Shown in pieces: positions 1-64,000 of a stretch of 64,000 bases of DNA. Location: the NCBI RefSeq assembly GCF_021917145.1, contig NC_061062.1, positions 2,492,247-2,556,246 on the forward strand, in the 5' to 3' direction. The DNA is from Hypomesus transpacificus (taxonomy: Eukaryota > Chordata > Actinopteri > Osmeriformes > Osmeridae). Every line of letters begins with the position of its first letter. The first letter of the stretch is position 1. The translations under genes and the position numbers were made by a program. Below the pieces are notes generated by a model, which was given only the letters and a program-made list of their open reading frames with translations, did not search any database and was not told the origin of the DNA.

Positions 1-1455
1 GCTGAACACTAGGCTCCTCTGTTTAGCTCCCCTGGTAGCAGAGGAGTGAGATATGGGCTGGCTGACAAAAAAAGCCAAATCCTGCGGTCACGTTTGCTCC
101 GCAGACGTAAACAATGACACTTTCAATTTCCTGTGCCTGCCGTGGAACAGGAAGAGCGTCCATGGAAAGGAAGGCAAACCCTGACTTGTGTGTGTGTGTG
201 TGTCAATGTGTGTGTACGTATACGTGTTTCTGTGTGTGCACAAGCACATGCTTGTGTTTGGTTTAATTTGACATCAATTTAAGATGGCAGAAACTTCATC
301 TCCGCTCACAGATCATAGATGACATCATGGCACAGATCAAAACGCTTGCACGCTGTGGTTGGTGCAACAATAGGTTTTCTTTTCGCACACTTGGGTTTCC
401 TGTTGTTATAGGCCATCAGCAGAACACTGAACAGAGGCTGGCCTCACCTTCTCCATTCCCAGTTAATAACCCTTCTCCTGGATCCAGACCCTCCACCTGA
501 GCTGAAGAAACATCTGCTTGCAACGTGACCAATAAAGGCCAGATGGAGTTATCTGGAGCACCCTCTCCCACAACCCCCCCCCCCCCCCAACACACACACA
601 CACATCTATATAATGAACTGCTTGTTTACCATACGTGTGAAATGCTCCATCGGAATGTGAGAGTGTGTGTGTGTTTAGAGGGGGCTTGTTTGTTTGCCCT
701 GCCCCTTAGTTTTTACTGCGACCAGACTGACCATCTGTGGGTGACTAAGCACACCTTGCTTTTCAGAGTTGTGACTCTCCACTGCTTTCCTCTCCTTTAC
801 TGCCCTTCTCTCCACTCTCCTCCTCTCCTCCCCTCCTCCCCCCCCCCCCCTTGGTGTTCCTGTCTGTAGGGCTCGGTGGTTGTGTGTTGTGTGTGTGTGT
901 GTTGTGTGTGTTGTGTGTGTGTGTGTGTGTGTGTGCAGTAGCTGTGCTCCATGCTGTAGCAGTCAGGGCACCGCAGGCCTCCATCCCGGGCAGGCTGGGA
1001 GCGCTCCACTTCATCAGATCTGAGGGAGAGCTAACCTGGGCCAATTAAGAGCTCCAGCAGAGTGCTGCTGTCCGCCATGCCGGGGCCCGCCCCCTCTCTG
1101 CTTTGATCTCCAGCACGCTACACGCAAGCACAGCCAGAGCGCTTTAGCCCCTGTGAAATGGACGACAGGGGCTAGTCCAATTATTACAATCTGGTTTCAG
1201 CATCTCCAGATAATCAGACTTAGGGGTGACAAATGACCCTTAACTCTGTCCCTAGGCCCACCTCCAGGCAGACAGGCCTGAGAGTAGCAAGGCCACAGTC
1301 AGACGGACTGGTTTAAATTCAAACATGCAGTCGTACTTACTCTTCTAACAGGATTCCTACGGACGTTGTTTAAGACGTGCTGAATTGACCAGCTGTTTAC
1401 CGCGCAGTACACGAGAGGTAAGCTGGTTGATCCCACAGCATGTGTGTTTCCCCAG
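1..1455. other. Non-coding sequence upstream of the first visible fgfrl1 exon
   Basis: No exon was recognised here. The fgfrl1 exon at 1456 begins with the last two bases of a codon, so it is internal and this stretch is most likely fgfrl1 intron. The signal-peptide exon expected for the family was not found. The stretch contains short (TG)n runs near 190-240 and 880-935 and poly-C tracts near 575-590 and 838-850. Confidence 0.6.
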
Positions 1456-4400
1456 GGCCCCCGAGGGTGGCGGAGAGAGTAGCCCACAGGCAGACAGCTC
1501 GTCTGGGCAGCGCCATCAAGCTGCCCTGCCTGGTGGAGGGAGACCCCCCGCCACTCATCATGTGGACCAAGGACGGACGCAACATCCACAGCGGCTGGAT
1601 CCGCTTCCGGATCCTCCGTCTGGGGCTCAAGATCAAGGAAGTGGAGGCAGAGGATGCTGGGACCTACATCTGCAAGGCCACCAACGGCTTTGGCAGCGTC
1701 AACATCAACTACACCCTCATAGTGATTGGTGAGTGACTGGACACACTTTTTTTTTTATTGCTGCCATTTACACGACTGTTTATGCAAGGCGTCGTGTCAG
1801 GTGTTGTGTAATGTGGCTTGACTGTGGCCTTGGGTAAACCGAACAGGCACTGTGAGTTGGAGTTGTGTTTGGGGTTCGGCTTGTGTTACACATCTTACTC
1901 GTCAAAAGCGAATGCCTAATTAGCCCCGCGCTGCGGATGAAGTCACCTTTCCAGTAACTCTGCCCAGGCTCAGTAGAAAGGCTTACAATCTTCCGGTGAA
2001 GCTACATATGTAGCCCCCCCCCCCCCCCCCCCCCCCTCTCGCCTACCCTCCCACCCCCCAAGTTCAAGATCTTGTCAAGTTGCAGATGTTCAAAGACGTG
2101 CTTCACGGAGGTTACGGTCTGAAACACGGGGATTTCGAGCTGAGGGTTAGAGGCTGATCTCTTCATCTCTAATATCTGAGATATCCTCCGCGCACAATGC
2201 CCGAAGTCAACAGCCGTTCGGGATATAGTTTCATAGTGCTTCGTCCTCTGTGACTCAAGTGGATCTGGAAATCTCTCCTTTCCCCCGGCTAAACCGTGAC
2301 TCGATGAGGCCAGGAGACCTGGGACTTGAAGCGGCTTTACAAGAAACACATTTACTTTTACCTACGTGATTAACGCTTTCTTGTGAAGTCTCTTCATGTT
2401 AGTAGAGACTAAGCAGACACCAAGTCTAATTCCCCAGTTCCTAAAGCGTGCCGGCTCTGTTGGATCTGTGTGTGAGTTGAGTGTCTGTGTGTGTGTGTGT
2501 GCGCGTGTGTGTATACAAGTATATGTGTGTGTGTACAGTTTATTTCCTGTACTACTGACTGGAGCGTGATGAATGAGAGGAATGGAGCGTGAAGGTTCTG
2601 TTTAGCCTAATTACTCTAAGATGCCTAATTAGGGTCAGAGTCTCCCAGAGAGAGAGGGAGAAAGGGAGAAAGGGAGGGAAGGAGGGAGGGAGGGAGGGAG
2701 GGAGAAAGGGAGGGAAGGAGGGAAGAAGGGAGGGAGGGAAGGAGGGAGGGCGGGGGGGAGGGGGGGAGGGAGGGAGGCCAGGGGCCCAATGGAGAAGCTG
2801 CTCCTCGGTCTTGTGACAGGCTTCTCACACCAGTACGCAGGTCTTATCAGTCAGATCTGGGAAACACTGGGGAGTGAATGGTGCTTGTTGTTTTATGGCT
2901 GCATGTTAGGGGCATAGTGGGGTAATTGGGAAAGAGAGTTTACCAGTGTTATTTTTTCGTTTCTAGTTCAAGTTGAGGTTGCAAGCATGGTCAAAGACAG
3001 GGTGTTGATTTCCATAAAAGGAAAGGATGGAGACGCGAGGACACGAGGAGAGGCCGAAGGTCACACTACAGCTGTGTGATGTGTTGAGAAAGTTGTTTGG
3101 AGCTGTGTCTACCACTTCCTAATCTTCATGTTTACATAATCTGCTTTTTTTGCCATAAAACTCTTTTGGAGTTCTTAGTCTTATTTTTTTTTTTACCTTT
3201 TTTGGGTAACTATGATCAAAACTGTCTCGTTCTCTGTTTAGATTCATTTGTGTGATCAGGCAGCAAACTGTGTAAATCTTGCTGTCAAGTCATCCGAATG
3301 ATAGATAGCACTTCTTTTATTACTGTACAGTAGTGTGTAAGTCACAAATGATTTATCCTCCTGCTGCTCTCTATGTGAGAGAGAGCTTCAATGAAATGAA
3401 GACTTCAATGAAAACTATTTCAGCCCACTGTGATGAAGCAGAGAAGTTGCTCCAGATCAGCTGTGCCTGGCTGCTTCTGGTGGTCCTACTCCCACATAAG
3501 GACAGACTCAAATACTTCTCGTACTTTTTGAACCTTTTTTTTTCCTCCTTCTCAGAAGGCCGTTTCCCCTTTCCTTTTCCTTGTCCTCTGTATTCTTTTT
3601 TCCCTCCCTGGACTACAAACTGTTTGGCTTCACGTCCCCCTCCTGCTGGTCAGGGCTCTGTGTTCCCCTTCTCTCCTGGTTGTGGTGAGAGCGTGACCAA
3701 CACTGGGCCAACACCAGCCTCGCAGGAGTCCTTCCACAGCTCTGTTGTGGAACACCTCAGAAACCTCCTCCCCTCTCATCTCCTCCCTTCTCTCTTTCTC
3801 CAGATCCTTCTCTCCCGTCTGTCATCGAGGCCAGGACCTGCCAGCCCGTCACTACTTTGTTTAGATAGATAATTGTTCTATCAGGGGTGCAGCGCAGCGA
3901 GACCCACTTTTCACGTGTGTTGGGATTACTTGAGGCTTGTTTTCAGATCCCTGCAGGAGCGGAGGTATAGGTAGGGAGGCTTGACAGCTATGAATAGAGG
4001 AATGGTGCTGTATTATCCTGAGCAACAGTTTCCATTCAACTTAGCACAGCTAATTGTGAGACATTTGAATTGTGTTGCAGCTTGTAGGTGGTTTGGTATC
4101 CAGTTGGGAGGCCTGCTACAATCCTCAAAGAGAAAAGGGGAGAGATTATTTATTTGAAATGTTGTAAATGGGGGGTGTAATACAGGCTAGATTCCAGCCC
4201 AGCTCCACATACAGTATCCATCATGCAAGTTTATTATTTTTACTGGAGCTCAGAAAAAGAAAGAGAAACAACTGCAGTCAGTTATAGTGCCGTTTGGGGG
4301 AACAGAGGCGACGATATCCTGGCAGCCTTTCAAGCTCAAGGCCCTCGCTGCACAACACACTGTTTAAGCATTACAGTCTGCATCAGCGGGGACGTGCAAG

Positions 4401-7400
4401 GGAGAAGACAGACAGGGGGAGATTATGGAGGGGGAGAGAAGAGGGAGACTTTTAGAAGCGAGACAGAGAGAAGAGGAAAGGAGAGGGCTGTCTGCCGATG
4501 ATGTCACGTGGGGATCCGCTGTGTTGGGGGCGTGCTGTTGGAGATGTCTCCCTCTCCACCATCTGCCAGCAGGCAGCCTGTCCTCCCCTGAGCTATCCCA
4601 AGAATCTGGTGGGCCAGTGCAACATGGCGCCTCTTCAATCCCCCCCCCCCTCCCCTCCAGCTGGTTGTTTGGGCACTGTTTGGGGTGGTCTCCTGACAAC
4701 TGGACCCAAACACCCCCTCCCCCCTCCTCCTGGTGGACAGAGAGACAGACAGATGGTCAGACAGACGATCAGGTCTGACAGACAGACAGACAGACAGACA
4801 GACAGATCTGATCTCACCATCAGTCAGTTCTCTGCAGGGTTGACTTCTATGATGTTAAAGATATCATCAGATGGCATCAACATGTCATGTTTTTACAGCT
4901 CAATCTTGTTGTATTAACATGTCGTGTTTCGGCTACTTAAATACAAACACAGTGTTGACGTTCTGCATAACTTCAGCAGGATAACCTGGGTCAGATCTCA
5001 ATGGGCCCTTCTTTAGCGCGCAGGTCGTTAATTGTCAGCTGTATTGAGATTGCTCTGGAGATGCTGCAGTTTTGGGTGACCGTTTAGATAAATGGTCCCA
5101 TGTGTGACTTATAGCATATGGTAGCTGTTTGGAGATCTCTAGAGTGTGATGCAAGGCAACTACACATAACATTAGAATGTCCCCAACAACATCTGGAGCT
5201 TGTTGGGACCCCCACAATCATGGGGGCTTTCCTGCGATTCAACTGTTGCACCAGGGCCAGAGGAAGGAACAGGGGAGGGCACTTCCTGTAGCTGGATTTG
5301 TGAATGGAGCCGTCGAGGGGTGAGAGGGGAGAGCATGCAACCCTGAATTACCGTAGATCAACAGCTCAGCTGAATCACCTCTCTGCTCGATGTTTGACTG
5401 CTGCACGCAGGTGTGTTCCCAGGTGTGGGAGTCAGATGGCTGAGCGGTTAGGGAATCGAGCTATTAATCAGAAGGTTGCCGGTTCGATTTCCGGCCGTGC
5501 AAAATGACGTTGTGTCCTTGGGCAAGGCACTTCACCCTACTTGCCTCGTATGTCCCTGTACTTACTGTAAGTCGCTCTGGTTAAAAGCGTCTGCTAAATG
5601 ACTAAATGTAAATGTGTTTGTCGTGCTTGAAATTGCGATGGGTCCTTTAGGCTCGGGCTATCGATAAAAGTCTTGCTCGCTTCCTGATAATCAAAGCCCT
5701 TGTTTTCTTAGGGGCCCACTCCAGGAAGACAAATGACATGTTATCAGTGAGACATCGTGTCTCTCAGGAGCCCTGCAGATTCTCTCTCTCAGCTCCTCTT
5801 TGATGCAGCAGGAGCGTGGGGCCTCTTAAAAAGGAAGAGCAAGCAGAGAGCAAGCGAAGACGGACGGACAGCGAGGCCCCTTGGTCCTCTCCGTTTACTC
5901 ATAATTATATTTTTCAGTATTCCAACAATAACAGTTAGATGGCGGCAGCGGGAGAGCTGTTCTTCCTCCTCCTGCTCTGTGGCTCCAGTGAGCCTACATT
6001 GTGTTAAGACAATAGCAGCCAGGACTGGTGGTAGAAACACTTATAAAGGGCGCCTTTGTTCCTAAAGACCTTCAAAAAGTAAAGAGGAAATAGATTCAGG
6101 AACTAAATTTTTTTTAAATATATAAAAAACACACATACACACACAACAACAAAAAATAAAATAAACGAAATCCCTGTCAGTGTGGGACTGTGTTTGCACT
6201 GGGAGGTTCAGGAACAGGGAGGAATGTGGAGAACCCAAGTGAGCAACAGAAAAATATTTCTTCCAATGTAGGCTGTTTTTTTATTTTAAGGAATGGGTTA
6301 TTATCGTTGGCTAGTTAAAGCCCTTCAAATAGCCATGACATCATGGCTGGCCTCGGTGCTACAGGGGACAATGGAGGGCTTGTGCCCGGAGAACCCTCGA
6401 GAGCTAGGGGTTTTGGGGGAACCGGGAGGGCGTCTGGAGGGAGAAGGGGTGGGGGGGGGGTAGAAGCCACATCTGGTCTCTCTACCTGCCCCAATCAAAC
6501 ACAGAGTCAGAATCAAGCGTGCCAAAATGCATTTCGAGAAATTCAACCGGAGGCTACACGGAGCTCAGGTTCTGCGAGAGAAACGGGGCTTTGCTCATAG
6601 AACCAGCTGTAGGGTATTTTGATCTTCTCGAGAATTTGACATAGTGTCTCGTGATAGCAGTTACAAAGTGTGTTTGACGTGAGTGTACTGGACGTCGATT
6701 AAAATGTGAGCGTTTGAAGTCGTAATGAATAGATGTCAGAAAACCTGCCAGAACTTCAGGAACTGGAGACTGGAATGTTGAAAGATGGTGAAACTTTGCG
6801 AATGATTTCACAGCTAGGTTTAATACGATTTGACAGCGTGCCCTGTTCTGGTATCAGATTAAATCATTTTAACCCGCAACTGTGCTCTGGATTATCGTCT
6901 GCGACACAAGCGGTCGTTTACGTCTCGCACGGCAAGGAATGGCAGCAATCGGTATCTGCAGGGCCGTAACTACCATTGAGGACACCGAGGTCGTGTCCTC
7001 GGTATTTTTTTTCGTATTTCAGTTTTTTTTTGTGCTTAAATCGTGGTATATAAACTCAAAATAAAGTACACGTGAAACTTACTGCAGGACGATGATCTTG
7101 GTCTCCCACAAACCGTAACGTGATTTTATACTTGAAGAGCCGAGTAGCTCAAGAGTTTGGACATACGTGCTGCGCGTCATCAACAAAACGTACTGTCGTT
7201 ATGGTAACCACCAAACACAAGTCGGATGCTGATGTTACCGCCATAGACATACCGCTACTGTTAGTGAATAGCCTATGTTAGTTACAGTCACTGGAAGAGG
7301 AGCGCAGCAAACTAAACATGTAGGTTAACCCTTTACTGCCTAGCCAACATTCCAAACATTCCATAAGCTGTTGAAATATGATATTCATATTAATATTCAT

Positions 7401-10226
7401 ATTTTTTGAATTTTCATATTAAATCATACACCTTAACTGTTTATACCATCTTGAAGAGGAGAACTAGGAGATTTTTATCATGTCAATAAATATATGATCA
7501 CTTGAGGCAAATCATATTTTATTAAAGTGGTTTCAGGCAGCCATTCTTTACAAAAACTTCTCCATCCACCATACCTCATCAGACAACTGCTATTTTCACC
7601 GATTTAATTACAAGATGGAGAAATACTTTGAGTGGGTGGAATATCCACAAGTCTGTAGGCAATGTAGAACAGAAGACAGATTAGAAATATCATATTTTGA
7701 TTAAAAGTTATGACCATTCTAGTGACTAGTGGAGACATAGGGAAAACCGGAATTATCCTGTCCCAAAAGTAGCTAGCTCTATGGCTGGATACTCCTCTCG
7801 ATAACTAAAAAACGTTCGAGTTTCTTCCACAATCGACCGAATTGGCCAAACAAGGCATGTACATTTAGCTTACAGTATACATAATCTACCTAGTTAATGT
7901 TGTTTTTCGAAGTTTTTTAGAAATCTGCTCAAATCGAAGCTAAACAGTGCTACTACCGTCATTGCTGCCTGTCACAAACGGCCAAGCCGGACACGTCGTT
8001 CTTTCCTGAAAACACTCGCTTCACTCCCACAAACAAATTCTTCGTAAGTAAAAAGTTTAGACTTTTAATTGACAATATTGACAACACATATTAAGGAACT
8101 TGTCTTTACTCATAATATCGTCTCCGATTTAAATTCGAAGCTGTAAATCTAACACTGTAGGCAATCTCCCATGGTCTCCGCTCTGGCTCCGCCTCGGAAA
8201 ACAATGGCTGCCGTTGCAGACGATAGATTTATTTCCCCCTCCCACTAACCCCTTAACCAATGATATGTACTTTGAGCTTAAGTTGTCATGAGTATCTGGC
8301 AGTTTTCAGAAATAAAATCGGTGATTGGACGGTGACGCTATTAGGGCGGGAACCATGGGCATTTTAATGCCCATATTTGAATGGTCCGGCAGGAAAGGGT
8401 TAAGAGAAGTTTAAGTGGCAGATGACTGTGAGAAGAAAGATTCATTTTCATGTGGAAATATTTGTATTGCAGCAGCGTACTACTCAGATAAGGAAACATC
8501 AAATCAAAGTTTGGTTAACTCCGTCAGTACCGGTTGTCAATCAATTTCCACCGGTTGAATCAACATTCATTTTGCGATTGATATGTCATTGATGTGATTG
8601 ATTGAAAATGAAATTCAGTGGCAATTGGGAAATATCAAACTGACTCGCTATCGCTCGGTCGATACGTTCCAGCCTCAGTTTGATATTTCCCGGCATGACC
8701 GAACGGTCGAGGTTAGTAAGTAGTTTATTATATGGCAAGTTTAGATTATTTTCGTTTTGTAAACGAATATAAATGGTACCTTTAGGCTAATTGTAGCTAG
8801 CTCTCAAGTCTTCTCACGGTGTGTTTCATGTGTTGCCAAGCAACTCATTACTTTTGATAGAAAGCGGACAACATGGTTCTGCTAAAATGGCTTTAATTTC
8901 ATCACAAAATAACGACACAAGTGATTCAAAGAGTCTGGTCTTCATCCTCACTTTCGATGACAAAGCTTTTCAGCATCATCTGGATAGTAAAACTCAGCAG
9001 CTGATTCGTCGATATCGCTCATTTTGAAGCTGACGTCAGAGGGCAATACGGATCCGTATTGACCGGCGAGGAGGGCAATACGCGGCTGGGGTGACTACTC
9101 ATTATCCAATCAGAACGCTCGTACCGTCGTTGCCATATAATAATAAAAATGAAAATGAAAATGGCCATATTTAAATAATGTAATTTAAAAAAATTCCGGG
9201 GGAGCATGCCCCCGAACCCGCCTAGAAGTTCTGACTCATGACCTCAGTATTTTTTGGGCCCTGCGTACGGCCCTGGGTATCTGTGTCAGATACTCATGAA
9301 TGCCCATCTTCCCCAGTCGATGTGCATTACCAACCATCTCTTAAGTTTCACTCATTATATTTTCACTAAGCCCTGTCTTAGCTCCACCATATGATGTCAG
9401 TCAGTCAGTGACATCATAGTCCCCAGCTGTCTCCTGGAACTGGCCTTATGAAAACCGATCATGTTACTTTCAAACTCTCCAGTGTGTGACCTTAACATGC
9501 TCCCCTCTGCGGATTCTATCTATAAATGCTAAATTTACTCAGATGGAGCCAAGAGTGTTTCACGGTGTCTGCATGGTGTTCTCTCTTCGTGTTCACGGTG
9601 TCGGAGGCATTGTGACGGATTGTGAAACAAAGTGGTTTGGACCGAAATGGAAAAGTGATATTTCACTGTTTGTGATACAACTCTGTTGTTCTTTAATCTG
9701 CTCGATATGTCAGTGCTTTGAAGAAGCTTCTGACATCGTCAGAGGCCACGACTCCTTTAAGAGTGTTTTAGTGTGTGTGACTGTCTACGAATCCATAATT
9801 TTTCCAATTTAAAATATATAAAAAAGATTTCATGACCAGAATAATCACAAAGAAATTATATATTTTTGTAAAAAAATAAACTACGTAACTACGTTTCTGT
9901 GGTCTCTGGAACCCAACTGCATTCAATATTTGCCCCAAATGGCCACAGAACACAAGAAAAGTCCTAATAGGATTACTGTATAATCTCTGTCATCACCCTC
10001 AGTTAAGGTTTCTAAGGCCTTTGCTGCATGCCGGCTGGGCACAACAGTTCCATCGTTTTAACACCACTTAGGATTCAGTTCTGCAGGATGCATTTCCTCA
10101 GCATCCATGACTTGTGTTCCTGCTGCTCTGTGGTAACGTGTGTCTCTCTCTCTTCCTCCTCCTCTATCTCTCATCCTCTCTCTCTTCCTCTCTCCTTCTC
10201 TCCTTCTCTCTCTCTCTCTCTTTCTC

Positions 10227-10298
<72 letters not shown>

Positions 10299-12665
10299 CC
10301 TCTCTCTCTCTCTTCCTCTCTCTTTCTCCTCCACAGACGACTCTGGTTCCGACAAGACCGGGCCCGGGGTGGCAGATGAACTGGAGGCGGAGTCAGGCCC
10401 AGACAGCTTGTCAGGTAAACTAGGTAAGAGCTGTCCACCATCCAGGATGCAGGAGCATCGCTGGGTTCCAGTTTAACCAAACAATATCCCTTTGAGAAGT
10501 AGCATCTAATTTTCCAGGGGATCCTAAAATATGCACAGAAAACCCCTCCAGTTTCATTCAGTGAAGCGCGGCAGTGGCAACCCACAAACCCTCTCTCCGT
10601 GTCCCTGTTTCTCGTCAGTCCGGCCCAGGTTCACCCAGCCTGCCAAGATGAGGAAGCGTGTGATCGCCCGTCCCGTGGGCAGCTCGGTGCGTCTGAAGTG
10701 CGCCGCAAGCGGGAACCCTCGTCCAGACATCGTGTGGATGAAGGAGGAGCGCCCGCTCACCGACAGAGAGGTCGGCCAAGGGCGCCAGAAGAAGTGGACC
10801 CTGAGCCTGAGGAACCTGACCCCAGAGCACAGTGGCCGCTACACCTGCAGGGTCTCTAACCGTGCCGGGGAGATTAACGCCACTTACAAAGTGGAGGTCA
10901 TACGTACGTATCCTGCAGCGAGACTCGGACTCTTCTGTAGAGGGGGAGGAGTCCGACTGAATGGGTGTAGGAGGAAAGAGGAATGAGATGTGTTGCTGTT
11001 CTTGCTTTCTGTTAGTGATCAGAGAAAAGGAAGTAGAAAAAAAGTTCAGTGCTAGAACATTTACGTACAGTACTTAGGAACTCAGTCATTAGCCATTCTG
11101 GATGGGAATTTGACCAAGGAAGAACCGTGAACTTTGAGAGATTCTTTCTCTCTGATCTACCTTCTCCACATGGCTGCGTTTGATCAGGAAGCCTCGCTCA
11201 CAGCCCTGCGCCCATGGACCAATGTGTTTGTGTAATCATGTATATGAGAAGCATATTGAGAAGGGGAGTTTGAGATGGGAGAGTTTGTGTTTGGTGGGGA
11301 GGGGGGAAAGGTGCTGCTTAACCTAGAGCCCCTCTACCCAATCTGGGGATGATTATGGTCCAGCTGTCTGCCAGAACACCAGCCCCCCCCCCCCCCCACC
11401 AACTTCTGAGACATGTGCTGCACAACCAGGGGCAGAGAGAGAGGAAACAAATCACACATACCTCTTGTGTTACATGCGATATTTCCCTCTCCCTCTCTCT
11501 CTACCAATTACGCGTCCCGATCCTGAGGGCCGGATCCAAAGAGACGTTCCTGCTTGTTCAATGTGCAGCGTCTCCGTCACGTCACTGCCACGGGACCTCT
11601 GTTGTGACAGTCGGGCTCGTTGTGTTTTTCTCCGCAGAGCGGACCAACTCCAAGCCCATCCTGACGGGCACTCACCCGGTCAACACCACGGTGGACTACG
11701 GGGGCACCACCTCCTTCCAGTGCAAGGTGAGGAGCGACGTCAAGCCCGTCATCCAGTGGCTCAAGCGGGTGGAGTCCAACGAGGAGAGCCGCTACAACTC
11801 CACCATCGAGGTGGGAGACCACCGCTTCGTGGTGCTGCCCATGGGGGAGGTGTGGTCGCGCCCCGACGGCTCCTACCTCAATAAGCTGCTGATCACCAGG
11901 GCCAAGGAGGAGGACGCGGGCATGTACATCTGCCTGGGCGCCAACACCATGGGCTACAGCTTCCGCAGTGCCTTCCTGACCGTGCTGCCTGGTAAGAGCA
12001 GTTCAGATGTGATGCTGAACCTCCTTTGATGTGACGCTAGGCTCCTATGAGGGTTTAGGTGCGGTTTTATGAGCGTACGTAAATTCCCTCGGTGACGCTG
12101 CTTGTGAGAACGGAAACACAAATCAAATTGTATTTGATCTGACCACTATCTACAACTATCGACCTACTATTTGACCACTGTCGACGATCATCATCTGTGT
12201 TGACCCTTTCTCTTCTCCTCTCGTCCTCCAGACTCCAAGCCCCCCATCACCCCAATGTTTACCCCAGCCTCCAGCACCCTCCCCTGGCCTGTCATCATCG
12301 GCATCCCTGCTGGCATGGTGTTTATCTTCGGTACGGTGCTGCTGTGGTTCTGCCAGAGCAAGAAGCACTGCTCTCCTCCCAGTGCCCCCACGGGGGCCTC
12401 TCAGAACCTGCAGGCCTCCCACCGCCTGCCCTACCGGGACCGGGACCGCACCTGCGTGGCCCCCTCCTCCACGTCCTCCAGCCCAGACAAGGACTGCATA
12501 AACTACGAGGACTACCTGACCCAGAAGCAGTTGCTCCTCACCCAGGGCGGTTCGAACCTCCCGACCAAAATCTACCCTAAGATCTACACTGACATTCACA
12601 CGCACACACACTCTCACGTGGATGGGAAAGTACACCAGCATCAACACATTCACTTTCAGTGTTAG
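1456..12665 (+). CDS. fgfrl1: Fibroblast growth factor receptor-like 1 (5' end missing)
   Basis: Single-pass FGF receptor relative with three Ig domains and no tyrosine kinase. It binds FGF ligands and heparin and acts in cell adhesion and as a decoy or modulator at the cell surface. Exons: 1456-1728 (Ig1; cysteines in LPCLVEGD and TYICKATN), 10337-10423 (acidic linker), 10619-10903 (Ig2; LKCAASG, YTCRVSN), 11638-11991 (Ig3; FQCKVRS, YICLGAN), 12232-12665 (membrane segment around [16 protein letters not shown], then a cytoplasmic tail). The tail ends with YPKIYTDIH and a His-rich stretch finishing in HFQC, the family signature. All splice phases agree and give 476 codons plus stop. The signal-peptide exon is not in the model. 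The large intron 1729-10336 carries transposons. Which fish paralogue (a or b) this is was not determined. Confidence 0.95.
2644..2791. repeat. (GGGA)n purine-rich microsatellite
   Basis: GGGA/AAGG tetranucleotide run in the fgfrl1 intron, almost all purine on the + strand. Open frames across it on either strand are low-complexity artefacts. Confidence 0.85.
5431..5615 (+). mobile_element. tRNA-derived SINE, copy 1
   Basis: The head resembles a serine/leucine-type tRNA: A-box-like TGGCTGAGCGGTTA, then B-box-like GGTTCGATTTCC. A body with TGTCCTTGGGCAAGGCACTT follows, and a 3' tail AGCGTCTGCTAAATGACTAA. The same unit recurs at about 23991, 26739, 45154, 48874, 50081 and 53910. It lies in the fgfrl1 intron. 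Confidence 0.88.
7329..8399. mobile_element. piggyBac-type MITE nested in the hAT element
   Basis: Flanked by TTAA at 7325-7328 and 8400-8403. The ends are inverted: CCCTTTACTGCC at the left and GGCAGGAAAGGG at the right. TTAA target sites with CCCT ends are typical of piggyBac. A subterminal palindrome, GGGCATTTTAATGCCC, lies near 8357-8372. No transposase frame is visible, so it is non-autonomous. Confidence 0.85.
8724..9144. mobile_element. Possible MITE bounded by a 14 bp inverted repeat
   Basis: TTATTATATGGCAA at 8724-8737 recurs as its reverse complement at 9131-9144. Another inverted pair around GGGAAATATCAAACTGA (about 8628-8645 and 8673-8690) lies just outside. No clean target duplication was seen, so it may be a structured part of the surrounding hAT element. 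Confidence 0.45.
10138..10336 (+). repeat. Polypyrimidine block with about 39 consecutive C, abutting an exon
   Basis: (TC)n, then C at 10228-10266, then (TC)n again, ending in the acceptor CTCCACAG of the fgfrl1 exon at 10337. It doubles as an extreme polypyrimidine tract. The opposing GA-rich frames are spurious. Confidence 0.9.
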
Positions 12666-13962
12666 CCCCCCCCCCCCCTCCTCCTCCCTCTCTGGAGCAG
12701 CGATGCTCCCTCCGTCCTCCTCTCTCTCTCTCTCTGCCTGTGATGTCCAGAGAGCGTCTGAGCTGTGTTCTGGTCCATACTTCAGAAAACCGCTCGTCGT
12801 CACACACAAGCTTGGGACTGTTCGTTTAACTGTTATCAAACCTGGCCTGAACCCTCTGCCCTGGACCAGACCGTGCTGGGGGGTTCCAGATACAACTACA
12901 CAGTACTGACTGAGCGGTGTTTTATCAGAAGTAACCACACATTCTGGAACAAATGCGAGTGGTTCCAGACATTTCATCATCGTCGCTTGGTACTAATGTG
13001 TACAGATTTCACACCACTAAAACCAATTAAAGCCTTATGTGCACTTACTTTCTTTAAACATGTTGAGATTCTGCAAAGTCGTACGAGATCAAACGGTAGC
13101 TTTTGAGATTCACAGTGACGTGCTGTTGACCCTCATCTACAGGGGTTCACGGACCGGGACTGGGGTCAGTGTCAACCTTTACCTCTACTCAAACTTTGTT
13201 TTGTTGTGATTAAAATGGTACTGAACATATTGCAGAAGGGCAGGTTTCATGCTCATACTCAGGTACGCCCTTTGATCTTGTATTGTTTTAGATTTGTCGT
13301 GCTCATCCATCTAACCTGACCACTCTTCTTTCCTGGAGCTGTGTCCATCAGTGACCTTGTCTCTCCTGTTTTCACCCATAAGGTCACATAGGTTGACCTT
13401 TCATATGTCGCCTCCTGAGTTGTATTGAGGTACCCGGGTCTTGCCATATCTGAGAGATTGCAAGGGATACAACATTTCGGTTTCTACATCCAGGACCTTG
13501 CAACACTTCAACCTCCAGAACACAAACGTTTAGGTTGCTACCACTAGGCTAGTATGCGTGTTTATGTAGTGGTGATATCCCCAGAATACCCAGAAGGCTT
13601 TGCTGTAAATACGATACCACTGTATATGACAACAACGGAAAGTATTTGGACTGCAACCAGTTTTTATAGATGTAGTCGATTATATACATTTTGAAACTCG
13701 TTCTGTATATTTTATTTATTTTATTAAGGAATCACATTGTATGTTTGTTTTCCGAACTTAGGCATTTCATATGTATTTTGATCTCAAGTATGTAATATTA
13801 TAAAGGTTTACTGTGGTTCAGATGTAAAGTATAGCCTATAGCACATAAGCACCGCCAGTTGAATCATATTTAGTCCGTGCTAGTATTTAGTCCATCATGT
13901 ACTGTATGTAATTGGTTATATTTGACAATCCTGTATGAAATATCTTAAAAGAAGAAAATAAA
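12666..13962 (+). other. fgfrl1: fgfrl1 3' UTR with poly(A) signal
   Basis: The sequence downstream of the fgfrl1 stop has no recognisable gene. An AATAAA at 13957-13962 is the best candidate poly(A) signal and would give a 3' UTR of about 1.3 kb. Confidence 0.6.
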
Positions 13963-15758
13963 CTAAGCTACATCATTTAAAGTTGAATTTGCAACTGTTT
14001 GATTAAAAGAAAGAAAAAATGAATACCTTAGTTTATATATTTTTTTTATCGACTCAACAACAATCCTTTTTTTACTTCTGGGATGTACCATGTTTGTCAT
14101 TTTAATAGGTTAGTTATCCTGTGGTTATCCTGTGGTTATCCTGTGGGCTGCACAGCCTCCAGACTGATGCAGGCGTTAATGCCTCTCCAACAGCCAGATG
14201 AGCCCAGCGGTGCAGCGGTGGTGAGACAGGGCCAGTGCAGGGCCCTGATGCTGCTGGGATGAATGCCTGAACAGACACAGGGAACAACCTCAGGACAGAG
14301 CACTCTCACAGTCCCTTAGATGAGTGATGGGCCCTGCAAGACTACACCAAAAGACTAGCATCTTTCCCCTTTTAAGAAAGTGAATCAATCCCCTTCCACC
14401 GCCCCCCCCCCCTCTACTCTACCACCTCATTCAGCTCCAATCTAAGTGGGATAACCTTTCAGCGTTTTAGGAAGTGCATTGTCCTTCCCTGGGAGGGATG
14501 TGACAGGGCCCTGTGATTGCTCTGGAAAGAAGGGATGCATTGTATTGGAGCAGCAGGGTTGCAGCCTTCGCAGGACAGTGGAGCTCCCAGACTCCAGACA
14601 ATAACAGTTATTGAAGAACTGAAATGTTTTCAATCAAACTTGACTAATGCAACTGCTTAGATGACGCATATAAACCTGCAAATTAATTTGTGCTATGACA
14701 ATCAAATATAGATTGGTCATGCATGACCCTCTAAAGACATACACAAAATACCTTACATGGATTGAGATTTGTGATTATATTGTAGTTAACACTGCCACCT
14801 TGTGGATTGTGAAAGGACATCAGCTTGACTAGAACCTGATACTAATAATCCTCACAATTACAGCATACATGCATTTTGTAAACTAATTGTTCATGTTTTG
14901 TAATACTACTAAAAATCTAGAAAAGATTTATCAGGGTCCCTGCAGGTTTGAGTAAGTCAAATTTAAGATCATAAAGATTGAAATTGAAGACCTACACGAC
15001 ACATTACCCCAAAAATATTCAAATCAAAGAAATTTTAAAATGTTCTTTCAATGAATGACATCATTAATTTAATTTACAGATTAAGCACATTAGTAACCTA
15101 ATTTAATTTCATTCATCACTCAGTACTAGGGGTGGGGGGGGGGGAATACCCTTTGGTGTAGTGGGTTGAGAACAAGGGCCTACACCACAACAACATGGGT
15201 TCAAATCCAGCACAGAGTGTAGTGCCAAACACATCCGTGGCCTCAGATCCCTGTAACTGCAGCGCACTCCACGACTGACCAGATCCCTGTAACTGCAGCG
15301 CACTCCACGACTGACCAGATCCCCTCTCCCAACTGTCCTTTCAGGTACCAAACTGTCCCAACACGAAAGGCTCAACCAAAAAAGGTAAAGAAATTGACCC
15401 TATCAGTTTTATTTAAGTCCAAGAGCAAAAATTGAGTTGTAAGAAGATCCGTCAGCCAGATTTGACCCCCCCCCCGGTAATTTGAACCCTGGACTCCAGA
15501 GCTCCGCTTTGTAGACTACGACCCAATGCGGCCAGCGTTTCTGGAATTGAACGAGGGTAAAACCTTTTTTTAGACCTGACGAAATTAAATTTAAGACCTC
15601 GGACAAATCTGTCCATTTAATATGTTTTAAGCCCTTAAATTTAAAGTTCAGAATGAAACAGTGAAACTTCTTTTCTACACCCTTCTCACATGAGTGAAGG
15701 CAGGATCAATTATGAACAGGACAAAATACACTGCACATGACAAGCTGACAGTGAAAGT
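13963..15758. other. Intergenic gap between convergent fgfrl1 and tacc3
   Basis: No gene was seen. It contains an 11 bp unit, GGTTATCCTGT, repeated three times near 14110-14145, AT-rich sequence with AAATTTAAGA motifs near 14950-15650 that may be a decayed DNA transposon, and the SINE-like segment at 15148. Confidence 0.6.
15148..15330 (+). mobile_element. tRNA-like SINE fragment with internal 36 bp duplication
   Basis: Begins with an A-box-like TGGTGTAGTGGGTTGAGAAC and a B-box-like GGTTCAAATCC, so it is tRNA-derived but a different family from the copy at 5431. A unit starting AGATCCCTGTAACTGCAGCG occurs twice in tandem at about 15245-15320. Confidence 0.6.
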
Positions 15759-15764
15759 TTTATT
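15759..15764 (-). promoter_or_regulatory. tacc3: tacc3 poly(A) signal
   Basis: AATAAA on the minus strand, about 220 bp beyond the tacc3 stop codon. Confidence 0.6.
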
Positions 15765-15986
15765 AATTACTATATAACAGTATGGATCAGAAGATGAGGA
15801 AAACATCAGACAACAAACATGGATTTAGAGGCAAGAGCAAATCAAATACTGGCACCGCTTGATCTCCCAAAGCAGCTACTATTTATTTACAAGGCCCTAT
15901 TCTGACAATGTTCTGGAGGAAAACAGCCTCTTAACTACAGTACACATATAAGGACAGGAACAAACATGGACACGTACAGAATAAAA

Positions 15987-18900
15987 TCAGCCTTTCTGGA
16001 CTTTAGCGATCAACTCGTCACAAAGGTTGGTCAGTTCCTCGACCTCTTTCACCTTGAGGGGAGGAGAGACAACATAGGATTAGAAAACACCCTTGAAACA
16101 TTTAGCCTAAACCTTCAAGCCTCGGTCAAAATCACAACATACATCCTACAAGATTGGTTATTTTTGACGATTCCGTACAGTACACGATGGACTGAATACT
16201 AAATCACCAACTTACTTTCTGGTCCAGGTTCTTGTCCAGCGACTGCACCTTCAGCTGCTCCCTGCGCAGCTGTGCTTTCAGAGCAGAGGACTCCGACTTC
16301 AGCTTGGAGCGAACCTCAGCGATCTCTCCATTGGCCCTGCAGACAGAGCCTCTCACAGTGAGTCACATGGTACATCATGACAACACAGCGATGACCCGGA
16401 TACGGGGCGTGTGTGGACGCTGGGCTAGCTCCACTCACAGGCTGATCTTCTCCTCTGCGTGGGCCTTCAGCGCCTGGTAGCGCTGCTCTCCCTTCTTGAT
16501 CTCAGCCAGGTAGTCCTGAGCACACTTCTTTAGGACCTCCTCGTTCTAGGCAGGAGGGGGAGATCAAATGACTGTTTAGTGGGTTCATGAGACAGTGCGT
16601 GGGACCCAAATTCAACAGGTGCAATGTCAGCAAGTGTCTAACATAAATTGGCATAAAAATAAAATAAAAACAATACCAGCCAAGCTGATCTTGCCAAACA
16701 ACCCTCAACATAATATACCAACAAGTACATTGTCCGTTCGAAACTGACCTTTTTATAACCCCCAATAGCATCCTTGTGTTTGTCCAGTCTCTTGCACAGG
16801 TCGGAGAGGGACCTCTCCATGGCGTTCAGATCCGCAGCGATCTGCTCCTTCTCCTGCAGAACCTTGCAGAGCGCAGACTGGGCCATGTCCTTCTCCTTCT
16901 GATGCTCCGCTGCAGCAAGAGGAACAAACCGAGCCTCGCATTCAAAACCTAACCAAACCTTAACACAAAACACTTCCTCCTTTCACTTAATGTTAAGAAA
17001 AAAAAAACACATACCCATCATCTGAACGATCGTGCTTTCATACCCGGAGAGAATGTTCCTGAGGGAGTAAAGAAAGACAGTTAATAAACACCTAGAACGA
17101 AAAGCAAGGTGACTGAAGCGACTGTGCGCTGGCTCGACGGTCTACCTCAGCTCTTGGTTATCCAGAGACAGCTCGTCATACTTGGCCGTCCACTGCTTCT
17201 CCTTCTCCTGTTCCCGTGCCTCGACCCTGGCGATGGCATCGTCCATGTCCTTCTGACTGTACTTCAGCACCTCAATGATGGCACCCTCGCTGGTGGGCTG
17301 GGAGAAGGCCGGGGCCAGACCCTCCAGCAGGGGAGCGGTCTGCACCACAACAACACCAATCAAGGACAAGAAGAATGGGGGGGGGGGGGGGGAATTGATG
17401 TACATACTTCATTACTGTGACCCCCCCCCACACACACAAAAGGTCATATTAAATGAGTTAAAACTTAAATAATCAACGACAGAGTTTACTTACTTGTGCT
17501 GGAATGCCTAAAGTGAAGTCATCCATTTTCTGTCCGCTCATGCTTTCCTTGGCTCCGGAACGGTTTGCCTCCATACTAAAACAACCACAGAACTTCTCAA
17601 TCAATTCGTACCAAAGCTGGACAAATAAGTCCCGTAGTTTCAGTCAGTCCAGTACAGAAACAGTCAACAGAAGGTAGTTGTGAAACCCACCGTGAGGCGA
17701 AGGCAGCAGGGCGTGGGAGGTTGTCCAACCCTGGAACGCCACCAGCCTTCTTGGGGCTCTCTCTCAGCAGAGGGTCAAACTTCAGGTACAACGACTGTTT
17801 CCTCAGTGCAGACTCCTTGAACTAGAAAAAATCAAGAAGAGAGTTGGTGGATATAGACTTATAATACATAAAATTCACAACTCATAGAAAAAAAATGAAT
17901 ATACACTCACAGTGGTAGACCCAAACTGCTCCAGGTAGTCCATCTGACCGTCAAAATCATTCGACATAACTAGGGAGAAGGGAGGCCTAAGTTAAAGTCA
18001 ACTGAAAAGCCTAACGTAAGAACATGTTGGTTTAGTTCTCTTTACACATTTAACTTACACATTGCTCCGGGAACAAAGTCCTCCATGGGTTCCATGCCAT
18101 TTTGTGGAGGCTGTTCAGAAAGGGCACATTCTGGAGTGCTGAGCACAGGCTGGGCTGGTTCCTCGGTGGATTCCTGATCGTTCAGAGGGCCAGCCAGTGG
18201 CTGCTGAGACTGGGCAATGTCATTCGCTCCCAGGAAGCCAGTAGCATCATCTGATCGCTCATGTGTCTGGGTCATGTGATCAGGGTCCTGGTGGATGTGT
18301 CCAATGGCAAGAGTAGACACATCTGTTACAGGGATTCCAAACTCCCTTTCCTTCTTCGGGTTAGTTTCCAAGTGAATGACAGTTGCTGGGCTGTCATCTC
18401 CCCCACAAGAAACACCACTGGAAATGGATAGACAATGAAAAGACAGGTTCACCCTTCAAAGCATATCCAATAGTTATTCACAGATTATTTCATGTTTCTA
18501 CAAAAAAACAAAACAAGGCACAACATAAAATTGTCCATAACATTGTTAGTTTGTTAAATATTGAAACGTACATAACATTTTAGTTTGTTAAATATTGAAA
18601 TATGAAAATGTACATAACATCTTAGTTTGTTAAATATTGAAATATGAAAACGTACATTGGGAGTGATGAAGTATTTTGCTTGACAGACTCATCAGAAGCA
18701 ACCTCCTCAACTAGAGAGGGGGGCTTGCCCTGTGGACTGGACATGACACCCAGAGGACTGGACACCACACCACACTTAGGAGAGTCAGTCATTCTAGCAT
18801 TTGAACCAAAGGGATTATAGTTGGGGTCATCCAACTTGTCAAAGTCAAAGGCGTAAGAGCCCTTGGGAACTGCAACTTCAGCATCATCTGCTTGCTTTAC

Positions 18901-20684
18901 TGGGGGACTCTGAGATGGGACAGAATCCTTCTTTTCAGATACTGGCTTCTTTGCTGTTGCCTTCATGCCTGCTGGTCTTTTGCCAAACTTTTTAGGAGGA
19001 GGCTTGTGTTTTACTGCTCCATCATCAAAATTGAACTCTAGTTTGACTGCACCTTCTTTGGGAGGAAGCATGGATTCAGCAGGTGGCTCGCTGGAAGTAG
19101 GGGACATTGCAGCAATGGGCTTCATTTCTGGAAGGACAGGGGTCTCTACGATTGGCTGAGACACAGTCAAGACCTCAGCTTCCATTTCCTGCTTCTCTGG
19201 AAGGACAGGGGTCTCTACGATTGGCTGAGAAACCGTCAAGACCTCAGCTTCCATTTCCTGCTTCTCTGGAAGGACAGGGGTCTCTACGATTGGCTGAGAA
19301 ACCGTCAGGACCTCATCTTCCATTTCCTGCTTCTCTGGAAGGACAGGGGTCTCTACAATTGGCTGAGATACCGTCAAGACCTCAGCTTCCATTCCACCAC
19401 CCACCTCCAACTCCTGGCGTTCCACTGCAGCAGGTGGATCTTCACATGTTAGCTTCCTGCCAAGCTCCGGAGAATTCTGAATTTTGGCGCCTCCCATTTG
19501 GAAAGGGTTGACTGAATCTAGGTCATCAAAATTGAAATTGTAAGAACCCTTGGTGGGCAGGGGAGCATCCTCGAAGGCAGAGGAGCGGGATAACGCCTCG
19601 TCTTGATCGAGGCAGTCGAACGACACGGCCGGTGGCTCCTCCTCGCTGTTTGATACGTCTTGAAACTCGAATGCAGAACTCTTAGCCATCACGATCACGC
19701 TGCTGTCTGTGGAGTTGACGTCGCCGGACATGTCAGCGATGGAGTTCTCCACTGACGGCAGGAACGGGAGGGTCTCATCGAGTGCTGTGACAAACTCTTC
19801 TGATCTCTCCTCAGGTGTGAATGAATCACCAGAGGCCAGTTCATTCTGTACTTCAAGCATGGGTTCCTCGACTGATTCCCAAGGCCTTGGAGGAGAGGGG
19901 ATCATTTGAGCAGCTCCTTGGAAGGGGTTCATGGCGTCGAGGTTGTCAAAATCCAGCTGATAACCGCCTTTGCTCTGGATGGGCATGTCCTCATTAGGAA
20001 AAGGCAACGAGTCTGTAAAATCTGGTGTGAGAAAGTGACATGAATATTACTAATACTTAAATTGGATAAACTGCTAATATTAAAACGAGTAACATCAAAT
20101 GTAAATAGGGTTGGGATAATGTAATATCCGTCACCTGATTGTGGTCCATCCAATGTCCCAGTGCTTTCCTGAGTCCTGTAACAAATAAATATATATAATA
20201 AGAGGACGGTTTAGTTGCAGACTGTATATATTCTAATGATGGATTGCACGTTCTAAATCAAATGAAAAAGAAAGTGTACTAACTGTAAAGTGGTTGACAA
20301 CTGCAACGCCTCAAGTGCTTTGGTACACTCATCCAGACTTGCCATTTTCAGGGATTTGGTGGGAGAAACTATTCTCTTTGTGACAGGATCTCTTCTCGGG
20401 GTCTGAAAACAAACCTAAAAAGCCACAACATCGATGGGTCAGTATTCGATTAACAAATCAAGTACTTGTTGCACTGCAAATCTGCTCAAACTGAACCTGA
20501 AATGTACCTTTATTCCCTTCGCCACTGATTTGTTGGGGAGATTCTCTGCCTGAGACTGACGAAGAATAGAGGGTCTCCCTGTCGGTTGATCCAGTGAAAA
20601 GATATCGAAACTTGAATCGCTTTCGCTGTGCTTTCTTTCTGGGCAGACCCCACGATTCTCATCGTTCACAGGAACTGAACTCAT
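15987..20684 (-). CDS. tacc3: Transforming acidic coiled-coil protein 3
   Basis: Spindle protein that, with clathrin and ch-TOG, crosslinks kinetochore fibres and is targeted by Aurora A. Coding exons, 5' to 3': 20684-20508, 20402-20284, 20175-20135, 20021-18656, 18417-18059, 17969-17911, 17821-17691, 17575-17494, 17339-17146, 17058-17015, 16909-16749, 16545-16439, 16336-16216, 16052-15987. Phases agree and total 3027 nt (1008 aa; human TACC3 is 838). The 1366 nt exon has three SDP-type repeats ([44 protein letters not shown]) and a 23-residue tandem repeat. MDYLEQFG and [15 protein letters not shown] match the clathrin-binding/Aurora A region, with Ser in RKQSL. The last seven or so exons form the coiled-coil TACC domain ending [14 protein letters not shown]. 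Exon 18417-18059 contains an antisense copy of kif15 exon 9. Confidence 0.96.
18230..18371 (+). other. Captured copy of kif15 exon 9 inside a tacc3 coding exon
   Basis: Aligns without gaps to 24206-24347 (constant offset 5976 bp), 131 of 142 bases identical by hand count. The copy includes the CCAG acceptor end and the GTTAGTGTCCAA-like donor side of the kif15 exon, so it was copied as DNA and not from spliced RNA. It lies on the same strand as kif15, and tacc3 reads the opposite strand. About 47 TACC3 residues ([14 protein letters not shown] through DDATGFL) come from it. Each TACC3 codon is the reverse complement of a KIF15 codon position. Confidence 0.93.
18536..18656. repeat. Three tandem 35-42 bp units in a tacc3 intron, reaching the splice donor
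   Basis: Units start with CATAACAT at 18536, 18571 and 18613 and share TTAGTTTGTTAAATATTGAA. The donor of the large tacc3 exon (GTACGT on the minus strand) lies in the last unit, and related copies of the donor-like TACGT/TACAT sequence lie in the others. Confidence 0.8.
19127..19396 (-). repeat. tacc3: 69 bp coding minisatellite in tacc3, four copies
   Basis: GAAGGACAGG starts each unit on the + strand at 19131, 19200, 19269 and 19338, exactly 69 bp apart. It encodes a 23-residue repeat around [19 protein letters not shown]. The copies are nearly identical, so the expansion is recent. Confidence 0.92.
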
Positions 20685-21680
20685 TCTGTATTGAGACACA
20701 AACAAAGTTACTGGGCATTATCTAACCACAACCAGAATTCCGTCTAAACAGCTGCACCGTCTGATAGGGGTTTGCATGTGAAACGTCAGGAATGGGATAC
20801 GCCCCATGGCATTCACATCACATGACACAAACTGAGCAGTGAATGAATCGCTGTATTCAAAATCTCTCTTCATAAGCTCTCTTCATAAGCTACTTGTGCA
20901 CTTTAGAACCTACCAATAGCTGTAAACAGCACCAACCAGCCTGGGTGTAATACTTAGAGGAAGGAGTGCGATAGTGGTAAAAACTATCATTCTCATGCCA
21001 ACAAAGAAAGCTACTCAACTTGTCACGCACGACATCAATATCGAATTGGTTGATACCTTACCAGTGTAGGGCAAGTTATCGTTGTAATATTGAATGCTTA
21101 ACTCTTTCTTGATGGCATGACCAGGATAGAGGTGTCAAACTGAAATACTCAAGTAGCTGTTATTTACCCACTGTCCTCACTCCTCACACCAATAGTATTG
21201 TGGACTGTCGTTCCATTTCCCTACACACACTGCCCGGATCGATCCGTGTCCTGCCAATGTGAACACACCCAATCTGCAACGCTCCGTATTGCTTTACAAT
21301 TTGATATCAATGACATATTACTTTAACCGATGTTTATATATTAGCTTAGAGCTCGTTTGCAAATAAGACAACACAAAGCGTCTGCTAATACCATAGCAAA
21401 ACGTTGGTTTGTAACCTGTTAGCCAAGCTGCTATTGTAGCTTTAGCTAGTTAGTGAGCTACAGTATTGGAGCTAGCTAGCCTAGCTAGCTAAACCAGCTA
21501 GCTCTTGTCAGTTTGCTCGTCTGTCTAGCTCTACATTATTAGCTAGCTAAACCAGCTGTCTTGCAGGCAAGCAAGGAAAATCATAAAACATAAGCAAACA
21601 CATAACATAACTGCATAAGCAACGTAGTAAAGCAAGTTTCATGTCCTTAAAAGACCTACCTCAAATAAACAGTCACTTAC

Positions 21681-22170
21681 GTGTTAGCTCTCGCAAGTAA
21701 CGGACTCCACACGGAAAATACTTTTTCGAACACTGCTCGACCTTTTGGTGATTTGTCGCGATTTCGAATTTAAACTCCTCACTTTGGACCAATGATAGGG
21801 CAGCACTTTCGAGCAACTCCGGATGCAACAACCAATAGCGTTGCATAGCAAATATTAAAAAACGGATGTTGTTCTTGATGTTATCAAGAGAGGGCGCGCT
21901 ACAACCATTTGCCACTCGGTGGTCAACTCTAAGACACTGGGGGCGCTAAAGTTTTCAAACCCCGGCGGAAACTACGAGCGAGCCTCCGACAGTAGCACCA
22001 GAGAAAGACGGGCTCCAGTTATAATAACTCTATGGCTCTAGTAGCACAGAACGTAGTTACCCGCCAATTTCGAAGATGTAAACAGGACTTCTGTTGATTT
22101 GTAAACCAGATAACTACCTTGCCATAAGAAGCCGTTAATTACCACCTTAGCCTTACCATAAGGAGCCAAT
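21681..22170. promoter_or_regulatory. Bidirectional tacc3/kif15 promoter region
   Basis: A tacc3 non-coding first exon ends with a donor at 21680/21681 (minus strand, ACAC then GTAAGTG). The kif15 ATG is at 22171. Between them are CCAAT boxes at 21789-21793, 21832-21836, 22064-22068 and 22166-22170. TTCGAA occurs at 21725-21730, 21763-21768 and 22069-22074, and TTTAAA at 21769-21774. CCAAT (NF-Y) plus CHR motifs (TTTGAA and variants such as TTCGAA or TTTAAA) is the known arrangement of G2/M cell-cycle promoters. Transcription starts are inferred, not seen. Confidence 0.65.
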
Positions 22171-25100
22171 ATGAATACAACGAAGAATAAAGGTAGTGAA
22201 GTTTCATCTTGATGGCTAATATTATAACATGCTCTGATCCTGTTACTTGCTACTAGTAATGCGCTAGTAGTGATAGGCTAGCCATAACTTGCTAACCATG
22301 GGTATCAAGCAGGATAAATTACCCCTTGACACCGGTTTAACGTAGTTGGCCTGCTATAACTGGAATAATGTAAGTAACTGTAACAATATATTTTCTTCAA
22401 CAGATGCTGGGGATTCATCGCAGCTTGCTGCCAGGTAAAAGTGGTTCCGCTATTTTGTAGCTCTGAAGCACTACTAGCTCTAGTTTTAACTTGGTGGGGA
22501 AGTCTTAATATCTAAAAGTTGAAATACCATTAATTACAGAGAAAGGTTCTTACGTTAGATACTAGGTTTGCTACATTCCACGTTCAATTGATTTGACAGT
22601 TTTCGGTACTGACTGATGATAATACTTTCCTGCAGTGGTGACAGTGATTCCATCAAAGTGTTTGTGCGGGTGCGACCTATGACGCAGGGCAGTGGCCTAA
22701 CAACAGATGGAGATCACGGTCTCTGTCTCACTGTCACCTCACACAACACAATCCGATTGCACTCCAAGCCAGAACCACGCAACTTCACCTATGATCATGT
22801 TGCAGATATGGACACGAGCCAGGTGGGTGATGGACCTGACTTGATACCATGTACTGCACAGGATCCTAACTAACCATGACTAGCGATACTCAAACAGTAT
22901 TTTTAATGTTGTGCTTTCCCCATACAACAGGAGGCTGTGTTCTCCAGTGTAGCGAAAAACATAGTTGAGTCTTGTATAAATGGATACAATGGGACCATAT
23001 TTGCTTAGTGAGTATATTTTTTTCTATGGCTTTAAAATTTATGAATGGATTACTGTGGCTAGATAAAGCATTGTGCAAACTATTTAAACTCTTGTTTATC
23101 TCTTAACAGTGGACAAACGGGTTCTGGTAAAACCTTTACCATGCTGGGTAAGAAGACAAAACGACTTCCCTATTTTAGATAATTAAGTAAGTAACTAATT
23201 ATTCACATCAATTCCACTGAGAACCTTGACCAGAGTGTTCTGCCCAGGGCCGTCTGATTCTGACAACTTCACTGACGACCTGCGAGGGGTTATACCCCGG
23301 AGTTTTGAGTACCTGTTTTTTCTCATCAACAGAGAAGTGGAAAAGGTGAGCTAATACTGACACAAAAAAAGCATATAAGATTGTAATAATTTTTCAGTTT
23401 GATCGATGCCTGGATTTAAACTAGACGTTATTTTTTATTAGTCTGGGAATACCAAGAGCTTCCTGTGCAAGTGCTCCTTCATTGAAATCTACAACGAACA
23501 GATCTACGACCTCCTGGATAGTGCCTCAGCCAGCCTCTTCCTGAGGGAGAACATAAAGAAGGGGGTATTTGTTGAGGGGTCTGTTGAAAAGTTTGTCACA
23601 TCTGCAGCAGAGGCATACCAGGTAGATATGCATCAACATCGTCTACTTGCTTTCCAACTGGTTACATCAAGGCAAATCCGCACCTGCCATGCAAAAACAG
23701 GTGGATATCGAAACATCAGCGTTCCATCGATGGCTCCCTTTCAGGTGCTGTCCATGGGCTGGAGGAATCGCAGGGTGGCCTCCACCTCCATGAACAGAGA
23801 GTCTTCGCGGTCGCACGCCGTGTTCACCATGACCTTAGAGTCCAAGGAGACTGCCAACGAGGTGTTCAACATCAGAACCTCCCAGCTGAACCTGGTGGAC
23901 CTGGCAGGCTCTGAGAGGCAGAGAGACACCCACACAGAGGGTTCCAGACTCAAGGTAACCCAGAGCTTCCCAGTGTTCCTTGTTGTAGTTGTCAGGTGGC
24001 TGAGCGGTTAGGGAATCGGGATAGTAATCAGAAGGTTGCCAGTTCGATTCCCGGCCGTGGAAAATGAAGTAGTGTCCTTGGGCATGCACTTCCCCCATAA
24101 TTAGCTCGGGGGGAATGTCCCTGTACTTACTGGGACGTTAAATGACTAAATGTAATGTAACGTTGCTCTCGGAAGTTAATTGTGACTCTCAAAACTTCTC
24201 CTTCTCCAGGAAGCCAGTAGCATCAACCGATCTCTCATGTGTCTGGGTCAGGTGATCATGGCACTGGTGGATGTGTCCAATGGCAAGAGCAGACACATCT
24301 GTTACAGGGATTCCAAACTCACGTTCCTTCTTCGGGTTAGTGTCCAATCAGAAAATAGATTTTGCAGACTCTACTGGATGACTTGTTTTCTGTATTCCAT
24401 ACGTGCATTTACATCGTGTTTACTTATCTAGGACTCACTCGGAGGGAATGCTAAGACATATATTATAGCCAATGTGCACCCTGGCTCCAAGTGTTTTGGA
24501 GAGACACTGTCCACCTTACACTTTGCCCAGAGAGCCAAACTGATCAAGAACAAGGTATGTGCTAAAAAAACGGATTCTGTCTAAATGTTTTTCATCACTA
24601 AGTGTATATACGACATGGGTATATAACATGACTGATCCTTTATCTTCAGCTGAACTTTCCTCATGTAGTATTCTACATCCCTTTAGATAGAACCATCTGC
24701 TAAGCGACTAAAACGTCAGTATTGCCACTGCACACAGCGGTGTCCCCACGATCGTTTTTGAACGGAGTTGTGTGATTTGCGATTGTTTCAGGCCATGATT
24801 AACGAGGACACGCAGGGGAACGTGAGGCAGCTCCAGGCTGAGGTGAAGAAGCTGAAGGAGCTGCTGGTCCTGGCTGGGTCTGGGCTCCCACACACGGGGG
24901 AGGATGTGAGAGATGGGGCACCCGGAGGACCCCAGCCACCCGCAGGTAGGAATCCACGTAAAGGACCATGGCGGGGCCCCACGTCTGGCTGAAGACGTCT
25001 GATGATCATGGGCTAAATGCTTCATGTGTTCTCTCTAGATCCCTCCATAGAAGGCCCACCTGAGGTCTCCTACAAAACGCAGTTTTTAGATGCTGTGCGT

Positions 25101-28100
25101 TTGTGGAAGAGGCGTGAAGATGACAAGAGGGTAGGACTTTGTATTTTGCAATGCGACAAAAAACAGCTTGAAAAGAATCATTTCATGAGAATGTGTAAAT
25201 CGATGAGAGTTGTGGTGATTTTTCCCCGCATGTAGATGCTGCTCCAGAAAGTAGCTCAGTTGGAAGAGGCCTGGACCCACAAGGAGAAGTTCATCCACTC
25301 CAACCGTATGATCCTCAAGTTCAGGGAGGACCACATCTCCAGACTGGAGAAGAACTTCAAGGGGGGCCTGGGCCTCCTGTCTGACCAGCAGAGTCAAGCT
25401 CTTGTCCACCAGCTCAAGGAGGAGATCAAGATCCTTAAGCAACAGGTACAGTTGGATAAGCACCCCTAACATGTAGGCCGAGGCCTGGATTTGAATCTGG
25501 CCTGATCCTTTGCTGCATGTCTCTCTCTCTCTCCCTCCCTCCCCCTCCCCTCTCTCTCTCTGTCTCTCTCTCCCCCTCCCCCTCTCTCTCTCTCTCCCTG
25601 CCTTTTCCCTGCCATATTAATGTATACAAAAAATAAATATATGTTTAATGACAATACTTTGATTTATATACAGTGATAGATTTGACTAATCCCTCTCTCC
25701 TCTTTCAGATTGAGCATCACCCACGCATTACCAAATACATGGCAGAGAACTACAGCCTTCGTGAGGAGAACTGCCAGCTCCGCTCCTCAGAGTCAGTCAG
25801 GAGGGCCGAGGAAGTCGACAGCCAAGCCGCTGCCGAGCTGGAGAAGGCCTTCCAGAAAGTTCTGGAGGCGGAAGGGTCTGCTGGGGGTAAGCATGGGCAG
25901 GTGGCACCACTTCTGAAATAGTCTAAAGCTTGTTATTGACCACAACCGGGATTGCCAGCAAAACAATAAAGAGGAATGCATTCGTCCACAGCACAACCAG
26001 CCGGCTGTACTCCGGCAACGGCTGAAAACCTTTCTGCCGTCTCTGTGGAGAGGCTGAAGGCCCAGCTGCTGCAGAAGCAGACAGAGCTCACTGCTACTGT
26101 TCAGGCCTTTGAGGAGCACAAGGAGGTCACCAAGTAAGTGGGACTGAGTGGCTGATGAGGTTAGGCTAGTCTATGGTAGGCTAGTCTATGCTAGTCTAGG
26201 CTGTAGATCTACATTGTTGTGGTCTTTGGAGTTATAATCATTGCATCTGGTGTTCCAGGAAGCAGATGTTGGAGTTGGAATCGGAGAAGAGGTACCTGGA
26301 CAAGTCGAACAAGCATCTGGAGAACATTTTGGAGGCCACTAAAGCTCATAAGAAATTGGAGGTTTCTCAGCTGAACAAAATCCACGCGGAAACCATAAAG
26401 GTGATAAAACCCCCCCCCCCCCCCCATATCTATTACTTTTTTTCCAGCGAAGTTGCGCCATTGCACTTCCAAGTTTCTCACCCCCCATACTATTCCAAAC
26501 TTACCTCACCACCGAATGGTTCCACAGATCCTCACCACCCCTACGAAGTCGTACAACCTGCGGACCCGGCTGGTGCCGCTGTCCAGCCCTGACCACCTGA
26601 GCGGGGGGGTGGAGGACCTGGACGGCATCCTCAGTGAGCAGCCTCCTCCCCAGATGGAGGACGTCTGCGAGGCTCTGACCGAGGAGCTGCAGCAGGTTCA
26701 GGTACGAAGCGGCGTTCCCAGAGGAACTTCACCCTTTTACATGTAGTCATTTAGCAGACGCTCTTATCCAGAGCGACTTACAGTGAGTACAGGGACATTC
26801 CCCCCCCCCCCCCGAGGTAAGTAGGGTGAAGTGCCTTTCCCAAGAACACAACGTCATTTTGCACAACTGGGAATCAAACCGGCAACCTTCTGATTACCTA
26901 ACCGCTCAGCCACCTGACTCACCTGACACACACACCTGGACGAACATCTAGCAGTTCCGTTGGTGACTTCCCCCCTCCGTGTCTTCCTCAGGACCAAGCC
27001 AGTCGTATTCAGTCCCAGCTGGACGATGAAGAACTGCAGAACCGGAAGCTTCTGCAGCAGATCACCAAGCTGCAGGAGCAGGTGGCCCTGATGTCGGAGG
27101 ACTCCGCCCGCCAGCAGGAGGTGAGGCGTCCGCTCTGGTGTGAGACGAGGAGCGCGGGGGCGGGAAAGGCCGTTCTGACGCGAGGCTCTGTGGATGTGTT
27201 TGTGCTCTCCAGCTCCTGTCGTCTGACCGGGCCTCCTGGGGGAAGGAGAGAGACAGCCTGCAGGAGAGCGTCAGTCGCCTGGAGAAGAGCCTGCAGGAGG
27301 AGAGGCAGGCTGGGGAGGGTAGGTCAACCTGGGCTATTCTTCACATACTCTGGACAGTGCAGGAACGCATATACTGTAAAACTGAATGTGGTAATGCAAT
27401 TGACACACACACACACAGTTAAGTGTACAAATAAAAAATATGTTTAAAATCAAGCTAAAATACCTAAGCGAATAATAAAGACTGAACAAACATTTTTTTA
27501 AACTTTGTACTTTAACACTGCCGCTCAAAAATAGAAGACCCCAAAAATATACATTTTGTGTGTTGAATAAAGTATAAAGCGTTGACCTGTTTGCTCAGTG
27601 TTGAGCAGTGAGGTGCAGGACCTGCGTCTGGTGCTGCAGTCGTCTGACAGGGAGCTGGCAGCCGCCAAGAAGGAGCTGAAAGCCGGCCGCAGCGAGCAGG
27701 AGAGGGAGGCTGTTCAGTTTTCCAGCAGCCTGATCAGCACACAGCTACAGCTCGATAAATTCACGTATGTCTGCTCTGAAATATCCTCTACTGCATGGAA
27801 GGGAGTGTGAGAGAGTGTGAGAGAGAGAGTGTGTGTGAGAATGTGTGCGTATGTGTATGTGCTTTTGTCTTTGAGCTACAGACAACATTGACAACCCGGG
27901 CTATGTCTGTCCCTCATCAGTATCTCCCCAGCTTTGTCCTCATGTGGCTCTGTCCTAACCCGTCCCTCCACCCCAGGCTGGAGAGAGAGCAGCTCCTGGA
28001 GCAGCAGAGGTCTCTGCAGGACGCCCTGGACCAGCTGCAGGCGGAGGCCAAGTTTGATGTCGACCAGCTCTGGCAGCATCTGGAGGAGAAGCAGCAGGAG

Positions 28101-31100
28101 ATAGCCACGCAGCAGGCCCAGATCACAGTCAGTCGGCCCTCCTTCTTCACCCGACACCAGCCCCTGCCACCGGAGGGACGTGTGTGGGGTGTCTCTTGTG
28201 GTTTAGTTGTCGTGACGTGGGGCTTTTGCCGTGTTCTGATGTGCTGTGTGTCTTAGGGGCTGGTGGACGCGCTGCAGGCTGAGAAGGAGCTCACCGGATC
28301 TCTGACCTTCAAGTTGAAGGAGGACAAGGAATGCACTTCCAAGTCAGTTTTCAAAAGTAGTTTAGGAATTCTTCAAGTACCATCTTAATGAATGACTTGA
28401 TGTATTTTTTTTTTAATGAAAAGCGGATGAATTCTTCTTAAATGTTAATGGATATGGGTGATGTTTTCTTCCCCAGAGAGCTTGTGCTGGTATTGGAGCA
28501 GAATTCAGGCCTAAGGAAGCAAGTCTCTGAGCTGATGGCACAGAACCAGCAACAGGTATGATATGTGTGGAGTTGATGTAAATGTTCTATCCTTTGTAGT
28601 TCTTTAACATAAATGCAGTAATACACCCAGGTGCTATTTCAGTTAAAAAAACATTTATCCGTTCAAAACTTTCTCCAACCTTTCTCCAGACTGTAAACAT
28701 TGCAAGTCTTGAGCAAAATCTCACCACAGCCAACGGAACAATCACAAGCTTGGATCAAAAAGTCGAACAAGACAAAGTAAGTCTCCTTATGACACCTGCA
28801 GTCAATTCTGTCTGGATTCACTAGACATGATCTCATCTCCTCTCTGTTTGACAGGGCTTTGTCCTGGACCTGATCAACCAGACCAGAGACCTCCGCAGTG
28901 AGTTGGGCCAGAAGGAGGAGAACTTGGCCCTTCTCTCTGGGGACATCAAAGACATCACGGTGCTGACTCATCTGAAATATCATCATCACAAACCTTGCTC
29001 CCCTCTGATTGGTTGACTAGGCTTGTTACTTCTTATTTGGGCTGTGCTAAGTGGTTGCGTGACATGGTCCTGTCGCAGGATGTTCCATAACGGGATGTCA
29101 TTGTGACGCTGTGTGTTCAGGTCAAGTACAGTGCGGCGTGCTGTGAGAGGGAGGAGATCAGAGAGCACAGCTCCAGGATGGAGGCGGAGCTCCTGGATGT
29201 GAGGGAGGCTGCGGAGAGGAGGGTGGCGTCCAATCAGATCGAGGTAAGGGTCATCCTAAACACACTCTTTCCGGGGTAATCAGATTCAAGATTCAGATTC
29301 AAGATTCAGATTCAAGATTCAGATTCAAGATTCAAAATCAAGCGTTTGAAGCTTTTTGATGCGTTCAACCTACACTCCCACACATTGAACCCCTGCTCCC
29401 ACATCCGTGTTTAACACACCCAGACAAATGTTTCTTGTGCTCCGTTGTGGATGTGGTCCCTGATGATGGTGTTTTTGTGGAGCCCAGCTGGAGGTGCTGC
29501 AGGAGGAGGTGACCTACGCCACGGAGGAGGTGGAGAGACTCACTAAAGTTTTGGACGAGCAGACCGGTCTCCTCCAGGCCTCTCAGGAGCAGGCAGCCCA
29601 GAACGAGACTACCATCCAGACCCTGCAGGACAAGGTGCCATGCAAAGAAAGAAACTATTCATTCGTTTTAATGCTGCGTCTGAACACTGCCTGGAACAGC
29701 TTTGCAGAACCTTCTCAGTTATCAATTCTCACTGATGAGTTTTCCTCCTCTGCTTTGTCACCAGTTGAAACAGCAGGCAGACTTGGTCGAACGAACCATC
29801 AGAAGTGATGACAACGACAACCCTCTGTCCTCAGTCACTCCTAAACAACTACCACAGGTGACTGGACACCTGCATGGCTTCTTCACACCTGACTGTGTTC
29901 ATTCAGCAGACGCCTTTCACAAAGCTACATCCAGGAAGGGGCTGGGGGGATTTGAACCTTTGACCTCTTGATCTGAAGTATAGTATACCCATGAACGTAT
30001 CGCCAGGGAGACGTTATTCAGAATGATGTGAGTGATGCGGTCTGCTTGTCTCCCAGATGCCGGCTACGCCCCACAGCTTCAGGCTGGCTACGCCCCACAG
30101 CTTCAGCACAGACCTGTCACAGCTGCTGGAGAGCCAGGAGAGGGAGCTGGAGAGCCGATGCTCCTCCATGATGACGATGGAGGTGTTGCTGTCCGAACTC
30201 AACGCTGAGAGGACCGCCAAGAACGAGGAGATCCTGAGGCTTAAGGTGTGTGTGTGTGTTAGGGATGCTCATTTTGGAGATATGTTTTTTTTTTTTTTAC
30301 CTGAGATAATATGGAGATGTCTGCTCTTTTCTAGCAAGTTACAGAGGGGACACACAGTATATCAGGTGAAAAAACGGCCTGATATAATGTATCTCCTTTG
30401 TAACTTTTGCTAGAAAAGAGCAGAGATCTCCATATTAGCTCAGGTTGTTCATTGTGACCAAAAGAACACAGAAAAGAACACACAGGATGGCAGGACAGAC
30501 CTGCCAGATCAGTCAGCCTATGTAACTCAGGTCCGTGGCAATATGGAACTTTGGAAAACACTGTTGATTTATCTGCAATACTAAACGACGCATTAAACAA
30601 TTCACACACGTCGCCTTAACGTAACAGACAAACGTATTTATGTTGATAAATGAGTCCCTTGTTACTATGGAAAACCCTGTTGAGTCTTCCACGTCGCTAT
30701 TTGTTCCTTTTAAGAGGTGAATTCGAAGAGCAGGAGCGCATCTCCGCTTCTGAGTGCATGCGCTCTCCCGAGGCCAGGGGATACATCTCCTGGCGGGGGT
30801 GAGTGCCTTGGCACGACACCGGCACGATGCCACCCAGTATGTGACTTTAGATAGCGTGCCGGCGTTCTGGAAACAGGCAATGTCAGTGTCTAGTGTGGGT
30901 ATTCCCGCCTTAACACCTCTCCCTTTTAAACAGATGTCGATTCCACTCTGACTACCTCCACTGCCGTCTTATTTCCGGTATAACAATGAACCCCCATTTC
31001 ATGTTAGTCCCTTTTATACAGACCTGCGAAGCGCAATAAGCCACAACATTCCTGCCTCAAACGGGCTGTGTAACAAGGGCTTAAGTCTGCATGTTTGATG

Positions 31101-32604
31101 TAAAACTTTATGACATCTCAGTTGTGTGTTTTAATCCTCCCCCCAGGCCCAGCTGAACAAAGACATGGAGAGAAACAAGACACATGGTCTTTTAGACCAG
31201 TTGTGCACCAAACAGAACCAGACAAACGGAAACACAAATGGGTAAAAGTTGATTCATTATCACATGAATTAATGCAAACCAGAGGCCTATACTGAGAAAC
31301 AGGATTTGGGGTTAGCGAGGTGACTTCAGGGGTACTCCTGGGTTTTCAGTTTCACGACGGTGGCTCACTTCTTAGATTTCCCTGGAACGTTTTTGGCTTG
31401 TAAATTACGGCAACTTATATTCATTTTAATGTATATTTGATATTCTATTCCACTTAGTATTGCTAGTTTATGTACCTTTAGTATAGTTAGACCACATATT
31501 TAAATTTAAGATTCCTATATGTTTATTGTATGCACCTTCCTGCCAAAGCAAATTCCTTGTCTGTGCAAACTTTCATGACGAATAAATCCCATTCTGATTC
31601 TGATTGACGAGTGGTCTGTCTTGCACCTGAAGTCCCGTCATTTTAATCGAGAGAAAGATCTTTGCACACCCAGTACATTAGGATTGAATGAAACTCTGTT
31701 TAATCAAGGGGAAAGTTGTGAATGAATCTTAACTAGGTATCCTTTGATCCCTAGTGCGGTTTTGAACGAAGCCATTCAGCAGTCCATGCTTAAAGAACTG
31801 CAGGAGGAGCGGGTAGAAAAGGTTGGTCCGTCTACTAACAAAAATACAAATGTCTCAGAGAATATTCACATATATTATTATTATTATTTTAAATAATAAA
31901 TTGAAAACAAAAACGTACTTGCGTCTTTACGAATAAGGGTCTGCTTTCGTTTCCGTGCAGAGTACAATACTTCAGCGATTCACTGAGACACAGGAGAGGT
32001 AAGACTGAACCCAGTTCCACACTTTCACCCTTCCTCATGCCGTCATGCTACTTATGTCGTAGATGAACTAATTGCGGGTGATGCCGTTTTAGACTACAGC
32101 TCCAGGAGTCCATGTTGGCCCAGTCCCAGACCTGTGTCCAGGAACTGACCCATGAACTGAGGAACCGCTGCCTAGAGGTCAGGGAGCTATCCCTGAGGAA
32201 TCAGGACCAGGAGAGACTGATCCAGGTGAGAACGGGGTCAGGCTCGGGGGTTTGGTTACGAAGCGAGGCTCTGATGAATGCGGCTCACTGACACGTGCTG
32301 TCGCTGACTCAACAGGAAGTGGAAGTTCTTCGGAAGCAGGTGGATCACCTGTCGGAGGAGAACGGCAAACTGGTGGGCCATAAGAACCACAAGCAGAGGA
32401 TCGAATACTTGGTGAAGCTGAAAAAGGAGAACACCAAACTCCAGGAGGTAAAGAGTCTGTTTGTCTCTGATCTATCCATCACTTTCGGAGACTTCTACCT
32501 CTCCAGAGGTAGACATTTTGAAACAATCAAGAGACTCATAGTAACCTACTTTTTTATTTTATTTTCCTTTTAAGGAAAATGAAAAGCTCAGGACAGAGAA
32601 ATGA
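22171..32604 (+). CDS. kif15: Kinesin family member 15 (kinesin-12)
   Basis: Plus-end spindle motor that helps maintain bipolarity. Exons: 22171-22192, 22404-22434, 22636-22822, 22931-23007, 23110-23147, 23248-23345, 23442-23621, 23745-23954, 24210-24335, 24432-24554, 24792-24945, 25039-25130, 25236-25445, 25709-25886, 25992-26133, 26259-26400, 26528-26701, 26992-27120, 27213-27318, 27599-27764, 27977-28127, 28257-28342, 28477-28555, 28690-28776, 28855-28959, 29121-29243, 29488-29634, 29765-29857, 30057-30245, 31147-31241, 31755-31821, 31961-31998, 32093-32225, 32316-32447, 32575-32604. Total 4140 nt, 1379 aa (human 1388). The motor domain has [11 protein letters not shown] (P-loop), NRESSRSH (switch I) and DLAGSER (switch II). 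A long coiled coil follows, with [11 protein letters not shown] near the end. Exon 9 is the source of the tacc3 insertion. Confidence 0.96.
23991..24160 (+). mobile_element. tRNA-derived SINE, copy 2
   Basis: Same family as 5431-5615 (GTCAGGTGGCTGAGCGGTTA head, AAATGACTAAATGTAA tail). It lies in the kif15 intron between exons 8 and 9, 50 bp before exon 9. It was not carried along in the tacc3 copy. Confidence 0.88.
26739..26919 (-). mobile_element. tRNA-derived SINE, copy 3 (inverted)
   Basis: Reverse-orientation copy of the same family in the kif15 intron between exons 17 and 18. The tail is at 26739 and the tRNA-like head ends near 26919. Confidence 0.87.
29281..29336. repeat. 13 bp tandem repeat (ATTCAGATTCAAG)
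   Basis: About four copies in a kif15 intron. Confidence 0.85.
29900..29972 (-). mobile_element. SINE fragment
   Basis: CAGCAGACGCCTTT, then GGGGATTTGAACC (inverted B-box-like), in a kif15 intron. It is a truncated copy of a different tRNA-type SINE. Confidence 0.5.
30298..30449. mobile_element. Fold-back (hairpin) element in kif15 intron
   Basis: Two arms of about 70 bp are inverted copies of each other. The left arm starts ACCTGAGATAATATGGAGAT. The right arm ends ATCTCCATATTAGCTCAGGT. Identity is roughly 85% by eye, with TATATCAGG/CCTGATATA at the centre. No target duplication was found. A related outer sequence may extend toward 30540. Confidence 0.65.
31395..31612 (+). mobile_element. 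LINE-like 3' end, copy A
   Basis: Ends CTGCCAAAGCAAATTCCTTG, a GACGAATAAA motif, then (TTCTGA)n. A diverged copy lies at 34984-35193. A short 3' repeat after an AATAAA-like tail is typical of fish non-LTR retrotransposon ends. No coding part is present. Confidence 0.6.
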
Positions 32605-33270
32605 CCCTTATTCGGGGCTGTGCTTGAAGTCCCGTCCTCCACAAAGGATGCTCATATACAAGGACTGCTTTGGTCAATACCTTTACATGGAGTGAAACCT
32701 GAAATTGTAAGCATTTGCTTTCAAAAAGAAAAAGAAAAGGTATGATTTTTTGTTTTGTGTATGGTCTCTGAGGCAGGGCCACTCATTTGGAACAGCTTGA
32801 CAGTTTACCTCAGCAGAATGCTGTGATAAGTGGTCATCCACTGTAGAAACTGTAATTAACTTAGGCATTTGTCATGTGTTTTGCATCATACACCTTTGGT
32901 ACACATACTTTGTGTTGTTTTAAATGTTTCAACTGTCTTTATTGAGAAATTATCATCCAAATTATCTTGATATTAATTTCGGTCTAAATGACACTCACCA
33001 CAAATGTAACTTTTTATAATGGATGAAATGCAAAAAGGGTTACTCTCTTTCTTGTAGACTTGTTGCATAATCTTTTTTTTGTTATTTCATGTCTGATTCT
33101 CTTATGTCTGTGTGATTATCTAATAACATCCTTTTTGTGTTGAGCAGAAATCTTTCAAGTCTATAACTCTTCTCATTTCCTATACATTGCTCATGTACAT
33201 AAAACATACTTTATTGAACTGTTCTAGCCTATGCTGTCTGTCTATGTTTAACAATTTTATTACAAATAAA
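32605..33270 (+). other. kif15: kif15 3' UTR and poly(A) signal
   Basis: The sequence after the stop is AT-rich. AATAAA at 33265-33270 is the best poly(A) signal. Confidence 0.65.
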
Positions 33271-33453
33271 AACGTAATATTTTAGTTGCTTATGTATTTT
33301 ATCAGAGCACAAGATAGTTTGGCCATGCCCACATTGAAACCTCAGGGAAACTTCCAGCAGGTATATCACGTGCACACGTTATTAGCTGACATACAATTGG
33401 CTATCTGATTGAGGATCCTACACGAGCGTTGGATTATCGGGAAGACTTGGAAG
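33271..33453 (+). promoter_or_regulatory. tdrd9: Probable tdrd9 promoter squeezed between kif15 and tdrd9
   Basis: Only about 180 bp separate the kif15 poly(A) signal from the tdrd9 ATG. An E-box CACGTG lies at 33367-33372. A MYB-type core, TAACGG, lies just inside exon 1 at 33497-33502. Many piRNA genes are A-MYB targets in other vertebrates, but binding here is inference only. Confidence 0.4.
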
Positions 33454-36400
33454 ATGGAACAAGTAGTACAAAAGCACCCATTAAATATGAAAGCAATAAC
33501 GGCAGAACAAATAACAGAATGGTTCACATTAGGGACCCAATTTGCAAACATTAGAATAACAGATGAGTCATCAAAACAGAGCAGGTAAGAAGAATGGTGT
33601 TTGCGTGTTTGCTAGCTATCTCGCGCCATCACGCATTTTCCCCCAGAAAGATGGCTAGCTACTGCAAGTTAACGAATTAACCGAAACTATTTCAATTGCA
33701 CGTTAAATTGATTGGAATATCGATCACATATTACAAGGAAAATATGTAGTACAATCTGTTGCTATCGTTCCTATAGTTTCAGTTGTCTACTGCCCTTATG
33801 TTAAGATTCACATAATTATTGCAGTACCCAGGTAACCTTGTCTGAAAGTATGAAAATGGGAAGGATTCATGAATTTCACAATGATGCCGTATTCCTTTTT
33901 AGAAGTCATTCCATGTCCCTTATGATAGTGGTCAGAGGTGGCTTGTGCAAAACGCTTCAATGCAATCACATAATTATTCAAACAATGGATTGTTTCATAT
34001 AGCTAGGACCTAACTAGGCCTAAAAAACGCTCTTACAGTGTTGTACTGAATGCCTCGGACGATTTAACAGGAACCGGGTAGTAGTACGGAAAGTTCCATC
34101 CCCTCTGGGGGGCAAATGGTGCTGACCGCCTCATGGCCCGGTCCACGTAGCCAGATATGGTGGGGATCTCTTCTCTCGGTGGTTCGCCACAGTTTGGCAC
34201 AGTAGGGGTCACGAACCCCTGCTTCATCTGGTAGCGGTTGGTCCAGGATTCCATCGGCTGACGGACCGCTGCCTGTGGCGAGTGCTCGTCGTCTTCTCCC
34301 TCCTCACTGTTTAGGAAGTCATTTAGCACCTGCTTGAAGACGTAGACCAGTTCCCAGGGCAGAACATTGTTGGTTGCTAGTACCTCACGAAACCTGAGCA
34401 AGGCATGAAATTACAGTGAAGTGACAGTTAGGCCTAACTCTTCGCAAGGTCCACGTTCACATTTTACAGTGTTAGTTAAATAAAGAGTTATCAGTTGACA
34501 AACAATCTTGACATCGAGTAGGCTATCTTTGTCAGGTTGTGTCAATTATACTCATTACCCTTTTTTAGAGTTGACTCTGTACATGGCAAAGAAAATATAA
34601 TTAAAAGGAAATGAGTCATGCTGAGTGTATCCATATAATCAAGTTAACTTGTTGGGTTTACTGTTGTTTGAAATTTGATTATGCAAACATCCTATCCCCA
34701 GAGGATTGCATGACAAGTTCTTGGGAAGATGTAGTGTGTCACTTTTCCTGGTGGTGTAACTGAACTGTGAACATTTCTGTGACAGTCATGATGATCAACC
34801 ATGTGGAAGGAGTTACAAAGCCATCATCTAGCCTTTTTCATCATACCACATTTACCAGACTGCTTTCCTTTTCAGCCTTCCAAGTCTGCAAGAATTCATT
34901 CATTTATTTAACTATTATAAGTCCATCTAATGGCAGTTACATTATGCATAAGCCACCTTATCTCAGTATCTGATTACACTATGTTGACCACTCATGCTGC
35001 TTATTCGTATTTTTATATACTTTATATTTAAATAGTTTTATTCTTAGATTGATTAGTTCTTAGAAATAGTTAAACTTTTGTACTTTTACTTAATTTAAGA
35101 TTAGTATATGTTTAGTGTTTTGCACCTGTCTGCCACAGTAAATTCCGTGTTTGTATAACATACATGGCGAATAAACTGAATTCTGATTCTGAGAATGAAA
35201 ATAAGCCCCCTTACAAATGCCACAAACCCTACACCTATTGTAATGTACAGTATGTGTTGAGGAGGGGTTGGATGGTGTTGATGCTGTTAACCCTCCCCCC
35301 CTGTTAGTTTCTGCCTGTGCTCAACCCCATAGGGTATCCTTCACCTTGGCATGTTCACACTGCATTGCCTACGTCTCTGACGGTAACACAACATGGCTTC
35401 CAGGACAGCTTATATTCTCCCTCATCGTGTTGTCGGCTTCGCCTAGCGTCAGTCTTGCCTGGTGTTCTGCGTTAGTGGCCTGCGATCACCAGAACAGAGC
35501 CATGGCTACTGTAGTCAGGGGCGACGGGGGGAGTTAGATCATCGACCACTCACCGGGAGAGAACGGTTGCCGTGTGAACGGGCTGGATCTGGGCGCACAA
35601 GCGTTCCAGTTGGAGGTGTTCCGACGGGGGGATCAGAGTCCGTAACCGGGGGTAGTTCTGGAGCCAGCGTAGCCCCAGAGCGCTGTGGGCCAGCCTCTGC
35701 TCCTGCTCCAGTTCCCTGGCCAGACGCTCCTTCTCCTCCAGGTGCCACAGCAGCTCTCTGATCAGCATGCGACTGGCCGCGGCCCCCGGGGCCACAGATA
35801 TGCTCCCCACGTGGGCCCGCTCTCCCTCCGCACGTGACCATTTCATCCAGCCGAACAGGGGCATGACCTAGATTAGACCTGTGGTAACCAGGTGAGGCAC
35901 GGCTTGAACGATAGACGATTGAAAAAATGAAAAAAGGGGAAAAAATGTTTTTGGGTTAAGTTTGACTAATCAGTTATGTAGTTTTGTGCGTGTAAAATCC
36001 TTGTTGTTGCTCAGCTGACCTCGGTTCCCTGTCCTTCATAGGAGCTCTGATAGCTTTTGGTGGCTTTCCTACTGATGTGAGACTGCCCCCAGGTGTGAGT
36101 GTGGGGTAATCTCCTCAGTCTGATGGTTGTCTGTGCCCCGCACACCTGAGCTTCGGACCAATGACCCAGCTGTAGGGGTCAGAGGTCAGAACTAGAGGCT
36201 GCCCTGCCTCTGGATGCCCAACTGCTCGCTGGCTGACTCAGCGGCTGCTGTTGATTTCTGTGAGGTCATCAGGCATTGTCTTTTGTATTGACATCTTTTT
36301 TGTTTATGCTTCATATATAATTCGATTTTAATTCACAATCCCATATTTCTCTGTCATGATTGTGTTTTTCCAACCGATACATTTCAAAAGTCGTAGAACA

Positions 36401-37034
36401 ACTGAAAGACAAATTAAGCTGAAAAAGGTTCTTGTAGTTTCTGGTTTGGTTACTTACCGCTGCCGAGTACTGCAGTGAGGAGCCTAGGAAGTGAGAGAGG
36501 TCTGATAAGGACAGACTGATCGACTTCTTACACACTAGAATCTCTGCTTCTCTTTCTCCATGTGTCAGTCCATGTAGCCTTCATCTCGTGGCTCCCTCTA
36601 AGATGCTCAGACACTGCTTAGACTACATCCTCCTTCATGAACGTTCCTCTCCAAGGCTCTTCTCCTCCCAGCGGCTGAAAGAAAGGTTCTTCTCAAACCA
36701 CTCCGTCGTCTGGCAACGCTAATCCCAATATCATGCCGTCCTTTTTCTGGGAGAATAAAAAGGTTCCCTGGCTTCTCCAGGCTGGCGTAACTTGCCCTGC
36801 TCCTCTCTTGTGATTTCTCCCGTCCTGTGGAGCGTCTCCAGTGGAGTCCCTGCTCCCACGCTGCCCTCTGACTCAGCTGTCACCTCTCTCCTCTCACCTC
36901 GCCTTTCCTCTGCGCCGCTCCGTCGGAAGGTCAGCTGCTTCGCCGCTTGTGTGGGGAGTGCGTGTGTGGTTGCGTGCCCATATACATGTGTGTTTTTCCA
37001 GCTTGTGTGTGAGGCAATGCCTGTGCATAGGCAT

Positions 37035-37071
<37 letters not shown>

Positions 37072-38252
37072 GCTCCCAGCTCTGACAGTGTGTCTGTCTG
37101 CTGAGCTGATAAAGTCCTCCTCTCGCCTGGAGAGAGACAGACACGACTGGGGCTGCTTTCTCTGCCACGCTGCCCCAGGCCTGGATGGGCCGGCCAGGGA
37201 GAGAGGGCAGAGGAAAGAGGAAAGGAGGGAGGGATGAGAGACTTGGGAGGAACATTTAATTTGTTAAAGAGAAAGAAGCGGGTGAGTTGTTTTCAGAACG
37301 GATTCAGTGAGAGCGATTTTCAGTCCAGTCACTCTTGACAAAAGTAAACTCAGTGGCCTTACAGAGGACTGTGTTTTTGCTGGATGTTTTTTCAGGAATA
37401 CTTATTCATGGTGACAAAGCTAGTGTGAGAAATCCACCCTCCGTGCCCAGTACGACTGCTCGCTGAGGAAAAACACGGTTTTCTGCCTTGATTACTGTCT
37501 CACTAAACGGTGCTCCTATCAGCTGCCCTGGAGATAGCTTAATGACCACATTCATGCAAAAAGACGACATATGAGTGGGGGGAACCTTCTCCTTTAAAAA
37601 TGCATCCGTACACAGATACATTTGTACACAGGTCACAGGCCTTAATCATGCCTGTTCATAAAGTTAAGCATGTCAAAGGAGAACATGAACAAAACACGTT
37701 TTATCCCAGAAGCCAATTTGTGTGTCTCGCTGGCATGCCCTGTTGGAATGTGTTTTGCTGCTACGCCCGTTTTCCTCCAGCCCTGCAAAGGACCCCCAGG
37801 ATCAGGACAGCCCCAGGAAACAGGACTCCCGAGGCGGACCGACGAGCAAAGCAGCAAACGCACACGTCTCTGGTGGTGAGTTCACCGTTCCTGCACTTGT
37901 GAACGTGGTCGTCACCAGGAGAATGTGTTCTCTTAACAACACAGACGAATGTGAGCTTCTCTCTACATGTCTCTGTGTTACATATCCTAATCCGTCTGCA
38001 GATGGACCGGCATTGACCAGTTATGAGTACCCTAACTTGCCTGTTACTAAGAACCGACAGGAGGTAAAAGCCCTCTATGCAAACACAAACACACACACAC
38101 AAACACACACACACAAACACAAACACACACACAAACACACACACACACAAACACACACACACAAACACACACACAAACACACACAAACACAAACACACAC
38201 ACAAACACACACACAAACACACACACACAAACACACACACAAACACACACAA

Positions 38253-38283
<31 letters not shown>

Positions 38284-38398
38284 AACACACACACACAAAC
38301 ACACACACACACAAACACACACAAACACAAACACACACACAAACACACACACACACAAACACACACACACAAACACACACACAAACACACACACACAA

Positions 38399-38445
<47 letters not shown>

Positions 38446-38904
38446 AACACACACACACAAACACACACACACACACAAACACACACACAAACACACACAC
38501 ACACAAACACACACACACAAACACACACACACACAAACACACACACACAAACACACACACACAAACACACACACACACAAACACACAAACACACACACAC
38601 ACAAACACACACAAACACAAACACACACACAAACACACACACACACAAACACACACAAACACACACACAAACACACACACACAAACACACACACACACAA
38701 ACACACACACACAAACACACACACACAAACACACACACACACAAACACACACAAACACACACACACACAAACACACACAAACACACACACACACAAACAC
38801 ACACAAACACACACACAAACACACACACACACAAACACACACACACAAACACACACACAAACACACACACACACACAAACACACACACAAACACACACAC
38901 ACAA

Positions 38905-38935
<31 letters not shown>

Positions 38936-39024
38936 AACACACACACACAAACACACACACACACAAACACACACAAACACAAACACACACACAAACACAC
39001 ACACACACAAACACACACACACAA

Positions 39025-39055
<31 letters not shown>

Positions 39056-40559
39056 AACACACACACACAAACACAAACACAAACACACACACACACAGGC
39101 TCTTTGCTTTGTCATCATCGTTCCAGAGCAGAGATCTCTTCGCAAATTTTCACCAGTTGATAACCACCTGGTCCATAGGGCATGTGTGACCTGGTGTGTG
39201 TGTGTGTGACCTGGTGTGTGTGTGTGTGACCTGGTGTGTGTGTGTGTGACCTGGTGTGTGTGTGTGTGACCTGGTGTGTGTGACCTGGTGTGTGTGTGTG
39301 ACCTGGTGTGTGTGTGTGTGTGACCTGGTGTGTGTGTGTGTGTTTCCAGCTGATCTCTCTGATAGAGAACAACCCTGTGGTGATCATCCGGGGAGCCACA
39401 GGCAGTGGGAAGACCACCCTGCTGCCCCAGTTCATCCTGGACTACTACAACGAGAAGAATACTCCCTGCAACCTGGTGGTCACCCAGCCCAGGAAGATCG
39501 GAGCCAGCAGCATCGCACGCTGGGTCGCCAGAGAGCGCAAGTGCACCCTGGGAAGCATCGTGGGCTATCAGGTTGGTGAACGACCCACACTTCCACACGT
39601 TAACAAACCCCCAAAACTGTTTATTTATTTATGAAGTATTTAGATGTGGCATGTTCCCTATGCTATTCATAACGTGGACATTTTTTGAGTCTCCAGTGGT
39701 AGTACCACCCTGGATGGATTTCTATAAAGAAGTTGACATATCTCTCTCAAAGGCAGGCGTGGGGTGGCCAAGCATCCATGCTGCTCCCAGGCTGTCTGCT
39801 TGTATTGTGCTGAGCGTTTTGAAAAGGCACACTCGTCTAAATATAACATCTCTGCTGCTGCTGCAGATTATAGGACGGGGTGATGTCGCTGGCAGTCTTG
39901 ACAGTGAGCGAGGAGTGAAATAGTTTTGGGCAAGGAGACGCGTTATACATGAGTGAACTATGCTGTGTTAGATTGAGGCACACATCTCTTTTGCAGAAGA
40001 CTCAGGGCACTGACGAGTGCATAACCACCATCATGGTTGTTATCCGGCTAATGTCGGAGCGAGGGTATGTTTTAGAGAGCCCTCCATCCCTGTCTTTTTG
40101 AGGACAGCTGGATGAACTGATGGGCTGTAGGCCTTGAGGACCTGTGGAGAGCACAGTGGCATTATCCGCTCTCACAGGGCCCCTCCCCTCCCAGCCCTGC
40201 CCTGAGAGAGGCTTTTATCCAGGAGTTCTGCTCTGTCGCTGGCCTGAGGGAAATGAAGGGGATGTTCACACTGCATGCTCTCTCGCTCACTCTCTCTAGC
40301 TCTCTCTCTTCTCTCTCGCTCTTGCTCTCTCTCTTTTCTCTGGTCTTTTCTTTCTCCCTCTCTTTCTTGCTCTCCCTCTCTCTCGTCTATCTTTTTGTCT
40401 CTGGAGTGATTGAAAGTCATATGGTGGAAGAGTTTGACGTCACAGGTGCAATTCCCCAGTCTTCGATAGATTTAATATTCTATACCTTCTTCCGAGATTG
40501 TACACTTTGCTTATGTTCGTACCTGTTGCGTACACACTTTGAGTCGGATGTACAGCGTG

Positions 40560-40592
<33 letters not shown>

Positions 40593-43500
40593 TTCAGGTT
40601 GGTCTGGAGAAGATGGCCACTGAGCACACCAGGCTGATCTACATGACCACAGGAGTGCTTCTGCACAAGCTAGTGGGGGCCAAGAGCCTCACCGAGTTCT
40701 CACATATCTTCATAGATGAGGTGATAATGACATCACTCACATGTCATATGAGGGAAATGATGGGCTGGTTAGCTCTATGGCAACACAGAGACCGGTGTAG
40801 TGCCAAGCTAAAAGTATCATATTTAAAAGTACAAACATACTCACTTATTGACAGCTTTAATATATGTGTGGGAAAGGACAAATTCACGACACTTTAAGGA
40901 CAATGTAGAAAACCAATATATAAGGGTTCTGCTTGTGGTGAGCTGGGTAAACGTGTTCCAGGTCCACGAGCGGACCGAGGAGCTGGACTTCCTGCTGTTA
41001 GTGGTGAGGATGCTGCTGCGGTCCAACTCTCGCTTTGTCAAGGTACCGTTACCCTCTCCCTCTCCCTGCTCCACCTCACTGCAAGTTTTCTTGCATTTTG
41101 TCAAAAATAATTCTTGGTCATCTTTGAAGGTCTTAGGTTGGCACATTTCAGTTAGATTTAAGTCAACTCTTTTTTTCTGCTGGGCTGTATAGATCATCCT
41201 GATGTCAGCCACTATCAGCTGCACGGAGTTTGCCGAGTACTTCGGCACCCCGATCCGCAGTCAGATGAACCCAGCCTACGTGTTTGAGGTGGAGGGGGTC
41301 CCCTTTGGCATCGAGGACTTCTACCTGGACGACATCCACAGCCTCGTCCCTTACAGGGTGAGGGGGAAGGAGGAGATTGAGAAGTGTTACTTGTGTTTGT
41401 GGATGATGCCGGCTTATGTTACGTGTGGATGTGTGTGTTACAGGTTGATTCCCCTCATCCGGACTCGCCCCTCATCACAGTGGAGATGTATAATATTGCC
41501 GTCGGCCTCATCCAGAGATTTGATGAGATGGAGGCCAAAGATGAGAGGTTGGGAATCAAGATGATTCAAAAAATTCCAAACATTCATTTTAAAATGTTTC
41601 CAAATCTCTTGTTACGTTTTCAAAAAACGCGATACTTCAGAGCTCTCATCCTTCTCTTCTTCTCCCCCTGCCGATGTGTCTGCGTGGGCAGCCGGACAGA
41701 GAGAGACGTGAGCCTGACTCTGCCGGAGCGCGGCAGCGTGCTGGTTTTCCTGCCGGGCCTGGCTGAGATCCACTACATGCAGGAGGCTCTGGCCAAGCTG
41801 GCGCGCAAGAGGTGGGTGCCGTCCTGTGTGCCGTCCTGTGTGCCGTCCTGTGTGCCGTCCTGTGTGCCGTCCTGTGTGCCGTCCTGTGTGCCGTCCTGTG
41901 TGCCGTCCTGTGTGCCGTCCTGTGTGCCGTCCTGTGTGCCGTCCTGTGTGCCGTCCTGTGTGCCGTCCTGTGTGCCAGCCTGGGAGTATCGCAGCGTTCT
42001 GTTACAGTGTGTGTTTGGTACTGTCTCTTAACGGAGCACGTTGGATTGGAATGTTCCAGACTGCAGGTGTACCCTCTCCACTCCTCCGTGACTCTGGAAG
42101 AGCAGAATGGCGTGTTTTTGGTTCCCGTTCCAGGGTACAGGAAGGTGAGTGCATGGGTTTAGAGTTCTCACGGTTCAAACTGTGTTTCGGCTGTCGACAG
42201 CGTGTGTGTGTGTGTGTTTGTGCTCGTCCTTCTCCACAGATCATACTGTCAACCAACATTGCAGAAAGCTCAGTCACTGTTTCTGATGTGAAATACGGTA
42301 GGAGTTGAATCCCTTCTGTTAACTGTGACTTCTGTGACTTCAGTCGTCTGGGGACTACTTGTGGCCTGCGCATGGCTAACTTGTTCTCCTCATGGTGTGT
42401 GTTTGGTGGTAGTGATTGACTTCTGTCTGGCACGACACTTGATCTGTGACAAAGAGACTAAGTACCAGTCCCTCTGCCTCACATGGGCCTCCAAGACCAA
42501 CTGCAACCAGCGCAGAGGTACTGTAGTACTGGACTACACCTACCTCCCGTCCAGCTGACCTCAGACCTAACACCACTAGATCTGATCCCTCCTGTAGCTT
42601 TTCATCTCTTTGAGCTTCTCTCTTTCTGTCTCTCTATCTCTCTTTCAGGCAGGGCAGGGCGAGTGTCCAAGGGCTACTGTTACCGCCTGGTGTCCAAGGA
42701 GTTCTGGAAGAACGAAATCCCAGACTTCTCCATTCCTGAGATGCTGGTAAGAGAGACTGAAGTGTCTTCACTCCGTGTCCGGCGTGGAGCACGTCACATC
42801 ATTCACAGGTGGTGTGTTGTGTCTCCAGCGTGCCCCCCTGGCCAGCAGCATGCTGAAGGTGAAGCTGCTGGACATGGGCGACCCGCGCTCCCTGCTGTCC
42901 ACCGCCCTGTCGCCCCCCAACCTCGACGACATCGAGAGGACCGTGCTTCAGCTCAAAGAGGTGCTCGCCCTAGACGGACGTGTAGATGGTCAACGTCATG
43001 GAGGCACTGCAGTCGTCACCAGACAATCCGTGCTGCTTGTATCATGTCTTAATTACTAGGGATGCACCGAATCCACGATTCGGTTTCAGGTTCGACAGAA
43101 TATTGGGCTTTTTGACGGGGTATGGTTTCGGCCGAACCGTATAATTTTTTTTTCACCGAATTTGAACCCTACGCTCGCACTACACTGGTCGACATAATGA
43201 CGCCGCCGCCTTTGATTATGGGAAGGTGTTTGCGTAGGTAGACCGTTCAATGCAGTAGGGTGAGAGAAAGTGAAAATGGAACTCGTGAGCAGAAAAAGTG
43301 TTGTTTGGCAGGTCTTACAGTCAAAAGAAGGCAATTCAAGTCAAGCTACATGTTTCGTGGTGGCAAGGACCCTAAACAATAGGCTACACAACATATCCGC
43401 TGTTAAAACATTTGCGTATGAAACATCCGAAAGAAATTAAAGAAATCTAAAAGGCTAATATTTTGGATATTGATTGTATCTTGAGATAAGGTAAACATAG

Positions 43501-44250
43501 GCACATGGTAATTGTTAAATATTTTTTCCCACTTGTCTTCCTGGCATAATGTTGCCTATTCTTTTTTATTTTTTACAGTAAAAACGTACAACAGACGTTG
43601 TTTACTTCATTAATGTGTCATCTGTCTTAATGGACTGAGGATGGGAGTAGGATTCGGTTTCGTACTCGGACGAATCTTAACCAGTAGATTCGGTATTCGG
43701 CAGAACCCCAAAAATCTGGATTGGGTGCATCCCTATTAATTACCTTTGTGGAGTGGCGGACTCTCATCAGTCACTTCACATCAGACGTTCGGTATGCGAA
43801 GTGCTACGTCAGGGGCTGTGTCGGCTAGCGTTAGCTCTTTCAGCGTGTGTGTGTGATGGATGTAGGGCAATTCCGTTTGACAGACTGTATCGGATGTGGT
43901 TTGAGGAACGCGGATCGTCTGTGTGTCTCCCGCTCCAGATGGGTGCGCTGTCTGTGAGCAGCGACGGGTCTGATCAGAAATGCTTCGACGGAGAGCTGAC
44001 CTTCCTGGGCCGGGTGCTGGCTCACCTTCCCCTGGACCTGCACCTGGGCAAGCTGATCGTGCTGGGCCACGCCTTCGGCTGCCTGGAGGAGTGTCTCATC
44101 ATAGGTCTGTCCCCCACGCAGTGGGGCAGTGGTCTGCAGCCCTGGTCCTCAGGGAACCTGTTTCCCTCTTCTAGCACGCTTGATTTCAAACAAACGGGTT
44201 GTCATGAAGCTCTGCAGAAGCCTGGAAATGACCCGTTTATTTGAATCAGG

Positions 44251-44287
<37 letters not shown>

Positions 44288-47200
44288 CGCCTCACTCTCT
44301 CTGAAGAGCTTCTTTGCCATGCCTACCCTACAGCAGCTGGCAGGTTACAGGTGAGTCTACATCACCAGTGTGGCCAGTGAGAGCTACAGCATACTGGATA
44401 TAGACATTTAAGGATCGTCCCTACATCCAACCGGGAATCTGTATGGCAGGCATCTTTTTATTCTGTCTGTCACATTTTCAACTTTCAACTTTTTTTTATG
44501 TCTTCTTTTCAGGAGCAAACTGTCTTTTGCACATGGTGTTCCAAGTGATGCCATCGCTTTTGTCAACGCATTTAAGGTGACAGGTCACAGCAATTTATAT
44601 CAGGTCACAAGCTGGCATCATTATTGATCACACGCCTGATGATGCAGAGACGTGCTGTTCACACTGCCTGTGTTATCTTCCCCCCAGGCGTGGCACATGT
44701 CCAGGAGCAAGGGAGAGCTCAGGCACCCTAAGGTGAGAGACCTACATGAAACACACCTGTGGCAGAGATGGGATGGAGCTTCTAAAGTTTATTCAGGCTT
44801 GTGAGTCATCTATGCGTGCGGTGGATGTGTAGTGAGTGTGCGTGTGCTCTTTGCAGGATGAGCTGCAGTGGGGCAAGGAGAACTGCATCCAGATCAAGAG
44901 GATCAGAGAGGTACAGGTTCTACTCTGGGCGTCACGTGTGGATTATGATTAAGAGGAACCTGGGGCACCCCGGTAGCTCACAGGAAGTGTGTGTGTGTAC
45001 CGTGTCGGCTGAGGCCTTATCGCAGTAGCCTGGGCCTTCTACACGTCTTCCCCTCTCTGTCTGTCACTGGCAACATGAAGATCAACCTTTATTGTAAAGT
45101 GGAACATTTTGCTGGGGCTTGTTTTTCACCCATGCTGCAGCTGTAAAAGCCAAACATTTACATTTAGCAGACGCTCTTATCCAGAGCGACTTACAGTAAG
45201 TACAGGGACATTCCCCCGAGGCAAGTAGGGTGGAGTGCCTTGCCCAAGGACAGAACATAATGTTGGCAAACCCGGGAATCTAACCGGAAACCGTCTGATT
45301 TCTAGGCCAATTCCCTAACTGCTCAGCCACCTGTCTCCGCCAAACATGTATTGGCAATGTACCGCCAGGTGACCCCTGACCTCTGACCTCTCCCATCTGT
45401 GACCGACAGGTGGCTGAGCTGTACGAGGACCTGAAGAAGAGAGTGTCCCAGTTCAACATGCACGTGGTGGAGAGCCCCCCACACATGGACTACTCCAGCC
45501 ACCACAAGCAACAGTTCCTCCTGCAGGTCACATCCAACTGTGTTTTCTATTGTCCCTTTGACAAACAATGTCACAGAGGGCATCACGTGTGTGCCTGGCA
45601 GGAGACTGTTAGAGATGGGATATCATGACAGTATTCAGCCCTCGTGTATGATATCACCTGACACGTCTATTCAGAGCTTTTATCTTCTTTACCGTCCTCT
45701 TTGTTTCCACGTCAGGTGGTCATCGCGGCGGCTTATTACCCCAACTACTTCATGCAGGGAGAAATGGACGAAGAGCTGGCTTCTAAAGAGCTGGCGGGAA
45801 ACGACCCGACAACCACAGTCATGGTACGTGATGGGATGGGTCGGGGCTCGGCACCTGTCGAGCAGAGGTCAAAGGTCGTACATCTTCTGGACGTTACTTA
45901 GTTCTATACAGCGATCTAGCCCTAGCCCAGGAGAACTAGCCCTAGCCCAGGAGAATGGCAGCAATCGGTAAAGACAACTGAAATGCATAATGAGTTGTGA
46001 TGTCATCATGGCAACCCCATAAAGTGTGTATATAAACGATGAACACTAGTATTCTGCGTTTAGACAACGTCACGCTGTGCCCTAGAAGGACGGATTTCTA
46101 CCGAAGCTTTAGTTTACTTCATGGTATAAAAGCCACTCTGTAACATACCTACTAACCTACCTACTATCTATTATTAGGACCACGACTCACTAGGATGGAA
46201 TGATCTAATGATCCGTTAGCTCTCGCTAACAAACATCTCAATCAACCCTTTTTTATTGAGAGACTTGGGTTTCTCCTCGTTTTGTAAGATTCTTTACCTA
46301 TGATGTCATCGCCCCCATAATCATATGGCATCGTTATGCAGTTAGCTTAGCCTTCTGTGTGTGGTGGTGTTCCTCGTCAACCCACTGACGTCTGCCCTCA
46401 GGTGAGGAACCTGCCTCCCTACAGCTTCCTCTACTACAAGCAGCTGCAGTCCCTGTTCCGCCAGTGTGGCCAGGTCAAGGCCATATCCTTCGATGGCTCC
46501 AGGTACGTCACACTCAGAGCCCGGGCGTCGCAGCGTCCTGCCCAGCACTCAGCCTCACGCTGCCGGCCTTCTGATCTGAGAGCTCCAACACCGTCCGCTC
46601 AGACTTGATGTCTCTTGTTTGTGTGTGTGTGTCAGAGCCTTTGTGGAGTTTTACCGCACCTCTACGCGGAGGTCTGGGGTGCTCCCCGAGGTGTCCCTGG
46701 CCCTGCTGCTGGCCCAACAGAGGCTGCCCCTGGACCTGCTGGTGCACCCCAGTGACGAGGTGGAGGCACGCGCCGGGGGGAAGTCCATCTTCCACATGAG
46801 ACACACACGGTAAGTGTGGTGCCCTCGCATCAGGGGGCTCTCGCACCAGGGGGCTCTCGCACCGGGGTGCCCTCGCACCGGGGGGGTCCTCGCACCGGGG
46901 GGCCCTCGCACCAGGGGGGTCCTCGCACCAGGGGGCCCTCGCACCGGGGGGGCCCTCGCACCGGGGGGGCCCTCGCCCCGGGGGGCCCTCGCTCCAGGGG
47001 GGCCCTCGCTCCAGGGGGGTCCTCGCCCCGGGGGGCCCTCGCACCAGGGGGCCCTCGCCCAGGGGGGCCCTCGCTCCAGGGGGGCCCTCGCTCCAGGGGG
47101 GTCCTCGCCCCAGGGGGCCCTCGCCTCAGGGGGGCCCTCGCCCCGGGGGGCCCTCGCTCCAGGGCCGTCGGTTGGTTTTCAAATGTGGGTGGGACGACTG

Positions 47201-48268
47201 TTTTGTAATTACCTGAGGGATGTGGACGTTACATTTTCTTAGTAAAATATGTGTGTATGGCCGTTTTCAAAAAGCTATGATGAAACCTATGCCCTTACCT
47301 CGCGCTAATGACACTGGAGACAGCTGTTCCCTCACTGTCTCCAGGTGTGCCTAGAACCAAAGGATGCTTGCTGCCAGGTGAACCTCGCTGGTTAACTGGT
47401 ACGGGGGGTTTGTCCTGCTAGCCGTGCTGGGTGAAGGCTGTGAGAGGGAGGATGTGGGGTCCTGTCTGGTGAAGGCTGTGAGAGGGAGGATGTGGGGGTC
47501 CTGCCTGGTGAAGGCTGTGAGAGGGAGGATGTGGGGGTCCTGCCTGGTGAAGGCTGTGAGAGGGAGGATGTGGGGGTCCTGTCTGGTGAAGGCTGTGAGA
47601 GGGAGGATGTGGGGGTCCTGCCTGGTGAAGGCTGTGAGAGGGAGGATGTGGGGGTCCTGCCTGGTGAAGGCTGTGAGAGGGAGGATGTGGGGGTCCTGCC
47701 TGGTGAAGGCTGTGAGAGGGAGGATGTGGGGTCCTGTCTGGTGAAGGCTGTGAGAGGGAGGATGTGGGGGTCCTGCCTGGTGAAGGCTGTGAGAGGGAGG
47801 ATGTGGGGGTCCTGCCTGGTGAAGGCTGTGAGAGGGAGGATGTGGGGGTCCTGTCTGGTGAAGGCTGTGAGAGGGAGGATGTGGGGGTCCTGCCTGGTGA
47901 AGGCTGTGAGAGGGAGGATGTGGGGGTCCTGCCTGGTGAAGGCTGTGAGAGGGAGGATGTGGGGGTCCTGTCTGGTGAAGGCTGTGAGAGGGAGGATGTG
48001 GGGGTCCTGCCTGTTTCCCATCTTTCCTCATCCCCAAAAGCTGCACAGTGCAATCATCTCAGCCTAATGGAACCTGACATGTCAGAACTCTGTTTGACCC
48101 TCCAGTGCCTGCACCCAGACTAGGGCAGATTTGGGCAGATCTACACCCCCATCTTTCCCCTCATTTCTGTCTCTCTCTCTCTCTCTGTCTCTCTCTGTCT
48201 CTGTCTCTGTCTCTCTGTCTGTGTCTCTCTGTCTGTGTCTCTGTCTGTGTCTCTTTCTCTCTGTCTGT

Positions 48269-48325
<57 letters not shown>

Positions 48326-51300
48326 GGAGATGTCTGTCTGTACAGGGAGTTGGGGATGACACTGTAGCAGACTCACTAACACAATGATCCAGCTCACTGA
48401 CTCCTCTCTCAGTTATGCTGTGTGCTTCTCTTAAAGGGATCCCACACAGCTAAAACCACTGTGACCTTTGAATGAAACTTTTATTAAAACTGTCAAAGAC
48501 CAAACAGGCACTGTCTTCAGGGGCCCGTGGTGTGTGTGTCTGAGCCGTGTGGTGGTTTGCAGGGTGAACGTGGACTTCCAGAAGCACTCCGTGTGCCCGG
48601 TGGGGGTGCTGAGCAGCAGCGTCGACCCAGACAAGCTCCCCTCCAACCCCATCTTCATCGTAAACATCACTGAGGTCAGTCGGGCTGGGACACCCTTCTG
48701 GAACAGTCCCTCTGGCCTGTTCTGTCTGGTGACACCCTCTTCAGACAGTTAGTGGTACCTGAGGCTCTATGTAAACGAGGCTTTCTTGGCTTTTGAGGCC
48801 AGTGCAGTACAGGGATGATGGGGGGGGGGGCTGTAGATAGATAATATTGACTGATGGATTGATTCAGCTATTCACATTTACATTTAGTCATTTAGACTTA
48901 CATTAAGTACAGGGACATTCTCCCTGAGGGAAGTAGGGTGAAGTGCCTTGCCCAAGGACACAACGTCATGTTCCCCGGCCGGGAATCAAACTGGCAACCT
49001 TCAGATTACTAGCCCGATGCCCTAACCGCTCAGCCAATGTCCTTTTCCAAGGAAATGTGTTGCCACAGTCTGTACAGAGACCAATGAACACGTACATGAC
49101 ATGGATACATACCGTATAGTTAGAACAGTGAACACAGAAAAGCAGTTACCAGAGGTGTGACCCCCGCAGTTCTGCGCCCCGCCTGCAGGTGGTGGAGGTG
49201 GGGCACTTCTGGGGTTACCAGGCCGACGAGGCCAGCATGGAGAAGCAGCGTCACCTGACGGCCCAGATCAACGCCAGAGTGCTGCTTCCTGTTCCTGTGT
49301 CTGTGTTCCCCAACCTGCTGTGTCTGGCGCCCTTCTCTGAGAGCCTTGAGCAGGACCTCTACTACCGAGCCAAGGTCCTGCACATCCGAGGCAGCTCTGT
49401 GGAGGTACGCACACACACACACACACACAAGTGTAGTCAGTACTTCAACTGTTACCCAAGTCTTTTTAAACATGAGTATCTGTACTTCTTCTTAAGTGAC
49501 GGATGTGTGTACGTCTACCATCTCTGATTGTAGGTTTATTTGTATAAAAAAATGTATAACAAAATTTTTTGTCTGTTTTCCAGGTGTTCTTCCTGGACTT
49601 TGGCAACACTGCTCTGGTGTCCTGCAGCAGACTGAGAGAGCTGCCTGCTGATCTCACAGCCCTCCCCTTCCAGGTACCAGCTGAGCCTCAGTCTGATCTC
49701 CACGCTCCTCTCAGCGAGCACCATCCCCCTCCCCCTGCTTCCCAGGAGACGCGTGCCGCTAGCTGCCGTCTCTGTGTCTTCCCCTCCAGGCCCAGGAGTT
49801 CCGGATCACAGGGATGTGTCCCTCGGCCCAGTCTCTGATCCTGGGGGACCAGTGGAGCACCCGCGCACGCAACCGCTTCATCACGCTGGTGAAGAGCCGC
49901 GCCCTGGTGGTGTCCCTGTTCTCCATCCTGCACGGCGTGATGCGCGTGGACCTGCTCATCAGCACGGACACGGACCCCGTCAGCGTCAGCGTGCTGGACG
50001 TCATGGTGCAGGAGGGACACGCCCTCAAGGCGGAGGAATGCTTCGAGTCCAAGGTGTCTGGAACCAGATCTGCACGCATCATTTACATTTAGTCATTTAG
50101 CAGACGCTCTTATCCAGAGCGACTCACAGTAAGTACAGGGACATTCCCCCCTGAGGCAAGTAGGGTGAAGTGCCTTGCCCAAGGCCGGGAATCAAAGTGG
50201 CAACCTTCAGATTACTATCCCGATACCCTTACCGCTCAGCCACCTGACTCCCTATCAGTATTGGCATCAGAAGCCCTGTGTGGTTCTGAATCCCTGTCCT
50301 CCACTGCCCTGCATGTTCTAGATCAGTGGTCACCAACCTTTTTAGGCCAAAGATCACCGACCTTTGCCTTGGTGACCCGAAGATCTAACTATTGAGGCGT
50401 TGAGAGACAGAACAGACTCCAGACTGAACTTACAATTTAACTTTATATTTGGCCTTATTGTAATTGAATGAAATCAAACACTTTGTGAACAATATGAACA
50501 AGAAAAAACACTTTTGCAATGAGCAGGCTGGATATGAACGGTTTTATTTATAAACTGAAGTTACAACACAACACTGACAAATTTCTCATGTGACAAGTCA
50601 GTGTGATGGCTGTGACTGAACACTGTCTGTGAGTGCCTTGTAGTTTGGCTCATAAGCAGAGACAGCCAGTCTGAGGCAGTCTGTGAGGTGTCTGTCAGTA
50701 AGCCGGCTCCTGTACTTGGATTTGGTGATTTTCATCTGTGAAAATGCCATTTCACAGAGGTAGGTCGATCCAAAGTAGGCACTCACTTTTAGTGCACATG
50801 CACTGAGGAGAGGAAACTTCTCTCGGCTGACAAGTCCCCAAAAGTCACTGTCCCTTGACCTGGCTTTCAGCTCAATGTCATTTTGCAAATCAAGCATCTC
50901 CATGTCCACTCCACTTGGCAAAGCAAATGCTTTCTCGAATTGGTCTGCAACCTCCTCTGTATTAATAGGCAGGAATGGGTTTGAAAGAAATGCAGCAATA
51001 TCCTTCATGATTTCTAACTCACCAAAACGTCGACTGAACTCCGCTGCCAGTTTGTCCAGGTGCACACAGTACTGCTCAGGGTGAAAGTCAGAAGAGTCTT
51101 TGATGGACTGTGACATTTTTTCCAGGTTTGTAAAGTGTGTCAGCGTCCCTTTCCTCAGATTCGTGGTCCAGACACAGAGTTTGGCCTTGAACGCATTCAC
51201 TGCGCTGATCATGTGGAGGAGGTGCCGGTCTTTTCCCTGGAGTTCGTGGTTGAGCGAGTTCAGTTTTTCCGGTTAGGTCCGTCAGAAACCCCAGGTCCAG

Positions 51301-54300
51301 TAGCCACGCATCCGTTGAAAGTTCCTCGTGCTCCTCGTTCCTTTTCGACAGAAACGTCTTAATCTCAGGCAGCAAGTCAACAAATCGCTGCAGCACTTTT
51401 CCGCGACTCAACCACCTGACATCAGCATGCAGAAGCAGGTCTCCATACGCCGAATCGAGCTCATCCAATAACGCCTTGAATAAGCGATGCTGAAGCGCTT
51501 TTGCTCGAATCGAGTTTACCACTTTGACCACCAGTGACATGACATGAGAAAAGTCCACAACTTTCCCAGCCAAGGCTTGCTGATGAATCACACAGTGATA
51601 CTTCATGAAGTCGGGGAAATCCGGATCATTACAGCACAGTGCTATAAAACCAGCGTGCACACCGCACATTGCCGGTGCCCCATCGGTAGTGATTGCCACC
51701 AGTTTCTGAATGGGGATGTTCTTTTCACGGACATAGCTTTTAAAAACGTTGTAAATATCCTCACCTCTCGTTCTCTCTTTTAATTGGAGAAGAGTGAGGA
51801 AGTCCTCCTTTGTTGTAAAGTCCTGGAAAGCCATTCTGACAAATACAACAAGCTGAGCCGTGTCCATTACATCCAGCGATTCATCAAACTGCAGTGAAAA
51901 ATATTCACAGAGTGACAAGTCCTCCAACACCTGTTGACCAACGTTATCCGACAGTAACTCGATCCTTCGTGTCACTGTTGTAGGACCAAGAGGCACAGCA
52001 CGGAATGCAGCTTTTATGTCCTCTTTGTTTTTGAAGGTGCTGCAAACAGTCTCTGCGGTGACGGTCAATAGTTCCTTAAACAAATCCCCATCTGTAAAAG
52101 GTCTCTTGTGTTTAGCCAAAATGTGGCTAATACGAAATGACGCCTCAGTTGCAGCCTTACTTTGAGACGTAGGTTGTGAGAAAAGCGACTGTTGAGCCTT
52201 CAACTCCACTTTCAGCTCCTGAACTTTTTTGGCGCGGATTGCGCTCTTTGGTGGATAGAAGTCTTTGAATTTCGGATGGTTAGTGTTGTGGTGCCGCTCC
52301 AAATTCCCTCGCTTAGACAGTGCCTGTGGCTGGTGGCACAACATACACACACTCTTGTCTTTTACCAAGGTAAAGATGAATTCCTCCTCCCATTCATGAT
52401 GGAAACTGTAGTTTTTCGCCCTCTTTCGTGGTGCCTCTGCCATGCTTGCTAACACTATGTGGACAACACGGCCGGGTAAATAAACAAACCAACGGCAACC
52501 ACGCCCACAGGTATCCTGGGATAGCAGGTCTCTCAAAGGTCGTCTTCGGGAAAAAACGCCCATTTATTCTGTCGGTGAATTGCTTTGCAACACGCACAGG
52601 CCAATATGCAAATCCAGGTACAAGACAACGCGCGTTCAGTTTAAGAATCCTCCGCGTTCATGAATTAGTCGGAGATCAGTATTTCTGAAATTATTTTGGA
52701 GATCGACAGGGAAAGTCTCCGAGATCGACACGTCGATCGCGATCGACAGGTTGGCGACCTCTGTTCTAGATGTTTCCCTGCTCTCAACACACCTGATTCA
52801 AATGAACGTGTTGTTGACAGGTGTGCTGGAAGAGGGAAACACCTAGAGAAACACCCAGAACGTCCAGGGCGGGGGGGCGTGAGGACCAGGGTTGGGAAAG
52901 GCTGCAGCAGCCTCATGCTTCTCAGAACCGGTTGGCCGGGCTGTTGGGCTACTGTAATCAAACACAGTAATTCAGATTGTATTCGTATAGCCATTTCTAG
53001 AAGTAGAGTCACAGAGGGCTTCACATACGCTGGTAGAACTGCACCTAAACCCTATGAAGAAGACACATCATGACCATAATGAGTACAGGCCTTGTGGCTT
53101 GGCCTGGTCTCCCCGGGTAACATGAGGTAACAGATATGTTTTTTAGCGTCCGCCCAGGAAAAACTACAATGTGTTGTTTTGTCGTGTTCCCTGCAGCAAT
53201 GCCACGACGTGCTGGTGTCCGTGTACAAGGACCTACAGGAGGGCACCTTTGTCCCCAACACCACCAGCAGCTCCTGGAAGACCCGGAAGGAGGAGGAGAG
53301 GGAGCTCATCAACAGCCTGCTGCAGTCCTTCTCCCAGTCCACCCCCAGAACCAAGGCAGGGAGCTCCTAACCCACACCTAGGGCTGGATCACCTTTTTAA
53401 CTCTGCCTCCCCTCTAGTGCACCCGATTATAATGTTTATGTGCTATACTACTGACCACCACAAGGTGGCATTGTGTTTCTTTTTTAGCGGCTGTCATCCA
53501 GCCAGCAGGGGGAGCACTGGGGCCGTTTTGTTTCTTTGTGCTCTCACTCCTGGTGTGGCTGAACTAGAGCCACACCCATGGTGTCAAAGGAAATTAGGAT
53601 TTTTACCCAAGTCAAAGACGTAACTTCCGATGTTTTAACGTTTCAAAAGAACTGTTTGCGTTTGTTTGCGCCCGTGTTGACTGGAGGTCGTTTTGGTTGG
53701 ATGTGCTTCTGCTGTATCTCCACAGGCCCGTGTACACGGCCCGGCCAGCCCTCACAAAGTCAACTTCCACAGCCTGAGCAACATCAACCACTACAGGTCA
53801 GCACCTTCCCCTGGTGGCGTCACCCCGGGTTACGGTCCACGCCTGCGCTGGCCAGACCCTGACCCTCACCCTCCTCAGTGTTGACGCATGTGTGGAGGAT
53901 GTGTAGGGAGTCAGATGGCTGAGCGGTGAGGGAGTCGGGCTTGTAATCCGAAGGTTACCGGATCGATTCCCCGCTGTGCCAAATGACGTTGTGTCCTTGG
54001 GCAAGGCACTTCACCCTACTTGCCTCGGGGGGGAATGTCCCTGTACTTACTGTAAGTCGCTCTGGGTAAGGGCGTCTGCTAAATGACTAAATGTAAAAAT
54101 GTAAATGTGTCTCCTCCACGCAGGTCCGTGGTCATCGAGAAAGACAGCGTGAACAGCGCGGCCCTGAACGAGACCCCCCAGGACAGCCATCAGAGGATGC
54201 TGGTGGCTGGGTCGGTGGCAGTCAGCCCCTCAGGTACCCAGCCAGGGAGGGGGGTGCTGGCACACTTGGAGAAATCGGATGGGATTCAGATAAGGGTGGT

Positions 54301-55431
54301 AGCTGTGTTTTTGTGAATGACTCTGTGTGTGTGTGTGTTCCTGTGTAGGCTCATGTATTCTCCTGAAGGACACCACCCTGATGCCCCACATCCATGGCCT
54401 CCCCACCCTCATCACCCTGCTGTTCACCCCCATGATGGAGTTGCGGTCAGTCTGCGCATCACCCGTTTCCCAGACACACAGACAAGCCCAGATGGTCAGG
54501 GGAAGTGTCTCTAGTCCTCTTGACTTCCTCCTGTCCTCCTCCTACAGCACCGACGCAGATAGGACCTGCTACACTGGCGCCATCTGTGGTCTGGGGTGGA
54601 ACAGCCGATTTCAGGAGGCCATCTTTCCTGAACATGACATGGAGATCGTGTTTGACGTCAAATTCGATGTCGAAGACATAACTGAGGCAGGTCCAGTTTC
54701 TGTCATCGCTTAAAGATAAAGACAACGCATCATGTGTGATAAAGGGAAACACTTTCATGAACTTTCAGTTCAACTTTTCAGACGGTTTAGCTCTGTGTTC
54801 TGTTTTGGTTTTCAGATCAACGCCTTGCGGGCGGCTATCAACTGTCTGGTGTGTGAGGGGCCCAACGGCCCCATGCACCTGGGCCCCGACCGGATCAGCA
54901 ACCTGCAGAACGACTGCAGGGAACGCCTCCTCAGGTATGCACTACCACACACACTCACTCACACACACACATCAGTCACCCACCATCCCACCACACACAG
55001 ACCTATAGTTTTGACACATTTGTCAAATACACTGAATATCCATTGAAGCATATCCATGGTGGATCTTTGATTGTGCATCAGGATGTTTACCAAGTCGCCC
55101 CCTCGGGAAGACCTTGTCCCTGTGTACCACCACACTCCCAAGAAGTGGAACCAGGTACAGTCTGGCTTCAGCACAGCACCCAGTGCTGTACATTCACTGT
55201 GGTCTTTAAAAATAAATCTCCTAAAACATTTCACTGTCACTAGTATCAGGCCAGCCATACAACAGTTGCCAGGCCTGTAGCTTCCATCGTATAGAGGGAA
55301 ACGGATTTTCTTTTGACTGTGTGCGCGTGCAGGTGGAGCCCATTCATAAGATGGAGATTGTTCAGAAGGCAGAAAGGAAGACTAAAGGTGTGTTGTACCA
55401 GCTACACCCAGTCACTCTCCTCGACATCTGA
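33454..55431 (+). CDS. tdrd9: Tudor domain-containing 9, piRNA-pathway DExH helicase
   Basis: Germline ATP-dependent RNA helicase (Spindle-E relative) that acts with Piwi proteins to silence transposons. Exons: 33454-33584, 37781-37875, 38002-38063, 39350-39571, 40598-40720, 40962-41042, 41193-41357, 41444-41547, 41692-41811, 42060-42144, 42240-42297, 42413-42517, 42649-42746, 42829-42960, 43939-44104, 44287-44350, 44513-44576, 44688-44732, 44857-44910, 45410-45526, 45716-45823, 46402-46502, 46636-46809, 48563-48674, 49189-49404, 49584-49673, 49790-50053, 53197-53355, 53726-53796, 54124-54233, 54349-54445, 54548-54686, 54816-54934, 55082-55154, 55333-55431. Total 4023 nt, 1340 aa (human 1382). 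Exon 1 encodes AITAEQITEWFTLG, the family N-terminus; the start is 33454 or the in-frame ATG at 33487. Motifs: GATGSGKTT, DEVH, MSATIS, STNIAESSVTV, QRRGRAGR. Tudor core: VFFLDFGNT. Two introns use GC donors. Confidence 0.95.
34033..35864 (-). CDS. rd3l: RD3-like protein, nested antisense in tdrd9 intron 1
   Basis: Paralogue of RD3, the photoreceptor protein that inhibits guanylate cyclase; the role of RD3L itself is poorly known. Two coding exons: 35864-35554 (start MPLFGWMKWSRAEGE) and 34393-34033. They join in phase across CG|G to give 223 aa (human RD3 is 195). RD3-family marks: an N-terminal coiled coil (LLWHLEEKERLARELEQEQ), WLQNYPRLRTLIPPSEHLQLERLCAQI, then FREVLATNN after the junction and an acidic C-terminal half. 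The whole gene lies between tdrd9 exons 1 and 2 on the other strand. In human, RD3L likewise overlaps TDRD9 antisense, which supports orthology. Confidence 0.9.
34984..35193 (+). mobile_element. LINE-like 3' end, copy B
   Basis: Diverged copy of 31395-31612, ending CTGCCACAGTAAATTCCGTG, GGCGAATAAACTGAATTCTG and a short TTCTGA run. It lies in the rd3l intron. Confidence 0.6.
36458..36560 (-). other. rd3l: Candidate rd3l 5' non-coding exon
   Basis: A strong donor (G|GTAAGTA on the minus strand) ends at 36458. The coding exon has an acceptor CCACAG just before 35878. The upstream limit of this exon is unknown, so the end given is nominal. Confidence 0.4.
38076..39098. repeat. 1 kb (CA)n / AAACACAC array in tdrd9 intron
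   Basis: Runs of CA interrupted by AA every 6 to 20 bases over about 1,020 bp. It creates very long Thr-His-Asn and Val-Cys frames on both strands, which are artefacts. It begins 12 bp after tdrd9 exon 3. Confidence 0.97.
39184..39349. repeat. GTGACCTGGTGTGTGTGTGT minisatellite
   Basis: About eight units of 16-22 bp, ending in the acceptor TTTCCAG of the tdrd9 exon carrying helicase motif I. Confidence 0.92.
41821..41976. repeat. 12 bp minisatellite GTCCTGTGTGCC, 13 exact copies
   Basis: 156 bp, exactly 13 units, beginning 10 bp after the splice donor of tdrd9 exon 41692-41811. If the intron were retained, the frame would continue as 13 VPSC repeats before a stop. Confidence 0.95.
43057..43735. 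mobile_element. hAT (Ac-like) non-autonomous element in tdrd9 intron
   Basis: The ends are TAGGGATGCACCGAATCC at the left and GGATTGGGTGCATCCCTA at the right. A perfect 8 bp target duplication, TTAATTAC, is at 43049-43056 and 43736-43743. Near 43398-43436 the + strand reads PLLKHLRMKHPKE, a remnant of a BED zinc finger as in Ac-type transposases. The rest has decayed or been deleted. Confidence 0.88.
44135..44245. mobile_element. Decayed MITE fragment
   Basis: GGTCTGCAGCCCTGGTCCTC, then TGTTTCCCTCTTCTAGCACG and a TTTGAATCAGG motif, resembles the element that surrounds the hAT at 50324. It is followed by a (TC)n run at about 44255-44285 that serves as the polypyrimidine tract of tdrd9 exon 44287. 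Confidence 0.4.
45154..45337 (-). mobile_element. tRNA-derived SINE, copy 4 (inverted)
   Basis: Same family; ACATTTAGCAGACGCTCTTA at the left, CTGCTCAGCCACCTGTCTC at the right. It lies in a tdrd9 intron. Confidence 0.88.
46821..47166. repeat. G-rich minisatellite (GCCCTCGCACCAGGGGGG)
   Basis: About 20 units of 16-19 bp with G5-G7 runs, starting 12 bp after tdrd9 exon 46636-46809. Dense G runs on one strand could form G-quadruplexes. Confidence 0.93.
47428..48010. repeat. 38-39 bp minisatellite, about 15 copies
   Basis: The unit contains GGTGAAGGCTGTGAGAGGGA and GGATGTGGGGGTCCTGCCT. Copies alternate TGCCT/TGTCT and differ by one G. All three frames on both strands stay open across it, so the long open frames here mean nothing. 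It lies in the same tdrd9 intron as the G-rich array. Confidence 0.95.
48165..48325. repeat. (TC)n/(TCTG)n microsatellite
   Basis: Pyrimidine microsatellite in a tdrd9 intron. Confidence 0.9.
48874..49036 (-). mobile_element. tRNA-derived SINE, copy 5 (inverted)
   Basis: Same family in a tdrd9 intron; part of the TAGCAGACGCTCTTATCC tail segment is deleted. Confidence 0.85.
50081..50250 (-). mobile_element. tRNA-derived SINE, copy 6 (inverted)
   Basis: Same family, beginning 27 bp after tdrd9 exon 49790-50053. A short internal deletion removes the ACAACGTCATT segment. Confidence 0.87.
50324..52763 (-). mobile_element. hAT (Charlie-like) DNA transposon in tdrd9 intron
   Basis: A 2440 bp element with ends CAGTGGTCACCAACC (left) and GGTTGGCGACCTCTG (right). 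It is flanked by a perfect 8 bp duplication, TTCTAGAT, at 50316-50323 and 52764-52771. The motif NTCTAGAN is the preferred target of Charlie-type hATs. It carries one transposase gene on the minus strand. The intact ends and nearly open gene suggest fairly recent insertion. Confidence 0.95.
50598..52443 (-). pseudogene. hAT transposase, frameshifted
   Basis: The start MAEAPRKRAK at 52443 is followed by a BED-type zinc finger (CMLCHQ, LERHHNTNH), then a hAT catalytic core: FDESLDVMDTAQL, ITTDGAPAMCG, YHCVIHQQAL, WLSRGKVLQRF. The frame breaks near 51265-51272 (one-base change in an A/G run) and resumes as MISAVNAFKAK, ending with the C-terminal hAT dimerisation region ([28 protein letters not shown]) and stop at 50598. 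It resembles the transposase from which GTF2IRD2/ZBED-type genes derive. It needs a frameshift to be read, so it is probably inactive. Confidence 0.9.
53910..54108 (+). mobile_element. tRNA-derived SINE, copy 7
   Basis: Complete copy of the same family in a tdrd9 intron, 16 bp before exon 54124. Head GTCAGATGGCTGAGCGGT, tail AAATGACTAAATGTAA. Confidence 0.88.
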
Positions 55432-55693
55432 GAGGGCCGTGCCAAAGCAGCTGCCCAGGGCAGGGTTTCACTGGACAACCTAGGCAATCCTCTTTATGTT
55501 TCTACACGTTTATGGGCGCCTTCTGCAGGTATAATGTTCTCTGTTGATTTCTGTTGAAATTTTAAAGACGGTCATGGTGCGATATTATGCTGCTAATATT
55601 CTGTTATGTTCAGAGTTTGTAGGTGTGGTTAGGTCAAATTTGAAACACCTGTATTTAAGTCAAGCGGCCCTTATTTGTAATTTGACAAATAAA
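55432..55693 (+). other. tdrd9: tdrd9 3' UTR and poly(A) signal
   Basis: AATAAA at 55688-55693 is the best poly(A) signal. Confidence 0.6.
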
Positions 55694-56202
55694 TATTTGG
55701 ATAGTTACTTTACTGTATATTTTTTTCAAAAACAGTATCATAAGTATTGAGAGCAGTGTCTAGTAACTGGCTGTAAACATCCATATTATTTCTGACTAGT
55801 TACAGCTAGCACTCAACAGATGAATTGTCACTATTCTGTGTGTCTGCTAGCAAACATGGAAACCTTTTTATGGTGATCCAGTTCAAAAGTTTGCTTGTCA
55901 TTTCAGCACAGTGTGCCTCGCTCAAAGAGGCTCGTAGCCCTGAATATCCTACAAGTATTTATAAATGTCATTTCAAATCCCTTTGGAGTGTTTCCAAGCG
56001 CTGTAGGCACCGTGCCCTAACCAGCCGTAAGGTTAGCCATGTTCTCTCATGTCTTCAGAGGAAAGGTTGAGCTCCTCCCACAAGATCTGGCTCCTCCCAC
56101 AAGGTCTGGCTCCTCCCACTTAGCTGAACTGCAGCTCTGAGACCAGATGTACCCTGCTTGCAATCACAAATCTGAACAGATAGTGTTATACATCAAGGAA
56201 CA
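55694..56202. other. Intergenic gap, tdrd9 and rtn1 tail-to-tail
   Basis: No gene seen. A short tandem unit, GGCTCCTCCCACAAG, occurs about three times near 56075-56125. Confidence 0.6.
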
Positions 56203-57024
56203 TTTATTTGTCTTATTCTGTAATTAAATACATACTGTGAGTGCAAATAGTTAAAGAGTCCAGAGTCTAAGAACTACATTGAGTATAGTTGAACATAGTA
56301 CAAAGTTGGACAGTTAATTCAAACAAGCTAAATATCGTCAGATACTTCTTGTCTTCATGGTAGTCAAACAACAGTACCTAAAACATGAGATTGTGTATAG
56401 TTCCTTATAGTTATACAAAAGCAAAAAAAACTACAATTACCACATCTAAGACGCGTTTTGTCAAATTATTTTGTGCTTGAAAACACCGAAAGGAAATCAT
56501 TTGATATTTATATATATTGACATACAGTATACTGAGAGAAGCCCCACATCCTAACTCAGAAACATGAAGCAGTATTTAACATTGGTAGCAGAGCATTTCT
56601 GTGGGCATATCGTTTTTTTTTTGTGCCAAACCATACATTTGTTGTACGCACTGCAGAAACAAAATAGCGTGGTAAAACTGCACGAAAGATATCAAATATT
56701 ATTTACTCAAGGCTCGACTTCATGCACTTAATAACAAGCAACACAAAGAAAAAAAAAAGCATTTTTTTTTTCTTTTTGTCTTTTTCTGAATCGTGTACTT
56801 GTCTACATAGACGAAGGACGTTGACCATTAATGACTGTTAGTGTGTTAACCGCTAAAGACAGGTTTGGGGTGTGATTGGGTTCTCTGGGGGATGGTTTTA
56901 GAGAACACAGTATAGATGACACAACAGTACTACCCTCCACAGAGAATGACTAGGCTTTCCAACAATGAGCAAGCTGCCGGCCTCTGAGCTGAACTGGACT
57001 GTTCACTTGACGCCGAGACGACCT
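56203..57024 (-). other. rtn1: rtn1 3' UTR with poly(A) signal
   Basis: A minus-strand AATAAA at 56203-56208 lies about 820 bp beyond the rtn1 stop codon. Confidence 0.6.
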
Positions 57025-60000
57025 CTACTCCTCCTTTCGCTTGGCTCCAGGGATCTTCGCCTGGATCCTGGGAAGGAAAACAAGAGTTTAGTTCCACGTT
57101 CACCCCAGCGGGCCGACAAATGCAAGTGTGTACGCGAGTATTTCAACGAGACACTCACTTCCCCACGACGGAGTTAACCTGGGTCCGTATTAATCCCACG
57201 TATTGGTCAATCTGTGCCTGAGGAGAGGAAAAGATGGAAGTTGGACGCATTCAGATTTCACGGAGATGAAACGGATATACCATTGTGTGTCTTGTTTGGT
57301 TCTTACCTGGTGTCTCTCATAGACTACGGGCATGCTGAACATGGACACAACAGCTGCAAGAGAGATGGACAGAGACTGTTACATTCGGACCTGCAGTGTC
57401 CCTCACATATACACACTGTGTCAACAGAGTGTCTGCCCTTTATTTACATTATGCAAAGAGTAAAGGTACACGAGAGAGATAAGACATGGATTTTGTTGTT
57501 TGGAGGAATCCGTTTCAGGTATGTTATTATTGACATTAACAATCTTGCATAGCTATTTACTAACTAAATTAGTCAGCGCTACATCATTTACTTCCTGGTT
57601 GAATATGTGCTGAATGCTGTGGTAAAGCAACTGTTTGGCCGTCTCTGCTGATCTTGTCAGGTCATGTGGGTCTTGCCTCCCTCCTCCACAATACTGATCT
57701 CTGTCTGGGTGTCAATCATTGACTGGCTTCACTGCCACCCAGTAGGGCTGTGTGCATGTGTACAGCTCTCTCTTGGAAGTCGCTTTGGATCAAAGCGTCT
57801 GCTCAATGAATAAATGTAAATATGTGTGAGCTGTGTGTGTGAGCTGTGTGTGTGTGTGTGTGTGAGCTGTGTGTGTGTGTGTTTGTGTGTGTGAGCTGGT
57901 GTGGAAGGATGCAGAGTGCTGGAGACCAGGGAGCCAATCAGAGGCAGCTACTGACCCAGGATCATCAGAGTCAGCCCGTTGAAGAGAGCGCCCACGTAGG
58001 TGAGCAGCCACATCAGCACGGCAAACTGAAACACAGCCGAGAAGCAACAGTCAGGTCACCCCTACAACTCCACCACCCACCTATTCATCATCACAGGATA
58101 CAACAGGAGGAGATACAGCCATAATCTAAAGCTTTTTACAAATGCACGTCCACCGATTGTGTGTTTGTGAAAGGGAATCTGACCTTGAGGGAGTCGACCA
58201 GGTCCTGGACCAGGAACAGCCTGCGCAGTTCCTTGATGCAGGTGTTGACGTACAGTAGAGCCTTCTCAGCATATTTACCGATCTGCTCCTGGGACAAGGC
58301 GATGTCCACCTCCAGATAAGACCTGCGAGGCAACAGTGGAACACGGCACATGAGCAACTTGTACATTCACACAATTCTCTTCACACACCATCATCTTCTC
58401 GGGTATGGGTTTAAGTGCAGTTCTACGGGCGTCTGAGAGGCCCTCTGTGACACTGCGTGTAAAAACGGCCACGGGCCGTGCATGAATAACATATCTGATC
58501 ATCGTGGTTCATCGTCTCCTCACTTGAATGGGTGGCCTTCGTCAGTCTTCTGCACGGCCTGCAGCACGGACTTGTAGACCCTGAAGCTGATGGTGGCAGA
58601 GAGGGCGGCCAGCGCTAAGTAGGCCCCCACGCTGACCACGCTGAACTGGGTCAGGGAGAAGAACAGCAGCAGCAGGCTGCCGAACACGGCTCCCGACTGC
58701 TTCACATTCCTCCAGTAGAGCAGGTCGATGGCTGGGGACAGAGCAAGACCACCAGGGGTTAGGACCAGGAGTAAGGACCAGGGGTAAGGACTAGGCCCCA
58801 GCACCGCAGAGGTACAGCGCCAAGCCACCCTCACCCACCAACCGCTACACATCCGGACACTCGTTTCCAGCAAGCTACTCCTCTACAGCCGACATTTAGG
58901 TCATGTATCTGGAAGCCACTGGCAAAGTAGCTTCCTTTGGGAACAGCTGACATACATGATGTTTCTAATAGCTTTTTATTGCCTTCAATCCAGCTGCCCT
59001 CCACCAAACTGTGTGAAGGCGACAGAGCGACAACTCTTTGGTTCTTTTCTCCTATATATAGAGCGACCTTTGCGAACGATAATACCTGACTCTGACTTGT
59101 TGAACAAGCGTCTCACATTCATGGTACGGCTGCCACAGGGAGCCAGGACTTCTTATCTACGGATGGTATGTGTTGCTGCAATCACCAACACCTGGCCAGC
59201 TCTCACACGCTGACACACACACACACACACTGGTGATACCCCGAAATCCAGTCCAGGTTGACCTGTCCCCACCAGTAGCGCCCCTTCACAAAGCTCAGTT
59301 AATGATTCATGATTGATTGGGAGCTGGTGGAGATAGAGGCAGAACTGAACGCCGTATCAGCAGTGTTAACAGATAACAGCTCAAAGTGACCTGGTCACAC
59401 TGGCCAGAGTTCTGCAAACTTCAGGGGTGTCATGACGACGGTGAAATACTGATGCATTTGAAGACCTCCATAAGGAATGACAGCGAACGTTCCAGGATAC
59501 AGGACAGCTTCCCTGTAAACCTGAATGGTCTCTTCTGAAACAGTGGCAGTCCCAGAGACTGAGTGACATGATGTGTTCCTAAGTGGGCGTTTCTGAGCCC
59601 CTAGCAGGGGATGATGGGACACGTCTGGATTAAGGCAGTGTAGCGTTGCAGCTCAAGGAGCTTCCAAGACCTTCGCCTATGTTGGCTGGAAACACAGGCC
59701 TGTTTCCATGACACCCAGCGGCTGGTTCACCCCCGCTGAGCTTCAGTGCCTTCCCCACCGGATGCTGTTGGTCTCAGCCCAGCCCAGACCAGCCCAGCCC
59801 CCCAGCCCAGACCCCCAGCCCAGCCTAGCCCAGACCCCCTTGCCCAGACCCCCAGCCCAGCCTAGCCCAGACCCCCTAGCCCAGACCCCCAGCCCAGCCT
59901 AGCCCAGACCCCCTAGCCCAGACCCCCAGCCCAGACCAGCCCAGACCCCCAGCCCAGCCTAGCCCAGCCCCCCAGCCCAGCCCCCAGCCTTGCCTCCCTT

Positions 60001-60773
60001 TGTCAGCTAAACTGTGTCTCTGACACCTGGAAGCCGTGTGATTGATGAGTGAGTAGGTGAACAGGCAGATTCCTCAGCGTGTGAGAGGAGCAGGATTCTG
60101 CCATGTCCCCTGGGTGTCTTCCACTTCCTCCCCAAGCCTGCCTGCTGCCTGTTCTAATTTTAGCTGGAGGGCTGTGAGCGGCAGAGATGACGGCCATTTT
60201 TATTTTCTACCAAAGGCATCCGAGGATGCCAAAAGGCTAAAACTGGATGATGAAAGAACACTTGTTCTTCCAGCTCGGCTGGTTCAGAACAGGTGCAGAG
60301 ACAGGCATTTCCTGCTCTGCTCACAGACAAATTCACCTAAATCATGTCAGAAGCCTCCCCCTTATCAATAACTAACACTGATCGACCTACTTCCCTCTGA
60401 TCAATACCCAGAATCAATTGTTTTTTTTGTTTCAACATGCAGTCTCTAAACACCTTTCAGAAGGACACTCCGTCCTAAAATATTCGTCCGCTGCCACAAG
60501 CCACGGTGTCGCAACGATTTACAATCTTGAGATCTAGCGCTTTGCATTGAGATGCTCTGTCAGGCTTGCCCCTCCACACAACACACACACAACACGAAGC
60601 AGCTGGAACGCAGGACAGGCATGACAGCGTCGCAGGAGAGCCGGGCGCGGACAGACAACAGCTTAAAACGTGCCCTGAGACGTGTTCCACACAGACAGCG
60701 TTAAGAAAACGTGCGCGAGAGAGAAGCGTTAGCGAAAGCGGTAGAAGTGCGTGTACTGACCTGCGGCTCCCAT
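57025..60773 (-). CDS. rtn1: Reticulon 1, short isoform
   Basis: Endoplasmic-reticulum membrane-shaping protein whose reticulon homology domain inserts two hairpins into the cytosolic leaflet. Exons, 5' to 3': 60773-60761, 58731-58524, 58322-58184, 58025-57956, 57353-57307, 57217-57159, 57067-57025; 579 nt, 192 aa (human RTN1-C 208). The first exon gives only MGAA plus one base, spliced to [13 protein letters not shown]. Hairpin 1 is within [20 protein letters not shown]; hairpin 2 within [20 protein letters not shown]. It ends [20 protein letters not shown] then [13 protein letters not shown]. This C-terminus is closest to RTN1 among the reticulons. Longer isoforms would need upstream exons that were not seen. 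The a/b paralogue is not assigned. Confidence 0.93.
57570..57827 (+). mobile_element. Possible SINE/LINE 3' tail in rtn1 intron
   Basis: Ends GTCGCTTTGGATCAAAGCGT then CTGCTCAATGAATAAATG, the tail shared by many fish retroposons, followed by (TGTG)n to 57896. The 5' limit is uncertain. Confidence 0.45.
58732..60760. other. rtn1 intron 1
   Basis: No exon recognised. It contains a minisatellite built on CCCAGCCCAGACCCC at about 59776-59992 (copies of CAGCCTAGCCCAGACCCC). Confidence 0.7.
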
Positions 60774-63700
60774 GGCTGAACAGGGAAAGAAGCAGCTGCT
60801 TTATCCACAGACAAAAGGAGAGCTCTGAAGGGGGAGGCCCCCCCCCCCCCGGCCGGGAAGGGAGGGGCCACAGGCACAACCGGCTAATCATTGGCGCTCT
60901 TTACAGGGGGATTGGGAGGGGAGGGGGGGCTAAGGGGAGCGGCTGCCAGAGAACCAAGCTGCGATCCAGCACACACCCACCCTCTCCCATACACACACAC
61001 ACTTTCATTAAGCTCTTTTATGCCCTGGCTTTAAGGTACAGCCCCGCTGACCAACGACAAAGGCAAGGAAAGGCTAGTAAAAAAAAGACTATCCAATTTA
61101 AAATGGTGTCTGGATATCTCCGTTCACAGCAATCGGAGACTCTCTCTCTGTCTCTCTCTGCTGAATGACTTATTTATTTTCAGTTTCTCTCTCTAGCCAG
61201 CAGCAAGAGGCTGACTGTAGAGAAGTCAGGTGCCTGCTGGAGGTGCAGCAGAAGCGGGTTCTGGCAGGAAGGAGAACCAGACCAGACTAGACCAGGTTGT
61301 AGCTGGAATACACCGCTCTGTTAAAACGCCCCAGCTCAGACAATATGGAGAGCACCTGCCTGATGCAGTTACCATAGCTACGCTGCTCCATTTTATCCCT
61401 CTTCGCTTACAGAGGGACAGACAGAGAGAGGGGGGGGATTGAGATATAGATGGATAGAGCGAGAGAGAGCAAGGGGGAAGAAAAAGGGAAGGAGAGAAGA
61501 CAGACAGATGGATGGATAAGGGAAGGAAAGAGAGAGAGAGAGGGGGGGGGGAGAGGACAGACAGATGGATGGATAAGGGAAGGAGAGGAGGGGGGACTGG
61601 GCTCTCTTGGGAACAGAGACAGATTCACTTGCTCTGAATATGGGGAATCAGGGGCACATGTGTCTATACTCTATACTATCTCTCTCACACACACACACAC
61701 ACCCACTCCCTTTATTGTTTCACACAAAAGGACAAAGGACCAGTTTGGCATGGTGGCCACAAGCCGTCCACACAGTCTAAGGGTTTTAAGAGCTTACTTG
61801 CTTACTTACATGGTTTGTCACCTTTTTGCGTGACTGACAGGGTTAAATACAACCTTAAGACCCAGTAACTGTTATTTAGGCATGTCACCTTCTAAACCGT
61901 GGGAATATAATTATGATAGGATTCACACAGCAATCCTCAGAATTTGGAACTTGCCAGTAAGGCAAGATAAACTGGTTTAGATAACGCTTTTTTTTTTCTT
62001 TTTTCTTCGCTTAAGGTATTTAAAATCTTTACTGAACTTGAGTCAGAACACATCAAATAGTTTGTGTGGTCAACACATATCAAACTTAATTATGTTAATC
62101 CCAGTCTTCATTTAGCCTGCAGACCTAATATATTGTGATCCTTAACTAGCAATTAAACTAACAACTGTAAAGTCAGTTCTGACTCTAAGCTATCTTCTGC
62201 ATGTGGAGGGTTCTGTCTAAAGACATATTTAAGGAAACCAAAAAGTAACATGAGTGATACACGTTTAGGATGAGGTCAACAGATGGTTCAAATGTTCTCC
62301 AGCCTGGAATCCACGATTACGCAAAAAGACTCATGTTTTCTCCATAGATAACATGTATAACGTGCAGCATAGTGTCAACAGAGCTAAATATTGGATAAGA
62401 GGTAGGTGAGGTTTTCTTTGGGACCAGAGGATCCCAGAGGTCTTCTGTCACCAACAGATTCAGGAAGTGGTTCCAGAACAGGAAGCAGAGTCCTGACACG
62501 ACACGCCTTCCAGCTCTGGTGCCCAAACAGGATTCTTGGTAGGTCGTCAGATGATGATGCAGGCTGAATGGGATTCTCGTTTGGGGTCAAGACAGAGCGA
62601 ACAAATTCCAGCCTGACCCCATTACCCCACCAAATCATCGTCATAGCCTTAAACTCTGCCTGAAGGTAATACGAGTAATCAGACTATCTGCTTCTCCAGC
62701 TCTCACTGTGAACATCATCTGAATGGGCAGGGTTAGCCTTGAGTGTATTGACTGTACCAACATCAGGGAGAGAATCGGTTGTACATGTCAAGACAGTTAT
62801 GTCAAATGCATAAACACAATTGGAGATTAGGCCGTACGGGATTACCAGAGAGGAAGACTGTGCTTACAACCATCTACAGTAAAACTAAGGGACTTTGTTG
62901 CTGAATTATGATCAATGAAAAGATGGTCTGAAGGAGATTTCAGCTGCTTTCTCACTACATCTCTGTCAGTATGGGCTACAGCTTAGTCCTCCAAAGCACA
63001 TTGTCATAGAAAGATTCAAACTAAGAAGACCAGGATCTCCCCTCCCCCTCCTTATGTTAATAACGATAAGCAAGAGAGGAAAAGAGCAAGTTGCGTAGGC
63101 AGAGAGGAGGAGGAGGGAGCCATTCTCTCTCCCAGTCCCTCATCCTAACCTGCAACAATGCTATTCATGATATGGAAACAGGCAGACAGAGGCAATCTCT
63201 CTCTCTCCCCCCCCCCCCCCCCTCTCTCTCTTTTTCTCCCTCCGTCTCTGCAAGGTGGCATGGCAGGCCAGCCCATGACACTGATGTCATCAGGATGGGT
63301 GTGCCCCGGTTACCATGGAGACAGTCTCTCGGTGCCTGTCCGGATGCTTAGGCAGCTCCGCGCACAATAACAGCCCTGACGCCACCACACAGCAGCCCCC
63401 CTGCGGGGCACAGGGACACGGGGACAACAGTGACACGCCCTCGTCCACCACGGTGTTCCACATTAACACACACACACACACACAAAAGCAGATGGCTTCC
63501 AGAGGGTGTACGTGTGTATACATTCATCATCCCAAACACACACCCTCTTGACGTCTCACCCCTCCGTCCCCTTTGTCTGGCGCGGCGGAGGGTGCCTGTC
63601 GTCAGGGTGCCTGTCGTCAGGGTGCCTGTCGTCAGGGTGCCCGTCGTCAGGGCGCCCGTCGTCAGGGCGTGTCCCTGGGAGAGACGGCCAGGGGGCTCCT

Positions 63701-64000
63701 GGGTAAACATGCAGGGGAGCCCAGACCCCCTCTCAGACCCCCTCTAACCCCGGCATGCAGACATGCGCCATTCCTCCTCCGTCCAAGCAGACATGCACGC
63801 ACGCCAAAACTGTCCCCACACTCCGGCAGAAACACGGACAGATCAGTTCATACCTCACACACATGCGCCGCCCTCCCTCCCCCATACACTCCATGTAATC
63901 CATATACCATACACACACACAGAGAAAACACACAGTAAACACGTCAGTACCCTGGCCCTTCCAGCTGGTGCTGGAACAATCCTTGGCTTTGCTCACGTCT
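60774..64000. other. Region upstream of rtn1, no gene recognised
   Basis: It holds poly-C near 60839-60851, (GA)n-rich repeats with a duplicated GACAGACAGATGGATGGATA unit at about 61400-61590, (CA)n near 61687-61702 and 63466-63484, and a 15 bp repeat GTGCCTGTCGTCAGG, five copies, at about 63591-63667. Open frames here are low-complexity. It probably includes the rtn1 promoter near 60774-61000. Confidence 0.6.

Follow-up and report, generated by a model that had tools for sequence, protein, structure and literature searches.

An in-frame antisense copy of a kif15 motor-domain exon inside a coding exon of the neighbouring tacc3 gene in smelts

In a 64,000-nucleotide stretch of the Hypomesus transpacificus genome (contig NC_061062.1; hereafter the window), a coding exon of tacc3 holds a copy of a motor-domain exon of the adjacent kif15 gene, which tacc3 reads antisense and in frame. 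We regard it as a real, old capture of a neighbour's exon and as a variant of templated insertion and exon capture. Very probably, the copy began as a break-repair patch taken from kif15 before Hypomesus and Osmerus split and has persisted as a tolerated lengthening of a linker in TACC3. The features concerned are listed in Table 1.

Table 1. Features of the tacc3/kif15 neighbourhood, in window coordinates.
Feature	Position	Strand	Remarks
tacc3 coding region	15987..20684	-	14 exons, 3039 nt, 1012 aa; start codon at 20684
tacc3 coding exon holding the copy	18059..18417	-	fifth of 14, 359 bp; copy wholly inside
Inverted repeat, left arm (GCAA-TGTCATTC)	18214..18225	.	near insertion edge, weak statistics
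Copied segment within tacc3, antisense to kif15	18230..18371	-	47 residues: P0001 565-611 = 588-634 of the window model
Inverted repeat, right arm	18374..18386	.	near insertion edge, weak statistics
kif15 coding region, mapped part	22403..32601	+	mapped by exact peptide matches; covers residues 8-1379 of P0121 apart from split codons
kif15 source segment	24206..24347	+	126-bp exon flanked by 4 bp of upstream and 12 bp of downstream intron
kif15 motor-domain exon	24210..24335	+	126 bp, 42 codons, residues 282-323 of P0121

The copy (18230-18371) aligns to the source (24206-24347) over 142 bp without gaps, on the same strand and at an offset of 5976 bp, with 131/142 positions identical; of the 11 sites that differ, 10 fall within the kif15 exon. 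BLAST scored the pair at E 4e-53 in a self-comparison of 15001-33500 and at E 3e-52 against the whole genome, values on which chance similarity was rejected. The only stronger matches in the self-comparison were among the tandem-repeat copies at 19127-19393, and a whole-genome search of the 437-Mb assembly returned just two matches to the 142-bp segment, namely the copy itself and the kif15 exon. Beyond both ends of the copy, the sequence is unrelated to kif15 at equal offset, as judged by ungapped comparison. The kif15 intron bases carried along match at 4/4 positions upstream (CCAG) and at 11/12 downstream. Realignment thus reproduced exactly the coordinates, strand, offset, length and identity given by an earlier, sequence-only reading of this DNA, together with its statement that the copy includes the acceptor CCAG and 12 donor-side intron bases. 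No match was found in plasmid records, and no tRNA gene was found.

In the database, the recipient gene model was matched best by Hypomesus transpacificus TACC3 isoform X2 (P0001), with 100% identity over the scored region; the window model is identical to it bar one additional 23-residue repeat. The 14 exons sum to 3039 nt, which is divisible by three, and their one stop is terminal. The exon holding the copy, 18417-18059, is bounded by a TTCCAG acceptor and a GTAAGT donor, both outside the copy; it is entered in phase 2 and the following exon in phase 1, such that it splices in phase on both sides. This model agrees with the earlier proposal that the copy lies wholly within an in-phase exon of a gene whose coding length is divisible by three. 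P0001 carries the TACC C-terminal domain (PF05010, E 3.2e-72) and, at residues 661-703, the Aurora-A-binding region (PF25777, E 2e-17). Separately, the large tacc3 exon contains tandem 69-bp (23-residue) repeats at 19127-19393, with three units in P0001, one more in the window and four in the Osmerus protein P0002; unrelated tandem repeats occur elsewhere in the same half of TACC3 in Esox, Umbra and Dallia.

The donor protein, P0121, matches the kinesin motor domain (PF00225, E 1.7e-110) over residues 29-361, a span that includes the source exon, and its four best solved relatives are all KIF15. The source exon is unbroken at its own locus, and its residues are identical across the KIF15 records of Hypomesus, Osmerus, Coregonus suidteri and two of Salmo trutta. 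The two genes lie head to head, with about 1.7 kb between the tacc3 start codon (20684) and the first mapped kif15 base (22403, residue 8). In Hypomesus, the TACC3 and KIF15 records belong to contigs of one size (15,692,960), as does the Osmerus pair (19,145,434). Where both genes have numbered names, the numbers are consecutive in three of four species (Coregonus suidteri, Perca fluviatilis and Channa striata) and non-consecutive in Siganus canaliculatus, yet the contigs there are of equal listed size; tacc3 and kif15 therefore appear to have long been adjacent. A dispersed repeat of SINE-like size occupies 23973-24160, upstream of the source exon at a distance of 50 bp and outside the copy, and similar pieces occur at 5413, 26808, 45194, 48874, 50124 and 53910. 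Elsewhere in the window, self-BLAST revealed long tandem arrays at 38080-39097, 46818-47164 and 47430-48013, and the open frames at 10528-12665 encode immunoglobulin-like sequence that presumably resembles fgfrl1.

Within the copy, the codons of tacc3 and kif15 share their boundaries: later substitutions aside, every tacc3 codon reverse-complements one of KIF15. The earlier claim that TACC3 gains about 47 residues from reverse-complemented motor-domain codons is borne out by this shared register, the residues being P0001 565-611. The source segment has just two stop-free frames among its six: the KIF15 sense frame and the in-register antisense frame, the latter open in kif15 over 24192-24347 and ending at the copy's end. 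The first in-register antisense stop in kif15, at 24348-24350, directly follows the copied stretch. Openness in this register is no lucky accident and is common in kif15: of 1359 KIF15 codons checked, 19 would yield an antisense stop, and among the 26 kif15 exons with 30 or more codons, 15 are free of such stops. The hydropathies of the sense and antisense peptides are anti-correlated (r = -0.67), as is expected anyway from in-register antisense reading.

The direction of copying emerges from protein conservation. Read in the kif15 frame, the copy would carry N6I, R7stop, Q14H, M17R, A18V and T38P. Among the best 120 of 7997 KIF15 proteins found, N6, Q14, M17, A18 and T38 are invariant (120/120) and R7 is present in 117/120. 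Since the residues altered in the copy are near-invariant across KIF15 proteins, tacc3 is, as judged from these sequences, the recipient and kif15 the source. The same comparison was made for the best 120 of 2070 TACC3 proteins found, a set with several isoforms or paralogues per species in which the smelt-like members are those of Hypomesus and Osmerus only. The insert matches 2/120, from Hypomesus and Osmerus eperlanus, and the other 118 gave no significant match to it; a third alignment, to P0085, was dismissed as chance at E 2.0. A region search that allowed E values as high as 10 gave 18 candidates and, among them, again these two smelt proteins. The reverse direction, from an ancestral segment in tacc3 to kif15, is next to impossible: we found nothing in its favour, the exon is present and near-invariant in all 120 of the KIF15 set, and the segment goes without a significant match in 118/120 of the TACC3 set. 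The identification of kif15 as source, which had first been argued from kinesin conservation, thus stands on both protein sets, and the suggested check of TACC3 in related fishes placed the insert in Osmerus eperlanus and in none of the other 118 of the best 120.

Between Hypomesus and Osmerus, the insert is identical at 40/47 residues in a gap-free alignment, with the frame kept. Two changes away from the kif15 antisense sequence, A20T and V41D, are common to both genera, and hence the residues point to a single insertion before the Hypomesus-Osmerus split. This split is dated to 24.1 (21.4-26.9) Mya in the accessible part of one study (PMC12083275), and on that date the insertion would be at least about 24 million years old; the separation from salmonids and pikes provides a loose older limit. 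A misjoin of kif15 into tacc3, by assembly or annotation, would be suggested by nothing beyond the short length of the segment and is extremely improbable, as copy and source differ at 11/142 sites, the 14-exon tacc3 frame is intact and the insert recurs, differently diverged, in a second genus. That last observation also upholds the earlier view of an old event rather than an assembly artefact.

We approximated the empty site by removing the insert together with 0-19 residues on each side from both smelt proteins (400 trial removals) and scoring the products against 12 TACC3 relatives from salmonids, Esox, Umbra, Dallia, Myripristis, Centroberyx and Polymixia. In both species, the best of the 400 removals took out 48 residues, that is, the insert and one upstream residue, and raised the mean score from 206.2 to 234.2 in Hypomesus and from 230.0 to 259.3 in Osmerus. 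Differences among the top scores were small: bare removal of the 47 residues ranked 6 and 3 of 400, and removal of the 47 plus 0-3 upstream residues gave the best or near-best fit to the 12 relatives. These protein comparisons fit a clean gain of about 48 codons, or about 144 nt, equal to the 142 bp plus 2; because 142 is not a multiple of three, bases would have been gained or lost at the target.

The edges of the copy bear on how it arrived. No shared word of 5 or more bases abuts both edges, no run of five A or T lies within 30 bp of them, and AATAAA is absent from the copy on either strand. The inverted repeat near the edges has 12 paired bases and one bulge (P 0.0096 and 0.0106 against random sites, post hoc; P 0.0015, likewise post hoc, with arms anchored no more than 3 bp from the edges) and offers a weak hint of a foldback. 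A gapped direct repeat, CTGGGC(AA)TGTCAT, occurs at 18210-18223 and 18386-18397, with 12 matching bases and a 2-base gap (P 0.039, post hoc). An inverted or a direct repeat as strong was found at 4.9% of random sites and both together at 0.03%, again post hoc. With its 12 matching bases on both sides of the copy, the direct repeat could be taken for a target-site duplication around a retroposed piece; we consider this very improbable indeed, since the repeat does not abut the copy (it stands 6 and 14 bp away), is matched at random sites with the P value given above, and implies a protein-level empty site that ranks 60/400 in both species, and since there is no poly(A) run or signal and intron bases were kept. 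A LINE-mediated retrocopy was likewise rejected on the 4 and 12 bp of retained intron and the missing poly(A) tail.

Because intron bases are present on both sides, mature kif15 mRNA was not the template. Reverse transcription of unspliced kif15 RNA, with the product filling a break in tacc3 as an RNA-templated class 2 insertion, is compatible with those intron bases but unlikely: in its favour, in human cells, according to the portion of PMC5110952 available, class 2 templated insertions have been attributed to reverse-transcribed RNA patches, and their templates include intronic sequence. Donor and target nevertheless lie 6 kb apart in cis, a distance that template switching on DNA explains directly, even if pre-mRNA is still compatible with it. 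A templated patch at a break fits because of the intron bases, the shared orientation, the 6-kb distance and the lack of a poly(A) run or signal. Of the local DNA-level copy proposed earlier, the local copying from kif15 held up in our analysis; as to the repair process itself, we infer break repair or template switching. At breaks, short foldback inversions as well as distant templated insertions occur, according to the excerpted part of PMC11724301.

On the break-repair reading, a break or stalled fork would have arisen inside the tacc3 exon in an ancestor of Hypomesus and Osmerus and would have been filled with a short stretch of sequence from kif15, some 6 kb distant. This patch took in the whole 126-bp motor-domain exon along with 4 bp of the intron before it and 12 bp of the intron after it. 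It kept its genomic orientation and, as the two genes lie head to head, tacc3 reads the antisense strand of the exon, with codon boundaries unchanged. No stop lay in this register, and the net length change preserved the tacc3 frame. The linker N-terminal to the Aurora-A-binding region of TACC3 would thereby have grown by 47 residues, and the insert has since diverged about as fast as the remainder of its exon, probably as a tolerated linker lengthening.

As for the consequence for TACC3, the insert ends about 50 residues ahead of the Aurora-A-binding match. The predicted structure has pLDDT 27-29 over residues 561-620 and below 50 in the surrounding stretch, and the insert and its exon are probably disordered according to this model. 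The model's mean pLDDT is 46.9, from an alignment of 15 rows, just two of which include the insert, and the low values over the insert may reflect this shallow alignment. Translation of the 47 residues would follow from the public protein models, which may be gene predictions in both species. Between the two smelts, TACC3 is identical at 40/47 residues in the insert, 61/72 in the rest of the exon and 916/982 over the protein, consistent with an insert that evolves like its host exon. Coding constraint in the substitution pattern of the copy, the subject of another earlier suggestion, was not significant: under simulation, the 11 changes were compatible with neutral evolution in the frame of tacc3 (joint P 0.10-0.21). 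A selected protein function of the 47 residues, such as a binding site near the Aurora-A region, might be read from the preserved frame and the lack of a gap between two genera; it is unlikely in view of that substitution pattern, of an identity similar to that of the rest of the exon and of the low structure-model confidence over the insert.

Selection could also have acted on RNA, with tacc3 and kif15 mRNAs pairing over 126 nt and so coupling two spindle genes. The predicted duplex, at -218.4 kcal/mol, has 116/126 complementary positions and longest runs of 30 and 26 pairs with wobble allowed. Such complementarity is, however, an automatic by-product of copying, and the copy has drifted from its source at 10 exonic sites; we hold selection for pairing to be very improbable. 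The broader idea of a functional antisense module, in which the antisense peptide, the 126-nt mRNA complementarity or both couple TACC3 and KIF15 in smelts and are kept by selection, we likewise hold to be very improbable. Relative to these readings, we favour the tolerated linker lengthening that followed break repair.

The smelt locus provides a dated example whose donor and recipient genes both survive intact: the antisense strand of a highly conserved exon turned into coding sequence of another gene, and the captured segment has kept the reading frame for no less than some 24 million years on the date in the accessible part of PMC12083275. By this route, new coding sequence arises without either simple duplication of a gene or an origin in non-coding DNA. 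The capture also yields a directly testable in-register pair of sense and antisense proteins and a pair of mRNAs with long complementarity. Among the titles and opening lines of abstracts that the literature searches listed, drawn from a collection with few subscription journals, we found no report of the smelt case or of antisense exon capture from a neighbouring gene.

In classical exon shuffling, the sense reading is kept and the exon is kept as a unit with its own splice sites; the smelt kif15 exon is instead embedded within a tacc3 exon, antisense, and the splice sites of tacc3 lie outside it. Exon shuffling and the rearrangement-derived exons of Drosophila yakuba (PMC6776367, in the part available) are alike in that a piece of one gene becomes coding elsewhere. 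Class 2 templated insertions, as portrayed in the same portion of PMC5110952, share with the smelt copy a short copied sequence, an intact donor, the lack of poly(A) and a presumed break; they are polymorphic in humans and come from distant loci, whereas the smelt copy is present in two genera, derives from an adjacent gene and, unlike them, sits inside a coding exon and is read in the recipient's frame. Insertions at yeast breaks, in the excerpt of PMC11724301, are likewise short templated patches at whose edge inverted repeats can form; those breaks were induced, whereas the smelt copy records an old germline event with a weakly supported inverted repeat.
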